Shown here in pieces: positions 1 through 64,000 of a stretch of 64,000 nucleotides of DNA (position 1 is its first letter; every line of letters starts with the position of its first letter). The notes below the pieces were generated by a model that ran no database searches, was not told the origin of the DNA, and worked only from the letters and a program-made list of their open reading frames with translations. The position numbers and the translations under genes are program-made. Origin of the DNA: [Phormidium] sp. LEGE 05292 (GTDB taxonomy: Bacteria; Cyanobacteriota; Cyanobacteriia; Cyanobacteriales; Aerosakkonemataceae); assembly GCF_015207735.1 (NCBI RefSeq), contig NZ_JADEWG010000009.1, forward strand, positions 1 to 64,000, in the 5' to 3' direction.

Positions 1-1
1 C

Positions 2-613
2 AAAAACTCCAAAGCAGCTATTAAGCGTCAAGTAGTTGCGCTCGTCATGGTAGGTTATCGCAATGCTTCCTTGCTGGTATCCCGTCGCGGCATCTTGGAT
101 AAAGGTAAAACAACCAACTTGGGCATGTCTAGAATGGTTGAGCTAGTCATGGAACGCACGGCGGGACTAACATCCTCCCAATTAGTTCCGGCGATATTGG
201 CAGCAGGAAATCATCCAAAACCACAACATTTTCTCAAGTTAGTTAGCGGTAGCGAGCGATCGATCCGCGATACCGAGATAGAGAAGATAATATCTGCGGT
301 AGAATCTGCCAGGACAGAGTATGCAACCTCACTTGCCTCATGGTTAAAGGAAGTGTTGCCACCTAGTAGTGAATTAGACGAAGCTATTGTCTGCGGTGGC
401 ACAACAGATTATTTGCACGAAGAACTAAATGCGATATTTCCCGGAACACCTGTAACGTGGCATGGCGGGGTAGAAATCCCCACATCGCTAAACGAACAAT
501 GGTTGGGTACTCGCTTGGCAGATGTATGGGCACTGTCAGTTTACCACGCAGCCAAGGTGAAGGCACTGGCTAAGTTGCAAGAACAGGAAAAGGAGGCGGT
601 GGTAAATGGCTAA
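2..613 (+). CDS. Actin-like plasmid partition ATPase (ParM/StbA family), C-terminal part
   Basis: The frame is open from the window edge, so the start lies upstream and only the C-terminal ~203 residues are here. The block ending in CGGTTDYLHEEL resembles the adenosine-binding part of the second actin-like subdomain (Gly-Gly turn followed by a short helix). The early ALVMVGYRN stretch fits the strand that binds the second phosphate loop. ParM-like proteins form filaments that push plasmid copies apart. The next gene overlaps it by 8 bp, the usual parM-parR arrangement. Family is inferred from these motifs; the N-terminal nucleotide-binding half cannot be seen. Confidence 0.65.
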   Translation, partial: KNSKAAIKRQVVALVMVGYRNASLLVSRRGILDKGKTTNLGMSRMVELVMERTAGLTSSQLVPAILAAGNHPKPQHFLKLVSGSERSIRDTEIEKIISAVESARTEYATSLASWLKEVLPPSSELDEAIVCGGTTDYLHEELNAIFPGTPVTWHGGVEIPTSLNEQWLGTRLADVWALSVYHAAKVKALAKLQEQEKEAVVNG

Positions 614-1061
614 CCGAAAAAAAGATTTGACCTGGCGTTATCAACCATCTGTTGATTCGGATAAAGCAAAGTTACTCAGTTACATCCAGAATCAAAAGCT
701 GCATCCAAATCAAGACAAAACAGCAATGATTATCAATGCTCTGACTTCATACTATATGCCAGTAGCATTGCACAGCGAGGGCAGTTATTCGCAGGAAACT
801 TTGGAATTGCTACTGCTAGATTCAGCAATGGCTTTTGCCAATCAACTCAAGTATTTATGTGCCGTATTGAATGTAGAACCAATGCGGGTAGGCAGCGTTT
901 TGTGCAGTGCTTTTCCCATATCGAATCCAGACTACAAGCAAGCCAAAGTTTCAGATGCAGCACGGAATGAAATTGTGGATGAATTGGATGATTTTGACCC
1001 ACAAGCTTGGAATTTGTCAGGAATCACAACTGACAGCGAAACTTTTGAATTTATTAATTAG
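606..1061 (+). CDS. Possible ParR-type partition adaptor
   Basis: This is a 151-residue protein with a basic N-terminus (ANRKKDLTWRYQP), a helical middle and an acidic C-terminal tail (DELDDFDP). It starts 8 bp inside the actin-like gene, behind the GGAGGCGG ribosome site. In ParMRC systems the gene directly after the actin encodes a small DNA-binding adaptor that couples the centromere to the filament. Position, size and charge pattern fit that role. No ribbon-helix-helix motif is clear by eye, so the function is inferred mainly from context. Confidence 0.55.
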   Translation: MANRKKDLTWRYQPSVDSDKAKLLSYIQNQKLHPNQDKTAMIINALTSYYMPVALHSEGSYSQETLELLLLDSAMAFANQLKYLCAVLNVEPMRVGSVLCSAFPISNPDYKQAKVSDAARNEIVDELDDFDPQAWNLSGITTDSETFEFIN

Positions 1062-1072
1062 GAGAGAAGTTG

Positions 1073-1822
1073 ATGGCAAGAATACACTTAATTGATGGAG
1101 AAAAAGGCGGCGTTGGAAAATCATTATTTGCCCGCGTTATGGTGCAGTATTGTATTGAAAATAAGATAGAACACGCCTTAATAGATGCTGATATCACCAA
1201 TCAAGATGTGAAGCGGTTCTATCACTATGCCGTTAATGCAGAATTTTCCGAAGCTCTGAATAAGGGAAATAAAGCTGACATTATTTTTGAGTTAGCTAGG
1301 GAAAAAGCGGTAATTGTTAACCTTCCGGCTAATGTATTTCCCTTGGTAAATAACTGGGTTACAAAGGGGAGATTGCTGGATGTGGCTGATAAATACGGTG
1401 TTGATGTGTGCAAGTGGTTTATCTGCGATGGTGGATTTGAATCGATCGAGTTATTCTATCAATCAATGGAGCAATACAAAGACAAAATGCTGCACGTTTT
1501 TGTCCGAAATTTAGGAAAAACGGACGACTGGAGTTTTTTAGAAAGCGAATCTAAGTATCAAGAATTGAAAGATAAGTACAAAAAGACTTTGCAAGTTATT
1601 GATTTTCCATTGCTGTATCCAGGTGATAGATATTTCATCGACTCGAACAAATTCAAATTCAATGACCCTCAAATTGAAGAGAAGATGCCAATTATGTCCC
1701 AACAGCGATTGATGACATTTCTCGAAGATTCCTACTTGCAAATTGCGGTTACAGAACTATGGACACCGGATAAGCAACCTAAAAAAGCTGAGAAGGAAAA
1801 AGCAGTAACTTCTAGTAAGTGA
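1073..1822 (+). CDS. MobD/ParA-like P-loop ATPase
   Basis: The N-terminus reads IHLIDGEKGGVGKS, a deviant Walker A box of the MinD/ParA superfamily with the signature lysine before GGVGKS. ALIDADITNQD follows, as the Walker A-prime aspartate strand. About 249 residues. I place the start at ATG 1073, 6 bases after GGAGAG, rather than at the in-frame TTG at 1070. Relatives include MobD/StbC-type proteins of plasmid transfer and stability loci, which lack the DNA-binding part of true ParA. It sits in one operon with the actin-like and ParR-like genes, so a role in plasmid maintenance or mobilisation is likely; the exact role is open. Confidence 0.65.
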   Translation: MARIHLIDGEKGGVGKSLFARVMVQYCIENKIEHALIDADITNQDVKRFYHYAVNAEFSEALNKGNKADIIFELAREKAVIVNLPANVFPLVNNWVTKGRLLDVADKYGVDVCKWFICDGGFESIELFYQSMEQYKDKMLHVFVRNLGKTDDWSFLESESKYQELKDKYKKTLQVIDFPLLYPGDRYFIDSNKFKFNDPQIEEKMPIMSQQRLMTFLEDSYLQIAVTELWTPDKQPKKAEKEKAVTSSK

Positions 1823-2703
1823 GCCAAATGTACCAAATCAATCCGATACGCGATACCGCTGCGACTCTCAACTGTGATGTTACCCAGGATGGACAATATC
1901 TAGGACGGCTGTATGTATTTCCAACCACTAATCCCAACTTCATAGCAATGGGAATTGAGAAAGAGTGGTTTTTAGCTCATGCAGAAGGAGAGTTTGTTAT
2001 TAGCGGTTACATTAATACTAATGGACAGTGGAGTTTATCACCTCACCAAAGCTTGCAATTGTCAGAGGAGTATACCGCTCAATCTGCAATATTTGACCGA
2101 GTATTTAGCCCAGAATACATTCAAGATGTACTGGTATCCCTATCTTTGGCTGTAAAAGATATGGCGGTTGCAAATCATAGTAGTAGCAATGGTAATGGAG
2201 AATCTGGTGAGGGTCAACTAATGAAGTTTGACAATAAATTAATGGCTGATTGGAATGTGATGATTCCCCATCTCGATGTGTTAAGAGAATTGCTAGTTCA
2301 TGAAGTTGAACAAGAAGCGTTTTTCGATCAATTTGAAGAAAAACAACCCAACGAATTAGCGGCAGAAACTGAACGTCTTAAGGTTCAAGATACTTTAATT
2401 GACGCAGTTTTGCAAGAATACCAGGAACAAGAAACAACAGAATTTGTACTGCCACCTTTTGGCATTGTAACAGTTCACGCGGAAGAGGAATATTTTGTAC
2501 TGCGTTTTGAGAATGACGGACAGACAATACTGGTTGCTAGCTTAGATGGGGAAGTCATCGAAGAACTTTCACAGAATGATGCTGCCAAATTCGAGGAGGT
2601 TTTGAAGCAGTCGGAAGTAGAGATAACTAAATGGCTTGATACGAATAGCAATCTAATCGGTCAAAAAAGTAAACAAGTGCAGGATGTGGAATATGGTGAT
2701 TAA
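1819..2703 (+). CDS. Hypothetical plasmid protein in partition operon
   Basis: This is a 294-residue acidic protein. Its GTG start overlaps the previous stop as GTGA, so the two are translationally coupled; ATG 1828 is a second possible start. The C-terminal part (from about residue 200) has alternating strand-like segments such as EEEYFVLRFENDG and ILVASLDGEV. A poly-Ser/Asn linker lies near residue 120. I recognise no family. Its position inside a tightly packed operon suggests a role in segregation or transfer. Confidence 0.6.
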   Translation: MSQMYQINPIRDTAATLNCDVTQDGQYLGRLYVFPTTNPNFIAMGIEKEWFLAHAEGEFVISGYINTNGQWSLSPHQSLQLSEEYTAQSAIFDRVFSPEYIQDVLVSLSLAVKDMAVANHSSSNGNGESGEGQLMKFDNKLMADWNVMIPHLDVLRELLVHEVEQEAFFDQFEEKQPNELAAETERLKVQDTLIDAVLQEYQEQETTEFVLPPFGIVTVHAEEEYFVLRFENDGQTILVASLDGEVIEELSQNDAAKFEEVLKQSEVEITKWLDTNSNLIGQKSKQVQDVEYGD

Positions 2704-3358
2704 TTTTAAAGAAGGCGTACAAGCCAGAAATGAAAATGCTCTGTTGCAGTTATTGGCAGATAAGGATGCTGAGTATCAAAAGCGGGTACTAGCAGTAGCA
2801 GTTGAATATGGTTTGAAAACAAACGACCCCCTGTTCCTAGTGATGTTAGCGACAGGACAATTGCAAGTAATTTTAGAAGATAAACCGCACGAACTAAGTG
2901 CTTTGTTTGATAGGTGGACTGAAGCCATTCACGACCAATTAGAAACAGCAAAGCGTATTGCTACTAAGGGTCAAGAAATCGAAATTCGCAAAATGGTAGA
3001 CCGATTGATTGCTTATTGTTCTGCCAAAGAACGCAGTCGTCTTTCGTTAATGTTACCTGCTTTTGGGTTGTTTGTGGCGGCAATGGGATTGGGTTTTCTA
3101 GGCGGAATGGCTGTTCCAATTTGGTTGGAAGGTGGTTATGCGCCAGGACAAAAAATCACAATGGATGCAGCTGAAAGTTTACGCTGGGCACAAAGTCCTC
3201 AAGGTCAGTTGGCAAGAAATATTGTGACTTGGAATTCTGAAAGTTTAGCTAATTTGAATTGTACCAAATTAGCTGCTCAACAATCGTTGGTAGCTAAAGA
3301 AAAGGGAAAAGCAGCTGTGTCTCAATACTGTTTATTACGAGTAAAACCAGTTCAATAA
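2684..3358 (+). CDS. Single-span membrane protein, possibly DUF6753-like
   Basis: This is a 224-residue protein overlapping the previous gene by 20 bp; ATG 2693 would shorten the overlap. The N-terminal ~125 residues are helical and charged (LATGQLQVILEDKPHEL). A strong membrane segment at about 122-145 (LMLPAFGLFVAAMGLGFLGG) follows, then a ~75-residue domain with three Cys. From memory it resembles cyanobacterial DUF6753 proteins of plasmids, but I could not search. An RNA- or DNA-transfer role is only a guess from the neighbours. Confidence 0.55.
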   Translation: MWNMVINFKEGVQARNENALLQLLADKDAEYQKRVLAVAVEYGLKTNDPLFLVMLATGQLQVILEDKPHELSALFDRWTEAIHDQLETAKRIATKGQEIEIRKMVDRLIAYCSAKERSRLSLMLPAFGLFVAAMGLGFLGGMAVPIWLEGGYAPGQKITMDAAESLRWAQSPQGQLARNIVTWNSESLANLNCTKLAAQQSLVAKEKGKAAVSQYCLLRVKPVQ

Positions 3359-3371
3359 AGGAGTAATTGTG

Positions 3372-3599
3372 ATGAAAAGTGAAAGTAAGTTGATGCGAGT
3401 GTTGGGGAGAGTACAGGATATCTGTGGATGGGTGCTCGCAGTTAGTATGGCTATTTTGGCAATCGTGCTAATGTTTTTCTTGCCCCTGCGTGCGGCTTTG
3501 TTTGGGTTAATTGCAATCGGTGTTTGTCCCAGAGTGAATCTTCCTGATACTGTGAGGGTTGTGGTGGCAATTGTCGCTTTGATTGGTTTGAGTGTTTGA
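3372..3599 (+). CDS. Small two-span membrane protein
   Basis: This is a 75-residue protein, mostly hydrophobic, with two membrane segments (about residues 18-40 and 42-74). AAGGAG at 3358-3363 is a good ribosome site for ATG 3372 (spacing 8) or for the GTG three bases earlier. It is the last gene of the operon that begins with the actin-like gene, and a strong hairpin follows its stop. Family unknown. Small membrane proteins of this type are common in plasmid transfer or toxin loci, but nothing here decides between these. Confidence 0.5.
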   Translation: MKSESKLMRVLGRVQDICGWVLAVSMAILAIVLMFFLPLRAALFGLIAIGVCPRVNLPDTVRVVVAIVALIGLSV

Positions 3600-3616
3600 G
3601 TATTGTTGGTTTCTAT

Positions 3617-3648
3617 GATAGCCGATACTACTTATATTATCGGCTATC
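3617..3648 (+). terminator. Hairpin after the partition operon
   Basis: Perfect 11-bp inverted repeat, GATAGCCGATA at 3617-3627 with its complement at 3638-3648 and a 10-base loop. It lies 17 bases after the last stop of the operon. There is no clear T-run, so termination may be weak or factor-dependent. Confidence 0.5.
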
Positions 3649-3767
3649 GTCAGCAACTTAGTTTATTACAATTAGTGAATCAGTTATCAAAACTGACACA
3701 AAATTCCATTAAATCTAAATTATTTAGTTGACCGCTCCCCATCAAGGTAACGTGCATTAATTTATCC

Positions 3768-3804
3768 ATAAAAAATCAAACCACTTCCCATTAGAGAAGC
3801 GGTT
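3768..3804 (-). terminator. Rho-independent terminator of the 3816-4088 gene
   Basis: Read on the minus strand, AACCGCTTC pairs with GAAGTGGTT across a short loop, and T-rich GATTTTTT follows. One pair is G-U and works only in the minus-strand RNA, which gives the direction and supports a real minus-strand gene upstream. Confidence 0.65.
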
Positions 3805-3815
3805 AAATAAAGTTA

Positions 3816-4088
3816 TTAAATATACTGGTGATAGCCCAAGATACCTCTATATTCGTAAATATCAGGATATCCTTTATGTTCGTCGCCCAGAGTGCATTTA
3901 CCTAAGTAGAATGCGATGTGGTCTGAGTTCCAGTCAAAGCTACCATCAGAACAGCGATAAAACCGAGTTTCGAGCCAGTTCTTACGGCGAAAACTTAGCC
4001 CGTATTGGTTAAACTGCAATGCAGGTGCAAAGCAATTACCAGAACAATTAGAAAACCAAATTCCCAATAATTTGAAATTAAATTGCAT
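3816..4088 (-). CDS. Hypothetical 90-residue protein
   Basis: The reading frame encodes an aromatic-rich protein with three well-spaced Cys and many Tyr and Trp, for example WLETRFYRCSDGSFDW and YPDIYEYRGILGY. A minus-strand terminator directly follows it, which supports transcription in this direction. No clear ribosome site precedes the ATG. I do not recognise the family. It may be a secreted or small structured domain, or a remnant of a longer protein. Confidence 0.45.
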   Translation of the reverse strand: MQFNFKLLGIWFSNCSGNCFAPALQFNQYGLSFRRKNWLETRFYRCSDGSFDWNSDHIAFYLGKCTLGDEHKGYPDIYEYRGILGYHQYI

Positions 4089-4155
4089 AAGTTTTGTATA
4101 TTTTGGATAACTTGTTCAGTTTTCTTTACCCCGTTAGGGGAGATTGTTGTCACTT

Positions 4156-4192
4156 GAAGCATAAATTGGCGTGAAACGCCAATTTATGCTTC
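4156..4192. repeat. Perfect 16-bp inverted repeat
   Basis: GAAGCATAAATTGGCG at 4156-4171 pairs exactly with 4177-4192 around the loop TGAAA. The right arm is one copy of the iterated word described for this block, so the palindrome is two copies of that word facing each other. Confidence 0.7.
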
Positions 4193-4539
4193 ATAAGTGG
4201 GTAAGCCAATTTATACTTCACAATTCATTTTTTGAGTAATAGATGTCTCAAATGCTCTCCATATAAGCTTTTGATTTAAATACTGCTGTTGACAACTCCC
4301 AAAACTATAGCTCTCCTGTTAGTAAATTTTTGCTGTGGAAGATAATAGTTCAAAAAAAGTTTTTGTGTACAAAAACTTCTTTTGAACCATATCTTGGCTG
4401 TTTTAAACCATATATTGGCACAAAAGTTCCCATATAACGGGCAAAAAAATAATATTTCTGACTTTTTTATTTTCCTTTTAGCTAGGAAACTTATAGCCAC
4501 TTTATCATGCAAAATTTGAACTCTAGCCAAGATTTGATA

Positions 4540-4574
4540 CAAAGTTTCAGACGGCTAAACCGTCTGAAACTTTG
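4540..4574. repeat. Perfect 15-bp inverted repeat
   Basis: CAAAGTTTCAGACGG at 4540-4554 pairs exactly with 4560-4574 around CTAAA. There is no gene directly on either side and no T-run, so it looks like a structural or regulatory hairpin, not a simple terminator. The loop plus GG recurs just downstream as CGGTTTAGCC near 4586. Confidence 0.65.
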
Positions 4575-4656
4575 TATTTCCGTGGCGGTTTAGCCAGTTT
4601 ATGATTCACAAACTACGCCATTTTATGTTGCAAGTGACAATTGTATTTATGCTGAA

Positions 4657-4692
4657 AAAAAGCTAGCCCGCCCTCATCGTAAGAGCGGGTAT
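4657..4692 (-). terminator. Rho-independent terminator of the 4700-5011 gene
   Basis: On the minus strand CCCGCTC pairs with a GC-rich GAGGGCGGG arm a few bases later, followed by CTAGC and a run of seven T. It begins right after the stop of the gene. Confidence 0.7.
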
Positions 4693-4699
4693 AAGTTGG

Positions 4700-5011
4700 T
4701 TAAAATTCGTCAGCAGCTGCAACTTCTGGTTTGTTAGCTTTAGCAGCTTGGATGCGTTCGTAACGATCGCTAGAACGCTTACCAACTTCAATTAGTGTTA
4801 GTAGTTGATGGCATAATGTTAGCAATTCATCATCGCTAACTTCTTCAAGTTGCTGATACAGTTTGGCACGTACAGCTTTACCGTTATGAGATTCTACTGT
4901 ACCATCTGCTAATGCCTGGAAATAAAGGCGCGATTCTGCTAATTCCACAGCAGTATTTAGCAGTTTACGAGAATTGGTACGAACGCCCAAAGAACCTAAT
5001 GAAATAGCCAT
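4700..5011 (-). CDS. Hypothetical 103-residue plasmid protein
   Basis: This is a mostly helical, soluble protein (MAISLGSLGVRTNSRKLLN, then acidic helices LEEVSDDELLTLC). It has a conserved look, its own promoter region (about 150 bases before the next gene) and a strong terminator. The family is not recognised. A monocistronic, well-terminated small gene on a plasmid backbone may be highly expressed, but no function can be read from the sequence. Confidence 0.6.
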   Translation of the reverse strand: MAISLGSLGVRTNSRKLLNTAVELAESRLYFQALADGTVESHNGKAVRAKLYQQLEEVSDDELLTLCHQLLTLIEVGKRSSDRYERIQAAKANKPEVAAADEF

Positions 5012-5123
5012 AATGTTTGTCCGTTAATTAACTAATTTCAGTATTTTTTTGCCGTTAGGCATGGCTTGAAAAACCATTAATCAAGGCTTCTAAATGTCAA
5101 CCTTTACATCAATCTACAATTGA

Positions 5124-5157
5124 TAAAAAAACTGCTCCCTACAACCAGGGAGCAATG
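5124..5157 (-). terminator. Rho-independent terminator of the 5165-5872 gene
   Basis: On the minus strand GCTCCCT pairs with AGGGAGC around GGTTGT, followed by AGTTTTTT. Stem is perfect. Confidence 0.75.
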
Positions 5158-5164
5158 TTATTGG

Positions 5165-5872
5165 CTATGAAATTTCATCAATTGCAACCAATCTAACAAG
5201 TTGAGGAACTAGCAGTTTATGAGCAGTTTCTAGATTTTTCGTCATGCTAGAACGACCTTGAATATTATGATTAGCAGCTAGTTCTTTGAGCTTGGTCAGT
5301 GTTAATTGTTCCAGTTGTGACTCGGTAGCAATTGTCAAACCTGAACTATTGGATAAATGATTGGCTTCAGGTTCGTTACTTGGCTTGGAGAGTACCAACC
5401 ATTCTGCGACCTCAACAGCTACTTCATCGATTGATTCATCTGCAACTATCGCCTTAGTTGCTTGAATTGTTGTTGCTAAATCCAAAGAATCAGTAGAAGT
5501 TTCATCAGTTGACGATAGCTTTTGCAACAGTGCCTTAGTGCTATCTCTAACTACCTGCAAATTCGATAGACGTGCAGTTTTTAGCAGCTTTTGGTAAGTT
5601 GATAGAGGTGCATTAAATACCAAACTTGACCATCCGGTAGTCGCTATTGCATCTCCAACGCATTGCTGCGATAAAACAGTACCTTGATTTTCTACTAATT
5701 GCGCGATAATTTCTCTAATTGCAGTACGAGCGCATAATGGTGGAAATCGTAGACGACCTGCAATAATTGTTGCATTATTTTCTGCTAACTCAAATTCAAC
5801 TAAACTAAATTCTGCTAGTTTAATCGCTGCTTGACATTCGGTGACAATGGTGGGATTAGCGGTAGCAATCAT
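5165..5872 (-). CDS. Hypothetical protein with C-terminal SAP/Rho-N-like helix pair
   Basis: About 235 residues. The first ~100 residues are helical, a linker rich in Ser/Thr/Asp follows, and the last ~45 residues (LTLTKLKELAANHNIQG, then a Lys-containing helix) match the pattern of SAP or Rho N-terminal domains, which bind nucleic acid. I use ATG 5872, nine bases after AGAGGT, rather than TTG 5878. It lies in a group of single, well-terminated minus-strand plasmid genes. A DNA- or RNA-binding role is inferred from the C-terminal motif alone. Confidence 0.6.
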   Translation of the reverse strand: MIATANPTIVTECQAAIKLAEFSLVEFELAENNATIIAGRLRFPPLCARTAIREIIAQLVENQGTVLSQQCVGDAIATTGWSSLVFNAPLSTYQKLLKTARLSNLQVVRDSTKALLQKLSSTDETSTDSLDLATTIQATKAIVADESIDEVAVEVAEWLVLSKPSNEPEANHLSNSSGLTIATESQLEQLTLTKLKELAANHNIQGRSSMTKNLETAHKLLVPQLVRLVAIDEIS

Positions 5873-5929
5873 GTACAATTACCTCTGCTTGTTGTTCGAT
5901 AGACTTTGTGCGTTAGCACGCTTTACTTA

Positions 5930-6094
5930 TTACTCATAATGTTCTATCAATAGCCTAATTTGACGTTGTAATTTGTACAAATGTTGCGTTAACATTCTTC
6001 TGACGCGATGTTTTTTCTGGTGACGACGTTGGTAATAATAATGCCGGAATTCTTTAATTAATTGGTCGAGGCTTTTCTTTTTGTGATAGTTCAT
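5930..6094 (-). CDS. Small, very basic 54-residue protein
   Basis: An ATG at 6094 opens a frame ending at TAA 5930-5932. The product (starting MNYHKKKSLDQLIKEF) is extremely rich in Lys, Arg, His, Gln and Tyr, with KK and RR clusters over most of its length and no hydrophobic span. AGGT about nine bases upstream is a weak ribosome site. Such charge suggests nucleic-acid binding. It lies between two single-gene units, both on the same strand. It is too short for most automatic calls; I rate it as likely but unproven. Confidence 0.45.
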   Translation of the reverse strand: MNYHKKKSLDQLIKEFRHYYYQRRHQKKHRVRRMLTQHLYKLQRQIRLLIEHYE

Positions 6095-6107
6095 AAAAAA
6101 GTACCTA

Positions 6108-6152
6108 AAAAAACTTCCATTCCTACTGCGCGTGTGAACGCAGTGAGAATGG
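6108..6152 (-). terminator. Strong terminator of the 6161-6649 gene
   Basis: On the minus strand CCATTC..ACTGCG pairs with CGCAGT..GAATGG (two short internal mismatched bases), followed by AAGTTTTTTT. It directly follows the gene's stop. Confidence 0.75.
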
Positions 6153-6160
6153 ATAATTAA

Positions 6161-6649
6161 TTACAATTGAATAAAAGTTTCGCCTTGGATAACACGACGT
6201 AGGTTTTGGATAAATTCAGTTCGATTGGCTTGACTACCAACTTGGGCGACTACTGCACGATCTATTTGCAATGCTTGTAATAATGGTTGCAATAGTGCGA
6301 GTTTGGATTGCTTTTGGGCAACTGCATTACTGTTAGTGGTAGCATCGATACCAATGCACCATCCCCGCCAGAGAAATACAACATCTAGTCCATACACATA
6401 ATCGAGAATGATAGCAGCTGGTACGGCATCCCATTCCACAGCATATTTGCCATTTTTGGTATGCCGTCCGTATTCTGATAGCAGGTAAGGAAAAGCTTTT
6501 TTGAGACGCTGCCATCCGATTCTGGTAGCTTTGGCAACACGCACCAGTTGTCTAGTATCAAAGCGAACTGGTTTTGCACCTGCTGTAATTGCTAGTCGTT
6601 GCACAATGCTTTCTGCGGCAAAACTGTTGATTTTTGTGATTGTAGACAT
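6161..6649 (-). CDS. Hypothetical protein, about 162 residues
   Basis: The protein starts MSTITKINSFAAESIVQRL in this reading. The frame can be extended to GTG 6712, but that extra part would lie over an inverted repeat and has no ribosome site. Visible features are a Tyr/Trp-rich core (LSEYGRHTKNGKYAVEW, FLWRGWCIGID) and Gln-rich C-terminal helices. It has its own strong terminator. I do not recognise a family; repeats of 'Tyr-Gly-Leu-Asp-Val' type strands suggest a compact alpha/beta fold. Confidence 0.5.
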   Translation of the reverse strand: MSTITKINSFAAESIVQRLAITAGAKPVRFDTRQLVRVAKATRIGWQRLKKAFPYLLSEYGRHTKNGKYAVEWDAVPAAIILDYVYGLDVVFLWRGWCIGIDATTNSNAVAQKQSKLALLQPLLQALQIDRAVVAQVGSQANRTEFIQNLRRVIQGETFIQL

Positions 6650-6656
6650 GATTGAT

Positions 6657-6718
6657 AAACAAGTGAAATGTTTGATTACCAGCCGTTTTGGTGGCTGTGC
6701 TTGCTGTTTCACTTGTTT
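6657..6718. promoter_or_regulatory. 12-bp inverted repeat in the leader of the 6161-6649 gene
   Basis: AAACAAGTGAAA at 6657-6668 pairs exactly with 6707-6718, 38 bases apart, just before the chosen start. It may be an operator with two half-sites or an RNA leader structure. The remaining stretch to 6949 holds no gene that I can see; it must contain the promoter of the NACHT gene. Confidence 0.4.
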
Positions 6719-6949
6719 TCTTGCGTTAGCAATAACTAAGATATCTGTGGTAAGGGCAAGGTTTTATACTACTATCAGAGGATTTGTCTTATGTAACGCA
6801 ATGGAAGAATTATGATGGGAAGCCGTTACATAATACGATTTAAAAATGATCTTAATGGTAAGTTGGAGATAAGTCAGAGATTTCTTAGACCAAGCTTCTA
6901 AAAGTTATTGCTAGAGTAAAAGAATCCATAAATAATCTGAAAATTAATT

Positions 6950-9436
6950 ATGTCGAAACGTTCTTTGAGATTATCTGACCAAGGTTCAAAAACTGCCCAA
7001 ATCGCTCTCAATCTAAAAGGGTGGACTAAGGAAAAATTAGCGATCGAAGCTCAATTATCTAATGCAACTATCTATAACTTCTTCTCTAGCAAGCCTGTTG
7101 ATAAAGAAAATTTTATGAAACTCTGTAATATCCTACAGATAGAGTCCGAAGTTGTTGCTGATTTATCCGAACTTGAAAATGCTGAATCAATCGAGGAGCT
7201 AGTTGTAAATGTTCGGCAAAGATGTCAATCAAGCATTATTCAAAAATGTGGAATAATGCGGATATTAGATATGCAGTACTCTATTGAGGTGAATCATATT
7301 TATACAACTGTCAATATTCTAGAGAAAATTACTAATAAACAACGAAAAAGCATTGATGAGCTTACCAAAGAATTTTCAGTAAATTATTTTGAGCGCTTAG
7401 GACTTCCTAAAGTTGCTCAAGAAAGAGTGCCTGGATTAGAGGCAGTGACCAAGTATGACAAATTGATGGTTTTAGGAAAACCAGGAGCAGGGAAAACGAC
7501 TTTTTTGAGGTATTTAGCAACTCAATGTATTTCAGGAAATATTTTTAATAATTATGTACCAATGTTCATATATCTCAAAGACTTTGCTAACCCTGATGTT
7601 AAAATAGGTTTACTCGATTACATTGGTAAGGAATTATCTAATAACCACATTGACAATAACCAAATAGTTCGGTTATTTGAGCTAGGACGAATACTATTAT
7701 TGCTAGATGGATTAGATGAGGTTCGGCAAGAATACGATCGCCGCGTCTTAAAAGAAATTCGTGATATTTCTCAAAGATTCCCTAATAACAAATTTATCCT
7801 GACTTGCCGAATTGCAGCCAAGGAATATACATTTGAGCATTTTACAGATGTAGAAGTTGCTGATTTCAACCAAGAACAAATCCAAGCCTTTGTCAGTAAG
7901 TGGTTTTCATATAAAAATAATATCTCTAATTCTGACCAACGGTTTATGGAAAACCTCCAAAATAACCAATCAATCAAGGAACTAGCTAATAACCCACTAC
8001 TGTTAACTTTGTTATGTATTGAATTTGAAGATGCTGGAGACTTTCCTAATAGTCGTGCTGAGTTATACAAAAGGGCAACTCATACACTCTTAAGGAAATG
8101 GGATGCTACTCGTATTATTGAACGTGATAACGCTTATAAACATCTCTCTGTACCGCGCAAAGAAGATTTACTTAGTTATTTAGCTTTAACAACTTTTGAG
8201 AAGGGGGAATACTTTTGGAGACAACAGGATGTGCAGGAATATATAGCTTCTTATATTAAAAACTTGGCAGAATCTTCTCAAGTTCCAGAAGCTTTAGCGC
8301 TAGATAGCGAAGCTGTATTAAAATCTATTGAAGCACAGCATGGGTTATTAGTAGAACGAGCTAGAGAAGTTTATTCCTTTTCTCATTTAACATTTCACGA
8401 GTATTTCGCTGCCAAAGAGATTGTATCAAAAGCTAATCCAAATGAATTTAATGATTCGGCTCTGAATAATTTAATCAAATACGCTTTTTATAAACAATGG
8501 CGTGAAGTTTTCTTACTAACTGCTGAGATGTTAAGAAGTGCTGATGTTCTTTTGCTATCAATGAAATATCAAATCGATCTAGCCGCCGCACAGAATAGAA
8601 CCATTCAAGAATTGTTAACTTGGGCTAGTCAAAAATCGCGTCAAATATCTAGCTCTCATCAGCCTAATGCAATTAAAGCATTTTACGTTTGTCTAGCTGT
8701 AGGTATTTGCATATTAGATAATACAAACTCTTTTCCCTATTCAACTTGGGAATTTTTAGAGATGAGCGAGCTATTACAATCTTTAGATTCCCATATTCAG
8801 TTAAGTTTTTATGAAGGATGTGCTTCAGGATTTGGTATGGGAGATTTCCGTGCTTCTCTTGACGATCCAAATCTAGCTTTAGACCTTAATTTGGCTCATG
8901 CTCGCGCTCAAGCATCTTTGTTAAATCGCATTGCTAACAGGAATTCTGAAAATGAGGAATTTACATCTATTAGCCTTGATGAAGGAGATGAGGATTATGA
9001 AATTGATGAAATGTATAACAAGCATCCGATTGACGATACTAATTTTTACACCTTATCTGATACGTTATATTCAGCTATAGCATTGACTGATAATCAAGAT
9101 TTTCAGCAGGAACTTATCAAACTAGATGAAGAATTGCCAGAAGGTGTTTACGATCATTGGGATGAATATTACCATTGGTATAAGCATGATAGTGCTGCTT
9201 GGGGTGATAAGCTTAAAGACTTGAATCGTAAATATCGCAATATTGATTATGATTGGCAATTAGATACCGAGCAAGAATGGGGAATGTTACGAGCATACTG
9301 CTACGCTAACAAATTGTTGTTAGATTGCCTTCAATCACCATGTTATGTCAAGCGTGAAACTAGAGATTTTATCCAATCAACATTGCTTTTACCATTAAAT
9401 GAAATTGAGATAGACGCTTTCTTAAAATGCTTTTAA
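6950..9436 (+). CDS. HTH-NACHT NLR-type protein (probable antiphage sensor)
   Basis: 828 residues. Residues 1-70 form an XRE-like helix-turn-helix typical of cyanobacterial NACHT proteins (GWTKEKLAIEAQLSN, then FFSSKPVDKENF). A helical stretch leads to the NACHT ATPase: Walker A GKPGAGKTT near 175-183, Walker B LLLLDGLDEV near 249-258, and the winged-helix/sensor region up to about 490. The C-terminal ~330 residues are helical with acidic stretches and resemble the helical sensor domains found in bacterial NACHT proteins. No membrane span. Bacterial NACHT proteins of this kind protect against phage, with the C-terminus sensing and the N-terminus acting. It appears intact and starts a plus-strand cluster of NLR-related genes. 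Confidence 0.85.
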   Translation: MSKRSLRLSDQGSKTAQIALNLKGWTKEKLAIEAQLSNATIYNFFSSKPVDKENFMKLCNILQIESEVVADLSELENAESIEELVVNVRQRCQSSIIQKCGIMRILDMQYSIEVNHIYTTVNILEKITNKQRKSIDELTKEFSVNYFERLGLPKVAQERVPGLEAVTKYDKLMVLGKPGAGKTTFLRYLATQCISGNIFNNYVPMFIYLKDFANPDVKIGLLDYIGKELSNNHIDNNQIVRLFELGRILLLLDGLDEVRQEYDRRVLKEIRDISQRFPNNKFILTCRIAAKEYTFEHFTDVEVADFNQEQIQAFVSKWFSYKNNISNSDQRFMENLQNNQSIKELANNPLLLTLLCIEFEDAGDFPNSRAELYKRATHTLLRKWDATRIIERDNAYKHLSVPRKEDLLSYLALTTFEKGEYFWRQQDVQEYIASYIKNLAESSQVPEALALDSEAVLKSIEAQHGLLVERAREVYSFSHLTFHEYFAAKEIVSKANPNEFNDSALNNLIKYAFYKQWREVFLLTAEMLRSADVLLLSMKYQIDLAAAQNRTIQELLTWASQKSRQISSSHQPNAIKAFYVCLAVGICILDNTNSFPYSTWEFLEMSELLQSLDSHIQLSFYEGCASGFGMGDFRASLDDPNLALDLNLAHARAQASLLNRIANRNSENEEFTSISLDEGDEDYEIDEMYNKHPIDDTNFYTLSDTLYSAIALTDNQDFQQELIKLDEELPEGVYDHWDEYYHWYKHDSAAWGDKLKDLNRKYRNIDYDWQLDTEQEWGMLRAYCYANKLLLDCLQSPCYVKRETRDFIQSTLLLPLNEIEIDAFLKCF

Positions 9437-9787
9437 TTATGGTATTTTCAGATTAGACAACTTCTGCCATAAGCTGCAAGATGTTCTTCAAACCCTAATC
9501 ATACCAAATCCGCTTTGATTACTCCCTTTTTAAACTAACCGCAAAGGACACACTAGCGATAGGCGTAAGCCTTTCCGTAGGGTAGCTATGTACGATAGCG
9601 CTATAGAGTGCAAAGAAGAGAAAAAATTAAAGCGGGTAGTTAACCCGGATTTGGTATCAAATAAGAACATGAACTCGTCCTCGACATTGCTACCGGATTC
9701 TTCCGCATAAAGGTATGGCTGTGATTAGAAATTACTATCAATTGTGGAAAATTGGTATAAGTTTCCAAAAGACCTAATACTCCTATC
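9437..9787. other. Intergenic stretch with a short cyanobacterial repeat
   Basis: No gene is supported. Near 9552-9605 lies a GC-richer piece containing GCGATAGGCGTAAGCC, GTAGGGTAGC and GATAGCGCTATAG, similar to short dispersed repeats of filamentous cyanobacteria. The rest is unremarkable AT-rich sequence and should contain the promoter for the following genes. Confidence 0.4.
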
Positions 9788-10051
9788 ATGAATTAAACTT
9801 ACGCTGCTTTAGTTGGTTTGGCTTTAGCCCTCTGTTTAAAACTTTCAAAGTCTACAATATTAGACTTTTTAGCAGAAGATGAAAATGCTAAAACTATTCA
9901 TATTTACGGTGATAATTATGGTAACAATACGGGAGCAACCGTAAGTGAAACAAACATCGATCAAAGTAAATCTTCTATAGGAATTGGGGTTAACCAAGGA
10001 GAAGTCAAAGCAGATAAAATAGCTGGTATTATCAACGAAAAGGAGATTATG
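9788..10051 (+). pseudogene. In-frame remnant upstream of the motif protein, with a stop at codon 3
   Basis: ATG 9788 is followed by AAT and then TAA (9794-9796). After this stop the same frame stays open into the next gene and encodes a hydrophobic segment (AALVGLALALCLKL) and a Gly/Asn-rich part (IHIYGDNYGNNTGATV; GVNQGEVKADKIAGIIN). This looks like real protein sequence. Either the TAA is a nonsense mutation (for example from CAA) in a membrane-anchored form, or translation begins at TTG 9818 without a ribosome site. The second Gly-rich piece resembles the motif in the downstream protein. Confidence 0.4.
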
Positions 10052-10444
10052 ATGTCACAAGAATCAAAAAAGTCCTCAACTTTTAATCTACAAAATGCCC
10101 AAATTGCTGGAGGGATTGTAGACGCTGAGACAGTCCACGCGCAGCACTTAGGCGGTAATATAAACAACTACGCACCCGAACAAAGACAAAACTTAGTTGA
10201 AGCCGCAGTAGAAATTCAGCAGCTATTGCAACAACTAGAGCAAACGTATCCGACCAATACCCAGCAAGAAAAACAGACAGTTGTAACAGAAGCGCTCAAG
10301 CAAATTGACAGTAATCCATCTCTCAAGGCGCGAGTGGTTGGAACGCTAAAAGCAGGGAGTATTGAAGCTTTTAAAGAATTGATTAACCATCCTTTGGTTA
10401 ATATCTTTATAGCAAGTTTAGAGGGTTGGAAAGAAGGCAAGTAA
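10052..10444 (+). CDS. Small protein with N-terminal Gly-rich (amyloid-like) motif
   Basis: Start ATG 10052 has AGGAG six bases upstream. The frame also runs 78 codons further up to TTG 9818. With this start the protein has 130 residues: motif NLQNAQIAGGIVDAETVHAQ followed by HLGGNINN at residues 12-39, then a helical domain (EIQQLLQQLEQTYP, SNPSLKARVVGTLKAG, ending in HPLVNIFIASLEGW). The same motif sits at residues 14-41 of the downstream NACHT protein and at the C-terminus of the pentapeptide protein. The helical domain recurs in cyanobacterial proteins near such genes (from memory). A role as adaptor or effector in NLR signalling is inferred. Confidence 0.65.
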   Translation: MSQESKKSSTFNLQNAQIAGGIVDAETVHAQHLGGNINNYAPEQRQNLVEAAVEIQQLLQQLEQTYPTNTQQEKQTVVTEALKQIDSNPSLKARVVGTLKAGSIEAFKELINHPLVNIFIASLEGWKEGK

Positions 10445-10490
10445 TCATCTTATTTGTAGAGGAAACAAACTTAAGTTTTGGTGCAATAAG

Positions 10491-12398
10491 ATGATCAATG
10501 AGAAACATCTTGCTCTGCTTAAGCAGGGCATAGAGGTTTGGAATAAGTGGCGGTTAAACAATCCTGAAATTAAACCCGAACTTTGCGGAGCAGACTTTAG
10601 CAATCTAAACCTACGCGGCATTGACTTTAGCCAAACAGACCTTGGTATAGTCAACCTAAGTGGTGCTGACCTCTCGAATGCTAATCTTAGGGGCGCTGAC
10701 TTTCGGAGTGCCAAGCTTAGTAGGATAAAACTTAATGGCGCTTCCTTGGATGGAACTAACTTTAAAAGTGCTGATATTAGCAATACAGACCTCTGTGGAA
10801 TCGATTTCAGCAGGGCTATTGTCAAATGGGCAAAGTTTAATAGGGCAAATCTTAGCAGAGCAAACTTCCGTCGAGCAGACCTTGATAGAACTAGCTTCCA
10901 AAATGCTTGCTTAAAAGAAACTAACTTCACAGAAGCCAAACTTACAGAGGCAGATTTTAGTAAAGCTAATCTCAGTGGAGCTTACCTTCAGAAAGCAGAT
11001 ATGCTAAATGCTAACTTCAACAAAGCTAATCTGAGTGAGGCAGATCTCAGGGAAGCAGAGTTAGGGATGGCCATCCTGAATCGAGCTAACCTTAGCAGAG
11101 CAAATTTTCAGGGAGCTAACCTCAGCATTGCTAAACTTCGCGGCGCACGCTTTACGGAAGCCAATTTCTGTGAAACAAATCTCTGTTTGGTTAATCTTCA
11201 AGAAGCTAATCTCAGTGGAGTAAACTTTCGTCAAGCAAACTTGACAAGGACAGACTTAACAGGAGCAGACTTAACAGGAGCAGATCTCAGTGGCGCATTC
11301 CTTACTATGACGAACCTCACCCAAGCTAATCTCAGCAATGCGGTTTTGTACAAAGCCAACCTGAAGGGGGCAATTCTCAACAAGTGCAACCTCGATCGAG
11401 CTAATCTTACAGAAGCAATTCTCGTTAGCGCACAAATGTGGGAATCATCCCTTATATTGGGTTCTCTAAATCAAGCTAACCTCACAGGGGCGTATCTTAC
11501 AAAAGCTGATCTCACAGATGCACAGTTAGTTGAATCCTTGCTTGTGGCGACTTTACTAGGGGAAGCAGACCTCAGTGGAGCAAACCTCGGCAAAGCAGAC
11601 TTTTGGAAAGCATCTTTGAGTAAGGCAATATTGGCAAACACTAATCTAGCTAAAGCTAATCTGGCAGAAGCCGATCTCAGAGAATGCCACTTGTGTAATG
11701 CTAACCTCACTCAGGCCAATTTATCTACGGCTCTAGTAATGGGTAGTAACTTTCAGCAAGCAACATTAACAGGAGCCTGCATCCAAGATTGGAATATTAA
11801 TAGTACCACCCAGTTGGATGGGGTAATTTGTGACTATATTTATCTTCAAGAAAGAGGACAAGAACGCCGCCCTAGTAGTGGAAGCTTTGCCTCAGGAGAA
11901 TTTACTAAATTATTCCAACAAGCAGTAGCAACAGTCGATCTAATTTTCCGTAACGGCATTGATTGGCAGGCATTCCTTAATTCATTTCAAAAGCTGCAAG
12001 TTAAGTGTGGTAGTGAGGAGCTATCTATTCAAGCTCTTGAAAATAAAAATGATGGTGCTTTTGTCATTCGGGTTAATGTTCCTTATAATGCGAACAAAGC
12101 AGAAATTGAGAAATACCTCAAGCAAGAGTACGAACTGCAATTAAAAGCATTAGAAGAAAAATATAGATACCAGTTAGAAGCTAAGGATGAACAGATAGCT
12201 ATCCATCGTCAGCAAAATGCAAATCTCACGGAAATTGTTAAGATATTGGCTAATAAACCCATCACTGTAGAGGCAAAAGCTGTGGTTAAATCCTCTAATT
12301 ACGACCTACAACACTCTCAAATAGCTGGTGGAATTGTAGATGCCGAAACAGTTCATGCCCAGCAGATAGGCGGTAACATTGACAACGCCGATCGCTAG
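10491..12398 (+). CDS. Long pentapeptide-repeat protein with C-terminal Gly-rich motif
   Basis: 635 residues. A short helical N-terminus (KQGIEVWNKWRLNNPEIKP) leads into about 400 residues of A(D/N)LXX pentapeptides, which fold as a right-handed square beta-helix. From about 450 the protein changes to a mixed domain, then a charged coiled coil (near 545-590). It ends with the 28-residue motif at 605-632 (DLQHSQIAGGIVDAETVHAQ, then QIGGNIDN), three residues before the stop. The motif is shared with the genes before and after it, and the synonymous positions differ, so the protein sequence is being kept. Binding partner or scaffold in the NLR cluster is inferred; the pentapeptide domain has no assigned target. 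Confidence 0.8.
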   Translation: MINEKHLALLKQGIEVWNKWRLNNPEIKPELCGADFSNLNLRGIDFSQTDLGIVNLSGADLSNANLRGADFRSAKLSRIKLNGASLDGTNFKSADISNTDLCGIDFSRAIVKWAKFNRANLSRANFRRADLDRTSFQNACLKETNFTEAKLTEADFSKANLSGAYLQKADMLNANFNKANLSEADLREAELGMAILNRANLSRANFQGANLSIAKLRGARFTEANFCETNLCLVNLQEANLSGVNFRQANLTRTDLTGADLTGADLSGAFLTMTNLTQANLSNAVLYKANLKGAILNKCNLDRANLTEAILVSAQMWESSLILGSLNQANLTGAYLTKADLTDAQLVESLLVATLLGEADLSGANLGKADFWKASLSKAILANTNLAKANLAEADLRECHLCNANLTQANLSTALVMGSNFQQATLTGACIQDWNINSTTQLDGVICDYIYLQERGQERRPSSGSFASGEFTKLFQQAVATVDLIFRNGIDWQAFLNSFQKLQVKCGSEELSIQALENKNDGAFVIRVNVPYNANKAEIEKYLKQEYELQLKALEEKYRYQLEAKDEQIAIHRQQNANLTEIVKILANKPITVEAKAVVKSSNYDLQHSQIAGGIVDAETVHAQQIGGNIDNADR

Positions 12399-13150
12399 GA
12401 GATTTTCAGATTATATTAACCTATCTACAATCCTTTGCTAAATGTATGTCTGAAGCGCAAGATCCTAAAAAAGTTTCTAATCATGACCTAAGAGGTTCTC
12501 AATTTGGGGGCGGTATTGTAGATGCAACAAATGTTTATGCTAATCAAATAGGCGGCGATATCTACAATAATATTTTTCTGGGTCAGCAGTTTGCAAAAGG
12601 AAACAATTTAGTTCGAGCGCGTAAAGAACAATTCCTGTTAGAGGAAATGAAGCAAATGGTTAGCGCTTGGCTAAAGAAATCTCTACTTTATACTGAGCCG
12701 ATAAACTTGGCTAAGGAGTTGCAACCTCAGCAGGTAAAGCAGCTTTGTAATATTGAAATTAAGATCGGCGAAAAACCTTCCTCTCTTTTACCATCGAATA
12801 CTAACATTATTGAAATCTTTGACTTAGAAGAAATCGCAGGTAGATTGTTAATCCTGGGTGCGCCAGGAGCGGGAAAGACTACTATTCTGTTAGAACTAGC
12901 TAAAACTTTGATTAGTCGTGCTGAAGCCGATCCTAACCCTGTTTTGTCACTCTAGGCAGACGAAAATAATAAATTAGGGTTAAACGGAGAAAAGAATGTT
13001 GAAGGGGTGAGGCAATTAATAATGTCTTGAAGTTGAGAAAATCCCCAAGATAATTGGGGAATAGTAAAAACTAATAACCAGGGTTTGATAAGATTAAATA
13101 AGATGAAAGGTTGAAGGATTAAACGAAGGTTATTACAGCGCTTTGCGCTG

Positions 13151-13717
13151 TTATAAGGTACAGTAGCAGCAACGAGCAAACCAATTCCTTAAATGTTGAG
13201 GATTGATTAAATGGAGAGCTACCTTGATGATTCTGTCAATCATCAAGGTGTTAGTAGGAGCGAATTTACGTAAAAAAGATTTGAGTTGTGACCACCAAAG
13301 TTCTATGGGGTTAAAATCTGGAGAGTAAGGAGATAAACAAATAACACTTGCACCTACAGATTGAATCATAGGCTCAATAGATGCTAGTTTATGGGCAGGT
13401 AAATTATCCATAACTACTACGGCTCCTGGCCATAATTCAGGGCATAAAAATTTCTCAATAAATACGGCAAATGCTTGGCCATCCATTGAATCATTCATGG
13501 TCATCAATGCCAGGACTTTGTTGATACTTATTGCGCCAATAGCTGTGACTTTAGCTGCCCGATAAAATGGTTTTAGTTGAGTTACTCTTGTGCCTGGATA
13601 TGAGCGAGCATGAGTTCTGGTCAACCCCAATAGAATCCCAGTTTCATCCAAAAATACGAGATTTTCTGGCTCGATATGCTTGATTTTTTCCCGATACTCA
13701 ACTCTCAATTTTTGCAC
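13151..13717 (-). CDS. IS630 transposase, DDE catalytic part
   Basis: Catalytic strands are visible: VFLDETG (first Asp), VVVMDNLPAHK (second Asp) and SPDFNPIELWWSQLK (Glu), the DDE pattern of IS630. The listed start is GTG 13717, but the frame continues upstream to the A-run at 13750-13758. The full protein is probably made by slippage there, fusing it to the DNA-binding part. The C-terminal residues overlap the inner part of the terminal repeat. Confidence 0.8.
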   Translation of the reverse strand: MQKLRVEYREKIKHIEPENLVFLDETGILLGLTRTHARSYPGTRVTQLKPFYRAAKVTAIGAISINKVLALMTMNDSMDGQAFAVFIEKFLCPELWPGAVVVMDNLPAHKLASIEPMIQSVGASVICLSPYSPDFNPIELWWSQLKSFLRKFAPTNTLMIDRIIKVALHLINPQHLRNWFARCCYCTL

Positions 13718-13736
13718 TCTTTCTGTGGCTGCTTGG

Positions 13737-14096
13737 CTACTGTAGCCAGTTTTTTTTTCGATTTAACTCTAATTTTTGCAAATAGCGACACATCGCCGAT
13801 TTACTCACCCAATTTCCGGTTTTAGAAGCAAACAATTCACATAACTCTGCTAACGTGGCATCTGGATGCTCTGCTACCAATATTTTGACTTCTGCTTCCG
13901 CATTTTTTAGGTGACTGAACTGTGGTTTTCCCCTTTGTTTGGGCTGTAAATTTCCTTCTGTTCGTTGTTGTTTTACCAACTTTTGGACTAAACTTGTACT
14001 GACAGCAAATTGGGTAGCTACTTTCCTGATTGACATCTTTTCTACCAAATGTGCTACCACTATTCTTTTGCGGAACTCAACCGAATACGCTTTCAT
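13737..14096 (-). CDS. IS630 transposase, DNA-binding part
   Basis: 119 residues with two helix-turn-helix segments (KMSIRKVATQFAVSTSLVQK and ELCELFASKTGNWVSKS). It ends soon after a run of nine A in the coding strand (13750-13758). Loss of one A by slippage would replace NWLQ-stop with a continuation through SSQAATERVQKL into the catalytic frame. Two-frame transposases with A-run slippage are common in IS630. Confidence 0.8.
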   Translation of the reverse strand: MKAYSVEFRKRIVVAHLVEKMSIRKVATQFAVSTSLVQKLVKQQRTEGNLQPKQRGKPQFSHLKNAEAEVKILVAEHPDATLAELCELFASKTGNWVSKSAMCRYLQKLELNRKKNWLQ

Positions 14097-16779
14097 TAGC
14101 TTTGGCTATAAAATGATATTTTATTGTACCTCATAACAGCGCAAAGCGCTGTAAGTAAATTTTTCCAGCCCAGTCCTTGATCCCACCACTGGTGCAAAGA
14201 AAGTTGTGAGTCTGATTGTGTTAAACTACCGTGCATCTGTTCCGAATGCAGACTCACCATCAGGTAAACGCTACAGATAATCTCCCACCAGCGTTCAATT
14301 TGGCGATAGTTAGTTACACGAAAGTCAGCCCAACCTAATTCATCTTTACTTTGTTTTAAACCATATTCTACCCAAGTTCTTAGTCCATAATAGTTTCCTA
14401 CTTCTCTCGGTGTAATATCGGGATATTTACTCATCACATACCAAGTTGAGTTACCTGGTAGCTGCGCAGCATCGGTGGTGATCTGCCAATACCTAACTTC
14501 GCCACGTTTACCAAATATTATTTCACGAGTAAATCGAGTTTCTTGGCGCAGATCACAGAAAACTCTCTGAAATTTGTGCCATTTGAGATATTGCATTCTT
14601 TGCCTGGAAAGCAACTCCACATAATGGTTTGAGCGAATCGCTACAATATATTTTAATTGATGTTCATTTAATGATTGAATAAAATTCTTTCCGCTCTCTC
14701 CATACAAGCTATCTGCTAATACTAAGTTAAACTTAAACCCCATTTTCTTGAGTTTTTCCAATAGCCTAACTGCTATTTCTGGTTTACTAAGATATTTATC
14801 TCCTGGCTTTAGCCTTTCATGAGGTTTGTATACTTCAAATAGCAAAGGAAATGTCATTCCACAAAAGACACCATAAGCTGTTACTGCCACAATCCCATTA
14901 TCTGTTTTTCCCAAATTTCCTATGTACTGCCGTTTCACATAATCTGTCTTATTACCTTTTTTTCTATCGCCTGTCTCATCAATGATTAAAACTATTGGTT
15001 TTCCTTTTAGTACTTGCAAAATTAACTTTAATCTGATGTTTCTTAAATCTTCTATTTCCCAAGGCGACTCTGTTAAAAAATGATGTAATCCTTGATGGTT
15101 ATCTAATCCTGTTACCTTAGCTATTTCTGGTAAAGTTTTACGTTTTATTTCTGATATACATCCTACATGAAGATGCTTAAAAGCTTCAAAGCTCCTCACA
15201 TCTGAAAACAAGTTTTTATACCACTGGCAATATTCATCGATAAATTTAGTTGTCGCTGCGGGTGAACGAGGCTCTACCATGCTCCCTGCCTTGCTTCTAT
15301 CACTTAGTCTTCATTATACTCCCGCGCTAGTGATAAAAGAGGGCTAATTATCCAATTCCTTGGGTGTGCAACCTTTCATCTTGGAGGGACGATCGCCAAA
15401 CTATAGCTGATTGGTTGGTAACTACGATCGAATCACAGTTTTTACCCTTAAAGGGGTTGATCAGAGAATGGCTAAAGAATCAACGAATTATACCACTATT
15501 GGATGGTTTGGATGAACTACAATCAACTCGTCAAGAACTTTGCGTGCAGGCAATTAACGAGCTAATGAAGGGAGAATACCGTCCTAAACATCTAGTTGTT
15601 TGTAGCCGCTTAGGTGAATATGAAAATTATGATACTCGCCTTGAACTCAGCAACTCCATCAGCTTAAAATCCTTAACTAACTCTCAACTTCAGGAGTACT
15701 TATCTAATATTAGCCATACCTACTTTTGGCAAAGTATTAGCAACAACCCCAATCTATTAAAGTTAGCCAGAAATCCTTTGCTGCTTAATGTTTCTATTCT
15801 AGCCTATGAAGAAATATCTTTTGAACAATGGCAGAAGCTAACGTCTGTAGAAGACCGAACTCAATATTTGCTTGATAGCTACGTAGTACGAATGTTGAGC
15901 CGGGACATTGATAGTAAAGCCTACATCAAACAAAAGTTTCCTAGCTCTCATCAAACCAGACTCTGGCTTATTTGGTTAGCGCAACAGTTACAAAGAGAGT
16001 CTCAAACTGAATTTTTAATTGAAAAGATGCAACCCAATTGGTTAAAGCCAACTGATTTAAGAATTTATAATATTACTCTTTTAATAATTATTATATCAAT
16101 CTTTTCTTTAACCACCGTCTTGCCTACCATTACACAACAGTTGTCATTTTCGGATATTATTGGACTTGTAATCGGCTCTATAGGAGCATCATTTCCTTTT
16201 AAATACTTGTATAAGCAAATCACACCAATTGAGAGTTTTAAATTTCCTCAAGTAAAGATCTATAAATTATTTTTAGGTTACGGAGTGAGTGTATTAATTT
16301 TAAGTTTGGCATTTGGAGTAAATACGCAATTAATTCCCAGATTAATTTTCGGAGGCATATTTAGTTTAGTTTTGTTAGGTAATTTAGCTTTCACGAGTGA
16401 GCGGCTAGAAATCAAACAAAGAAAAGCTCCCAATCAAGATATTTTTTATTCAACACGCATCTCATTAATATTTATACTAATAAGTTGTTTGGGATTAGGT
16501 TTAACAATTACTTTGACAGATGGAATAGCTTTTTCCACGCTAATTACTGGAGCAACAGTAGTGCCAACGATAGCACTATTAACAGGCGGAATGGCTTGTC
16601 TTCAACATTTTTTGTTGCGATTCTTGCTTTGGCGCAATGGTTACATACCTTGGAACTACGCTCGCTTTCTCCATTATGCAGAAGAACGCTTATTTATCAT
16701 AAAAATTGGGGGTCGCTATCAATTCTTCCACAAACTATTACAAGACCACTTTGCCAATATGAAGAGCGAAAAATTTTAG

Positions 16780-17252
16780 GGTAGATGGATAATAAATAAG
16801 ATTTTATATTACACTATGGTTAGCCAACAATATGTACCTCATAAGTCAGAGAAAGGCTATATATTGAGAGGCCAATTGAATCTAACAAAATAAGTAATTG
16901 GACAGAATTAATTACACACTAGTTTTTTGAAGATTCTTTACTAGAGAAGACGGTTCTCCCGAACTTATGGTGATAAATTTTGCTAATAGGTTAGTTGTTA
17001 AGAGTATTAGGATAGAGCTAATGCCTGGTCACGGCAATAATTGCAGCTAAATAGGAGCTTTCGTAATCTGGCTATTATAGAGGTAGATCGGAGTAGAAAG
17101 TAAATTTGCTGATATATCAATCCAGAGCCAAAAAGCTAAACGGCTTTTTATTCAAGGTGTTGATAACTATTACCAACCAACAAATTCAAGGAATTCATGC
17201 GAGGAAACAACGATGGGGATCCGAAGGAATGGTATCTCCACCTGCTAAATGA
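16780..17252. other. Gene-free stretch between the NLR cluster and the metal island
   Basis: No frame looks coding and no strong hairpin is visible. This is the border where the HIP1-free plasmid sequence gives way to the HIP1-containing metal-resistance block, so it may hold the junction of an insertion. Confidence 0.3.
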
Positions 17253-17678
17253 TTAACTTGGTTGTGAGCGAACCAGAGCTTTCCAAGTATCAAAACCAAT
17301 AATGCCATCAGGAGTAAGTCTCGCCTGGGTTTGAAATTGTGCTACGGCTGCCTGTGATTGGAGGCCAAAAATACCATCAATGGCTCCTGTATAAAGTCCC
17401 GCCTGCTGGAGAAATTTTTGTACATCCTCTACCACTACCCCGCGACTGCCAAGTTGTAGAACTGGTATGGCATCTGTAGCAGCGTATTCCGTCAAGTTAC
17501 CATCACTCAACTGCGGCAGCGTATCATAAATGGGTACCGATCCAGTTAACGGCTGGGTTGGTTGTGTTGGCTCTGGGTAGAAATATTCTCCTGGCGGTGG
17601 AGCTTCTGCTCTAGCAGAGAGTGTACCTGCAACCAAAAACAGTAAAACAGAGCTACCTGTCAGAAGTGATTTGAGCAT
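17253..17678 (-). CDS. Exported peptidoglycan-binding domain protein
   Basis: 141 residues. A signal peptide covers about 1-24 (LLTGSSVLLFLVAGTLSARA). A Pro-rich linker follows, then a PG_binding_1 domain from about 72 to 138: LQLGSRGVVVEDVQKFLQQ, YTGAIDGIFG, AQFQTQARLTPDGIIG, TWKAL. This three-helix domain binds cell-wall peptidoglycan in the periplasm. No catalytic domain is attached. It has no evident link to the metal genes apart from its position at their edge. Confidence 0.8.
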   Translation of the reverse strand: MLKSLLTGSSVLLFLVAGTLSARAEAPPPGEYFYPEPTQPTQPLTGSVPIYDTLPQLSDGNLTEYAATDAIPVLQLGSRGVVVEDVQKFLQQAGLYTGAIDGIFGLQSQAAVAQFQTQARLTPDGIIGFDTWKALVRSQPS

Positions 17679-17840
17679 TTTAACTTCCTCTTTTAGCTCG
17701 ACAGATGTTGCACAGTTTAATACAGCTTAACTAAATAATAGTTCCACCCATAGGTGTCTTCTTCCTCAAGACGTTAGATAGATGCAATATGAATTTATTA
17801 ACTCAAGTTGCTAGTTATCTAAAGTGCGAACACCAGTTCC

Positions 17841-18050
17841 TTAAGTTGGAGGTGGCACTACAACCTTCTTTTTGATTGCAGGCTTGGGCTTATCAGTGAC
17901 CGTAGGCGGCGAACTTCTTGCTTCATCGACGTTACTCGCTTCCTGGGCTTTAGCCCGCTTCTGCTGTTTCTTCAATTCCAGTACTTCTGCCTTCAATGCC
18001 TTACCAGGTTTGAAGTGTGGCGGGATCTCCTCGGTAGGTATCCCATTCAA
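17841..18050 (-). CDS. Short Lys/Pro-rich protein or gene remnant
   Basis: The frame encodes about 69 residues with a helical KALKAEVLELKKQQKRAKAQ and a Pro/Lys-rich tail. The only starts are weak (TTG 18050). Upstream the frame stays open to about 18158 with plausible sequence (AYLGFTSSRDIFGFESLNG) but no ATG. It may be the C-terminal end of a gene cut off at the border of the metal island. No family recognised. Confidence 0.3.
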   Translation of the reverse strand: MNGIPTEEIPPHFKPGKALKAEVLELKKQQKRAKAQEASNVDEARSSPPTVTDKPKPAIKKKVVVPPPT

Positions 18051-18348
18051 AGATTCAAATCCGAATATATCCCTGCTTGAGGTAAAGCCGAGATACGCGC
18101 AAAATAGGACACGACGTAAAGAAATGTAACAATCGCTGCTGGCACGAATACTGAGTCACCGAAAGCAGAGTAGTAGTACTACTCTACTTAGGGCTTTGTC
18201 AATACCCTTTGATTCAAACTTGTCCTCATGATTATTGTCTCAAATTTTATCTCTACTATTAGATAGCGATCTCACCCACCAACTACTTTTGACCACACCC
18301 TTTACTTTGTTCAAGGTACAAGCAATTGGAATATCCACTTTCATCTCC

Positions 18349-18747
18349 TTAATCCAATTCATTCAAATGCTCTGCGACTTCTCGGTACAGGTTCATTACG
18401 TGGCTATCTGCCAAGCTGTAGTAAACATTGCGTCCAACCCGGCGATATTTTACCAAGCGTTGCGATCGCAAAATTCGCAATTGATGGGAAACCGCAGATT
18501 CACTTACCTTCACTGCTGCCGCTAAATCACAAACGCAGAGTTCTTGACTGGCTAATGCCGACATCAACCGCAAACGACTCGGATCGGCAAGTGCATTGAA
18601 AAACTCGGCCATCTGTTGTGCCCGATCTAACGACATCACCTCTGGTTGAACCTGCCGCACCTGCTCTAGATGAACCAGAGGTGTATCGCAACTGGGTACC
18701 TCTTCACTTTGGAAGGGTTGTGATTTTGGCAGCGATGATTTGTTCAT
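18349..18747 (-). CDS. ziaR: Metal-sensing repressor, SmtB/ZiaR type (ArsR family)
   Basis: 132 residues. The winged helix is clear: [61 protein letters not shown]. The C-terminal helix has D-S-H ... H-L-N-E, the alpha-5 zinc site of SmtB and ZiaR. N-terminal Cys and His (SCDTPLVH) plus the VC in the alpha-3 helix could form the second metal site. It is divergent from a P1B ATPase, as ziaR is from ziaA, with an inverted repeat between them. Zinc release of repression is expected; cadmium or lead sensing is possible. Confidence 0.85.
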
Positions 18748-18812
18748 AAGCGTTAGTGACTAAGGACAGAATAGGGGGTCAATGCAGAAAATGATTCTCA
18801 TTCTAACACTTT

Positions 18813-18838
18813 AATATCTGAATATATCTTCAGATATT
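18813..18838. promoter_or_regulatory. Operator for the SmtB/ZiaR-type repressor
   Basis: AATATCTGAA at 18813-18822 pairs exactly with TTCAGATATT at 18829-18838 around TATATC. The TGAA...TTCA core and AT-rich arms fit ArsR/SmtB operators. It lies between the divergent repressor and ATPase genes, so it can control both. Confidence 0.75.
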
Positions 18839-18893
18839 TCAGAATTTATGCTACAGTTCAAAAAAGTTCTTTTTCAAGTCGTATTGAAAACCT

Positions 18894-21113
18894 ATGGCTC
18901 AATCGTCACCGCTCAAAACTCAGCAGATGCAGGTCGGCGGTATGGACTGCACAAGCTGCAAAATGAAGATAGAGGGTAGCCTGGAACGATTGAAAGGGGT
19001 TGCAGAGGCATCTGTAACCGTGGCAACTGGGCGGTTAACCGTAACATATAATCCAGAGCAGGTGAGCGAGGCAACGATTCAAGAGCGAATCAAAGCTTTG
19101 GGCTACACCCTTGGAGATCCGAAATCGTCTGCACCGCTTAAAGTGCGTGAACACGATCGCTCTCATGCAGAAGGACACAGCCATGAAGAAGGGCATACCG
19201 ATCATGAGCATGACGAGGAAGAGGGACAGGATCGTGAGCACAGTCATGGCTCTGGCGAATTTAATCTCAAGAAAGAGTTACCGCCTGTACTGATTGCGAT
19301 CGCTTTCTTTGCCATTGCCATCCTGTTTGAGGAACCCTTACACAACACGCCTTACAACCTTGCCGAATTTGCGGTTATTATTCCTGCCTACCTGTTGAGT
19401 GGTTGGACAGTGCTGAAAACAGCGGGACGCAACATTCTCAGGGGGCAGATCTTTGACGAAAACTTTTTGATGACGATCGCAACCTTGGGCGCACTTGCCA
19501 TTCATCAACTTCCCGAAGCCGTTGCAGTTATGCTGTTCTTTAGAGTAGGGGAGCTATTTCAGGAATACTCCGTGGGGCGATCGCGCCGTTCCATCAAAGC
19601 CCTACTGGAAGTGCGACCCGATACCGCTAATCTCAAGCGGAATGGCACAGTTCAACAGGTTTCGCCAGAAACAGTGAAGGTTGGGGACTTAATTTTGGTG
19701 AAACCCGGTGAGAAAGTCCCACTGGATGGCGAGATCTTAGAAGGAACTTCACAGGTAGATACGTCAGCCTTGACCGGAGAATCGGTTCCACGCACCGTTA
19801 AGCCTAGAGATCCAATTCTCGCAGGCATGATTAACCAATCTGGTGTGCTGACGATTCGAGTCACCAAGCTGTTCGGAGAATCCTCGATCGCGAAGGTGCT
19901 TGACCTAGTTGAAAATGCTTCCAGCAAAAAGGCATCCACTGAAAAATTCATTACCCAGTTTGCTCGCTACTACACCCCTGTGGTTGTCTTTCTCTCATTA
20001 GCCGTTGCCCTGTTACCACCGTTATTCATTCCGGGGGTAGATCGTTCCGATTGGGTTTATCGTGCCCTGGTACTGCTAGTCATCTCCTGTCCCTGTGGAT
20101 TGGTAATTAGCATTCCGCTTGGCTATTTCGGTGGAATTGGGGGAGCCGCTAAGCGTGGAATTTTGGTCAAAGGGTCTTCCTTCTTGGACTCCCTTACAGC
20201 GGTTAAAACTGTTGTGTTTGATAAAACGGGAACCTTAACCCAAGGCACGTTTAAAGTTACCCAAGTTGTCACTAGAAATGGGTTTTCTGAATCTGAACTG
20301 CTGACGCTAGCAGCAAAAGCAGAATCTCACTCAAATCATCCTGTGGCGCAATCGATTCGGGAAGCTTATGCTCAACCGATCGCTGAGTCTGAAGTGACGG
20401 ATTACGAAGAAATTGCAGGGCATGGTATCCGAGCTACTGTGCAAAATCAAGTGGTGATTGCGGGAAACGATCGCTTATTGCATCGAGAAAAGATTGACCA
20501 TGATACTTGTGATGTGGCAGGTACGGTCGTTCACGTAGCAGTTGATGGACGCTACGCCGGATACATTCTGATTGCCGATCGGATCAAAGAAGATGCGGCT
20601 CAAGCGGTTCGAGACTTAAAACGAATGGGTGTTGAGAAGACCGTAATGCTGACGGGAGATAACCAGATGGTTGCTCAGTCCGTCGCCCGTCACCTTGGTT
20701 TAGATGCGTTTGTCGCTCAATTACTGCCAGAAGGAAAAGTAGATGAAATTGAGAAACTGCTAGATCGATCGGGCAAAGTAAAACTGGCATTTGTTGGTGA
20801 TGGGATTAATGATGCGCCAGTGATTGCCAGAGCCGATGTCGGCATGGCAATGGGTGGATTAGGATCGGATGCTGCCATTGAAACAGCGGATGTTGTGTTA
20901 ATGACCGATGCTCCCTCTAAGGTGGCAGAAGCGATCAAAGTTGCCCGCAAAACTCGTCAGATTGTGGTGCAAAACATTATAGTGGCGCTGACGATTAAGG
21001 TAATCTTTATTGCGCTAGGAGCCATTGGAGTAGCGACCCTGTGGGAGGCAGTGTTTGCTGATGTCGGTGTAGCTCTACTGGCGATTTTGAATGCAACCCG
21101 AATTGCAAAATAG
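18894..21113 (+). CDS. ziaA: Zn/Cd-type P1B ATPase (ZiaA/CadA-like)
   Basis: 739 residues. The N-terminal HMA domain has GGMDCTSC (Cys 19 and 22). A His/Asp/Glu-rich stretch lies at about 88-125. Then the P-type core: TGES phosphatase loop, CPC in SCPCGLV near residue 400, phosphorylation DKTGTLT near 443, GDGINDAP near 636. CPC with the N-terminal His-rich linker fits Zn/Cd/Pb exporters such as ZiaA of Synechocystis. It pumps metal out across the plasma membrane using ATP. The divergent ziaR-type repressor and operator give its likely zinc control. Confidence 0.88.
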   Translation: MAQSSPLKTQQMQVGGMDCTSCKMKIEGSLERLKGVAEASVTVATGRLTVTYNPEQVSEATIQERIKALGYTLGDPKSSAPLKVREHDRSHAEGHSHEEGHTDHEHDEEEGQDREHSHGSGEFNLKKELPPVLIAIAFFAIAILFEEPLHNTPYNLAEFAVIIPAYLLSGWTVLKTAGRNILRGQIFDENFLMTIATLGALAIHQLPEAVAVMLFFRVGELFQEYSVGRSRRSIKALLEVRPDTANLKRNGTVQQVSPETVKVGDLILVKPGEKVPLDGEILEGTSQVDTSALTGESVPRTVKPRDPILAGMINQSGVLTIRVTKLFGESSIAKVLDLVENASSKKASTEKFITQFARYYTPVVVFLSLAVALLPPLFIPGVDRSDWVYRALVLLVISCPCGLVISIPLGYFGGIGGAAKRGILVKGSSFLDSLTAVKTVVFDKTGTLTQGTFKVTQVVTRNGFSESELLTLAAKAESHSNHPVAQSIREAYAQPIAESEVTDYEEIAGHGIRATVQNQVVIAGNDRLLHREKIDHDTCDVAGTVVHVAVDGRYAGYILIADRIKEDAAQAVRDLKRMGVEKTVMLTGDNQMVAQSVARHLGLDAFVAQLLPEGKVDEIEKLLDRSGKVKLAFVGDGINDAPVIARADVGMAMGGLGSDAAIETADVVLMTDAPSKVAEAIKVARKTRQIVVQNIIVALTIKVIFIALGAIGVATLWEAVFADVGVALLAILNATRIAK

Positions 21114-21188
21114 ATTCTTCTTTTCTAAAAAGATCGCTTCAGGTGCTTAAAGAGAAACGAATTTTTTGATGTAGTTCATTGAGAAATT

Positions 21189-22145
21189 ATGCCCCGTAAA
21201 CGTCCTACTCCCTGGATTCATCGCTGGTCGCGTCTCATTATGGCAGGGCTTGCCACAATTGGAGCTGTCGTCACTGCCTATCTAACCTACAGCAAATTGA
21301 CGGGTAACAAAGCTGCTTGCCCAACTAATGGCTGTGATATCGTACTTTCCAGTCCCTATGCAACGGTGTTTGGATTACCGTTGGCGCTATTTGGTTTTCT
21401 TGCTTATGCCAGCATCATTGTCTTTGCAATCGCACCTCTGGTTTTCACACCTTCAAAGCTTTCCTTACTGGCAGACTCATCCAAACAAAAGCAAGCTTCT
21501 AACTCTCTGGAAAACTGGACAGGGCTGCTGCTGTTTTTAGGCAGTACTGCGATGATGATGTTTAGCTTTTATCTCATGTATTTGCTGGTGTTTGAGATTA
21601 AAGCAGTCTGTTTGTATTGCCTTGCCTCCGCAATTCTCTCTATCAGTTTGTTTATCCTCTCTTTGATTGGGCAGGAGTGGCAGGATGTTGGGCAACTGAT
21701 CTTTAGTGGGGTAATTATTACAGTAATTGTATTGGTGGGTACTTTAGGGATTTATGCCAATGTAAATAACCCAGCGAGCGGTGAATCTGGAACTGAGCAA
21801 GCAATGTCTAGATATAAAGTGACCACAACTTCTGGTCAGGCAGAGATAGCTTTGGCAAAACATTTAACCCAGGTTGGAGCTGTATTCTACGGTGCTTTCT
21901 GGTGTCCTCATTGTCATGAACAAAAGCAACTCTTTGGTAAAGAGGCGGTTCAATACATTACCTATGTTGAGTGTTCTAGGCCAGATGGTCGAGGACAAAC
22001 ACCTGAATGTCAGCAGCAACAAATTCAAAGCTATCCAACCTGGGAAATTAACGGTCAAAAGCTGCCCAGTGGGACGAAATCTCTTAAAGAATTAGCCCAA
22101 CTCTCTGGGTACAAGGGACCCAGTAATTTTCAGAATAAGTTGTAA
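21189..22145 (+). CDS. VKOR-thioredoxin fusion (disulphide-forming enzyme)
   Basis: 318 residues. Five or so membrane spans form a vitamin K epoxide reductase domain: Cys pair in ACPTNGCD (44 and 49), then CLYC in the fourth helix as the quinone-side CxxC. The C-terminal ~100 residues are a thioredoxin-like domain with FWCPHCHEQ and a second Cys pair in the ECS...PEC segment. Cyanobacterial VKOR homologues are such fusions and oxidise periplasmic thiols, passing electrons to quinone. It follows the zinc ATPase, perhaps to protect disulphide formation under metal stress (inference). Confidence 0.85.
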   Translation: MPRKRPTPWIHRWSRLIMAGLATIGAVVTAYLTYSKLTGNKAACPTNGCDIVLSSPYATVFGLPLALFGFLAYASIIVFAIAPLVFTPSKLSLLADSSKQKQASNSLENWTGLLLFLGSTAMMMFSFYLMYLLVFEIKAVCLYCLASAILSISLFILSLIGQEWQDVGQLIFSGVIITVIVLVGTLGIYANVNNPASGESGTEQAMSRYKVTTTSGQAEIALAKHLTQVGAVFYGAFWCPHCHEQKQLFGKEAVQYITYVECSRPDGRGQTPECQQQQIQSYPTWEINGQKLPSGTKSLKELAQLSGYKGPSNFQNKL

Positions 22146-22159
22146 AAGAAACAACGTAC

Positions 22160-22912
22160 ATGGGCTATCTCCAAGCCGTTCAAAGTAACTTTCAGGAAGC
22201 AGCAACGTTGAAGCCGTGTTACGTGAACTGCAAGAGGATAGCTGACTCTACTCCCAATAACACCTGCCCAGCCATGTATACATCTACACCTTCAATTGAC
22301 AGGAAAGAACAGCCCATCAAGCTCCTATGGATTGTGTTGGGAATGCGGAATGCGCTTTTCCTGGCAGAATTGATTGTTGGGCTTTGGGTTCATAGCTTGT
22401 CTCTACTTGCGGTTGCCGGACACATGATGGTTGATGTCTTTGCGATCGCGGTTGCGCTAGTAGCGGCTGAATTAACCCATCGTCCGTCAAATAAGCTCAA
22501 CATCGATCCAGTTCATCTAGATGCCTGGGCAGCTTTAATGAATAGCCTGCTTCTACTTGGAATTGCTGTATTTGTAGCCAGCGAAGCGATCGACCAGATT
22601 CAAGAACCGCAGGTTAGTGCAGGTCTACCAATACTCATAATGGCTGTTTTATGACTTGTGGTAAAAGGGGTAAATGCTGCCTTGCTCTATGAGGAGAGCC
22701 ATCACAGCTTAAATATACGGGGTATATTCCTTCACGCGATCGCTGATGCGGTTAACTCGATTAGCCTTTTATTTGCATCTTTGGCAGTCCTTTTGTTGAA
22801 CTGGCTGTGGGCTGATGCGATCGCTAGCTTGTTGGTTTCCCTAATTATTTGCATCAACGCATTCTCTCTCCTTCGCGAGAGTCTAAACGTTCTCAAAACC
22901 GATTTGAATTGA
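22160..22912 (+). pseudogene. CDF-family metal transporter with internal stop
   Basis: The frame holds a cation diffusion facilitator core: LLWIVLGMRNALFLAELIVG, AGHMMVDVFAIAVALVAAEL, later GIFLHAIADAVNSISLL. A TGA at 22652-22654 interrupts it; reading on in the same frame gives LVVKGVNAALL and the last two helices to 22912. GGA to TGA would explain it. The first His/Asp motif and the second (LHxxxD) are both present. The protein also lacks the usual long C-terminal cytoplasmic domain. Start could be 22274 instead of 22160. Probably inactive unless the stop is read through. Confidence 0.7.
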
Positions 22913-22974
22913 GGATAGGAGATCGCTTTGCCTAACGCCTTTCTAAGCGTCTTAACCTTTACCTCGATCCCAGT

Positions 22975-23811
22975 TTAATTACTGCGGTTGGGGTAGATGT
23001 TTTCATTGACGGACTCTTTAGTACGATTGGGAGCCTGCTGGATTTGCTGAATATATCCTAACGTTAGACTGTAGCTATCTCGATCGCCAGCCTGCTGGAA
23101 CAATCGGGCAGCCGTTTGTAAATCTTGCAGTGCCGCCTGCTGATTTCCAGTTTTGGCATAAAGAATTCCCCTATTGCCATAGGCATCTGGGAGATTAGAG
23201 TTAAGCTGAATTGCGAGTGTAAAATCAGAGATAGCACCTGTTGCATCTCCTAAAGCCATTTTCGCTTTTCCGCGGTTATAGTAAGCATCAGCGTAATTTG
23301 GCTTTGCTTGAACAGCTCGATCTAAATCACTAATAGCAGCCTGTAAATTGCCCATTTGGGCTTGAATAACACCTCGATTGTTATATGCCTCTGCATAGTT
23401 AGCATTGAGACGGATTGCCTGTGTCATATCTGTCAAGGCACTGGATAAATCCCCTATATCAGCTTTTGCTTCTCCTCGATTGTAAATTGCTCTAGCGCTA
23501 TCAGGATCGAGTTTCACTGCCTGCTCAAAATCTGCGATTGCTTGTCTAAAGTCTCCTAAATCATGGTGTGCCAGTCCTCGCTCGATATAAGCCTGGGTGT
23601 ATCTTGGATTAGCAGCAATGGCTTGAGTATAAGCAGCGATCGCTCCCTGTAAGTCACCTTGTCTTGCACGAGTTTTCCCTTGATTGAGTAGTTCAACTGC
23701 TCTAGTATCTGCTACCTCGACTGAAATTGCCTTTTCAGAGGCTAAAAAAGTAGTTGCCGCGATCGACAGCAGGATGCCACTCATTACACCAGACTTATGC
23801 AGCCAGTTCAT
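22975..23811 (-). CDS. Exported TPR-repeat protein
   Basis: 278 residues. A signal peptide (about 1-30, SGILLSIAATTFLASEKAIS) leads into about six tetratricopeptide repeats (GDLQGAIAAYTQAIAANPRY, GDFRQAIADFEQAVKLDPDS and so on). TPRs make protein-binding superhelices. The last repeat is followed by a polar tail. It is likely periplasmic. No direct link to metal handling, although it lies between the CDF pseudogene and the two-component system. Confidence 0.8.
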   Translation of the reverse strand: MNWLHKSGVMSGILLSIAATTFLASEKAISVEVADTRAVELLNQGKTRARQGDLQGAIAAYTQAIAANPRYTQAYIERGLAHHDLGDFRQAIADFEQAVKLDPDSARAIYNRGEAKADIGDLSSALTDMTQAIRLNANYAEAYNNRGVIQAQMGNLQAAISDLDRAVQAKPNYADAYYNRGKAKMALGDATGAISDFTLAIQLNSNLPDAYGNRGILYAKTGNQQAALQDLQTAARLFQQAGDRDSYSLTLGYIQQIQQAPNRTKESVNENIYPNRSN

Positions 23812-23933
23812 TGTTCAAACCCTCACAGCTTCTTTTTATATTCTGACTCAATATTCAAGCAAGCTATAGCGGCTGTTTCTCATCCTAGTCCGTTTCTGTA
23901 GAGCTTGCTGAGTAAGTAACAGAAAAGGAAAAG

Positions 23934-23997
23934 AATGATTAACTAACAGTCAGTAGATCGCAAAACTTTTCGGTCTACTGACTGTTAGTTAATCATT
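23934..23997 (-). terminator. Perfect 24-bp hairpin downstream of the histidine kinase
   Basis: AATGATTAACTAACAGTCAG.. at 23934-23957 is exactly complementary to 23974-23997 with a 16-base loop. Read on the minus strand it follows the kinase stop and is followed by CTTTTCCTTTTC. It may serve as a terminator. The exceptional length could also mark a small insertion. Confidence 0.55.
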
Positions 23998-24022
23998 CCA
24001 AAGATCGTCCTAAAACATACTG

Positions 24023-25417
24023 TTATTCGGCTATGGTAGTGTTTGAGGATGGGTGAATTCCCAAAGGCAATCGAATAGTAAAAGTGCTACCTTGACCCAA
24101 ATCACTCTGTACAGTAAGGCTACCCCCATGTGCCTGAACGATCGCTTGAGCAATTGCCAACCCTAAACCAGCCCCACCTGTATTGCGGGAGCGATCGCTA
24201 CTCACGCGATAGAAACGCTCAAAAATTCGCTCTTGCTCCGCCAGTGCAATTCCAATCCCCGTATCTCGAACCTCAATCAAAGCATGACCGTTGCTGCGAT
24301 CCAAAACAACGATGATTTGACCCCCAGTTAGCGTGTATTTAATTGCATTAGTAATTAAGTTAGAAACCAGGCGATAGAGTTGATTTTCGTCCCCTACAAC
24401 ATACAGCGGCTGGTGTAGCCGCACTTCCGATTTTAGCGTTACCTTGGCAGCGAAGGCCATATCAGCGAACTCTTCTACCAGGTCTCCCACCAAATCGTTG
24501 AGAGAACAAGCTTTCCACTGTATCAATATTTTCGGCTGCTCTAATCGGGAGAGGAGCAATAAATCCTCAATCATTTCAATCAATCGATGATTCTGACTCA
24601 CTACGTTTTTTAGAGTATCTCGCGCCTCTGATTCAGATAGATGAGGCATCCTGAGTACAGATTCAACCGCTGCTTGAATTGCTGCCACAGGAGTCCGCAA
24701 TTCATGGGCAGCATCAGATGTAAACTGTTTCATTTGTTGATAGGAGTGGTCAATCGGTCGCATCGCCAACCCCGCTAACCACCAACTAGAACCCCCAACC
24801 AGAAGTACCGTAATTGGCAATCCCAGCCCTAAAAATAATTTCAAGGCAGCAAGACGACTATCGAGGTCTTTGAGACTCCGCCCGACTTGTATATAGCCCC
24901 AAAGTTGATTGTCTTGAGTATGCAGCGGCAGAGACATTTGATGATAACGCTCGCCTTGTCGATCTTTGAGCGTTTGCCAAGCATCTTTGCTTACAATCAA
25001 CGGCAGCCCTTCAGGTTGGAGACCTGCCATAGCAATCAATTGTCCCTCACCATTGACAAACCGAATGTAATAGTAATTCCCTTGGTAAATAGCACTCAGA
25101 ATGTGGCGTTCGGTAGAAGTGTGGTAACTTTGTCCGTAAATCTTTTGAGTAGAGCAGCTAGACTCAGCTCGACAAATATTGGGTAAAAGCTGCTGAAAAA
25201 TTGGCTCCAGCACTCCCAACTGCTTCAGATTGGGTTCAATGCTGTCATGTAATGTTCCCGTTACAGACTTTAGCTCTCGGTCAATTGCTACCAAATGGGC
25301 ATAGATCATTACTTCATAAACCCCAAAACCGCAAATACCGAGAATGAAACCCATAACGATTGCATACCAAAGGGCCAGTCGCCAGCGAGTTTGACGAAAC
25401 GGTTTAGTTTGCATCAT
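24023..25417 (-). CDS. Sensor histidine kinase, RppB/NrsS-like
   Basis: About 464 residues. The start ATG 25417 overlaps the regulator stop by 14 bp; 25456 is a longer possibility. Membrane span at about 17-39, a periplasmic domain of ~150 residues with two Cys (CRAESSCS), second span near 190-212, then HisKA with AAHELRTPVAAIQAA, and HATPase with NLITNAIKYT, DTGIGI and GGAGLGLA boxes. It phosphorylates the co-transcribed regulator. Its position beside RND metal pumps suggests a metal or envelope signal, as for the nickel-sensing NrsRS/RppAB system; this is inferred. Confidence 0.85.
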   Translation of the reverse strand: MMQTKPFRQTRWRLALWYAIVMGFILGICGFGVYEVMIYAHLVAIDRELKSVTGTLHDSIEPNLKQLGVLEPIFQQLLPNICRAESSCSTQKIYGQSYHTSTERHILSAIYQGNYYYIRFVNGEGQLIAMAGLQPEGLPLIVSKDAWQTLKDRQGERYHQMSLPLHTQDNQLWGYIQVGRSLKDLDSRLAALKLFLGLGLPITVLLVGGSSWWLAGLAMRPIDHSYQQMKQFTSDAAHELRTPVAAIQAAVESVLRMPHLSESEARDTLKNVVSQNHRLIEMIEDLLLLSRLEQPKILIQWKACSLNDLVGDLVEEFADMAFAAKVTLKSEVRLHQPLYVVGDENQLYRLVSNLITNAIKYTLTGGQIIVVLDRSNGHALIEVRDTGIGIALAEQERIFERFYRVSSDRSRNTGGAGLGLAIAQAIVQAHGGSLTVQSDLGQGSTFTIRLPLGIHPSSNTTIAE

Positions 25418-26105
25418 TAAGATTGAATCGATAGCCCATGCCCGGAACAGTTTCAATTAAACCATCACAGCCAAGTTCTGACAGTTTGCGTCGCACCAGT
25501 CGGATTTGAGCCGCGATGACATTACTAATGCGTTCTGCATTCATTTCATAAAGATAGTCCAAAAGCTGGTCGCGGGTAATATATTGGTTGGGGTGTTTCA
25601 AGAAGTATTCCAGCACCTGAAATTCTTTTCTGGTTAGAGGAATAACTTGTTTGTCACCATTGGCGTGCTGAAGGCAAACCGTACAAGTGCCGTAATCTAA
25701 GATGAAGTGACCGACTTGAAGTTGCTGGGGTTGGAACTGAGGGGAGCGTCTCTGCAAAGCCCGCAGTCGCGCTAACAATTCCTCCATGCCAAATGGCTTC
25801 ACCAAATAATCATCTGCCCCTGCATCCAGTCCAGTCACCCTATCTTCCATGCGGTCTTTTGCTGTCAGCATCAATACGGGCAAGGGATTATTGCGAGTAC
25901 GCAGCCTACGCAGCAATTCTAAACCGGATATTCCTGGCAGTAACCAATCGAAGATAGCTAGCGTATACGGTGTTTTTTGGTCTTCTAAACAGTCCCAAGC
26001 CTGAGTGCCATTTAAAACCCAATCAACAATATATTTTTCCTGGTTCAAGGTTCGCTTAATTGCCTCACCCAGGACTGACTCATCTTCAACTAGCAGAACT
26101 TTCAT
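25404..26105 (-). CDS. OmpR-family response regulator, RppA/NrsR-like
   Basis: The start is ATG 26105 (MKVLLVEDESVLGEAIKR), with GGGGA upstream; the frame extends further but without sense. Receiver domain at 1-120 with phospho-acceptor Asp in LAIFDWLLPGISG and the Lys in MLTAKD. The C-terminal winged helix (140-233) has TRKEFQVLEYFLKH and RLVRRKLSELG. Kinase gene follows with overlap. Direct repeats TGAAAT-N5-TGAAAT upstream of the DUF2808 and adaptor genes are candidate binding sites for this class of regulator. Confidence 0.85.
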   Translation of the reverse strand: MKVLLVEDESVLGEAIKRTLNQEKYIVDWVLNGTQAWDCLEDQKTPYTLAIFDWLLPGISGLELLRRLRTRNNPLPVLMLTAKDRMEDRVTGLDAGADDYLVKPFGMEELLARLRALQRRSPQFQPQQLQVGHFILDYGTCTVCLQHANGDKQVIPLTRKEFQVLEYFLKHPNQYITRDQLLDYLYEMNAERISNVIAAQIRLVRRKLSELGCDGLIETVPGMGYRFNLNDAN

Positions 26106-26220
26106 AAAAAAATCCCCGAGCCTATCTACCAGAGGTTTGAATTCGAGCGGTTCCCAGAGGAATTTCGATATTCCCAGCAACGACAGTCCTGAATAAAATC
26201 AGTATGTCTCTCCTGACTGT

Positions 26221-26694
26221 TTATCTGTAGGTCGCAATATCAACTATGCCAAGAGGAATTTGTGCGCTCATGCCTACCTTTTCCACAGAGATATGGTACT
26301 GCCAAGTTTGCTCGTAACCTGGGGTAGTAACGCCTCTCATAGAAACTAATATCGTTGTTTCAGGAGCTACGGGTTGTGAGAAAACTACCTTAGCTGTTCT
26401 ATCATTGATGGAAATTGTAGCTGCAACTTTTTGACCAGATTGATTTGTTACTTCAATTCCTTCAGTGATGTTCACCCCTTCTGGTAAATCAATGGAAAGT
26501 TCTGAAAGGGCTTTTCCCTGCACATGAACCTTAAACTGATGAATAGCCCCTTGGTACTGAGGGCTTATAGGGTAGGCAGTACCGTCAAAAACATGGGTGA
26601 ACTTTGCATTTTCCTTAGCCCATACACTTGGAATTGAAGTGCTGAATATTAGAGCGATTGTAGCGAGGCAAAACCACTTATTCATTTTATTCAT
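26221..26694 (-). CDS. DUF2808 secreted protein 1
   Basis: 157 residues: signal peptide (about 1-26, ending SVWAKE), then the DUF2808 beta-sandwich. Family features are HQFKVHVQGKALSELSIDLP, a central GIEVTNQSGQKV, and the end YHISVEKVG...IPLGIVDI. The function of DUF2808 is unknown; proteins are cyanobacterial and exported. Three paralogues lie in a row here between the two-component system and the RND operon, each as a single gene. Confidence 0.75.
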   Translation of the reverse strand: MNKMNKWFCLATIALIFSTSIPSVWAKENAKFTHVFDGTAYPISPQYQGAIHQFKVHVQGKALSELSIDLPEGVNITEGIEVTNQSGQKVAATISINDRTAKVVFSQPVAPETTILVSMRGVTTPGYEQTWQYHISVEKVGMSAQIPLGIVDIATYR

Positions 26695-26785
26695 TGCGGT
26701 AATTCAAATTCTCCTATCTATTAGTTTCATCTATGAGAATAAAACCGTGATGAAATTTCTATGCTTTTACTCTAACGAGGAGACA

Positions 26786-26828
26786 ACAAGCTGTAAAACC
26801 CTCACGAAGTAATGATTTTACAGCTTGT
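26786..26828. terminator. Perfect 13-bp hairpin between DUF2808 genes
   Basis: ACAAGCTGTAAAA at 26786-26798 pairs exactly with 26816-26828. It lies after the stop of the second DUF2808 gene on the minus strand. It lacks a T-run in that direction, but AT-rich sequence flanks it. TGAAATTT at 26751-26758, a half-site of the regulator box, lies just downstream. Confidence 0.5.
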
Positions 26829-26844
26829 TATCAAAAAAATAGAT

Positions 26845-27312
26845 CTAATAGACACGAAGCCGAGCTATGCCAATGGGCATCTCTCTATCAGTTCCAACAA
26901 ATTTAGCAGAAATTTGATAAAGCCAAGCGTTAGAAGTTCCTCTTCTTCTTACATTATTCAGGTCAAGTTCGAGTTTTGATTCAGGAGTAACGGGTTGAGG
27001 AAAATTCACTATAACTTTGTTGCCTATGATAGAAAAATTAGCGTTAATTTCCCGTTCTGACTTTTCTTTCAAGGTGATATTGTTACTAACTACTAATCCT
27101 TCTGGAACGGCAATAATTAGCTGAGAAAGAGGACTACTACCTTGAGGAATGTGCAACCGAATTGTATGTCGAACGATCCGCGACTTATTTTGAGGAAATT
27201 GTACAGAGCCATCGATATGAGGAGTAGATCCTGTCCTAGCACTAGCATAGCTAGCAGAAAATGGAGCTACCAGAACCAAAGCTACAGCAGTCGAAAAAAT
27301 TAGTGTTCTCAC
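26845..27312 (-). CDS. DUF2808 secreted protein 2
   Basis: 155 residues: signal peptide about 1-25 (ALVLVAPFSASYASA), then the same fold with RHTIRLHIPQGSSPLSQLII, EGLVVSNNITLKE, and the ending YQISAKFVGTDREMPIGIAR. It is a divergent paralogue of its neighbours. A TGAAAT direct repeat lies about 95 bases upstream of its start. Confidence 0.75.
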   Translation of the reverse strand: MRTLIFSTAVALVLVAPFSASYASARTGSTPHIDGSVQFPQNKSRIVRHTIRLHIPQGSSPLSQLIIAVPEGLVVSNNITLKEKSEREINANFSIIGNKVIVNFPQPVTPESKLELDLNNVRRRGTSNAWLYQISAKFVGTDREMPIGIARLRVY

Positions 27313-27405
27313 TATCTAACTCCTCTGAGGAATTGACCGGGTTAATTAAGTTACAGATTCATTTTTAATCAATTACTCTGTTATTACTAGAATGACATAG
27401 TGAGG

Positions 27406-27422
27406 TGAAATCAGCGTGAAAT
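27406..27422. promoter_or_regulatory. Candidate response-regulator box
   Basis: TGAAAT at 27406-27411 and 27417-27422, an 11-bp-spaced direct repeat, as bound by OmpR/PhoB-family dimers. It lies upstream of the second DUF2808 gene. The same arrangement recurs at 37163-37179. Confidence 0.5.
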
Positions 27423-27547
27423 TTATGTTTATGAGAGGAGATTATTATAAAAATCAGCTGTCATGAATTTAGGAATACTTAAGAAAAATGAACTACTGCT
27501 AGTACAGACGTTAAAGACGTAAAAATAACGGGTCTGGAAAGCATAAA

Positions 27548-28018
27548 TTAAAACGTGAGAAATCTAGCTTCACCTATGTAAATTTCTGTGTTACTGCCAA
27601 CAACTTTAACAGAAAATCTATAGATAGAAGCCGAACCCTGAATTGGTTGTCTTACTTTGTTGAGTTCAATGAGCATTGTATTAGAACTAATTTTTTCAGG
27701 AAAATCTAGGATGATTTTTTTCCCATCGGCAGAAATATTAATGTTGATTTTTTGACCCGTTTCATCCCGCACATCAATATCATTACTAACAGCTACAGTG
27801 GATGGAACCTCAATAATTAGTTGAGAAAGGAATTTGTTATTTTGGGGGATGCGTAAGCGAAAGGTCTGTTTAACAATACGCCAGCGATTAGAAAAAATCT
27901 GCCCATTACCAACATTGGGACTTCCACCCTCATTCATATTAGCACTCACATAGCCAGCAGAAATTAAAACGGCGGTAGCCAGAGTCAATGCAGTCGTGTA
28001 AATCAGTGTTCTCTTCAT
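27548..28018 (-). CDS. DUF2808 secreted protein 3
   Basis: About 156 residues from ATG 28018 (MKRTLIYTTALTLATAVL, signal peptide). The frame could extend to 28057, which would bury the signal peptide. Domain features are RFRL-like strand KQTFRLRIPQNNKFLSQLII, EVPSTVAVSNDIDV and the end VVGSNTEIYIGEARF. Upstream at about 28056-28078 a TGAAAT-type repeat can be read on the minus strand with one weak half. Confidence 0.75.
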   Translation of the reverse strand: MKRTLIYTTALTLATAVLISAGYVSANMNEGGSPNVGNGQIFSNRWRIVKQTFRLRIPQNNKFLSQLIIEVPSTVAVSNDIDVRDETGQKININISADGKKIILDFPEKISSNTMLIELNKVRQPIQGSASIYRFSVKVVGSNTEIYIGEARFLTF

Positions 28019-28213
28019 CTTGGCTGTTAGAGTAATAAGTATTGTGGTGAATAGCAAAATTTAGTGACAGATTTCATTAGGGCGATCGCAACATTTATTG
28101 GACTCACTGATATATCACTTGTAACAACAGAAAGGACAGCAAACATCAATGAATAAATAAGCTAAAACTAGTTTTGAACGAAAATGAGAGTCGAACTGGT
28201 TAGGGTAAATTGA

Positions 28214-28738
28214 CTATCGCTTAAAGTTAAAGCGACCGTTAAACTTTTCGCCGTTAATCTCACTTTGGACTACCACTTTATAATCTCCTGGTGTAGTTTC
28301 TCTGAGAACATTACCGTAATGCTTTTCATCAGTTTTATAAGGAATTTCTAAAGTTTTATTACTCCCGTCTGGTAATTGAATTTGAGCCGTCAATTTAGCG
28401 TCTTTAATTTCCTTGTCTTGTTCATCGTGGACAAAAACATCTAAATGAGTTCCCTCTTTTTGAATATCAGGTTTAAACTCTAAATGATATTTACCCACTT
28501 CTACCACTTGACCCTTATGAGCAGCATTATTGCCATCTTTAGAGTGATCGTGACCATCTCCTTCGCTGTGTTTTTCGCCATCTTTTGCTGTAGCTTCAGT
28601 TTTAGCAGCCGTTTCTGTCGGTGCTTTTTCCTGGCTATTAATTGGAGAATTTGTTGCTTGATTACTGGCACTACAAGCTGCCAAGAAAAGTAAACTTATC
28701 CCACTGAAAATGATGAAGCTTTTAGGAAAAATATTCAT
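28214..28738 (-). CDS. Lipoprotein with His-rich linker, efflux-associated
   Basis: About 174 residues from ATG 28738, with AGGAG upstream. A lipobox (LLFLAAC) gives a membrane-anchored lipoprotein. A linker rich in His, Asp and Glu (GEKHSEGDGHDHSKDG) could bind metal. The C-terminal ~100 residues form a beta-sandwich (HLEFKPDIQKEGTHLDVFV ... GDYKVVVQSEINGEKFNGRF), like small domains found next to heavy-metal RND pumps. It is the last gene of the adaptor-RND-RND operon. Confidence 0.7.
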   Translation of the reverse strand: MNIFPKSFIIFSGISLLFLAACSASNQATNSPINSQEKAPTETAAKTEATAKDGEKHSEGDGHDHSKDGNNAAHKGQVVEVGKYHLEFKPDIQKEGTHLDVFVHDEQDKEIKDAKLTAQIQLPDGSNKTLEIPYKTDEKHYGNVLRETTPGDYKVVVQSEINGEKFNGRFNFKR

Positions 28739-28773
28739 GGGTTTAGACTCCTGATAAACTTGCAAGATTCAAA

Positions 28774-31700
28774 CTAGACACTAACTCTTTCAGTCATTTC
28801 AATCTGAGCAACAGATTCAACTTTTTTGGGAACCAAAAACTTACGAAACTGCACGTAACAAGCCGGAAGTACCAACAGAGTTAAAGCAGTAGAGGTAAAC
28901 AATCCACCTAATACCACTACTGCTAACGGTTGGAGGATTTCTTTTCCGGCTCCACTACCAATTACCAAAGGCACCATACCTAGAGCCGATGCTAACGCTG
29001 TCATTAAAATAGCAACTAGGCGTTCCATTGACCCTTCCAGCAAAACCTGCCCTAAAGGTTGCCCCTCTGCTAATCTGGCATTGTAGTTTTCAACCAACAA
29101 AAGTCCGTTACGCGCTGCCACACCAAATAAAGTAATAAATCCTACCATTGAAGCTACAGAGACAATGCCGCTAGTCAAGGCGATGGAAACCACACCACCA
29201 ATTAATGCTAAAGGCAAATTGATCAAAATCATAATAGTGGCAGGAATTGACTTCACAGCAAAGTAAAGTAAAACGGCGATCGCTACAAATGCTAATACCC
29301 CAGCCCAAAGTAAAGTTTTTGTCGCTCCCTCTTGGGCTTCAAATTGACCGCCGTATTCAATGAAATATCCGGGGGGCAATTGTACCTGTTGTTTAACCCT
29401 ATCCCGAATATCCCTAATTACAGAACCCAAATCTCGCCCAGCTACGTTGGTAGATACAACTATGTAACGGGAGACGTTCTCGCGGTTGATGGTGTTAGGG
29501 CCTGTACTATAGTCGATTTTGGCGACTTGGGCTAAGGGAATTTTTTGTCCGTTGGGTGTATCAACTAACAAATTACTGATAATTTCAATATTGTTACGGT
29601 ATTTTTCTGGCAACCAAACCACCATATCAAAGGTCTGTTGTTGTTCCAATATTTGGGAAACGACTCGTCCGTTGAGTGCAGTTTCTACCGTCTCTGAGAG
29701 TTCCCCAATGGTTAGACCATAACGAGCCGCCGCATCCCGATCGAATTGAATTTGTACCTGTTTCATTGGTACTTGCGGTTCTAATTGCAAGTCTGCTAAA
29801 CCCGAAACCTCACTCATAGCTGATTGAACTTGTTGACCAAGGGTACGCAGTTGTTCTAAATCGGGACCGAAGATTTTGACAGCGATCGCACTTCTTACCC
29901 CCGACAGTACCTCATCCATCCGGTGAGAAATAAAACCACCGATATTAGGAACGACTCCAGGAATTTTCTCAAATTCTTTACGAATCATTTCAATCGTTTT
30001 ATCTCGGTCTTTTGCTCCCTCCTCACTCAGTTGGACATCCAATTCCCCAGCGTTAACACCAGCTACCTCAGTATCTCCTTGAGCGCGTCCAGAACGGAAT
30101 TGAGCGGTTTCAACTCCGGGATTTTTTTTCAAAGCTTTTTCTATCGCCAACCCTGTTTGATTAGTAGCTTCCAAAGATTCACCAGGCATGAGAACTGTGG
30201 CAACTACGAGGGCGCGGTCTTGAAATTCTGGTAAAAAAACTTGTCCTAAATTAATTAGAATTACTACGGAAGCGATAAAACCAGCGATCGCTGTTGCCAA
30301 AACAATTTTCGGGCGACGAATAGAAAACTTTAAAGCTGGACGGTAAAGTTTATGCGTTTGTTTTTCTAACCAAGTTTCTGTACTGGGCAATCTTGTATTC
30401 ACCAGCAGTAAGGCGCACATGGCTGGGGTCAATGTCAGTGCTACCAAAGTAGAAGCAGCAATTGACAGCAGATAAGCTAAACCCATCGGTGTAAAAATCC
30501 GACCTTCCACACCAGAGAGGGCGAAAATTGGTGCAAAGACGACGGCAATAATAATTGTGGCGAAGAGGACACTAACGCGCACTTCCACCGAACCATTGAA
30601 GACTACTTGCAAGGGCGGAATGGGATTTCCAACGAGTTGGTTTTCCCGCAGACGGCGGTAGACGTTTTCCATATCAACAATTGCGTCATCTACCACTGAA
30701 CCGATGGCTACCACTAGTCCACCTAAAGTCATAGTGTTTATGCCTTGTCCCGTCCAGTTGAGAATCATCATCCCTAGTAATAAAGACACAGGTAGAGCGC
30801 TCAAACTAATGATTACTGTGCGCCAATTCATCAAAAACAGAATCAGGATGACGGAAACGATGATAGTGCCATCACGCAAAGCTTCTTCAACGTTTTTGAG
30901 CGAGGCTTCAATAAAATCTTCTTGACGAAAGGTAGTTGTAATTTTGACATCCTTTGGCAGACCAGCTTTAAGTTCCTCTATTGCTGTTTCAACTGCTTTC
31001 GTTACGGCAGGTGTATCGGCAGTGGGTTGCTTGTTAACTGTCAAAATAATTGCTTTTTTCCCAGCAAAACTACCGTCGCCACGTTTGAGGGCTGCGCCAA
31101 TTTGCACATCAGCAATCTGTTCCAACAGTACTGGCGTGCCATTTTGGGCTTTAATTACTGATTTTTTTAACTGTTCGATCGACTCAATCCGCCCCACACC
31201 TCTAACCAATGTTTCTTGGTCGGGAGTAATTAAAAATCCTCCTGGTGCATTAGCGTTTGCGGCAGTGGCAGCTTTGGTGACATCATCAAGAGTCACATTA
31301 AACGCTTTTAGTTTATCTGGGTTAACCAGTACTTGATACTGACGCTCATCCCCACCAAATATGACGATATTACTGACACCAGGGACAGCCAAAAGACGGT
31401 TTTTGACTTGCCAGTTAACAATACGCCAGACCTCCATTAAAGGAGTGGTTTCGGAGGTAAAGGCGTATTTGACAGTCCATCCTAAAGCAGAACTGACAGG
31501 AAGAATCTCTGGATCTTCTACACCTTGCGGTAGCTGACTGCGTGCTTGTTGCAATCGTTCCGTCACCAATTGGCGGGCGCGATAAATGTCCGTATCCCAA
31601 CTAAAAGTGGCTCTCACCGCAGAAAGACCGACAGCAGAGGAAGAGCGTAACGCTTCAAGCCCAGGAGTTCCGTTGATTATACTTTCTATCGGACGAGTCA

Positions 31701-31893
31701 CCAGCGACTCTACTTCCTCTGGTGCCAGTCCTGGGGCTTCAGTCATAATTTCGACTTGAGGCGGAGAAAAGCTGGGAAAAACATCCAGCGGCATTTGAGT
31801 CAGGACGCGAAAGCCCCATAAGCTAATTAAAATGGAGGCTAGAACTACCAGCCACCGTTGGGCGATCGACCATTTGACAACAGAGTTAAGCAT
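28774..31893 (-). CDS. Heavy-metal RND efflux pump, CusA/CzcA family (second copy)
   Basis: 1039 residues, full length for HME-RND. The N-terminal helix is followed by MPLDVFPSFSPPQVEI and APGLAPEEVESLVTRPIE, family signatures. Helix 4 has AIGSVVDDAIVDMENVYRR, closer to CusA-type than to CzcA-type (which has DFG). C-terminal helices include GVAARNGLLLVENY. It is a proton-driven trimer moving metal from periplasm through an outer-membrane channel. It forms an operon with a paralogous pump and adaptor. Metal (Cu/Ag, Ni or Co) cannot be decided by eye. Confidence 0.85.
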   Translation of the reverse strand: MLNSVVKWSIAQRWLVVLASILISLWGFRVLTQMPLDVFPSFSPPQVEIMTEAPGLAPEEVESLVTRPIESIINGTPGLEALRSSSAVGLSAVRATFSWDTDIYRARQLVTERLQQARSQLPQGVEDPEILPVSSALGWTVKYAFTSETTPLMEVWRIVNWQVKNRLLAVPGVSNIVIFGGDERQYQVLVNPDKLKAFNVTLDDVTKAATAANANAPGGFLITPDQETLVRGVGRIESIEQLKKSVIKAQNGTPVLLEQIADVQIGAALKRGDGSFAGKKAIILTVNKQPTADTPAVTKAVETAIEELKAGLPKDVKITTTFRQEDFIEASLKNVEEALRDGTIIVSVILILFLMNWRTVIISLSALPVSLLLGMMILNWTGQGINTMTLGGLVVAIGSVVDDAIVDMENVYRRLRENQLVGNPIPPLQVVFNGSVEVRVSVLFATIIIAVVFAPIFALSGVEGRIFTPMGLAYLLSIAASTLVALTLTPAMCALLLVNTRLPSTETWLEKQTHKLYRPALKFSIRRPKIVLATAIAGFIASVVILINLGQVFLPEFQDRALVVATVLMPGESLEATNQTGLAIEKALKKNPGVETAQFRSGRAQGDTEVAGVNAGELDVQLSEEGAKDRDKTIEMIRKEFEKIPGVVPNIGGFISHRMDEVLSGVRSAIAVKIFGPDLEQLRTLGQQVQSAMSEVSGLADLQLEPQVPMKQVQIQFDRDAAARYGLTIGELSETVETALNGRVVSQILEQQQTFDMVVWLPEKYRNNIEIISNLLVDTPNGQKIPLAQVAKIDYSTGPNTINRENVSRYIVVSTNVAGRDLGSVIRDIRDRVKQQVQLPPGYFIEYGGQFEAQEGATKTLLWAGVLAFVAIAVLLYFAVKSIPATIMILINLPLALIGGVVSIALTSGIVSVASMVGFITLFGVAARNGLLLVENYNARLAEGQPLGQVLLEGSMERLVAILMTALASALGMVPLVIGSGAGKEILQPLAVVVLGGLFTSTALTLLVLPACYVQFRKFLVPKKVESVAQIEMTERVSV

Positions 31894-31939
31894 AATGTCA
31901 TTCGTATAGGTATAGTTAGAACGGATTTAAGCAAGAAAA

Positions 31940-34900
31940 TCAATTTTCCAAACTAACTTTTGCAACCCGACCATTCTCCTCAACTGTCTGAGTCGGTTTT
32001 GTTAGTAAAAACTTGCCAAATTTAGCGTATAGGGCTGGTAATACCAGTAGAGTTAAAGCGGTAGAAGTAAACAACCCACCTAACACTACAATGGACAGCG
32101 GTTGCAAAATTTCCTTACCAGGCCCAACAGCCACTACTAAGGGCACCAAACCCAAAGCTGAAGTTAAAGAAGTCATCAAAATAGCATTGAGTCGTTCCAT
32201 TGAACCCGAAATCAAAACTTCTTTTAAAGGCATTCCATCTGCAAACTTAGTGGTGTAATTGTCCACTAATAGCAATCCGTTCCGAGTTGCCACTCCAAAC
32301 AAAGTGACAAACCCCACCAACGAAGCAACCGAAATAACGCCCCCAGTGAATGCTACTGCAATGACTCCTCCAACTAAGGCGATGGGTAAATTAATCATAA
32401 TCGTTGCAGTCGAAGCAATTGATTTAACAGAAAGGTACATCAGTACGGTAATAACTACAAAAGAAATGGCACTAAAAATAAAGATGTTTTTAGAAGCTCT
32501 TTCTTCTGCTTCAAATTGACCGCCGTACTGAATAAAATATCCAGGTGGTAGCTGAACTTGTGCCTTCACGTTATTTTGAATATCGGTGACTATCGAGCGC
32601 AAATCTCTCCCTTTGGCGTTGGCGGCAACTACTATCAGGCGCGAAACATTTTCCCGGTTGATGGTATTCGGTCCAGTGCCGTAAGCAACTTTAGCTACCT
32701 TCGCCAAAGGAATTTTATTGCCATCCGGCGTATCAACTAACAAATTTTCAATTGTTTCCAAATTGTTCCGATATTGGGGTTGCAACCATACAACTAAGTC
32801 AAAACTTTGTTGTTTCTCCAAAACTTGAGAGACAACTTTGCCATTCAGAGCGGTTTCAATAATATTGGAAAGTTGCCCAATTGTTAACCCATAGCGAGAA
32901 GCAGCCACCCGATCGAACTTAATTTGAATTTGTTCGATGGGAACTTGCGGTTCGAGTTGTAAGTCTACAATTCCCGGTACAGATTTCATCGCCGCTTCGA
33001 CTTGTTGGCCAACGGTGCGAAGTTCTGCTAAATCCGCTCCAAATATTTTGACGGCAATTTGACTTCTAACTCCCGATAATATTTCATCAATTCTGTGAGA
33101 AATAAAACCACCAATATTAGGTGCAGCCCCCGGAATTTTATTGAACTCTTCCCGCAACATTTTAAGCGTTTCTTCCCGATTTTCCATGCCTTTATCGCTC
33201 AATCCAATATCCAAGTGAGCCAGATTTACAGGTGCAGCATCGGGGTCATTGGGGGCGCGTCCCGCCCTTAATTGAACGTATTTTAAGCGAGGGTCATCTT
33301 TGAGTTTATTTTCTAAGACAAAAGCCGAACTGTTAGTAGCTTCTAAAGATAAACCCGGATAAAGCGCTAAAGTATTAACCAATGTTGTTTCCTGAAATTC
33401 TGGGAGAAATGCCCGTCCCAAAGTAGGAAAAATTATTATTGATGCCACCATACCAGCAAGGGCGATCGCTATCACAATCGCCGACTGCCGGAGTGCTAAA
33501 TTTAAAAAAAGGCCATAAATTCTTTTACAAAATCTCGGAATCCAAGCTTCAGTTTCTGGCATTTTTCCCTGGGGCAATAAAACAGCGCACAAAGCGGGAC
33601 TAATCAGCAAAGATTCTAAACTAGAAACAATCACAACCACCAGATAAGTTATTCCCATCGGCCCAAAAATTCGACCTTCCACGCCTTCTAGAGCAAACAC
33701 TGGTGCAAAAACAACAATAGTAATTAAAGTAGCGCCGATCAACGATTCGCGAACTTCCTGACCGCTTTCAAAAATGACTTCTAGTAACGGACGGGGGTTT
33801 GATGAATATTTATTTAGTCGCAAATTACGATAAGTATTTTCCACATAGACAATGGCATCATCAATTGCCGTGCCAATTGCTACTGCTAACCCTCCCAATG
33901 TCATTGTATTCAACCCCAAACCCAACCAAGATAATATCTGCAATGACAATAAAAATGTGAGAGCAAAATTTAACAATACAAGTGTCAGCGTGCGCCAATT
34001 CATTAAAAAAGGAATCAGAACGATCGCCGCAATTATGCTACCTTCAAGTAATGCCGAGCGAACATTTTCTACGGAAGCATCAATATAATCTGCCTGCCGG
34101 AATGTTTCGGTAACTTTGATTTCTTTGGGTAGACCTGCTTTTAACTCTTCCATTGCTGAGGAAATGGCGCGAGTAACGGTAGGAGTATCTGCAAGGGGCT
34201 GTTTGTTAACCATCATCACCACAGCATCTTTCCCATTCAAACTGCCATCGCCAATTTTGACAGCGCCACCAATTTTTATCTCGGCAACATCCCCTAATCT
34301 AACTGGCGTTCCTTGACGCGCAACAATGACAGATTGCTGGAGGTCTTCAATAGTTTCAACTCGTCCAATTCCCCGAATTAAAGTTTGTTTGTCGGGAGTA
34401 ATTAAAAAACCCCCTGGCGCATTAACATTAGCAGCTTGTACGGCATCGCTAACCTGCTGTAAAGAGACGTTAAACGCCCGCAATTTATTGGGATCTACTA
34501 ATACTTGATATTGGCGAATTTCCCCACCATAAATCAATACCTGACTAACTCCAGGAACGGCTAAAAGACGATTTCTGATTTGCCAATCGACTATTCGACG
34601 CACTTCCATGAGGTCGATTTTGGATTGTGCTTCTGGTTTGGCTTCGACGGTTAAGGCATATTTCAATACAGTTCCGATCGGAGAGCTAATCGGCGCTATT
34701 CTGGGAGAGTCTACACTTTCTGGTAAACTGCTAGCAGCTTGTTGCAATCTTTCCGTTACTAACTGGCGAGCTTGATAAATATCAGTTCCCCATTTAAAAA
34801 CAACTCGCACAACTGAAAGACCTGCGGATGAAGAAGAACGAACTGCTGTCAATCCCGGCGTTCCATTAATTGCGCTTTCAATCGGTAAAGTGACTAAAGA

Positions 34901-35089
34901 TTCGATTTCTTCTGGTGCAAGTCCTGGAGCTTCTGTTTCGATTTCTACTTGGGGGGGTGCGAAATTGGGAAAGATATCTAACGGCATTTGAGGGATAGTG
35001 TTAAAGACGATGATTAATGTAGAAACGATCGCCGCAATGACTACAAGCCAACGTCTGTTGATGACCCATTTAGCAATAAAATTAATCAT
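31940..35089 (-). CDS. Heavy-metal RND efflux pump, CusA/CzcA family (first copy)
   Basis: 1049 residues with the same signatures: MPLDIFPNFAPPQVEIETEA, EEIESLVTLPIESAING, helix 4 AIGTAIDDAIVYVENTYRN, and GVATRNGLLLVDNY. It is an obvious paralogue of the following pump (46 bp apart), but diverged, so the duplication is not recent. Two different RND subunits with one adaptor could form a heterotrimer, as known for MdtBC, or give two metal specificities. This is inference. Confidence 0.85.
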   Translation of the reverse strand: MINFIAKWVINRRWLVVIAAIVSTLIIVFNTIPQMPLDIFPNFAPPQVEIETEAPGLAPEEIESLVTLPIESAINGTPGLTAVRSSSSAGLSVVRVVFKWGTDIYQARQLVTERLQQAASSLPESVDSPRIAPISSPIGTVLKYALTVEAKPEAQSKIDLMEVRRIVDWQIRNRLLAVPGVSQVLIYGGEIRQYQVLVDPNKLRAFNVSLQQVSDAVQAANVNAPGGFLITPDKQTLIRGIGRVETIEDLQQSVIVARQGTPVRLGDVAEIKIGGAVKIGDGSLNGKDAVVMMVNKQPLADTPTVTRAISSAMEELKAGLPKEIKVTETFRQADYIDASVENVRSALLEGSIIAAIVLIPFLMNWRTLTLVLLNFALTFLLSLQILSWLGLGLNTMTLGGLAVAIGTAIDDAIVYVENTYRNLRLNKYSSNPRPLLEVIFESGQEVRESLIGATLITIVVFAPVFALEGVEGRIFGPMGITYLVVVIVSSLESLLISPALCAVLLPQGKMPETEAWIPRFCKRIYGLFLNLALRQSAIVIAIALAGMVASIIIFPTLGRAFLPEFQETTLVNTLALYPGLSLEATNSSAFVLENKLKDDPRLKYVQLRAGRAPNDPDAAPVNLAHLDIGLSDKGMENREETLKMLREEFNKIPGAAPNIGGFISHRIDEILSGVRSQIAVKIFGADLAELRTVGQQVEAAMKSVPGIVDLQLEPQVPIEQIQIKFDRVAASRYGLTIGQLSNIIETALNGKVVSQVLEKQQSFDLVVWLQPQYRNNLETIENLLVDTPDGNKIPLAKVAKVAYGTGPNTINRENVSRLIVVAANAKGRDLRSIVTDIQNNVKAQVQLPPGYFIQYGGQFEAEERASKNIFIFSAISFVVITVLMYLSVKSIASTATIMINLPIALVGGVIAVAFTGGVISVASLVGFVTLFGVATRNGLLLVDNYTTKFADGMPLKEVLISGSMERLNAILMTSLTSALGLVPLVVAVGPGKEILQPLSIVVLGGLFTSTALTLLVLPALYAKFGKFLLTKPTQTVEENGRVAKVSLEN

Positions 35090-35271
35090 TTGAGTTTAGA
35101 GATGAGATTTAATAAAGAGTTTCCCTGGTGAGGCTGGAAAACTGGTTGCTTTGATAACGCTAATAAACTTCTCAAAAAATCTAGTTAAAAGGCAGTATGC
35201 CTACCCCACAAGAGTTTTTGGATAGATACAATAAGCAAAACTTCAGCTTTCTTTGGGTAAGCTTTCATTTT

Positions 35272-36996
35272 TTAGTGGGAATTGCGGGGATTTTCGCGGT
35301 CTTCCACTGGTACAGATGCAGCAGACAAAGTTGGCTGTTTGTGATTATCGAGATAACCCTCTGTTGCATCAATAAAGGATACTTGTGCGTTCGGGTGCGA
35401 TTCCCTTATAGGGACGCTGCGCGATCGCATCTGACGGCGATTCCAAAAAGCACCAGCCAGGAACGCCGCCCCACCAAATACACCTGCTCCAACTAATCCC
35501 AATGACAACAAAGGTAATGACAATGGCAATGGGAAGCTGTTAGTTTTAACCTCTTTAACTGCCGATTTCTCTTCTTCCCCATCTGCGTGTCCGTGTTCAT
35601 CTTCTGTGGATTTACTACCTCCCCGCAAAGACTGAGCATAAAGTTGTGGCGCACGCTGAGTTACTACCAAATCTCCCTCAAACAAACCACTTTTAACTTC
35701 AACTAAATCCCCAGACTTTTGGCCTAAATTCACCTCAACCGACTGGAAGGCTTTACCATTTTGGACGTAGACCAATTTTTTGCCATTGGCATCTACCACC
35801 GCTGTAAAAGGAACTGCTAATAAAGGTGTGGATGTTTGGTCTGTGAGTACCTCTAGTTCAGCAAACATTCCAGGCTTTAATTCCCCATTTGGATTACCCA
35901 ATTCGGCTTGGACTGGTACTACTCGCGTTTCCCCTTCCACCACCGAACCAATCCGTGTAATTCTGCCTTCAAAAGTCCGGTCAGGTAGAGAAGCAATTTT
36001 CACCCTGACTCGTTGACCCATCTTAACTTTGTTTAAATCTTTTTCGTAAATATTCGCTGTCGCAAAAACCCGACTGTCATTAATAATCGTCATCAACTTG
36101 CCACCCGCATCTTGGAGCGATTGACCAATAGTAATAGAGCGGTCTGCCACTGTGCCAGAAATGGGAGCCGTTACCGTCACCAATCCCTTACTATTGGCGC
36201 GAGTTCCCAGCTGTTGCAATCGGGTTTCATAAGTGGCATTGCTGAGTTTGAGACGAGACTGCGCTGCCTCAAGCTCCGACTGGGTGCGTTTGAGTTCGGC
36301 TTCAGCAGCGATGACTTCTCGGCGGCTGCTGGCTTTGGTAAGCTCGGCTCTAGCTTGAACTAATAAAGTTTGCGATTCGAGGGCTTGACGACGCGGGAGA
36401 GCGCCTGCATCCGCTAACTGCTTGTCTTTGTTATACCTTTCTTGAGCAAATGCCAGTTTACTGCTTGCCTCTGCTATCTCATCTGTGGCTATCTGTGAAA
36501 ATCGCTGATAGTTTTCTTGGGCTAGCTTTAAGTCGGCTTGCGCCTTTTGTATAGCGGCTTGCGCGTCCGCCTGTTTTTCCTGGGAGTTTACCCGCAGTTC
36601 CACCAATTCGGGGCTAGATAAGACTGCGAGGGGTTGACCCACCTTCACTTTGGCTCCTGGTTGCACTAATAACTCAGCCACTTTTGCTGTCAGCGGTGCC
36701 GTCACTTCCACTCTTTGGTTGGGCAGGGTTTCGATCTGACCTGTGGTTTTGATGCCAATATCTAGCCGCTGACGAGTAGCTGGCTCGATTTTAACTTCTA
36801 GCAATTTGGCTGTTTCTGCATCGATTTCCACAGAACCTGTTGGTTCGCTTCCACCTTGAAATTCACTTGCACCACTATGATCGTGTCCTGCACCCGCTAA
36901 CACAGCTGTGGGAGCAGTTAGCACCACGAGTTGCACCATTACCAAAGAGACGCAACCGAGTAATGACAAAGAATGAGAACGGTTGGAGATACCCAT
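35272..36996 (-). CDS. RND membrane-fusion (periplasmic adaptor) protein
   Basis: About 574 residues. I choose ATG 36996 because a signal peptide starts there (LGCVSLVMVQLVVLTAPTAV); GTG 37071 is the longer option. Order: His-containing N-terminus (GAGHDHSGA), barrel-sandwich halves, a long coiled-coil hairpin (about 155-270), second lipoyl half (APISGTVADRSITIGQSLQ), beta-barrel, then His-rich EDEHGHADGEEEK and a C-terminal membrane span (about 530-552). The extra C-terminal span is unusual. The last residues are encoded by a short GC-rich dispersed repeat (near 35395-35435). First gene of the efflux operon. Confidence 0.8.
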   Translation of the reverse strand: MGISNRSHSLSLLGCVSLVMVQLVVLTAPTAVLAGAGHDHSGASEFQGGSEPTGSVEIDAETAKLLEVKIEPATRQRLDIGIKTTGQIETLPNQRVEVTAPLTAKVAELLVQPGAKVKVGQPLAVLSSPELVELRVNSQEKQADAQAAIQKAQADLKLAQENYQRFSQIATDEIAEASSKLAFAQERYNKDKQLADAGALPRRQALESQTLLVQARAELTKASSRREVIAAEAELKRTQSELEAAQSRLKLSNATYETRLQQLGTRANSKGLVTVTAPISGTVADRSITIGQSLQDAGGKLMTIINDSRVFATANIYEKDLNKVKMGQRVRVKIASLPDRTFEGRITRIGSVVEGETRVVPVQAELGNPNGELKPGMFAELEVLTDQTSTPLLAVPFTAVVDANGKKLVYVQNGKAFQSVEVNLGQKSGDLVEVKSGLFEGDLVVTQRAPQLYAQSLRGGSKSTEDEHGHADGEEEKSAVKEVKTNSFPLPLSLPLLSLGLVGAGVFGGAAFLAGAFWNRRQMRSRSVPIRESHPNAQVSFIDATEGYLDNHKQPTLSAASVPVEDRENPRNSH

Positions 36997-37162
36997 CGCT
37001 AAGATCGTCCTGGAGTCACTAAAGAGCAGAGTTGCGCTTGGATCGTTGACATTTTGAGTAGAAAGTTGCACAGCTATTTTTTTTGGAGGTTAACCACGGT
37101 TGACCCTACAAATTTCTTAGAGAGATTTATAAGCTCTAAATACCCAGTTTTTCATATTCAAG

Positions 37163-37179
37163 TGAAATGAGGATGAAAT
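37163..37179. promoter_or_regulatory. Candidate response-regulator box for the RND operon
   Basis: TGAAAT at 37163-37168 and 37174-37179, an 11-bp direct repeat, about 165 bases upstream of the adaptor start. It matches the box at 27406-27422 in sequence and spacing. The rest of the stretch from 37072 to 37526 is AT-rich with no gene that I can support. Confidence 0.5.
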
Positions 37180-37526
37180 TTTTCAGAAAGTAGAGATTAG
37201 GTAGAAAAGACTTTTTAAAGCTCTCAACCGAAAGCCAAAGGAGACTCTTTACACGGGTTTATTGTGCGGGGGTTTTACTGTCAAATCATCAACGAGCGGT
37301 GGCTTAATTACTGACATAAAAAGTTGAATATGTTTCGATTTTGACTTAAAAAATTACCGAAAATTAAAGATTAAGCTGTATTTGGCTGAAATTAATCTAT
37401 TTTTCCTAAAAATTGAGTTTTAAAAACGTAAATTATTTCAATGAGTATTAGCTTCAAGTAGGGAACGAGTTAGTTGAGGATAAGAATGTGTCAAGAGCGA
37501 TCGCATTTTCACAAGCAGCAACCCGA

Positions 37527-37667
37527 TTAATTACTCATAATTTGCTTAATCTGTTGCATCACAGCTAAATAATCAGGATGGGGATAACCATAAATTTGCA
37601 TCAGATTCTTAGCTTTCCTGTGTAATTCAATTAACACTGTTTGTTCCACTTTGTTGTCGTTTCGCAT
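37527..37667 (-). CDS. Small 46-residue protein
   Basis: ATG 37667 opens a frame to TAA 37527. The product (MRNDNKVEQTVLIELHRKAK, then Tyr/Pro-containing YGYPHPDYLAVM) is mostly helical, with a good amino-acid make-up for a real protein. No clear ribosome site. It lies between the RND operon promoter region and the terminator of the large polymerase-like gene. Family unknown. Confidence 0.45.
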   Translation of the reverse strand: MRNDNKVEQTVLIELHRKAKNLMQIYGYPHPDYLAVMQQIKQIMSN

Positions 37668-37687
37668 AAAAACACTACTAAATTACT

Positions 37688-37713
37688 AAAAAACTTTTCC
37701 CCGTAAGGGGAAG
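37688..37713 (-). terminator. Rho-independent terminator of the polymerase-like gene
   Basis: On the minus strand CTTCCCC pairs with GGGGAAAAG around TTAC, followed by TTTTTT. It begins right after the stop at 37715. Confidence 0.75.
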
Positions 37714-37714
37714 C

Positions 37715-40700
37715 TTAACCACTTTCTAAATCAGATGAATTTTGTGATAGTTTAGCAGTACTAAATCGAGCAAAAGCTTGTTTTTCAGCCTCAGCGAAAT
37801 TGCAAGTAATTGCAGGCAAACCTTTATGAGCCTTATAAAGCGTACCCCGCTCAGATAGTTCATCAACAACTCGCAAAGTTTCAGTCGGAGTATGAATAAT
37901 TACTCTATATTGATGATTTTCACCAAACGTAGCAGTTTGGATTTCTTCACCTGTATTAGCAACATTAGCCTTCAAGCTAGTAATAGCAGCAGTCAGCATC
38001 TTCTTTTCCCATTCTGACCGCAATGGTGTTAATTCTGGAGATGCAGCCAGAAGCTCAACTCCTTGTGGAGAATTAGTTGCTAATTGAGTAGCAGTATTGA
38101 GCAGTTCTAGCATTTCCGGTAAAGGAACAGCAATTAATTTTGTATGCTGTCCTCCTTGCATTTGTTCGTATTTCAAAGGAAAATTAAAAGCTTCTGTCAG
38201 CCTATCAGCTGTCTTTACCTCCGCTTGAGCAGTTGGCAATAAAACACCAAAATAAAGTTCTTCTTGATTATCCTTACTAGCAACGCCTACAAAACTATTT
38301 GCTCCAAACTTCTGCTCAATTTCCTGAGATAATGCCATAATCGATTCCTCAGAAAGACTGCGAGACTGCATAAAATCTTTCACTTCATCGCTACCGATTA
38401 GATAAGCTTTTATTGCCGCTTGTTCATCGTGCATTAACCCTACAAATTTCTCTGGATAACGTTGTTGTAGTAGTGGTTGAATCGCCTCAATTAAACTAAC
38501 TTTTTTCGGCTGAACTACAGGTTCCTCTTTCGTCCACAATTGCGGATATTTAACAGTTGATGAATCTACTTTAATGTTAGCAATAGTAGCAGGTGCAGAT
38601 TCTAAAGTAGCCGAAAACTGAAATCCCTGCACCGAAACACCTTTTTGAGTTAACTTATCAGCTAATTCTGTAAATGATGCTTTATCAATTATTCCTAAAG
38701 GTTTACCATCAACTAAAGCTATAGCTGTAGGCTGTTTACCATGCTGAACTTGAATACTAATAAACCCAGTTTCCCCATGCCATTCCTTATCAGCAAAATC
38801 ATACTTTTTCAACTGTCTTACCTTCAATTGATTGCCTTTAGTACTAGTAATAATTACACTAGCACCAGGAGGTGAACTGATAGTTGCTTCAAAAGAAGTA
38901 CCAATAGGTAATTGCGCCGATTCACTCCGAAATACCCCTAACTTCTTACCTTCTACCATCAACCAACGCTTATTTTGAGAAGGATTAGCTGGGTCAAGTG
39001 CTTGAACAATTTCACAACTAAGTTTTTCGCCTACCCAACGTCTTCCCAGGTGTTCGTTACTTGGTTTATGAACACCAACTACTGCAAAATCAGTAAATTG
39101 TAATTCCTGTAATCTTCCAGTTATTTCATCACCAAATATAGCAAATGCTGCCGATAACTTCTTGGTAGCATTTTCATCCTTACCACTAGTAGATAATTCC
39201 CATATAGCTGCTGCAACTGACTCTTTTTGTGAATCAGGAATACTATCTCTAGCAGTATTAGCAAATTCTTTAGCTTGTTTAAAAGCTGCCTTCACTTGTG
39301 CTTGTGTTAATCCAGGTAAAACTTGTGCTGTTAGTCCTTTAAGTTCTGTCCATTGTTTCATCCGTTCGGGATATTTAGCCACACTTTCTGTAGCAATATA
39401 ACCTAATTTTTTATACTTAGGTTTACCATTTTTTAATTCTGGTTTCCCTTGAGCATCAAATACAGGTGCTAATGCTACCCAGCGATTTTTGATTTTATTA
39501 TCTGGCTTGTTATTTTCAACAATTTTAATATCCAATTTTCTTTGGTTATCAAAAGCATGAGGATGATGACATTGCGCTAATCCAATAATTTCAATAGAAT
39601 TACCTTTAGCACTAGTTGCCACAATTCTTGGTCCCGGTGCTTCTGCTACTTCTCTCTTCATTTCAATAGCACAATTGAGCAAAGTATCATAATTTTTCTT
39701 TAATTCAACAGCTTGTTCTTTCTGGGTAGGTGTAAATTCTACTCCCGTAAACAAGTCTTGAAATTGTTGAGTAGAACGAGCGACTAACGCACTTTCTGCA
39801 AATGCTTCATTGGTTGGTTTAATCATCAAATCAATCGCACCATGACCGATAGCATTCATACTTCTTGATGAATAAACCGCATCAGTTTTCTTCTCTTCTA
39901 CCCAAGGTGCAATATCAAAACTTTTAATAATTGCCTGACAAGCATTAACAATTTCTGGGTCAGCACGATTAGCACTTTTCCCCCTATCCACTTCTATTTG
40001 CAGTTGACCACCTAATATCCCAACTACATCATGATAAAATTGGCGAGATTTTTCTAAGAATTGATTAACATCTGCTGAACTAAGCTGCGGTAAATCAACT
40101 TGTTTATTGGCAATCACAAGGTTATACTCATCAATACTATTACATTCAGCTACACTCAATCCTTTATTATGCAATTGTTGAGAAAAACCTGCTAATTGAG
40201 TAATTTGCTGTTTAATTTTTGGTGGATATTTTACAAGTTTTACTACATCATGTTCTGCGGCTAACATTCCGGTTGCACCAAGAGAAATATCCCGCATTAA
40301 TTGAAATGCTGCTGTTGGTGGTACTGCATTACATTCATTTTCTAAAGCAATCCCTTTCATGCAGAGATTGGCAATTACACCAATCTTGTTTTCCATTGCC
40401 GATAAAGCAATACTCTCAAAACTACCAAGGTATGCTTTCTTCTCTAATTTAACAATCTCTGCATAACGATTCTCTGCTTTCTGCCGTTGTTTGATTTCAC
40501 TGACTGTATGGGGGAATTCTGATGCTAGAATGTAAGCCATGCGATCGCCATCGCAATCGGATAAGGAATGCTGTAATCCTTTTGGTGACATCTTGATTGT
40601 GCCCACATCATGCGGTTCGTGAGGCAGATGTTTGTTAACATAGACATCAACTGTATTAGAATTAGCAGTAGGGCCACGATAAACGATAACTTCAGCACCA

Positions 40701-41953
40701 TCAGGATAGTTAGGAATATTAACTTCATTTTCTGCTAAATCGTGACAAGTTTGAGCCATCGCGGAATCAAACTTAATAAATCTGCCAGTCGCACAATCTA
40801 AGTACTGTTCGCGCCAATGTTCCTGAAGTTTATCGATAACTTTGGGTAATTCTAGCACTTGATAGTGACCATCTAAATCAGCTTTCAAGATACGATATAA
40901 CAGTTGGGAATCGCTATTACCAAATGCTTGTTCGATTAGTTTATCGAAAGCGTCTAAATCTAGGTTATCAAAATCAACATCTGAGGAGGACGTACTATCT
41001 TCCTGTATCCGATATTTGTTCCTTTCATCCATAACTTTGATGTAATCTCTAGCAATCTGGCGCGGGTCAGATGCCATCTCTTTAAGTTCTGCCAACCGTT
41101 TTTCTAACCGAGGTAATACATCATTTTGCACTCCAAAAGGGAAAGAATTCCAAAATTGCGAACCAGTAGAAGTAATCCCCAAATAAGCATCAGTTTTATT
41201 ACCGATGCCAATCGTCATTGTATATTCCCCTGGTTTGATTTCATTCCCACTTTTTATTGCTTTACCATCTGTCCCCAAAATCCCCAATTTATTCTCTTGA
41301 TTCTTGCGTCCTTTGAGTTGGTCAGTGCTAATAATTAAATCGTAACCATTGCCAATTATAGAAAGGTCGCGGGGTGCAAATGTACCTTTTCCTACTTGCC
41401 AAGTTTGATTAACTGGGGTGTCTTCTTGTAGTTCTAATCCTGCTTGGCGTGACTTAATCCCAAACCGAGTTTGAAATGGTGTATTTGCTGCATTTCCTAA
41501 TGCTTCATGGGTGAGAATATCTATTTTTCCATCCCCATCTCCCACCAGTTTTATTGCTTCTTGATTAGGGATGATTCCCCCATTTTCACCAGTAGCAGCA
41601 TCTACGACTAGCACCCGCAAACCTTTAATTTCGGCAAAACTTTGACAAGGAGTGAACATATTAGAACCATAAGCAGCACCAAAGTGTGCTTGGTCAAAGA
41701 CTTTCTCCCGCAATTGTTTATCCATAAAATAAAAGCGGTCATCAGAAGCAAATTGTAAAGTTAAACCTTGTGTTTGCAGGTTTTGTAAATCAGCTTCTGT
41801 GGTAATGCCGGGATAAACTGCACCAATTTTATAAGTAGCATCAGGAGCAAAATATGCTGCTAAACAATGTTCTATAGTTTCGGTTACAGGTTGTCCATCA
41901 ACGATAATTGGTTGATTAGTTTTGGTGCAAAAATGTTCTAGCGTAATCGCCAT
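37715..41953 (-). CDS. Putative single-chain RNA polymerase (YonO/QDE-1-like double-psi barrel)
   Basis: 1412 residues. The key signature is SDCDGDRM with Asp 466, 468 and 470, the D-x-D-G-D metal site of double-psi-barrel RNA polymerases. Before it, EVIVYRGPTANSNTVDVYV and VGTIKMSPKG align with the blocks VxVxRxP..., and pKG that precede DLDGD in cellular RNA-dependent RNA polymerases. After it, SAMENKIGVIANLCMKGIA and TGMLAAEHDVVKL correspond to the conserved 'D-x-LG-x-I-x-N' and 'AVD' blocks of that family. The N-terminal ~300 residues (with LVGDGDGKID) may hold the first barrel. The C-terminal ~700 residues are unassigned. It could transcribe or prime plasmid DNA. Assignment rests on motif order read by eye; no search was possible. 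Confidence 0.6.
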   Translation of the reverse strand: MAITLEHFCTKTNQPIIVDGQPVTETIEHCLAAYFAPDATYKIGAVYPGITTEADLQNLQTQGLTLQFASDDRFYFMDKQLREKVFDQAHFGAAYGSNMFTPCQSFAEIKGLRVLVVDAATGENGGIIPNQEAIKLVGDGDGKIDILTHEALGNAANTPFQTRFGIKSRQAGLELQEDTPVNQTWQVGKGTFAPRDLSIIGNGYDLIISTDQLKGRKNQENKLGILGTDGKAIKSGNEIKPGEYTMTIGIGNKTDAYLGITSTGSQFWNSFPFGVQNDVLPRLEKRLAELKEMASDPRQIARDYIKVMDERNKYRIQEDSTSSSDVDFDNLDLDAFDKLIEQAFGNSDSQLLYRILKADLDGHYQVLELPKVIDKLQEHWREQYLDCATGRFIKFDSAMAQTCHDLAENEVNIPNYPDGAEVIVYRGPTANSNTVDVYVNKHLPHEPHDVGTIKMSPKGLQHSLSDCDGDRMAYILASEFPHTVSEIKQRQKAENRYAEIVKLEKKAYLGSFESIALSAMENKIGVIANLCMKGIALENECNAVPPTAAFQLMRDISLGATGMLAAEHDVVKLVKYPPKIKQQITQLAGFSQQLHNKGLSVAECNSIDEYNLVIANKQVDLPQLSSADVNQFLEKSRQFYHDVVGILGGQLQIEVDRGKSANRADPEIVNACQAIIKSFDIAPWVEEKKTDAVYSSRSMNAIGHGAIDLMIKPTNEAFAESALVARSTQQFQDLFTGVEFTPTQKEQAVELKKNYDTLLNCAIEMKREVAEAPGPRIVATSAKGNSIEIIGLAQCHHPHAFDNQRKLDIKIVENNKPDNKIKNRWVALAPVFDAQGKPELKNGKPKYKKLGYIATESVAKYPERMKQWTELKGLTAQVLPGLTQAQVKAAFKQAKEFANTARDSIPDSQKESVAAAIWELSTSGKDENATKKLSAAFAIFGDEITGRLQELQFTDFAVVGVHKPSNEHLGRRWVGEKLSCEIVQALDPANPSQNKRWLMVEGKKLGVFRSESAQLPIGTSFEATISSPPGASVIITSTKGNQLKVRQLKKYDFADKEWHGETGFISIQVQHGKQPTAIALVDGKPLGIIDKASFTELADKLTQKGVSVQGFQFSATLESAPATIANIKVDSSTVKYPQLWTKEEPVVQPKKVSLIEAIQPLLQQRYPEKFVGLMHDEQAAIKAYLIGSDEVKDFMQSRSLSEESIMALSQEIEQKFGANSFVGVASKDNQEELYFGVLLPTAQAEVKTADRLTEAFNFPLKYEQMQGGQHTKLIAVPLPEMLELLNTATQLATNSPQGVELLAASPELTPLRSEWEKKMLTAAITSLKANVANTGEEIQTATFGENHQYRVIIHTPTETLRVVDELSERGTLYKAHKGLPAITCNFAEAEKQAFARFSTAKLSQNSSDLESG

Positions 41954-42129
41954 AGTATCGCCTCAATTTTTAATTCTTAATTTAGTTTTTAGTTGAGGGA
42001 TGTCGAATAAACCTTCAGATAGAAGTTGCTCTATCGCTTTAGTGATAAAAATAATTTAATGGTTCAAATTTACTGTGGTTTGTTAATATAGAATTTAGGT
42101 TTAAGTTAGTAAAAGATAGCGGATTAATT

Positions 42130-42363
42130 ATGAGTAATAGTGAACCAAAAAAGCCAATTCAATTACCTGTTTCTCGGTGGCATTCTGATAACTTAGGTGA
42201 CTTACTAGCAGATGGTACAGTAGATATTGATGAACTGTGCGGACAAGCTGTTATTGCCGAACAAAGGGAAGCAGCTTGGTTGGAAGAACAAAGAGCGTTT
42301 GAAGAATGGTTAGAACAGAATCCACCACCTGAAGGAAGTTCTGTTAATAATGATGATTTTTGA
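42130..42363 (+). CDS. Small acidic protein
   Basis: 77 residues, acidic and helical (LGDLLADGTVDIDELCGQA, AEQREAAWLEEQRAFEEW), ending in an Asn/Asp-rich tail. It is divergent from the polymerase-like gene with about 175 bp between them, a likely shared promoter region. The ribosome site is weak. Family unknown. Its amino-acid pattern looks coding, so I keep it. Confidence 0.5.
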   Translation: MSNSEPKKPIQLPVSRWHSDNLGDLLADGTVDIDELCGQAVIAEQREAAWLEEQRAFEEWLEQNPPPEGSSVNNDDF

Positions 42364-42385
42364 ATTAGCAGCACAAAAGATTGGG

Positions 42386-42413
42386 GTGTCGGGTGTCGGG
42401 TGTCGGGTGTCGG
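42386..42413. repeat. Tandem repeat GTGTCGG x 4
   Basis: Four exact copies of the heptamer GTGTCGG follow the small acidic gene. A related C/A-rich stretch (CCCCACACCCCACACCC) lies at about 42489-42505 in the opposite sense. Such short tandem heptamers are frequent in filamentous cyanobacteria. Confidence 0.7.
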
Positions 42414-42520
42414 GAAAAATTTTGGACTTACCCTATTGGAGGAGGAACGATTGATAATGGTTTTGTGCTGGTTAATTGACTAAATCTTCCCCACACCCCA
42501 CACCCTATCTCCTAACACCT

Positions 42521-42751
42521 TCACTGATACTTTGCTTGGGCTTTTTTGTAACCCATTTGGTAGAAAGGATTCTCCGATTGCGAGGGAATCCCTAAATCTC
42601 CATCTACTTTACCTTTGTCATAGTAATACCAATCATTACTATGCCATAAGTTTTGATTTTGAATCCTTTCTGCAATCGGTAGAATTTCGCGTTCTACTGG
42701 TTCTGTTGCTCGGTCAACGTAGTGGAATTCTTCGTAATATTCGGGATACAT
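42521..42751 (-). CDS. Small Tyr/Glu-rich protein
   Basis: 76 residues starting MYPEYYEEFHYVDRATEPVE and ending FYQMGYKKAQAKYQ. It is aromatic-rich and charged, with no membrane span or Cys. Its codon pattern looks real. No clear ribosome site and no family recognised. It lies in a run of small minus-strand genes between the polymerase-like gene and the phage-like genes. Confidence 0.5.
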   Translation of the reverse strand: MYPEYYEEFHYVDRATEPVEREILPIAERIQNQNLWHSNDWYYYDKGKVDGDLGIPSQSENPFYQMGYKKAQAKYQ

Positions 42752-42932
42752 GAAGAGGGTTTGGTGTAATTTTCCCTCTTTGATAAGCGTGAGCTTTAAT
42801 AAATTTCATATTTATTGCATGATAAATATTTTCTTATGATAACTTTCAGCAGACTATGGACACTTTAGAAAAAAAATGTCGGCACGGGAATTTTTGATTA
42901 TTTGATTCGTGCTGGTGGCTAGTCAGAGCAAG

Positions 42933-43381
42933 TTATGTTGATTCACTAAGATACCATCCAGCCGGAATTACTTCAAAATTCCATTCATCTTGGAAAATAA
43001 ACATTCGCTTGATAATCTCTGATGGAGGAACTGAATCTTGATTATTTGCTTGCCAATCTTTTCTGTCTATTGTTCCCATCACCAAATAATCGTTGCCTAC
43101 GATTTGAGGATTTGTTGAACTGAATCCAAAAGCCATTAACGATTCTATTTCCTGCTTTTTAGCAATAATCAAATCACAGTTGGCACAGTATTTACATTGT
43201 TTATTGAGCAAAAACAACTGCTGTGGTTTGATATGAATAACCAAGATAAATTTGCGAACTTTAGTTTTTGTTTCACATTTTGGGCATTTAGTAAACGCAC
43301 AATCTGTATAGGGATTGAGAAAAAATTTGTGTTTTTTCGGGGGAGTTTCTCCTGAAGATTGTTTTGGCTTTTTTTAGGCAT
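42933..43381 (-). pseudogene. Zinc-ribbon protein gene with a frameshift in an A-run
   Basis: ATG 43379-43381 begins MPKK, then a run of seven A (43369-43375 on this strand) puts the frame out. With eight A the frame would continue KPKQSSGETPPKKHKFFLNP and reach the long frame to 42933, giving about 148 residues. That frame carries CAFTKCPKC and KQCKYCANC, two Cys pairs of a zinc ribbon, then a compact alpha/beta tail. It is either a frameshift mutation, a sequencing error in a homopolymer, or a slippage-controlled gene. Confidence 0.55.
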
Positions 43382-43443
43382 CTGACCAACTCTCCAGCAA
43401 CAGCAAACAGTAGAATATTACTACAACTAACAGTAAAGATAGA

Positions 43444-43504
43444 CAATCCCAGAACTTCTGTATACTAGAAGTCATAGGATTGCCAACCCAGTTCTGGAGA
43501 ACTG
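43444..43504. repeat. Two adjacent hairpins after the 43525-44427 gene
   Basis: The first combines CAATCC...GGATTG outside and ACTTCT...AGAAGT inside (43444-43481). The second is the near-perfect palindrome CAGTTCT, GG, AGAACTG (43489-43504). They follow the stop on the minus strand and probably terminate that operon, though no T-run is obvious. Confidence 0.5.
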
Positions 43505-43524
43505 ATTAACAGCGAAATTGGGCT

Positions 43525-44427
43525 TTATTCATCAACAGCAAATGCAGAAGTATCCACCGTTTGTGGTGCAATCACATTTGTCGTTGCCTCATCAAGAGTA
43601 TCAGCAGCTTTGAGAAGATGTTTACTAAAGTTAGCTGCTTCACCTGCTAAAGTCCATAATTCCTCTTGTTTATCTAGAGATATGAACTTACCAACCGGAT
43701 TAATTTGATTAGGAATCGCCACCATTTCTGGGATTGCTACCCAAGATTTCTTATCACCATTAGGTGGTTCCAATGATGGTTTAAAAGTGGGATGGAAAAC
43801 TGTTAAGCAGTGGAATCTATCATTCAGACTGCGATATCCAGTTCCCATTGCTTTGGCATAAGCGATTTCCATCTGCACTTTAAATTGATTATACGCTTCA
43901 CCAAATCTGGCAGCTGCCACCCCATGCACTGATAACACCAAAGGTACAGAATGCAGAAAACAGTTATTGTCGTCTACTAAATAAATAATGTAAAACGAGC
44001 GCAAAGTTGCTGGTTTCTTGGGGTCAGAATTAATCTCTTCATATTTAGCACGACCTTCTGCTGTTTCGTAGTTAGCAACAATTTCTCCAGTTTCTCGCAT
44101 TTGCACATAACGGTCAGATTTAGCCAAAATGTGCATTCGTGGCGATTTGAATAGCACTCCTTTTTCTACTGTACCGCTAGAAAAAGTATGTTCGTAATTT
44201 GCTTCTTCACCTCGCCAATCAATTAATGCTAAATTCTTCTCTTTGATGAACAATCCCACCGAAGTTGGTGTCTTTTCATTGAGGATTTGACAGATAGCTA
44301 AGGTAGTTAATTTACCACTAAATTCGGCGGCAATAAACTGTGTTAAACGCGGGTCAATTGTTGTTTCATCAACTGTATTTTCTGTAGCAGTTACAGGTTC
44401 GGTTGTCTTGCTGTTTTTTGTAGGCAT
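43525..44427 (-). CDS. Conserved cyanobacterial protein, possibly DUF5895
   Basis: 300 residues. The Thr/Glu-rich N-terminus (1-25) is followed by a globular domain: TTLAICQILNEKTPTSVGLF, ALIDWRGEEANYEHTF, LFKSPRMHILAKSDRYVQM, then LHSVPLVLSVHGVAAARFGE and a C-terminal helical part. From memory this fits DUF5895, found on cyanobacterial plasmids and phages. Many such proteins sit near replication genes, so a single-strand DNA-binding or recombination role is conceivable, but nothing in the sequence proves it. Confidence 0.55.
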   Translation of the reverse strand: MPTKNSKTTEPVTATENTVDETTIDPRLTQFIAAEFSGKLTTLAICQILNEKTPTSVGLFIKEKNLALIDWRGEEANYEHTFSSGTVEKGVLFKSPRMHILAKSDRYVQMRETGEIVANYETAEGRAKYEEINSDPKKPATLRSFYIIYLVDDNNCFLHSVPLVLSVHGVAAARFGEAYNQFKVQMEIAYAKAMGTGYRSLNDRFHCLTVFHPTFKPSLEPPNGDKKSWVAIPEMVAIPNQINPVGKFISLDKQEELWTLAGEAANFSKHLLKAADTLDEATTNVIAPQTVDTSAFAVDE

Positions 44428-44492
44428 AAGTCGTTAAAGAGAAAAACTTCTTTCATCTACGTGCGTTAGCACTTCTAGGGGCAGGGAGTAAT

Positions 44493-44565
44493 AGTTATGA
44501 GTTTTAAGTTTTAAGTTTTAAGTTAAAAACTCATAACTCAAAACTCAAAACTTAAAACTTATTGA
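44493..44565. repeat. Tandem AAGTTTT heptamers with inverted partner
   Basis: AGTTTTAAGTTTTAAGTTTT is followed by a near-complementary stretch (CTCAAAACTCAAAACTTAAA), so the region can fold into a long AT-rich hairpin starting TTATGAG and ending CTCATAA-type words. This kind of repeat is common between cyanobacterial genes. Confidence 0.6.
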
Positions 44566-44581
44566 CCTACCCTCTGCCCCC

Positions 44582-44842
44582 TTAAAACTCGTTATCAGCT
44601 AATTGACCATTCTTGGGCAGTTGTTCTTGCAATTTTTGAATCTGCCAATGCCGAATTTTAGTTTGTAGTTCTTGCAAAGCTACTACTAAAGCTTGGACAG
44701 TTGGCAAATTCTCTGGCACAAACTGAATGATGATTGATTCATTTTGGTTATGCAGATACAAATTAACTGTATTATCTGCGGTAATACAGCTAGTGCAACT
44801 GTTGGATGTTAAACTAATGAAAGTAGTTTTAGAAATGTTCAT
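44582..44842 (-). CDS. Small protein coupled to the Gp157-like gene
   Basis: 86 residues. Its ATG overlaps the stop of the upstream gene (ATGA, 44839-44842), so both are co-translated. The N-terminus has a Cys pair (CTSC), then beta strands (NLYLHNQNESIIIQFV) and a C-terminal helix with Gln and Lys. Family unknown. The coupling suggests it works with the Gp157-like protein. Confidence 0.55.
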   Translation of the reverse strand: MNISKTTFISLTSNSCTSCITADNTVNLYLHNQNESIIIQFVPENLPTVQALVVALQELQTKIRHWQIQKLQEQLPKNGQLADNEF

Positions 44843-45420
44843 TTCTTACCTCTAGAAGACTTAGTTAAATGACGAAATCGGACGTGCTTTTCTGTAGTAA
44901 TCTGGGCAAATTTACTGACATCTTCACCTGCTTTATGAGCCGCCATAATTTCGGAATTTTTGGCACTAACTTTCACGGCTTGAAATTCGGGAGGCAAGCT
45001 TTCAGGTTCTACTGTCAGCACAACAGAAGGTGGACTATTTTGAAAATCAATCCGCCGCTCTGTGCCTACCACTTGCTCTGGTAACAATCCGAGTTTGTAC
45101 AATCCCAACAAGTAAGCTTTCAGACTGTTCAATTGATTACGTCGTCTTTGAATGATGTTTGTATACAACTGGGTAATTCGCTTCACTCTTTCTTCCCAGA
45201 TTTCTAAATCCAACTTCAATTGGTCAGCAACAAAAGCAATAGCATCTATCTTGGCTTCACTAGCATTCTGGATGTCTAATAGTTGGGAGTAAACATCAGT
45301 TAAATCTGTATCTTCTGGACAGTTTTCCAGTTGTTGCCATAGTTCAGCAGCACTAATAGATAGCTGTGCTAAAGTAGCACGATTGATGTTAGTTTCACTC
45401 AAAGATGAGGTGGCATTCAT
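44839..45420 (-). CDS. Phage Gp157-like protein
   Basis: 193 residues. A long N-terminal coiled-coil region holds AAELWQQLENCPEDTDLTDV and the family-like segment KIDAIAFVADQLKLDLEIWEE, then helix RRRNQLNSLKAYLLGLYKL. The C-terminus has IDFQNSPPSVVLTVEPESLP, as in siphovirus Gp157 proteins, where a late strand pair follows the helices. Gp157 genes lie beside recombination and replication genes in phages; the molecular role is not settled. This gives a phage flavour to the replication module. Confidence 0.65.
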   Translation of the reverse strand: MNATSSLSETNINRATLAQLSISAAELWQQLENCPEDTDLTDVYSQLLDIQNASEAKIDAIAFVADQLKLDLEIWEERVKRITQLYTNIIQRRRNQLNSLKAYLLGLYKLGLLPEQVVGTERRIDFQNSPPSVVLTVEPESLPPEFQAVKVSAKNSEIMAAHKAGEDVSKFAQITTEKHVRFRHLTKSSRGKK

Positions 45421-45444
45421 AGGAATATATTCCGTTGTTCATGG

Positions 45445-45675
45445 TTACACTAAGCGGTCGGCATACAGGAATTGGTCGTGATAATATTCCTGTTCTGCTA
45501 ACATCTGAGCTTCCATTTCTACTAATGCTTGGTATTCTGGCGATTGCGGGTCATCAATAGCAGTTAACCATTGACTATCTAATTCGTCGTACCACTGATT
45601 AAGTGCCGTTTCTTCTTCTGTTGTTAATGGTGCAATTGTGCTTTCTCCAACAGGTAAAATGCTTTTTGATAACAT
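45445..45675 (-). CDS. Small acidic protein
   Basis: 76 residues from ATG 45675 (MLSKSILPVGESTIAPLTTE). The frame extends to 45756 but would overlap the previous gene. The body is acidic and helical with Trp/Tyr (ALNQWYDELDSQWLTAIDD, AEQEYYHDQFLYADR). Family unknown. It is one of a run of short minus-strand genes between ParB and the Gp157-like gene. Confidence 0.5.
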   Translation of the reverse strand: MLSKSILPVGESTIAPLTTEEETALNQWYDELDSQWLTAIDDPQSPEYQALVEMEAQMLAEQEYYHDQFLYADRLV

Positions 45676-45695
45676 ATTATTCACACTCAATGACT

Positions 45696-46016
45696 TCACT
45701 TTTCTGAAGAGCGTGAGCGGTTTTTTCTTTGATGAGTTTCCACAATTTTCTCCCAACTACATCTTCCGCGACCTGGGATAACTGTTAATTGATTGCGCTT
45801 GTAAGGTAAAATCAAATTGCTGTTGGGTACGAGTCCGTTACGTTTGGGAAAATAGATTAAATAATCACCTGTTTTTTGGCAGTATAAATCTACCACGCCC
45901 ACCGTACCTGTTAAATCGATAAACTGATAGCCATCATAACCTTTGACCTGAACTTTTGTGCCAACTTTGAGTACAGAAAAGTTGATTTCCAGTTGAATAA
46001 ATTGTGGCGGCTTCAT
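45696..46016 (-). CDS. Small SH3-barrel-like protein
   Basis: 106 residues. The strand pattern KVGTKVQVKGYDGYQFIDLT, GTVGVVDLYCQKTGDYLIYF suggests a small beta-barrel (SH3 or KOW-like). A basic C-terminal tail follows (GRGRCSWEKIVETHQRKNRS). A nucleic-acid-binding role is possible. No close family recalled. Confidence 0.5.
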   Translation of the reverse strand: MKPPQFIQLEINFSVLKVGTKVQVKGYDGYQFIDLTGTVGVVDLYCQKTGDYLIYFPKRNGLVPNSNLILPYKRNQLTVIPGRGRCSWEKIVETHQRKNRSRSSEK

Positions 46017-46086
46017 TCAGATATTTTTATGTAATTCTTTTCTTTCCTCACGTCAGTGAAAGAATTATGTTTGATGCGAGATATCT

Positions 46087-46314
46087 TTACTTAATGCCAT
46101 ATTCAGTTTCGAGAAAAGCTAACAAACGTTTTTGTTTTGATGTTAGACTTGCCGGATTAGACAACCTGGCAAATGCTTCCAATGCTGCTGCATGAGTTGG
46201 GTCAAAATCCTGATAAACTTTGTTCGCTAGCTGACGAATTCGCTGAGATATTACGGCGGCATCAGCTTCAGAAGCGTTCTCAATTGGTTCTAAATGTTCC
46301 GGTTTCATCATCAC
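46087..46314 (-). CDS. Small helical protein next to ParB
   Basis: 75 residues, three ATG codons in a row at the start. Helices: ADAAVISQRIRQLANKVYQD, THAAALEAFARLSNPASLTS, KQKRLLAFLETEYG. It lies 6 bp after the ParB gene, so it is co-transcribed. Family unknown. Confidence 0.5.
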   Translation of the reverse strand: MMMKPEHLEPIENASEADAAVISQRIRQLANKVYQDFDPTHAAALEAFARLSNPASLTSKQKRLLAFLETEYGIK

Positions 46315-46320
46315 TATGAA

Positions 46321-47475
46321 TTAATCTTTTGAATGTAAGCTTTCCATATATTCTAAATAATCTAACTGCCTAGAAGTAAATAAAACTTGTTGTTGCATAA
46401 AATTTAACATAGTTACTTCCAATTCATCCAATTGAGCCATGCGGAGTCGGAGAATTCGCTCTGCTACTTCTGGCAACTGACTTAATTGTTCATCAGCTAA
46501 ATCGACTGATTTTAAATCACTAGATTTTACATTAATTACCTCAACTCCCATATTGACTTTTATCCCCATGTTATTTGACTGTACTACTCCCCAAAATCCA
46601 TTCCATTTTCTTTCAGGAATTCCCGCTTTCTCTTGCCAGGTTATATTGATGAAAACTACATCGCCTACCGCCAAAGATTTTATCCCATCTACTTCTGGGG
46701 AAGTTGTGTCAGAATTTTCCACTGCCAAATCAGAGTCGAATGGCTTTTGGGACATTAGTTTTGTTAACTTTAATTTGCCACCCGTATGAGCAGATAATAT
46801 TTGCTGACGCTTTTGGGATGGTTGTTTGAGCAGTTGGTAAGCTGCATCTACACTTTGAAGATTTAACACCTGACGCAATGCAAGAGCCACTTCTGAGTTA
46901 CCTTGGCTGAACTCGCTATCGATTAAATCTACCACCTGAGAAGCTTTCGAGTAAGTACGCGCTTTCATACCAACACGAGCAGATACCCGCTCCCTCGTTT
47001 TTCCTGTCTCCCGACCTTGTGGCAAATTTGCCACAAGGTCGGATGTTTTTCTTCGCCGATGATTTCCCGCCAGTTCGACTTGCCTTTTTTTGGCCTTCTC
47101 CCTTTCCACAACCTCCCAAGCTTTTCCTTCTCTCACCTTTTGCTCCACAGTCTTTTCCCGGCTAGCATTTTCTAAAAGTAATGCCTCCAATTCCTCTGCT
47201 TCCGTCTGAAACTCCCTAACTTCCACTCCTACAGAATGCCATCCTAAAGTTAGTACTGCCTTCCATCGACGATGACCAGAAATAATGGTTCTATTGGGAG
47301 TAATTACCAACGGTTTTACCCAACCAGAAGACTCAATTAATGCCACTAATTCAGAAATATCTTCCTCTTCTCCATAAATAAAAGCATTACGAGGATGCGG
47401 TTGCAGGGTATGAGGATCTACCCCAAACGTAGATTCAGAGGCAAGATTAGCAGCATTAGGCAGTGCAGAATGCAA
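46321..47475 (-). CDS. ParB/Spo0J-family protein
   Basis: 384 residues. The TTG start at 47475 is decided by AGGAG 7 bases upstream. The ParB N-domain is clear at about 20-105: GVDPHTLQPHPRNAF, ELVALIESSGWVKPLVI, and the TIISGHRRWKA box. It then has a basic linker, an HTH-like region (about 150-215, GMKARTYSKASQVVDLI) and a C-terminal domain with a short SH3-like part. No parA sits beside it. Besides partition, ParB-like proteins of this size also act as regulators or nucleases. An inverted repeat between it and the XRE gene suggests shared control. Confidence 0.75.
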   Translation of the reverse strand: MHSALPNAANLASESTFGVDPHTLQPHPRNAFIYGEEEDISELVALIESSGWVKPLVITPNRTIISGHRRWKAVLTLGWHSVGVEVREFQTEAEELEALLLENASREKTVEQKVREGKAWEVVEREKAKKRQVELAGNHRRRKTSDLVANLPQGRETGKTRERVSARVGMKARTYSKASQVVDLIDSEFSQGNSEVALALRQVLNLQSVDAAYQLLKQPSQKRQQILSAHTGGKLKLTKLMSQKPFDSDLAVENSDTTSPEVDGIKSLAVGDVVFINITWQEKAGIPERKWNGFWGVVQSNNMGIKVNMGVEVINVKSSDLKSVDLADEQLSQLPEVAERILRLRMAQLDELEVTMLNFMQQQVLFTSRQLDYLEYMESLHSKD

Positions 47476-47492
47476 ATTTTTCTCCTGACAAA

Positions 47493-47581
47493 ACTTGTAC
47501 TCAAGTAATTATTAAAAAAAAGCTTTCCGGCAATTCTGATTTCATTTTCTTACAAGTGTACACTATATTTTACACTTGTAA
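47493..47581. promoter_or_regulatory. Operators between parB and the divergent XRE gene
   Basis: TTACAAGTGTA at 47550-47560 pairs exactly with TACACTTGTAA at 47571-47581, and AGTGTACACT inside it is itself a palindrome. A second site, ACTTG-TACT-CAAGT, lies at 47493-47506, 18 bases from the parB start. Shared half-site ACTTGTA/TACAAGT suggests one regulator, most simply the XRE protein, controlling both genes. Confidence 0.55.
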
Positions 47582-47682
47582 ACAAGAGAGATTAGTTCTT
47601 CATACAACACAGGCTTTTGGACGCAAATGAGGAATTTATGGCAGAATAAGACGTACTTGGTTATCGAAAGGGAAGGTAGCTG

Positions 47683-48087
47683 GTGAGATCTCTCCCAAGT
47701 CGGCAACTACTTTTGAGTTGTCTAATTGAGCAACTTTTACGTGAAGGAAGCTGGAATCAGACTTCCCTTAGTCGAGCTTTGGGAGTTAGCAATGCAACTG
47801 TGAATCGGTGGCTTAATGGTGTAAATTTACCAGACCCTACTTCAAATAATTTTAAAGTTTTAGCGCAAGTCAGCGGCGGTACACCAGAAACCTTACTGAC
47901 TTATTTAGAGGGAAAAATCTCTTTACAAGAGTATCGACAAGGAGCGGGTATTCCTGAGTGGCAAAGACGTAAGCCAACTTTAGAAGAGATTTTGGCAGAT
48001 ATTTCCTTGCTGGAACCAACAGAGATTGTCTCTTTAATTGCATCCTCTGCTGCACTCTTAGCTAATAAGAGTATATCTGCTAGTTAA
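47683..48087 (+). CDS. XRE-family transcriptional regulator
   Basis: 134 residues from GTG 47683 (GGAAGG upstream). The HTH lies at about 22-70: GSWNQTSLSRALGVSNATVN, RWLNGVNLPDPTSNNFKVL. The C-terminal half is helical and may dimerise. It is divergent from parB and flanks inverted repeats with a common half-site, so autoregulation and control of the parB/replication block are likely. Confidence 0.7.
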   Translation: MRSLPSRQLLLSCLIEQLLREGSWNQTSLSRALGVSNATVNRWLNGVNLPDPTSNNFKVLAQVSGGTPETLLTYLEGKISLQEYRQGAGIPEWQRRKPTLEEILADISLLEPTEIVSLIASSAALLANKSISAS

Positions 48088-48093
48088 ACCTAC

Positions 48094-48942
48094 TTAAATC
48101 CCAGAATCGATTCGAGCCAAATAAAACAACGTGCCAATGCTAATTCTAGTAGGATGAAAAGTAGCCCATTTTTGCGTACATTCACCAGGCTGATATTTTG
48201 ATGATTGTTGACTCCACCAATCCCACTCTGGTAACAACGATGGCGAGTAAGAATGTAATGCCATGCCAATCCGAATCCACTCATTGTAATCATCTGCTCT
48301 CCAAGGTGCTAGTTGAGCTAACAAAGCAGCGATTCGCTGATTCTTAACTGTCAATTGCGGTGCAGACTTAGAAGATTTTGGGATTAACTGATTCAACCAT
48401 TTAGGAACAGTAGCAACTGTGCATTCTACCGGACTAACTACCCAACGATATCTCCCAGTCTGAGGATGCACAGAAGGTGGTAAAACTGACATCATCCCCG
48501 CACCTCTAATTTCTAAAGCTTCACCTGACATTGGTGCTTTAATGCGCCGCGATCTAATTTCAGTACCATCAGGAATCGAAAATAGGTACTGACAACGCCC
48601 TGGTTTACCGCTAGTAAATGCGACAGTTTGTGGCATATTTCCCTTGGTGATTGTTTGTAATACCTTCATTGCCGAACTACCATCAACATCTAGAGCAACC
48701 ATTCCCCGACCTGTTAATACACCTATTCCTTGAGGATAAACACGCACTTGATTACCTGCTTGATTGCGAACTTTTACTCCACCTGTTGATTGCAATTGTC
48801 CGATTAATTCATCTTTATGAAATGGGTTTTGTTGCCATTTGTAGCCTAAAGGTTGTTTATTTCCATTAGTCGGCACAATTGACCAACTACTAGGAATCAA
48901 CGACAGACCTTGTAACAACCTTTGTGTCAGATTGTTAGTCAT
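48094..48942 (-). CDS. Primase-polymerase (AEP) with PriCT-2 domain
   Basis: 282 residues. The N-terminal ~190 residues are the prim-pol domain of bifunctional DNA primase/polymerases: GIGVLTGRGMVALDVDG with metal-binding Asp 85 and 87, then TSGKPGRCQYLFSIP and GEALEIRGAGMMSVLPPSVH. The last ~75 residues match PriCT-2: DDYNEWIRIGMALHSYS, WDWWSQQSSKYQPGECTQKW. Plasmid and phage relatives often continue into a helicase; here the protein stops, so a helicase must come from elsewhere. It probably makes primers for the family-B polymerase of this module. Confidence 0.8.
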   Translation of the reverse strand: MTNNLTQRLLQGLSLIPSSWSIVPTNGNKQPLGYKWQQNPFHKDELIGQLQSTGGVKVRNQAGNQVRVYPQGIGVLTGRGMVALDVDGSSAMKVLQTITKGNMPQTVAFTSGKPGRCQYLFSIPDGTEIRSRRIKAPMSGEALEIRGAGMMSVLPPSVHPQTGRYRWVVSPVECTVATVPKWLNQLIPKSSKSAPQLTVKNQRIAALLAQLAPWRADDYNEWIRIGMALHSYSPSLLPEWDWWSQQSSKYQPGECTQKWATFHPTRISIGTLFYLARIDSGI

Positions 48943-49026
48943 TGGGTTGAATACATTTTAATTGAAGTGAAAATTAGCAGCCAAAATTAGCTAAAACTAT
49001 AATTCTGGCTGCTGATGAATTGCTAC

Positions 49027-50301
49027 CTAATGCTTGATTTCAATCGGCATCAATACTTGAGTTGTCGGAATCAAGCTTTCTACTGGCGAGATAATTATGG
49101 GAGTAGTTGGTTCATCCAGTAGCAATTCTACCCAAGCAGTATCCAATTTTTTCAAACCTTCTAGCAGATACTTAATATTCAAACCAATCCGTAAACTTTG
49201 ACCAGTCACCAATGCTTCTATTACCTCAACACCACTACCCCAATTTGCTGTTTCGACAGTTAATTGTATTGATTGTTCTGATTGATTGATATCAGCCACA
49301 ACCACATAATTCTTATCAGTAAGCACTGCCAAACGCTCCAACAAACTTATCAACTGCTTGCGTTCAAAACGAACAGTTGTTTGTTGTTGTTGAGGAATCA
49401 ACTGTCGATACTGAGCATATTCCCCAGCTAATAATCGCATGACTAACTCGGTTGTACCAATCGTTAACCAAGCTTTGCTTTCATCAAATGCTAAACTGAT
49501 AGTATGAGCAGTAGTTTCTGAGAGAATCCTTTCTAATTGTTGTAATTTGCTAGCTGGGATAGTTACACTGAACTCAGGAATAGCTTCATCTTCAACATAA
49601 GGGTTAGCGATAGTAGCAAATGCCAACCTGTGACTATCAGTAGCAGCTAATTCAATGCTATCTGCATCAAATTGTAAATGAACCCCAGTGAGTACCTGTC
49701 TTGTTTCCTCCGTAGCTGCTGCAAACAACACATAACGTAATGCAGTTGCTAATAACAATGGTTTCACCTGAAAGCTATGGTTATTAGCATCTAGTGCAGG
49801 TAATGTAGGAAAATCATCTGGATTTGCACCTCTGATTTGGTATTTACCACTAGCACAAGACAAGCTGACAACTGATTTAGCATTAGCTGTAATTGTTAGT
49901 TTACCAACTGGTAAGCGAGAGGTGATACTTTGTAATAGTTTGGCTGGTAGTATCACCATCCCTTGATGTTCTACATTGGCTTCACAACTAACTGTAATTC
50001 CTAAGTTATAATCAAATCCAGTTAGCTTTACTTGCCCGTCGATTGCTGCAATTAATACATTCCCTAAACTAGGATGAGTAGGTTTAGTCGGAACTGCTAA
50101 TAGGGCAGTTGATAGTTTAGAATTAAATGTTTCTACCTCTACTTCAAATTTAAGTTTAACTTCATCGCTAGAGGTTGATTGACTATCAACTTGGCTAATT
50201 TCGGCCTCAGCAATTGTTAATTCTTCATCTTCAACAGGGGATGGAACTACTTCGTTAACAGTAGGCTTTTCTAGAACTTGTGTGGGATTTTTCCGAGGCA
50301 T
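49027..50301 (-). CDS. dnaN: DNA polymerase III sliding clamp (beta subunit)
   Basis: 424 residues. After an acidic ~55-residue N-terminal extension (TIAEAEISQVDSQSTSSDEV) absent from standard clamps, the three clamp domains follow: PTHPSLGNVLIAAIDGQVKL and YQIRGANPDDFPTLP are typical DnaN segments, with VLTGVHLQFDADSIELAATD as domain 2. The ring holds polymerases on DNA. Downstream of delta-prime, and matching the C-terminal QLSLF of the nearby family-B polymerase. A plasmid-borne clamp apart from the chromosomal copy is unusual. Confidence 0.85.
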   Translation of the reverse strand: MPRKNPTQVLEKPTVNEVVPSPVEDEELTIAEAEISQVDSQSTSSDEVKLKFEVEVETFNSKLSTALLAVPTKPTHPSLGNVLIAAIDGQVKLTGFDYNLGITVSCEANVEHQGMVILPAKLLQSITSRLPVGKLTITANAKSVVSLSCASGKYQIRGANPDDFPTLPALDANNHSFQVKPLLLATALRYVLFAAATEETRQVLTGVHLQFDADSIELAATDSHRLAFATIANPYVEDEAIPEFSVTIPASKLQQLERILSETTAHTISLAFDESKAWLTIGTTELVMRLLAGEYAQYRQLIPQQQQTTVRFERKQLISLLERLAVLTDKNYVVVADINQSEQSIQLTVETANWGSGVEVIEALVTGQSLRIGLNIKYLLEGLKKLDTAWVELLLDEPTTPIIISPVESLIPTTQVLMPIEIKH

Positions 50302-50367
50302 AAGTTAAGAGAAATAACTATCACATTCTCCTAGCGTTAGCTAGAAAGATTTGTGATAGTTACTCGT

Positions 50368-51321
50368 TCAACCTGCAATAGTATTTGCTAATGTAATCTC
50401 CCAAATTAAGCGATTTTGAGCTAATTTTAGGAGTGCATCTTTAGCTTGGACAAGTTTTTCTATTAAGTCAACCCGGTGATAGGAATGCCACCACAAGAAT
50501 TGCAGATAATCAATTAACCATAATTGCTGAGAGTGTTCTAAACTATGGTCAATTGTTTTAGCCAATGACAATGCTGCCCTTAAATTGGATGGTAAACTAC
50601 TACATTGTTGGATAACTTCTTCAGGAATTGATTGCAGCATTTGATAAGATGAAATTGCTGCACCAGGACTTCCCTGTGCCATGTTGAGTAACATCGGGTC
50701 ATCCAAAATATGCTGTTCTCCGACTTGGGTTAAAACTCGAGCAAAATCATCATCCGATAACCGACGGAAAGGAATTAACTGACACCTAGATACAATGGTT
50801 GGTAATACTTCTTGAATCCGAGAGGTAAGCAAGATAAACAACGTATTGATTGGTGACTCCAATGTTTTTAGTAATGCTGATGCTGCTTGATGATTTAAGC
50901 TATGTGCTGATTCTATAACGACAACTTTTTGTGCGGCAATTATTGGTTGAGTAGCGGCAAATTCCACTAATTCTCTCACCTGAGAGATGCGAATTACTGG
51001 TGCAGTTTTCCGGTAAATTCCATGCGCGATAGCATCGGTTTGGGTTAGCAGTTTATCTAGCTGTTGATAGGTAGGCATCACCCATAAGATATCTGGATGT
51101 TTGTTGCTAGAAAGTTCAGCAATATCAACCGATGTTTGTGCAGACATTAACAATGCTTGAATTAAACATTTGGCAGCCAAACGCTTACCTATACCATTTA
51201 AACCAGCAAACAGAAAAGCATTAGGGATGCGCTTACTATTAATGCTGGCTTTGAGTAGTTTGATAGCTGTTGGTTGACCAATTACTGAACTGAAATGTTG
51301 GCAGTTGACTGTTGTTTCCAT
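50368..51321 (-). CDS. holB: Clamp-loader delta-prime subunit
   Basis: 317 residues, AAA+ fold: VIGQPTAIKLLKASINSKR, FLFAGLNGIGKRLAAKCL (P-loop), KVVVIESAHSLNHQAASALL (no true Walker B Asp-Glu pair, as in delta-prime), then the arginine-finger box IVSRCQLIPF. C-terminal collar helices follow. It starts 40 bp inside the previous gene. Together with delta and DnaX on the same strand, it would form a complete clamp loader. Confidence 0.8.
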   Translation of the reverse strand: METTVNCQHFSSVIGQPTAIKLLKASINSKRIPNAFLFAGLNGIGKRLAAKCLIQALLMSAQTSVDIAELSSNKHPDILWVMPTYQQLDKLLTQTDAIAHGIYRKTAPVIRISQVRELVEFAATQPIIAAQKVVVIESAHSLNHQAASALLKTLESPINTLFILLTSRIQEVLPTIVSRCQLIPFRRLSDDDFARVLTQVGEQHILDDPMLLNMAQGSPGAAISSYQMLQSIPEEVIQQCSSLPSNLRAALSLAKTIDHSLEHSQQLWLIDYLQFLWWHSYHRVDLIEKLVQAKDALLKLAQNRLIWEITLANTIAG

Positions 51322-51605
51322 AACTCAAATGCTTGCCAATTTCTAGGATTATTGGGGTCTTTTTGGGTTTGTTCGTAAGCAGCATTTATGGTAGAATTGT
51401 CATATAATTCTAATGCTGCTCTCATTCCCACATCAATAAATCTTTGATAGCACTCCTCACTCCAAATCGTACTCTCAGCAATGGCAGCTAATAACAACAG
51501 AATTTCTCCGCCACATTCTTCCGATTCTAAATACTCAATAGCTGAGAGTAATTTCGCTTTCGGAGAGGTGGGATAAGGTGGCAGAAAGTAAGTGATGTGA
51601 CTCAT
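51282..51605 (-). CDS. Hypothetical protein between delta and delta-prime genes
   Basis: 107 residues, helical and acidic (KAKLLSAIEYLESEECGGEI, STIWSEECYQRFIDVGMRAA), with YEQTQKDPNNPRNWQAF near the C-terminus. It starts 9 bp after the delta gene and overlaps the delta-prime gene by 40 bp, so it is tightly bound into the replisome operon. Family unknown. It may be an accessory replisome factor or a small regulator. Confidence 0.55.
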   Translation of the reverse strand: MSHITYFLPPYPTSPKAKLLSAIEYLESEECGGEILLLLAAIAESTIWSEECYQRFIDVGMRAALELYDNSTINAAYEQTQKDPNNPRNWQAFELWKQQSTANISVQ

Positions 51606-51614
51606 TCAATCCTC

Positions 51615-52571
51615 CTAAATCTTGCATATTTTCTGGATTTGAAAGCTGAGCGAATTTCGCGCATCCTGACCGCTTTTGAGCATGATTTCTAACTCTAAAA
51701 GACCCGATAAAGCATCTTTTAATTGCTCGATTGTGCAATTTTGAGTTTCCTGTTTCAGGTAATAAATGCGATTAGGATTCCCGATTTCTGCTTCGGATGC
51801 AATCAACTGGTTAGATGCACCTTGTTGTGTCATCAGCTTCACCCATAACCAAGTGCGAAATTGAGTTACCAGCGTAGCAACTATTCTCAAACCAGGTTCG
51901 TTACTATTGAGCAAATCATTCACGCAACTAAGTGCAGCTGGTAGATTTCTTTGCAGAATAAAGCTAGCCAATTTGAGACTGCTACTAGTATTAGCAGAAA
52001 CCAAGGTTAAGACATCTTCTATTTCAATTGTTCTATCACCTACATAAAGGCTTAACTTTTGTAATTCCGAGTGCAATAATCGAGTATCGTTTCCTACGGC
52101 TGCTACTAATGCTTCAATTGCTTGAGAACTAAGATTAATGTTGAGTGATGATGCTATTCTCTGCACGTTTTGTGCTAGTTGTTCGGTTGCCCAGATGGGA
52201 ATGATAGGATACTCTTTAAATTGGGCATACTTCTGCAATAATTTGGTTGATTTAAGCCTGCTATCTGGCTTGGTTTTACTAGTCAGTAATAGAGTATTAG
52301 TTGCAGATAAATTCTTCAGGCAATTTGACCAAGCTTGCAGTTGATTTTCACTACATTCTCCTCGATTATCTTGTAACCAAACTAAACGACCTCCTTCACC
52401 CCAAGGACGAGTCATAACAATGGTGATTCCTGTCATTAATGCTTCGGGACTAGGAGGGATTTTGGTGTAGTTAAAGTTTAACCAGTTGGGATGACAAATG
52501 CTAGACCGCAGTTGGTTAATTTCCAGGGAAGTAGCAAATTCATCTTCTCCATATAAAACGATTACTGGCAT
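51615..52571 (-). CDS. holA: Clamp-loader delta subunit
   Basis: 318 residues with the delta pattern: IVLYGEDEFATSLEINQLRS at the start, LVWLQDNRGECSENQL, TNTLLLTSKTKPDSRLKSTK in the AAA+-like domain without a Walker A, GNDTRLLHSELQKLSLYVGD in the lid and a C-terminal collar with RTWLWVKLMT. Delta opens the clamp ring. The reading frame overlaps the methyltransferase gene by 10 bp. Confidence 0.78.
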   Translation of the reverse strand: MPVIVLYGEDEFATSLEINQLRSSICHPNWLNFNYTKIPPSPEALMTGITIVMTRPWGEGGRLVWLQDNRGECSENQLQAWSNCLKNLSATNTLLLTSKTKPDSRLKSTKLLQKYAQFKEYPIIPIWATEQLAQNVQRIASSLNINLSSQAIEALVAAVGNDTRLLHSELQKLSLYVGDRTIEIEDVLTLVSANTSSSLKLASFILQRNLPAALSCVNDLLNSNEPGLRIVATLVTQFRTWLWVKLMTQQGASNQLIASEAEIGNPNRIYYLKQETQNCTIEQLKDALSGLLELEIMLKSGQDARNSLSFQIQKICKI

Positions 52572-53221
52572 AGAAAATACCCTCTTGGTGGACGTGCTTC
52601 TCTAATGCGATAAATTTGATGTAAGGGATGGGGTTCGATTTTATCGATGATTGCCAAATAACATTTAACATCACTTCCTTTTGATGCTGTTACGTACAAT
52701 TCTTCTGGCATCCGAATACTGATTCCTCCTACCAATTCAAACCATTTCCTAAACTTTTGGTAATATCCCTGTTTCGCTTCAAATGCAGCATTGCTCATCA
52801 AAAATACCAGTCGTCCACTTGGAGCTAAACAGTGATAATAAGCATGGGTAATGTGCAATTCCTGTGCTGGAAATGGGGGATTGGCAATAATTCTTGAATA
52901 AAGCTTGCTGGGATAATAAGTTAAGAAGTCATCCCAAACTACTAAATATCCTTTGAGCGTAAGGATTAGCTGATTGAGGTAAAATTGTTCTACACAATGC
53001 AAGTTTGAACTACATTTTTGGATGTACTCGCAGAGGATACCAGCACCAGCACTCGGTTCTAATACAGTTGCATTTGGCTGGATATTTGCCTTGTTTACCA
53101 TTATTTCCGCAACCCATCTGGATATGGGATAGAAATAGTTAGAATGAGGAGCAACCAGTAATGCTTCTTCTTCTAGTAACTTCAAATTTTCAATTGAAAC
53201 ATTCCCTAAGTGTTCATTCAC
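52562..53221 (-). CDS. Adenine-specific DNA methyltransferase-like protein
   Basis: 219 residues. Motif I VLEPSAGAGILCEYI binds S-adenosylmethionine; motif IV is ANPPF (IIANPPFPAQELHITHAYY), the amino-methyltransferase signature for N6-adenine. A substrate-side part follows (SNAAFEAKQGYYQKFRKWF). It could mark plasmid DNA, for example against restriction or to time replication, since it overlaps the delta gene (10 bp). RNA or protein as substrate is also possible. Confidence 0.7.
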   Translation of the reverse strand: MNEHLGNVSIENLKLLEEEALLVAPHSNYFYPISRWVAEIMVNKANIQPNATVLEPSAGAGILCEYIQKCSSNLHCVEQFYLNQLILTLKGYLVVWDDFLTYYPSKLYSRIIANPPFPAQELHITHAYYHCLAPSGRLVFLMSNAAFEAKQGYYQKFRKWFELVGGISIRMPEELYVTASKGSDVKCYLAIIDKIEPHPLHQIYRIREARPPRGYFLCQ

Positions 53222-53314
53222 TTATTTATTCGCGTTAGCGAAATGTTTGATGATGTTGATAGCTGTACCAAAAAGTCGTAAGCTAAAAGCTTGTAACCTA
53301 CAAATGAGTAGAAT

Positions 53315-53716
53315 ATGGCACAATACGAACGTTTAATTTTAATGGCAGAAGATGAATTGATTCAGTACAGTACCGATGCTCGAAAAATTGAAAAACTCCG
53401 CCAAAAAATTGGCTTATCTGTCACCCCAACTGAACAAAAGCAAGTCAAAGAAGCATTACTTGCTGAAATGCCAACAGATTTTTTGAGTCAACTGGTAGAA
53501 AAACAACGTCAGACTGTAGCTTTACCATTCTGGGGTATAGCAGGCTTGGGATTACTATTTGGTATTTCTCTCTCCCAACCTCTTGATTATATTGCCACTA
53601 TTGCAGGTGCTGCAATCGCCATCGCCGTGCAAAAATGGGGATGGCGATTGCAAGCTAAACGTTTAGTATTGCAAACTCTAGAAGATATCGAACAATTAAC
53701 TCGTAAACCAGATTAA
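53315..53716 (+). CDS. Small two-span membrane protein
   Basis: 133 residues: charged N-terminal helix (TDARKIEKLRQKIGLSVTPT), then two membrane segments (about 69-86 and 90-106) and a basic C-terminal helix. It is the only plus-strand gene within the replisome block and its stop overlaps that of the polymerase gene by 4 bp. Family unknown. Confidence 0.5.
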   Translation: MAQYERLILMAEDELIQYSTDARKIEKLRQKIGLSVTPTEQKQVKEALLAEMPTDFLSQLVEKQRQTVALPFWGIAGLGLLFGISLSQPLDYIATIAGAAIAIAVQKWGWRLQAKRLVLQTLEDIEQLTRKPD

Positions 53717-55515
53717 AATAATGACAGTTGGGTGTAATTTCTTTCCTTGTCAGCATCCAAAACTGTTCTAATTTCATTTCGTTTTTTTGCCATCAAATTC
53801 AGGTAGTAATTCACCGCATATTCTCCGGCTGCTGTTACTCCATTCATCCCCTGGTAAAATGTGACAATATCCCCTGGTTTACCTAAAGCTAACAAAACTT
53901 TTTCATTAGCTCTAATCTTGCGAGTAATTTGGATTTCTTCTAGTGGCAGTTTACCAGATAAAATCACTTTTTCCAGTTGTTGATAATATGCTTCTGCTGC
54001 TGTTTCTGATTCTATGAAATGAGTCAGGTAGTTAACTGGGAATTCCTTTTCTAAACGAGAGCGATCGCGTTTTTTCCAAATCCCTTTTTTTGTTATACTA
54101 CCATCATGATGCCACAATATATAATTTTTAGCACCTTTGCTGGGAACAAACATAGCTAAAGCTGTTGTTTCTAACTCAATATTAATCCCAGAAGGCATCG
54201 CATCAGATACCGTTTGCCAAACTAATTGGGGTGTGGGATGGCTAAAGAATACCCCATCAGTATCCGATTCAATTTGAATGGCATCAACCGATTTGAGTAC
54301 CGATATAATATGCTGAAGAATCCGCCTACCATAAGCTGTTACCAATGCCGCTGCTGCCATATCATTAAAGCCAACTCCACCCGTACCATAAAAGCCAAAT
54401 AAGGAATTGATTAACACTTTTAGCGCACTGTCAGCTTGTTTAGCTACCATGTCACCAAGTTTCCCTTTAGCTTTAAGTTTCAGCCTTTCTTTGGTTAAGT
54501 AATCCAGAATATCTAAAGCAACTCTTTTGTCATCTTTTTGCGAACAAATGCCATATTTGAGCATTATTGAAGGGTAGAGGCTCGACACATCAATTTTGAC
54601 AATATTACGGTACAATCCCGGTACTGAAATTACCAATCCGCCGACAAATTTCACCTTCAAGTCAGCTTTTGGTTTAACATCAGGATAAAACGATTGTAAT
54701 ACCCGTTGCCATTTAGTCGCATTACCAGCCAGTGCTAATTGTTGCAAATTCATTCCCGCTACAATCAACGATTCATACCAATAGCTAGGAACTAACTGTT
54801 CGGCAATTAATTTAGTATCCTCTAAATCAAATTGCAAATATTGTTGAATAGTTAACCATCCTTGACTTCCCTCTCCTTGCTGCCAACATTCTTGAATTTG
54901 ATTGTAGGATAGAGTTAATCTCCGTTCTTTCCTCAATCCCATTTCTAGCACCACATTTTTTAGAGAATAAGAAGGAGTCAAAGATTTGGTAATAAAATCC
55001 CAGCGCAATACGCAGATATAAACATCTACATGATTGCTATTTTTATAGCTGACTTCATTAACTTTAATCGGCGTACCAAAAGTTTGAGCACTGGGAATTT
55101 GACGAGAAGAAGTTGAAAGCTGGAAATGATGTTTGATATTTAACAAATTCAGCCTGGTAATGATGAATGGTAAATCAAAAGCCATGCCATTGTAAGTTAA
55201 CAACACTTCAGGATTGACTGATTCTAAATAAGCTAAAAACTCTTGCAATAAATACGCTTCATCTGCGTGCATAAAGATTTGTACATCCAATGATTCTCTA
55301 AGACAACCAATCGCAATAATTCGTTCTTTTGTAGCATCTAAACCTGTAGTTTCGATATCTAGAATCACCTGACGCAGTTGATTGTATGGTTTAAGTTGAA
55401 CAGTTGGGAACCATTCATGTTTTGCTGTATTGTCAGTATAAAAGATATCAAGTTCCTCTTCTTGGACAATCATTTCTTTACCAATTAACTGACAAAATTG
55501 ACGATGGTCGTACAT
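53713..55515 (-). CDS. Family-B DNA polymerase with proofreading and clamp-binding tail
   Basis: 600 residues, compact. 3'-5' exonuclease: LDIETTGL (Asp 53, Glu 55), TYNGMAFD (Asp 114), YLQFDLEDTK (Tyr 226, Asp 230). Polymerase: motif A KIDVSSLYPSIML (Asp 309), motif B KVLINSLFGFYG (Lys 366), motif C ESDTDG (Asp 418 and 420). All catalytic residues are present. The last residues TQLSLF form the canonical bacterial beta-clamp binding motif, as at the end of E. coli Pol II. Upstream is DnaX; on the same strand follow delta, delta-prime and DnaN. Probably the plasmid's own replicative polymerase. Confidence 0.88.
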   Translation of the reverse strand: MYDHRQFCQLIGKEMIVQEEELDIFYTDNTAKHEWFPTVQLKPYNQLRQVILDIETTGLDATKERIIAIGCLRESLDVQIFMHADEAYLLQEFLAYLESVNPEVLLTYNGMAFDLPFIITRLNLLNIKHHFQLSTSSRQIPSAQTFGTPIKVNEVSYKNSNHVDVYICVLRWDFITKSLTPSYSLKNVVLEMGLRKERRLTLSYNQIQECWQQGEGSQGWLTIQQYLQFDLEDTKLIAEQLVPSYWYESLIVAGMNLQQLALAGNATKWQRVLQSFYPDVKPKADLKVKFVGGLVISVPGLYRNIVKIDVSSLYPSIMLKYGICSQKDDKRVALDILDYLTKERLKLKAKGKLGDMVAKQADSALKVLINSLFGFYGTGGVGFNDMAAAALVTAYGRRILQHIISVLKSVDAIQIESDTDGVFFSHPTPQLVWQTVSDAMPSGINIELETTALAMFVPSKGAKNYILWHHDGSITKKGIWKKRDRSRLEKEFPVNYLTHFIESETAAEAYYQQLEKVILSGKLPLEEIQITRKIRANEKVLLALGKPGDIVTFYQGMNGVTAAGEYAVNYYLNLMAKKRNEIRTVLDADKERNYTQLSLF

Positions 55516-55597
55516 ATTTTTTATTCCTCCAATGCTAAATGAAATTAGGCTGAAGCTAATTACTTCAGTCTGAATTGTGGTTATAAAGAAGCGTAGA

Positions 55598-56929
55598 TTA
55601 ACTGATTAATTGCAGACGAGTATTAGTACCAACTGCTTGCGATAATGCTGACTCCAAACGTGCAACTGGAACTTTATTCTTTAATGCTTCCGAACTAATT
55701 TTGATAGTAGCAGTTCCCGCTTCTAATGCTACTAATTTTCCATGCTGTTGCAGCAATGCCTTGATACTAAGTGGCAATTGTTTTAGTGTTTGCGTCCAGA
55801 TATCTGTTGACGAAGATTGCTGATTGACAGTAGGATTTTGATTCCCTACTGTCAACAATCCAACCAACGTGATTTCTAACCATAAATGAGGACAGTTAGA
55901 ACTTTTCAGTTGTGCTTCTGTAGCACGCAGATATTCTTGACCTGCTAAAATATCAGCTACTTGCCAACTAGAAGCATTTGCACATAACTGCTGCCAAGTT
56001 GCTGCGGTACAAGCTGCTAAATCTTCCCGATTAGGTGCAGTTTTAGCAATTAACAAATCGCGGTAAAATCCAACTAAATCTTGTAAAATAGTTAGAGGTT
56101 CTCGTCCGCTTTCTATTAATTGCCGACTTCGGTCAATTAACTTTTCTGGGTTATTGCTAATTACTGCTTCCAGCATTGCCAATAAATCATCTTCTGGTAC
56201 TGCACCAACTAACTCCCAAATTTGTTCTTTGCTAATTTCACCTGATAGTAAGCTTAATTGTTCTAGCAAACTTTCAGCATCTCGCATTCCTCCTTGTGCG
56301 ATTTGACCAATTAATGTTAATGCTTCATCTGTAATATTGATATCTTCTGCTGTAGCAATATAACGCAGATGATTGACCATTGCTGTCAATTCTATGCGTC
56401 GGAAATCGAATCGTTGACAGCGAGAAATGATTGTAGCTAAAACTCGTTGCGGGTCAGTAGTGGCTAACACAAATACTACTGCATTTGGAGGTTCTTCTAG
56501 TGTTTTGAGTAAAGCATTCATCGCCGCACTAGAAAGTCCATGAACTTCATCAATCACATATACTTTATAGCGACATTGTGCGGGAGTAAATTGGCTAGCA
56601 GAGATAATTTCTCGGACATTTTCTACTCCGGTATGACTAGCCGCATCAATTTCAATTACATCTAAGCATGACCCTGATGCTATGCTTTGACAAATCTCAC
56701 ATTTACCGCATGGTGTTGCCGTTGGTTGTTCGCTTGCTTGGCAGTTGAGAGATTTAGCTAGTATTCTAGCACTAGAAGTTTTTCCTGTTCCTCTAGAACC
56801 AGTAAATAGATATGCAGGTGCTATTTGTTGGCTATTGATGGCATTAGTTAAGGTAGTAGCAATTGCATTTTGACCTACTAATTCGGCAAAGGTTTGGGGA
56901 CGATATTTTTGATGAAATGGGATGTACAT
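55598..56929 (-). CDS. dnaX: Clamp-loader gamma/tau subunit (DnaX)
   Basis: 443 residues: QKYRPQTFAELVGQ start, Walker A GSRGTGKTS (44-52), zinc-binding Cys (Cys 63, 74, 77, 80), Walker B-like VYVIDEVHGLSSAAMNALL, arginine finger IISRCQRFDF, then the collar. It is short, gamma-like, without the long tau tail that binds DnaB helicase and the Pol III alpha. No intein. It fits a loader serving a family-B polymerase. Confidence 0.87.
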   Translation of the reverse strand: MYIPFHQKYRPQTFAELVGQNAIATTLTNAINSQQIAPAYLFTGSRGTGKTSSARILAKSLNCQASEQPTATPCGKCEICQSIASGSCLDVIEIDAASHTGVENVREIISASQFTPAQCRYKVYVIDEVHGLSSAAMNALLKTLEEPPNAVVFVLATTDPQRVLATIISRCQRFDFRRIELTAMVNHLRYIATAEDINITDEALTLIGQIAQGGMRDAESLLEQLSLLSGEISKEQIWELVGAVPEDDLLAMLEAVISNNPEKLIDRSRQLIESGREPLTILQDLVGFYRDLLIAKTAPNREDLAACTAATWQQLCANASSWQVADILAGQEYLRATEAQLKSSNCPHLWLEITLVGLLTVGNQNPTVNQQSSSTDIWTQTLKQLPLSIKALLQQHGKLVALEAGTATIKISSEALKNKVPVARLESALSQAVGTNTRLQLIS

Positions 56930-56947
56930 TGCTGTGGTGTTGTGAAA

Positions 56948-57310
56948 TTAATACTCGGATGGCAACAGTAGGATTTGGTCGGCTAAGAACAACTTGATAG
57001 TAGTTAATGGGAAGTCTGTATAAGGAATGTTTTGGGTAACTACTGGTTCGTTGTTACTATCTGATTGGCAAGTGAGAACAGCAGATTTATCTGGTGCTAC
57101 TGTTAATTGCCAAAGTTGAAATTCGGCTAAATCTTGTTGGCAAAGTAGCTGTGGGGTTTGATAGGAAGCAATGGCATCTAGTAACCAAAATGCTTGTCCT
57201 TGCGTTGTTAAATACTTGACTCCATCGGTATAATAAATATTGCCCAAAGAATGCTGATAAATGTTATCAGTTCCGGTAAAGGCATCTAATTCTGCTTGGG
57301 TTAAAGCCAT
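56948..57310 (-). CDS. DUF6876-like protein
   Basis: 120 residues from ATG 57310 with AAAGGAG upstream. Segments TDGVKYLTTQGQAFWLLDAI, ASYQTPQLLCQQDLAEFQLW and FPLTTIKLFLADQILLLPSE match the pattern that I recall for DUF6876, small proteins of plasmids and phages of unknown function. It lies in the operon just ahead of dnaX. Confidence 0.65.
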   Translation of the reverse strand: MALTQAELDAFTGTDNIYQHSLGNIYYTDGVKYLTTQGQAFWLLDAIASYQTPQLLCQQDLAEFQLWQLTVAPDKSAVLTCQSDSNNEPVVTQNIPYTDFPLTTIKLFLADQILLLPSEY

Positions 57311-57323
57311 CAGTTTTACTCCT

Positions 57324-57623
57324 TTAATTCTCACCTCTTATGGCGTTAGCCGGAGCAAAACTGGAATTGATGGGATGACAAATTGGACAAAATCTTCGGC
57401 TATTTTTCTGGCGTTTGAGTGTTCTTTCTAAAGAACGGTCTCCAATCCAAACTTCTGCTAATCTAAAAGTTATTCCCCGTTCTTTTGCTACTTGACACAG
57501 CCTCGCACCTCGACCAAGCCGATGTTCCCTAATTCTTTCATCCAAATCTTTGGCATATCCTAAATAATGTTGAGTTGGTCTAGTAGGATTGATGCGTCGA
57601 TCGAAATGTAGTAAATAAACCAT
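57324..57623 (-). CDS. GIY-YIG-type nuclease-like protein
   Basis: 99 residues. The N-terminus VYLLHFD...HYLGYAKDLDERIREHRLGR follows the GIY-YIG layout, with the two strand motifs degenerate (VYL and YLG), then Arg in the helix and RGARLCQVA. RRFCPICHP near the end is a Cys pair. Family members cut DNA; stand-alone short versions occur on plasmids. Activity is uncertain since the motifs are not ideal. Confidence 0.6.
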   Translation of the reverse strand: MVYLLHFDRRINPTRPTQHYLGYAKDLDERIREHRLGRGARLCQVAKERGITFRLAEVWIGDRSLERTLKRQKNSRRFCPICHPINSSFAPANAIRGEN

Positions 57624-57746
57624 GCGAAAGTATCAACAAAATCATCAATTCCTCTCAGTGCGTGAGCAACAAAAAAACATAGCTTCTTTAGTATTTGGAA
57701 ACACTACAATTTCAAAGAGAGTAGAAGTTGTTTTAGGGAGTGAAGT

Positions 57747-58412
57747 ATGGCAACTTATTTAGTCACGGGTGCTAATCGGGGAATTGGTTATGAATACTGT
57801 CGTCAATTGCAACTACGAGGTGATGTTGTGATTGCTGTTTGCCGTAGTGCTTCTGAAGAATTGAAACAGTTAGGGGTGCAGGTTGAAGAAGAAATTGATA
57901 TCACCTCTGATGCTTCGGTTGCAGATTTAGTCACTCGCATGGGTGATACGAGGATTGATGTGTTGATTAACAATGCGGGAATTATCAAGCGCGTCACATT
58001 AGAAGAGTTGGATTTTGATAACATTCGGGAACAGTTTGAGGTAAATGCTTTAGGAACCTTGCGAGTTACTCATGCACTACTACCAAATCTCCATGCAGGT
58101 TCTAAGATTGTGATTATGACGAGTCGGATGGGTTCAATAGGGGACAATACCTCTGGTAGTTCTTATGGTTATCGGATGTCAAAAGTAGCATTGTCAATGG
58201 CTGGCAAATCGCTCTCTCACGACCTCAAAGGACGTGGAATTGCAGTGGCGATACTGCATCCCGGTTTAGTGCAAACTCGCATGACCAATTTTACATCTGG
58301 TGGCATTACGCCGGAAGAGTCGGTGAAGGGGTTGTTGGCTCGGATTGACGAGTTAACCCTGGAGAATACAGGCACCTTTTGGCACGCTAATGGTGAGGTG
58401 CTGCCGTGGTAG
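57747..58412 (+). CDS. Short-chain dehydrogenase/reductase
   Basis: 221 residues. Rossmann cofactor site TGANRGIGYEYCRQL (TGxxxGIG), NNAGI, catalytic Ser region SRMGS and YGYRMSK (Tyr and Lys). The C-terminal end is short and typical of the 'C-factor'-like SDRs. It probably acts on NAD(P) and an unknown carbonyl substrate. It looks like cargo, not part of the replication or defence genes. Confidence 0.85.
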   Translation: MATYLVTGANRGIGYEYCRQLQLRGDVVIAVCRSASEELKQLGVQVEEEIDITSDASVADLVTRMGDTRIDVLINNAGIIKRVTLEELDFDNIREQFEVNALGTLRVTHALLPNLHAGSKIVIMTSRMGSIGDNTSGSSYGYRMSKVALSMAGKSLSHDLKGRGIAVAILHPGLVQTRMTNFTSGGITPEESVKGLLARIDELTLENTGTFWHANGEVLPW

Positions 58413-58532
58413 GTGAATGACGCAGATTGGAAGGAGTGGGAGCTATCCTTTTACAAGCGATTTTCCAGAAAAACTCCGTGTTCTCACGAGTCATGGCAGG
58501 ATGTTGTGAAGTACAGACCTTTTTGAAATAGA

Positions 58533-58573
58533 TGTTTAAATTATTGAATAGAATTTAAACATAGCAGTATAAT
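58533..58573 (+). promoter_or_regulatory. Promoter with inverted repeat for the MerR-like gene
   Basis: -35 TTGAAT (58544-58549) and -10 TATAAT (58568-58573) are 18 bases apart. TGTTTAAATT (58533-58542) and its complement (58552-58561) form a perfect 10-bp inverted repeat over the -35 region. A MerR-type regulator binding its own promoter is the natural guess. Confidence 0.55.
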
Positions 58574-58605
58574 CCTTAATGTGCAGTGATATAGAGGGGA
58601 TTGCT

Positions 58606-59115
58606 GTGGTTAGTGGGTTCACTCGTCAGGAAACTCTAGCTCTAACTGGGATAAGTTCGGGTAGATTAAGCTATCTAGACCGGACAGGGCTTGTTGTGCC
58701 TGAAAAGTTTGGCAATCCCAAGCACCCCAAAGTTGTATATAGTTGGCAGCAAGTTCTGGAAATAAAAACGATCGAACGGCTGCGGGAAAAACTATCACTT
58801 CAGGAAATCCGTAAGGTACTTGAGTTTTTGAAGCTGAAGGAGCATAAGCCCTCATTCTTTGCTCATAGCCTTGTTTTCGTTAACTCACAGCTTTATTTGA
58901 TTGAAGATCTGAAGGACTTTGGGTTGATAGTCTTAGAAGCTTCTGGTAGTAACCAGGGACAGGTTGTGATTCAGGAAGTTGGGCCCGTTGGTGATGTAAT
59001 AGCTGAATTATGGAAAGAGGCGCAGAAACATCATGTATTAGATTTTGATAAGCGTTCTGGAATTTCGTTGAATGACACTACCTATCAGAAGATTGTCGTT
59101 GGGGAGGTTAACTAG
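58606..59115 (+). CDS. MerR-like regulator of the restriction-modification cassette
   Basis: 169 residues from GTG 58606, which follows GAGGGG at 58593-58598. The ATG at 58579 would sit on the predicted transcript start. The winged helix at about 5-75 reads RQETLALTGISSGRLSYLDR, TGLVVPEKFGNPKHP, YSWQQVLEIKTIERLREKLS, the MerR layout. The C-terminal ~90 residues have no MerR coiled coil or known effector site. It precedes the methyltransferase by 2 bp and likely controls its expression, as C proteins do in R-M systems. Confidence 0.7.
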   Translation: MVSGFTRQETLALTGISSGRLSYLDRTGLVVPEKFGNPKHPKVVYSWQQVLEIKTIERLREKLSLQEIRKVLEFLKLKEHKPSFFAHSLVFVNSQLYLIEDLKDFGLIVLEASGSNQGQVVIQEVGPVGDVIAELWKEAQKHHVLDFDKRSGISLNDTTYQKIVVGEVN

Positions 59116-59117
59116 CG

Positions 59118-62100
59118 ATGTCTTCCAGATCTACTACAGAGATTCTATATCAGCGTGTGATGGAGGAAACAGGCTTCTACAGGAATGGTGTGCCTACTTC
59201 AGGTGTGATAGAAGCTGAATCTCTCCGTAATAATAATCAACAGCTTGAGAAGCGGATTAAATACAGCGCTGTTATCGATCCAAATCAAATTAATGCTACG
59301 GCTATATTTGAGTTGTCTGGATCGCCCTGCATTTATTTCACTCAGCTAGATCGATCCGATCCCGATCCTAGAGAGTTAGCACGTTTGCACAAACTGTCTT
59401 GGAATCATGGTTTAGCACCGATGCTGTGGGTGGTGACACCTACAAATGTGCGCCTGTATAACTGCTACTCCGAGCCTACAGAAGACGATCCTAATCGTAA
59501 TTTAATTAAGCTTTTTGAAAATACCGAAGCAAGCTTGAAGCAACTCAACGAACACGCTAGTCGGCTTCAGATTGAATCTGGAGAATTTTGGAAATGGCAG
59601 AATGCAAGGCAGATCGATCGCAAGAAACGAGTCGATCGAGTTTTAGTAGAAGACTTACAAGAAGCTGAGAAGAAGCTCAGAGAACAAGGGCTGGAATCTC
59701 AAGTCGCTCATGCTCTTTTAATGCAATCTATCTTTGTTGCTTATCTTCAGGATCGAGGCATTTTAGATGCAGAATTCTTCCAGTCTCACTTCAACGTAGA
59801 TAGCTTTATCGATTTGTTGGATGACTCATCAGCCACTAGCAGACTGTTTGAATGGCTACAGGTGACATTCAATGGAGATATGTTTCCAGTAGCCTCAAGT
59901 CGTTTCCAGAATTCTTATAAAGCAAAACATCTTGAAACTATTAAAGACTTAGTAGGTGGCACGATAGATATCAAAACAGGTCAAGGAAGGCTTTGGCGTT
60001 TTTATGATTTTAAAGTGATTCCTGTTGAACTCATCAGTTCAATCTATGAAAACTTCCTCTACTCCAAAGACTCCAAAACAGCCGAAGAAACGAGCGTACA
60101 CTATACACCTGTTAATTTAGTTGATTTAGTGCTGGATGAGGTTTTTCAGAAACTTGATGGTGGTGCCAAAATTTTAGATCTAGCATGTGGTTCAGGTTTA
60201 TTTTTAGTTGAGTCTCTTCGGAGATTAGTAGTAAAACGTTGTGTGAGTGGAGAAGAACCATCTCGACAGCTTATTCGTGAAACTCTATACAATCAAATAT
60301 ATGGTGTAGATATTGAACCACAAGCAGTTCAGATTGCTGCATTTAGTTTATATCTCACAGCTTTAGAACTTGATCGAGAATTAGAACAATACAAACACCT
60401 ATTAAGTAACTTAAAATTTCAGCCTTTAATAGGGAGAAATCTATTCTCTTGTGATGCTTTTGATGATAAAGCTGCCTTCAACAGTGTAGAGGCTCTTGCC
60501 AATAAAAAAATTCACGCAATTGTAGGAAATCCTCCTTGGACTAAATCGAAGTTTACGAAGTCAGCTTCAAAATATTGCCAACGTAAACGCCCTGAACAAG
60601 GATATCCAAAAGGGTATCCTTTAGCTTATGGCGATCCACCCGATCAAGCATTTCTGTGGCGTGCTAGTGACTTTTCAAATGAAAATACACAAATTGGGCT
60701 AATTTTACATGCGAGAGCGTTTTTCAGTAATTTCTCAGAAGCTAAAGAAGCAAAAGAAGCTCTTTTAATGCACTTTAAGCCGAGAGTAATTATCAACTTG
60801 TCCAAACTGTATAGAGAAAACTTATTTCCTAATTCCGAAGCTCCGGCACTTATTTTAATTGCAGAAGGATATCGTTCAGAAGCGAGGGATTTTTGTTATT
60901 TTGTTTGTCCACAGCGTTCTGTAGATTATAGAAAACATGGAATTCTAGAGATTGGGGCTGAAAATATTAAAAAGTTGCCAGTTTCCGGTGTGGCATCAGA
61001 TGCCGATATGCTCAAAATTGCCACATGGGGAGGTGCTAGAGATTTAGCACTAATTCAAAGATTAAGAGAATCATTTCAAAGTATTGAAAAAGTAGCAGAA
61101 AAGCCTTTTAGAAATGGATTCAAGCTGGGTAATTGTAGTCAAGAAGTACCACAAGCATTCAAGAAAAAAAAATGGCTCCCTTCGGGAGTAATGCCAAAAT
61201 ATAGAATTGATGCAGCTACATTAGATGTTCTTCCATATAGCAGATTGGAAGCTCCAAGAGACTATCAAACCTACAAAGCTCCGTTAGTTATAGTCCCTGA
61301 GAAAGTCGAATCAACAGGGATTTTTTCGGCTTTTAGTAGCGAAGATATTGTGTATCCGAAGAGTTATTATGGGCTTTCAATTTCAGAAGACTCTAAATCT
61401 TTGGCTCACTACCTAAATGGCATTATTAACTCTTCCTTAACAAGTTATTTTTTGTTTATGACAGCCTCATCATGGGGAGTCGCTCGTAAGACACTGATGA
61501 TGCAGGATATAGCGCGTCTTCCTGTTCCTTCTCCTACTGAAAGTAATGCACATATTGTTTCTCAAATCATTGACTTGGAGAAGCGATTGATTGAGCATCA
61601 TAATACTCCTACCCATTTAAAGGTAAAGAAAAAGCTTGATGATGCTGTATTTAGTCTTTATGGTTTAGATGAGACAGAGCAAATTTTAGTCAATGATGCT
61701 GTCAGCATAACCATTGACTTGTATATGAATCGAGAAGAATCAGCAGCCTTACAACGACCCCAGATTTCTGAATTAGAGCTATACGCCATAAAACTCATTA
61801 GCGTAATTCAACCCTTTCTCCAAACTTTGCGCCAAAGGGTATTAGTAGCTGATGTTATAGAGGTTAGTAAATCACCTTTACAAGTAGTTAAGTTTAGCTT
61901 CGTACCTGCACCTGGACGAGAGCAAATTGTTCAGACTACTCAAGTTCAAGAGTTAAAAACGATTCTGAATCGAATTGCTGAACAGTTGCCGAAACAAATC
62001 GCCGAGCGAGTTTATACACGCCGAGATTTGCGAATATATACTAACCAAGATATTTACATCATAAAACCTGCTCAGAAACGCTATTGGAGCCGCTCTGCTG

Positions 62101-62165
62101 GTCTAAATGATGCTGACCTTATTTTGTCTGAACATTTGAGGGTAAATCGTGCTGCCATTGGATGA
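59118..62165 (+). CDS. Large adenine DNA methyltransferase, Eco57I/Type IIG-like
   Basis: 1015 residues. The N-terminal ~150 residues resemble nuclease-like domains of Type IIG/BREX-like enzymes (IYFTQLDRSDPDPRELARLH, LWVVTPTNVRLYNCY). Then helical ~200 residues. Methyltransferase: motif I KILDLACGSGLFLVESL (Asp 354), YGVDIEPQAVQIA, motif IV GNPPW (Asn 471 to Trp 474). C-terminal target-recognition part from about 610, with LAHYLNGIINSSLTSYFLF. The start has GGAGG upstream and couples to the regulator; the next gene overlaps by 17 bp. It probably methylates adenine in a specific sequence and pairs with the nuclease gene. Confidence 0.8.
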   Translation: MSSRSTTEILYQRVMEETGFYRNGVPTSGVIEAESLRNNNQQLEKRIKYSAVIDPNQINATAIFELSGSPCIYFTQLDRSDPDPRELARLHKLSWNHGLAPMLWVVTPTNVRLYNCYSEPTEDDPNRNLIKLFENTEASLKQLNEHASRLQIESGEFWKWQNARQIDRKKRVDRVLVEDLQEAEKKLREQGLESQVAHALLMQSIFVAYLQDRGILDAEFFQSHFNVDSFIDLLDDSSATSRLFEWLQVTFNGDMFPVASSRFQNSYKAKHLETIKDLVGGTIDIKTGQGRLWRFYDFKVIPVELISSIYENFLYSKDSKTAEETSVHYTPVNLVDLVLDEVFQKLDGGAKILDLACGSGLFLVESLRRLVVKRCVSGEEPSRQLIRETLYNQIYGVDIEPQAVQIAAFSLYLTALELDRELEQYKHLLSNLKFQPLIGRNLFSCDAFDDKAAFNSVEALANKKIHAIVGNPPWTKSKFTKSASKYCQRKRPEQGYPKGYPLAYGDPPDQAFLWRASDFSNENTQIGLILHARAFFSNFSEAKEAKEALLMHFKPRVIINLSKLYRENLFPNSEAPALILIAEGYRSEARDFCYFVCPQRSVDYRKHGILEIGAENIKKLPVSGVASDADMLKIATWGGARDLALIQRLRESFQSIEKVAEKPFRNGFKLGNCSQEVPQAFKKKKWLPSGVMPKYRIDAATLDVLPYSRLEAPRDYQTYKAPLVIVPEKVESTGIFSAFSSEDIVYPKSYYGLSISEDSKSLAHYLNGIINSSLTSYFLFMTASSWGVARKTLMMQDIARLPVPSPTESNAHIVSQIIDLEKRLIEHHNTPTHLKVKKKLDDAVFSLYGLDETEQILVNDAVSITIDLYMNREESAALQRPQISELELYAIKLISVIQPFLQTLRQRVLVADVIEVSKSPLQVVKFSFVPAPGREQIVQTTQVQELKTILNRIAEQLPKQIAERVYTRRDLRIYTNQDIYIIKPAQKRYWSRSAGLNDADLILSEHLRVNRAAIG

Positions 62166-62808
62166 ATCTAATGCTGTTGGTCAACCTGCTCTTATTCTTA
62201 GACAGGACATTATAATTACTGTCCTTTTGTTAATTAGGGAAGGTTGGATGCAAGTTTGTCAAGCAGGCGAAATAAGCGTTACTTCGGATGAAGACACGAT
62301 TGCAGGAGCTTTGCATAACGAGATGTGGGCTGCGAAGAAACGTCTCGGAATTGCTGGACCACCACTAATTGTTAATGAACCAGCATCAAGAGCGTCTACA
62401 GAAAGCTTGAAACCAGATGGGTTTATTGATTTCAAGATGTTTTATGGATGGGGAACACAGGAAGATTATTTTGGTATAGAGTGCAAACGAATTAGTAGCA
62501 CAGGAACAGATAGGTATTTAGCGACAGAGTACATCAAAAATGGAATAATGCGATTTATCACTGGCATCTATAGCCCAGGTCATGACTTTGCAGCAATGGT
62601 TGGTTTTGTCATTGATGGGAAAATGATGAATTGCGTTGATTTGGTTCGAGAACGATTAAGTAAATATAGTAACGAAACTTGTATGGAACAAGATTGGGCA
62701 ATTGAACATGATTTCGGCTTACAGAATGACCTTTATAGAACTTTTCACCGCCAGCATGGACAAAGCTTTCTCTTCAGGCTTCTTCACTTATTTCTGGTCA
62801 TTGATTGA
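62149..62808 (+). CDS. PD-(D/E)XK nuclease-like protein
   Basis: 219 residues from a GTG overlapping the methyltransferase. The catalytic pattern is KPDGFIDFKMFYGWG with Asp 94, then FGIECKR with Glu 111 and Lys 113, spacing typical of the PD-(D/E)XK fold. The N-terminal helices come before this core, and IMRFITGIYSPGHDFAAMVG follows. It may be the restriction subunit of a Type II-like system or a nuclease partner of the MTase. It is an intact frame. Confidence 0.65.
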   Translation: MLPLDESNAVGQPALILRQDIIITVLLLIREGWMQVCQAGEISVTSDEDTIAGALHNEMWAAKKRLGIAGPPLIVNEPASRASTESLKPDGFIDFKMFYGWGTQEDYFGIECKRISSTGTDRYLATEYIKNGIMRFITGIYSPGHDFAAMVGFVIDGKMMNCVDLVRERLSKYSNETCMEQDWAIEHDFGLQNDLYRTFHRQHGQSFLFRLLHLFLVID

Positions 62809-63094
62809 GTATGTATTCCAAAAGCCCGATCGCATTTCCCCCCCCCTTCAACTAACTCGCTTCCTCCATATCCTCCAATCCAGAGGGTAACTTAAGATTT
62901 CGCATTATACTTTCCATCCTTTAAACCTCTCTCATAATTCCTAAAAATAAGGTTTAAACCCTTATATTATCATGGTCAAAATTTAATTTTTCTTCTTCCA
63001 TACGACTAATTCCCAATGACAGATGCCACACTCCGAATCAATCTCTAAAGTTAAGAAAAACTTTTCGTTACTAGGAAGGAATTGAAATCTATCT

Positions 63095-63310
63095 ATGTCT
63101 TTGAAATTAAACGTTCCCACTCTTAGCAATTCACAAGAAGCACAAAAACTGACTGAGGCTATTGCCACAGTAGACCCAACTGCCAAGGTAGAAGTAGATG
63201 TAGAATCCAAAACTGTCACAGTAGATTCACCCGATTCTAATAAACCAGTTGCTTCTGAGGAGTCAATTAAACAAGCCATTACTGCCACTGGACATTCCCT
63301 TAAAGAATAA
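63095..63310 (+). CDS. Small HMA-like protein lacking the metal Cys pair
   Basis: 71 residues with the beta-alpha-beta plan of heavy-metal-associated domains: MSLKLNVPTLSNSQEAQKLT, PTAKVEVDVESKTVTVDS, SEESIKQAITATGHSLK. The first loop has PTLSNSQ where CxxC is expected, so metal binding is lost or uses other ligands. AAGGA lies about 15 bases upstream. A strong hairpin ends it. It could be a chaperone-like remnant or a domain with another role. Confidence 0.65.
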   Translation: MSLKLNVPTLSNSQEAQKLTEAIATVDPTAKVEVDVESKTVTVDSPDSNKPVASEESIKQAITATGHSLKE

Positions 63311-63315
63311 CAAAA

Positions 63316-63347
63316 CATAGCTTTTCCCCAAATCTGGAAAAGCTATG
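63316..63347. terminator. Bidirectional terminator between convergent genes
   Basis: CATAGCTTTTCC at 63316-63327 pairs exactly with GGAAAAGCTATG at 63336-63347 with an 8-base loop. A-rich sequence lies on the left and T-rich on the right, so it can stop transcription from both sides. Confidence 0.75.
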
Positions 63348-63370
63348 CTTTATGAGAAATTAAAATTTCC

Positions 63371-64000
63371 TCAAAACATCGCCTCTAGCAGTTTCAACCC
63401 TATCTGCTTATTCAAAGATTCATTATCTTGCGGACAAGAATGTAGATAAAGACATCTGGGACAACCAGCTTCACAATTGCAATTACGAGATAGAGATGCT
63501 GCACTTTGAGCAAACTTTTCCAACTGGTGAAACACTGCTTCGCTGCATCCATTACCATCAGCTACAGCATCATAAAAATAGCCAACTGTTTCTATTGATT
63601 CCGTCACCAAATAATTCAAATCCAAACTCGAACTCAGAATCACCAATGGCACAGCGAAGATAATTTGATGTCCGATACTATGTAGTGCAATTCTGGTGGG
63701 AGATGCCGTCCATAATGGTGCATAAACTGCGGGAACTTCTGGTAATTCTCGCTGAATTTTAGATTGCAAATGCTGCACCTCTCGTGCCATAATACTAGCA
63801 CCTGCTGCATTAATTCGTACTTGAACCATAGGTGCTTTGTATTGACTACAGTATGGTTCATCAAAAGTTACCTCATCAACTACTGTCACTAGTTCAATCC
63901 TTTTAAGCTTAATGCCACAACCCGGACAGAACTTACCAGATAATGGTTGATGATAATAACTACAACCATTGCGGGTACAAGTTAGTTCATATTGTTTGAC
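63371..64000 (-). CDS. DUF1998-type protein, C-terminal part (helicase-associated Cys domain)
   Basis: The frame is open at the right edge, so the gene starts outside. Near the edge are a Cys pair and zinc ribbon (TCTRNGCSYYHQPL, KFCPGCG). The DUF1998-like core follows: RIALHSIGHQIIFAVPLVIL, SIETVGYFYDAVADGNGCSE, and the final Cys cluster NCNCEAGCPRCLYLHSC. DUF1998 occurs at the end of MrfA/YprA-type DEAD/DEAH helicases or as a partner of separate helicases in defence systems such as DISARM. Whether a helicase precedes it cannot be seen. Its place beside a methyltransferase and nuclease cassette suggests a defence or repair role. Confidence 0.7.
   Translation of the reverse strand, partial: VKQYELTCTRNGCSYYHQPLSGKFCPGCGIKLKRIELVTVVDEVTFDEPYCSQYKAPMVQVRINAAGASIMAREVQHLQSKIQRELPEVPAVYAPLWTASPTRIALHSIGHQIIFAVPLVILSSSLDLNYLVTESIETVGYFYDAVADGNGCSEAVFHQLEKFAQSAASLSRNCNCEAGCPRCLYLHSCPQDNESLNKQIGLKLLEAMF

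Follow-up and report, generated by a model that had tools for sequence, protein, structure and literature searches.

A predicted single-chain two-barrel RNA polymerase encoded on large cyanobacterial plasmids

The 64,000-nucleotide stretch of plasmid-like [Phormidium] sp. LEGE 05292 DNA analysed here, termed the window, encodes a protein, P0001, that is probably a polymerase of the QDE-1/YonO/crAss-phage clade, belonging to the information-processing set of large cyanobacterial plasmids and copying plasmid DNA, with its activity, template and targets being inferred. The gene, its fold, its conserved catalytic residues, the spread of the family and its co-occurrence with replisome genes were all computed. 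A preliminary description of this DNA had proposed a single-chain RNA polymerase at this locus without giving its strand, and the reading frame proved to be open and real (Table 1).

Table 1 Features of the window, in window coordinates.
Feature	Position	Strand	Basis
Single-chain two-barrel RNA polymerase gene (P0001)	37715..41953	minus	ATG start, one open ORF, 1412 aa; fold and profiles
D-C-D-G-D predicted metal-binding motif, residues 466-470	40544..40558	minus	Motif search and alignments
First barrel region, beta-like, residues about 105-255	41189..41641	minus	Predicted strands; invariant Q161, R163, K189, K214
Second barrel region, beta-prime-like, residues 394-476, six strands	40526..40774	minus	Predicted secondary structure; register on plant RDR2
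Conserved block Q652...D656...K659-S660, after second barrel	39974..40000	minus	Q652, D656, K659 invariant
C-terminal beta-rich region, residues about 960-1190, weakly HIRAN-like	38384..39076	minus	Model and VIA; no Pfam match
16-bp imperfect palindrome TATCGCTTTAGTGATA	42032..42047		78 bp before polymerase start codon; conserved in close clade
Divergent 77-aa ORF	42130..42363	plus	Homologues in 8 loci besides the window; conserved in close relatives
DUF5895 protein	43525..44427	minus	PF19247 E 1.1e-30
Siphovirus Gp157 / Mu Gam-like protein	44839..45420	minus	PF05565 E 3e-13; phrog_253 E 1.5e-13
ParB-like partition protein	46321..47475	minus	PF02195 E 2e-9; TIGR00180 E 3e-12 (under curated cut-off)
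Prim-Pol + PriCT-2 primase	48094..48942	minus	PF09250 E 1.7e-28; PF08707 E 3e-22
Sliding clamp DnaN	49027..50301	minus	PF00712, PF02767, PF02768
Clamp loader delta-prime	50368..51321	minus	NF005638 E 3.8e-106
Clamp loader delta (HolA)	51615..52571	minus	TIGR01128 E 6.1e-58
Family B DNA polymerase (PolB), 600 aa	53713..55515	minus	PF03104 E 1.7e-16; PF00136 E 5.6e-13
DnaX-type clamp loader ATPase	55598..56929	minus	PF13177 E 5e-44; PF12169 E 5.1e-11

The AlphaFold2 model of residues 1-1170 was confident (pLDDT 85.3, pTM 0.81) and placed both barrels in one polypeptide, with the beta-like barrel ahead of the beta-prime-like one. A Foldseek comparison with the PDB returned single-chain two-barrel RNA polymerases at all of ranks 1-23 (E 1e-10 to 1.3e-5), comprising plant RDR2, fungal QDE-1 and phage enzymes, with multisubunit RNA polymerases ranking below; TM-scores for these ranks were modest over the long chain (0.19-0.38 of the query) and the r.m.s.d. 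was large. VIA-align gave a Z of 18.7 against maize RDR2 (594 residues, 4.6 Å), 17.4 against P32 gp64 and 15.6 against QDE-1, and residues 1..954 of the model aligned to residues 489..1338 of QDE-1 and 370..1111 of RDR2, supporting the single-chain polymerase reading. Among viral structure models, a podovirus 'RNA dependent RNA polymerase' ranked first (E 6.2e-11). Comparison of the predicted structure with QDE-1 and other polymerases therefore did not refute the initial proposal, two-barrel polymerase matches having been found. A multisubunit cellular RNA polymerase was rejected because the single chain of P0001 carries both barrels, and no T7-type (palm) single-subunit polymerase appeared among the 50 Foldseek matches listed, which does not formally exclude one. 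The separate AlphaFold2 model of residues 940-1412 (pLDDT 72.6, pTM 0.41) had no Foldseek match under E 0.001; VIA ranked a HIRAN domain first for it, at a Z of 5.5 over 74 residues, which lies under the tool's trust level.

P0001 itself matched no Pfam, NCBIfam or PHROGs entry up to E 1 and did not meet the Pfam cut-off for the RdRP family PF05183. With E values of up to 1 allowed, PF05183 was matched by four of 26 aligned relatives, the strongest at 3.8e-6, and the homologue L074 reached that family with 24.3 bits against a cut-off of 23.8. Comparison by hhalign with a phage polymerase family gave E values of 4e-7, 4.1e-8 and 1.8e-8 for three alignments, with residues 466-470 aligned to the D-F-D-G-D of that family, and profiles A1 and A6 reached RDR2 among PDB sequences at E 0.49-0.80, which is not significant alone. 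By profiles, the loop thus falls where the initial proposal needed it, on the RDR2 loop and, significantly, on the phage motif; no geometry was measured. The A6 search also gave two unrelated matches, one of them, a designed protein (E 0.1), being its top match overall, and A3 found nothing among PDB sequences up to E 10. A PDB sequence search with P0001 gave one match, a flavodoxin at E 0.77, dismissed as chance. The entry phrog_34895, with no function assigned, was matched by 18 of the 26 aligned family members (best E 1.3e-72), although not by P0001 itself. No match up to E 1 was found by tblastn of P0001 against 50,697 phage records, and none of three candidate stretches from a P0001-based search of viral contigs was confirmed. 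Two paralogues in the same genome matched phrog_4291, labelled 'RNA-dependent RNA polymerase' (E 1.9e-8 and 4.2e-8), a search that at E up to 10 was also positive in 12 of 14 control genomes; the Pfam RdRP search of this genome found nothing, and the B. subtilis control was positive for both PF05183 (under the cut-off) and phrog_4291.

The D-x-D-G-D that the preliminary description had picked out in SDCDGDRM is indeed present, as D466, D468 and D470. Because the motif turned up in 235 of 20,000 shuffles of P0001, it is weak evidence by itself; its conservation, as judged from aligned sequences, is far above chance. All 38 ORFs of one set had it aligned (22-100% identity, counting the query), as did 79 of the 80 ORFs of a second, partly overlapping set (27-75% identity), the sole exception, L086, having the motif aligned out of register. 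The D-C-D-G-D of P0001 is the less common form, seen in 2 and 10 aligned ORFs of the two sets, respectively, plus the misaligned L086. All blocks quoted alongside it were found (VIVYRGP at 422, PKG at 457, SDCDGDRM at 465, NKIGVIAN at 522 and LAAEHDVVKL at 564), but as family motifs they held only in part: R426, P428 and G525 are invariant across 48 sequences, whereas LAAEHDVVKL is not conserved, nor is K458 of 'pKG', which 3 of 12 aligned sequences retain. A stronger family signature came from a 19-member alignment, comprising G138-D139, Q161-x-R163, K189-G190-T191, K214-G215, D466-x-D468-G469-D470, K505, G525 and Q652...D656...K659-S660, the last of which may resemble an AVD..K motif of eukaryotic RdRPs. 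The aspartate triad, K189 and K214 are invariant in these 19 members at identities down to 22%, as are both lysines in the 48-sequence alignment; pairwise BLAST left K214 unpaired with lysine in two of the 36 ORFs aligned there in one set and one of the 78 in the other, while the multiple alignments keep it. Members of all alignments were picked by hand for length and diversity: A1 (P0001 plus 25), A2 (P0001 plus 11) and A6 (window plus 18 sequences) from 40 loci, A3 (window plus 47) and A5 (window plus 26) from 80 loci, and A4 (L161 plus 19) from 80 phage loci.

The first barrel, the limits of which are our own choice from predicted strands, was compared with Q736, K743 and K767 of QDE-1, as given in PMC1750930. 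K189 and K214 are spaced by 25 residues, against 24 for K743 and K767, and appear equivalent to these lysines, judged from their order and spacing rather than from a superposition. In the proposed mechanism, the first barrel would contribute K189 and K214 and the second D466, D468 and D470, which would bind catalytic magnesium ions, and RNA would be made at the interface of the two barrels, where triad and lysines would lie, a placement without residue-level superposition. We give almost no credence to a catalytically dead two-barrel protein retained for nucleic-acid binding, for which there is nothing direct, only the absence of activity data for any member and the less common motif form of this clade, and which is opposed by the invariance of all five residues in the 19-member alignment and by the presence of the motif in every covering ORF of the two sets (38 and 80).

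Descriptions of single-chain two-barrel RNA polymerases come mainly from phages, fungal plasmids and eukaryotic RNA silencing; the nearest kin of the silencing polymerase are considered to be the phage relatives (PMC5303251 and PMC7281927). P0001 resembles QDE-1 and RDR2 (PF05183) in carrying both barrels in one chain and in the same order, in D-x-D-G-D, in two lysines 24-25 residues apart and in being alignable over residues 1-954, but differs in its identity of about 9-14% in structural alignments, its lack of a Pfam match, its cyanobacterial plasmid location, its own C-terminal beta-rich region and its presumed DNA template. The phage single-chain polymerases include YonO, P23-45 gp64 / P74-26 gp62, crAss phi14:2 gp66 and Arthrobacter phage Gordon gp88 (phrog_4291); P0001 has the same fold class as the structure-solved ones and profile-profile similarity to the gp88 family around the second barrel, whereas its plasmid replisome context and the absence of a tblastn match in phage records set it apart. 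The top-ranked solved folds, RDR2 and QDE-1, the latter with structures on DNA as well as RNA templates according to PDB entry titles, would suit an RNA-templated bacterial counterpart of the RNA-silencing RdRPs. We rate such a role as highly improbable because no Piwi match was found in the one genome concerned (0/1; the M. jannaschii control was positive); in addition, the characterised phage relatives YonO and P23-45 copy DNA (PMC5467207 and PMC10770324), and the context is that of a plasmid with a replisome.

The cyanobacterial form was initially taken to be new, a claim that cannot be upheld, as PMC5467207 and PMC7598289 already mention YonO-like relatives in the genomes of cyanobacteria or in what are likely mobile elements, with Ruprich-Robert and Thuriaux 2010 and Iyer and Aravind 2012 cited as primary sources; the plasmid family may or may not be what was meant. 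P0001 thus probably belongs to a known kind of polymerase, and no printed description of the cyanobacterial plasmid family was found among the matches listed in open-licence literature.

The family is present on 84 plasmid records. All 19 cyanobacterial plasmid records matching the window PolB also carry it (28 records, 9 from Deinococcus left out), as do 38 of 41 matching the window delta (46 records, 5 from Bacillota left out), although one PolB match covers just 12% of the query (NC_014502), one delta match just 26% (NC_014533), and the profile-positive NZ_CP117771 has an in-frame stop. These records include near-identical strains, hence the counts are non-independent. A polymerase beside a replisome, also presented at first as a novelty, is therefore no one-off, the same plasmid records repeatedly holding both.

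Most likely P0001 works for the plasmid by making RNA on a DNA template, and we favour a transcriptase over a primer maker, with activity, DNA template, target genes and role being inferred only. Plasmid DNA would be copied into RNA, most likely transcripts of maintenance genes, without the host RNA polymerase; primers for the plasmid PolB/clamp replisome would be the main alternative product. It seems unlikely, on balance, that the polymerase chiefly supplies the replisome with RNA primers or an origin transcript rather than producing mRNA, despite the co-occurrence with PolB and delta, the weakly HIRAN-like C-terminal region and the fusion of one relative, on Gloeothece plasmid pP742402, with RNase H (PF00075 E 7.4e-38, 2805 aa, D-F-D-G-D at 529), which fits RNA-DNA hybrid handling on a plasmid that also encodes PolB. 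Such a role is weakened by the Prim-Pol/PriCT-2 primase already encoded nearby; moreover, 42 of 77 family plasmid records (77 of the 84) had no delta match among the matches listed, and the phage relatives of known role, YonO (PMC5467207) and P23-45 (PMC10770324), transcribe genes.

The co-occurrence might also reflect plasmid size or lineage, the polymerase being unlinked to replication, as roughly 20 kb or more (linear coordinates) separates the polymerase gene from the PolB gene in the PolB-bearing records compared, and 22 of the 32 cyanobacterial records with an unrelated control gene, HlyD, carry the family too among the matches listed (60 of 3084 records listed, 28 non-cyanobacterial rows left out). 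Within this HlyD set, however, the link tracks delta: among the matches listed, all 18 records that have delta carry the family, against 4 of the 14 that lack delta (Fisher p 1.6e-5, a value computed on non-independent records), which leaves the size or lineage explanation rather doubtful. Profile testing covered six of the ten family-negative HlyD records and left out the four that look like copies of tested plasmids. The cyanobacterial CyRepX replication proteins are described as helicase-like (PMC10899382), and plasmid pSYSX, which carries CyRepX, had no match to the polymerase profile, so CyRepX is not equated with the polymerase family.

A promoter search upstream of the polymerase gene found one conserved palindrome, with 2 exact sites in the 7.5 Mb genome versus 1 for the backwards control; given this rarity, it is not, by this pattern, a general promoter of the polymerase. 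Relatives of the Gp157/Gam-like protein occur in 7 examined loci, 6 of which have them on the upstream side of the polymerase.

The frequent presence of relatives on plasmids with their own DNA-copying machinery points to plasmids that may in part handle RNA synthesis themselves. We can only tentatively propose that large plasmids of cyanobacteria, often conjugative ones, bring along a semi-autonomous set for replication and transcription, a QDE-1-like polymerase with PolB, clamp and clamp loader, used for priming or for transcription from their own promoters, and the link to replisome genes makes the role of the polymerase directly testable. The window member, encoded by a previously unnamed gene, is unrecognised by any family library searched (Pfam, NCBIfam, PHROGs), and a diverse plasmid-borne family in cyanobacteria would widen the single-chain two-barrel clade and supply new single-chain polymerases. 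If true, this would give the QDE-1-like clade a bacterial home that is neither viral nor eukaryotic and would bear on host-independent RNA synthesis by plasmids.

The gene of P0001, the proposed single-chain two-barrel RNA polymerase, is a single unbroken ORF encoding 1412 residues. A preliminary description had tentatively assigned the protein to the QDE-1/YonO type of polymerases from a D-x-D-G-D motif (466-470) and its flanking blocks, all of which were located in P0001 (VIVYRGP at 422, PKG at 457, SDCDGDRM at 465, NKIGVIAN at 522 and LAAEHDVVKL at 564). The motif alone is weak evidence, because 235 of 20,000 shuffles of P0001 also yield it. Unlike the bare motif, its conservation across the family of P0001 homologues is, at the level of sequence, strong evidence: it was aligned in 38/38 and 79/80 ORFs covering the site (two partly overlapping sets, the former containing P0001 itself), and the one remaining ORF of the 80 carries the motif out of register. 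No conservation in the family alignment was found for K458 of the quoted PKG or for the LAAEHDVVKL block.

In a 19-member alignment whose most distant sequence shares 22% identity with P0001, the residues conserved without exception included G138, D139, Q161, R163, K189-G190-T191, K214-G215, D466-x-D468-G469-D470, K505, G525, Q652, D656 and K659-S660, and two other alignments gave similar invariants. By pairwise BLAST, K189 was matched by lysine in 36/36 and 78/78 ORFs aligned there, and K214 in 34/36 and 77/78. The invariant active-site residues given for QDE-1 in PMC1750930 include Q736, K743, K767 and D1007/D1009/D1011. The proposed catalytic residues of P0001 follow the same order as those of QDE-1, with a lysine-lysine spacing of 24 in QDE-1 and 25 in P0001, whereas the distance from the glutamine to the first lysine is 7 in QDE-1 and 28 in P0001; if the residues correspond, P0001 would therefore hold an insertion between them.

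An AlphaFold2 model of P0001 residues 1-1170 (48-row alignment) reached a pLDDT of 85.3 and a pTM of 0.81. A Foldseek comparison with 350,542 PDB chains placed solely single-chain two-barrel RNA polymerases at positions 1-23 (RDR2, QDE-1, P74-26 gp62, P32 gp64, crAss phi14:2 and P23-45 gp96; E 1e-10 to 1.3e-5; TM-scores normalised by query length modest, 0.19-0.38) and multisubunit RNA polymerases at positions 24-50 of the best 50 listed. VIA-align superposed the model on maize RDR2 with Z 18.7 over 594 residues at 4.6 Å, on P32 gp64 with Z 17.4 and on QDE-1 with Z 15.6, these alignments spanning model residues 1-954; rows 17-50 (Z 10.4-11.3) were, by title, mainly cellular and ASFV polymerase large subunits. 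Predicted viral structures gave concordant matches. In its overall fold, the predicted structure agrees with the single-chain two-barrel assignment.

P0001 itself had no match up to E 1 in Pfam, NCBIfam or PHROGs. Profile-profile comparisons with a phage family assembled around gp88 of Arthrobacter phage Gordon (phrog_4291, annotated as an RNA-dependent RNA polymerase) gave E values of 4e-7, 4.1e-8 and 1.8e-8, with the D-x-D-G-D of the P0001 family falling on D-F-D-G-D of the phage family. Two paralogues in the same genome matched phrog_4291 (E 1.9e-8 and 4.2e-8); the same search, open to E 10, also matched in 12/14 control genomes. Pfam RdRP was matched by 4/26 relatives, and the homologue L074 scored 24.3 bits with it (cut-off 23.8; E 1.5e-5). 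Profile searches of PDB sequences found RDR2 in the expected register at only E 0.49-0.80, one ranking an unrelated designed protein (E 0.1) ahead of it, and one further family profile had no match there. That P0001 copies RNA templates, for which there are no activity data, we consider unlikely.

By tblastn, relatives occur on 84 of 72,556 plasmid records (38 predicted conjugative, 16 mobilizable and 30 non-mobilizable). Among the 77 of these 84 records listed, identity to P0001 was 22.7-36.4%, all hosts were cyanobacteria, and annotation was 'hypothetical protein' or none, with one 'ribonuclease H'; some of these matches also extend across a transposase. A match was found in 39/386 sampled genomes of the phylum (P0001's own genome counted, some matches short). 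Screening 84,980 species genomes yielded 202 candidate stretches, 179 of which were confirmed; the 80 retained were all cyanobacterial by title, the nearest being from Argonema antarcticum (75% identity). Further relatives lie on three other contigs of the [Phormidium] sp. LEGE 05292 genome (C111, C23 and C214). Apparently complete members range from ~870 to 2800 aa. The paralogue on C111 (L038) is broken by a stop codon and in pieces, and five other relatives (L087, L103, L104, L121 and L150) are divided into at least two ORFs past the second barrel, the break lying between ~residues 506 and 700 in P0001 numbering, for which natural splitting, decay or sequencing error may account.

The contig is inferred from the gene content of the window to be a plasmid. 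Before the P0001 gene, mostly on the same strand, lie genes for DUF5895, a Gp157/Gam-like protein, ParB, a Prim-Pol/PriCT-2 primase, DnaN, delta-prime, delta, a 600-aa PolB and DnaX, and RND efflux genes follow it. According to passages of PMC4916379, PolB proteins of this type occur on cyanobacterial plasmids, including pP742402 and Anabaena variabilis plasmid C, and in Nostoc phages. By tblastn the window PolB matched 28 plasmid records, and all 19 cyanobacterial ones carry the polymerase family (the PolB match of NC_014502 spans only 12% of the query). Anabaena cylindrica PCC 7122 and Trichormus variabilis ATCC 29413 are examples of strains in which one plasmid bears both. Distant PolB relatives (25-29% identity) lie on nine Deinococcus plasmid records, none among the 77 of 84 family records listed. 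The family was present on 38/41 cyanobacterial delta records, 35 by tblastn and 3 by profile, one of the latter with an in-frame stop in the relative; a profile search did not find it on the other 3, and the delta match of NC_014533 spans only 26%. With the window's HlyD gene as control, the family was found on 22/32 cyanobacterial records among the 60 matches listed, namely 18/18 with delta versus 4/14 without (Fisher p 1.6e-5). These records are not independent of one another; of the 10 HlyD negatives, six were profile-tested and the other four appear to duplicate tested plasmids. A ParM-like protein lies nearby in 66/121 fetched loci and a ParA-like protein in 39/121 (labels by our own reading without database search; some loci duplicated between sources). 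The polymerase family thus tends to accompany genes for maintaining and replicating plasmids, though 42 of the 77 family records listed (of 84) showed no delta match.

Coordinates of P0001, its relatives and neighbouring features
Feature	Location	Strand	Remarks
P0001	window 37715-41953	minus	1412 aa
Palindrome TATCACT-NN-AGTGATA	window 42032-42047		16 bp, upstream of P0001 gene
Small divergent ORF	window 42130-42363		not the ~176-aa protein
PolB	window 53713-55515		
Methylase-like protein	within window 59118-62808		1015 aa; Eco57I and MmeI-type methylase matches
219-aa ORF	within window 59118-62808		overlaps end of 1015-aa protein
NACHT-domain protein and second ORF	window 6950-9436 and 15364-16779		NACHT match of second ORF under curated cut-off
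2805-aa relative	L162:7908-16325		Gloeothece citriformis plasmid pP742402
2360-aa relative	L047:6510-13589	minus	C-terminal stretch 1480-1627
~176-aa protein	L133:7420-7947		

The 2805-aa relative combines the proposed two-barrel polymerase, with D-F-D-G-D at 529, and an RNase H domain (PF00075, E 7.4e-38) in one fused protein. This natural fusion, together with the replisome-gene link, makes it a serious alternative that P0001 makes primers rather than transcripts. The C-terminal stretch of the 2360-aa relative matched phrog_335 'phosphatase' (E 4.9e-23) and nothing in Pfam; we take it to be a macro domain.

The palindrome also lies upstream of the polymerase in nine close relatives (L078-L083, L085, L087 and L091), at a threshold of at least 12/14 positions that gave 29 sites across the 2.79 Mb of DNA retrieved; at this threshold none was found in the close relative L041. 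The genome holds just one further exact copy, on contig C130, ~300 bp before a gene we read as ParA-like, which is followed by a ParB-like gene, so the palindrome might act as an operator or as a site for partition. Relatives of the ~176-aa protein occur in 53 loci, on the strand opposite to the polymerase in 53/53 and upstream of it in 45/53 (median gap 46 bp). Elsewhere in the window, the methylase-like protein and the overlapping ORF are perhaps a restriction-modification pair, and a pentapeptide-repeat protein and a DDE transposase lie between the two NACHT ORFs.

The existence of cyanobacterial YonO-like relatives is not new, since passages of PMC5467207 and PMC7598289 mention YonO-like or related proteins from genomes of cyanobacteria or from likely mobile elements; in the open-licence literature searched, no description was found of the plasmid-borne family, of its link to replisome genes or of the fusions. 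Among the characterised phage relatives, YonO transcribes the late genes of SP-beta (PMC5467207) and two single-chain enzymes of P23-45 transcribe its pre-early and early genes (PMC10770324), and transcription is favoured for P0001 because these relatives transcribe genes. The activity, template and targets of P0001 are inferred, while the modelled fold, the conserved residues and the distribution were observed; in the best-supported reading, P0001 would be a DNA-templated single-chain RNA polymerase in the service of the plasmid.
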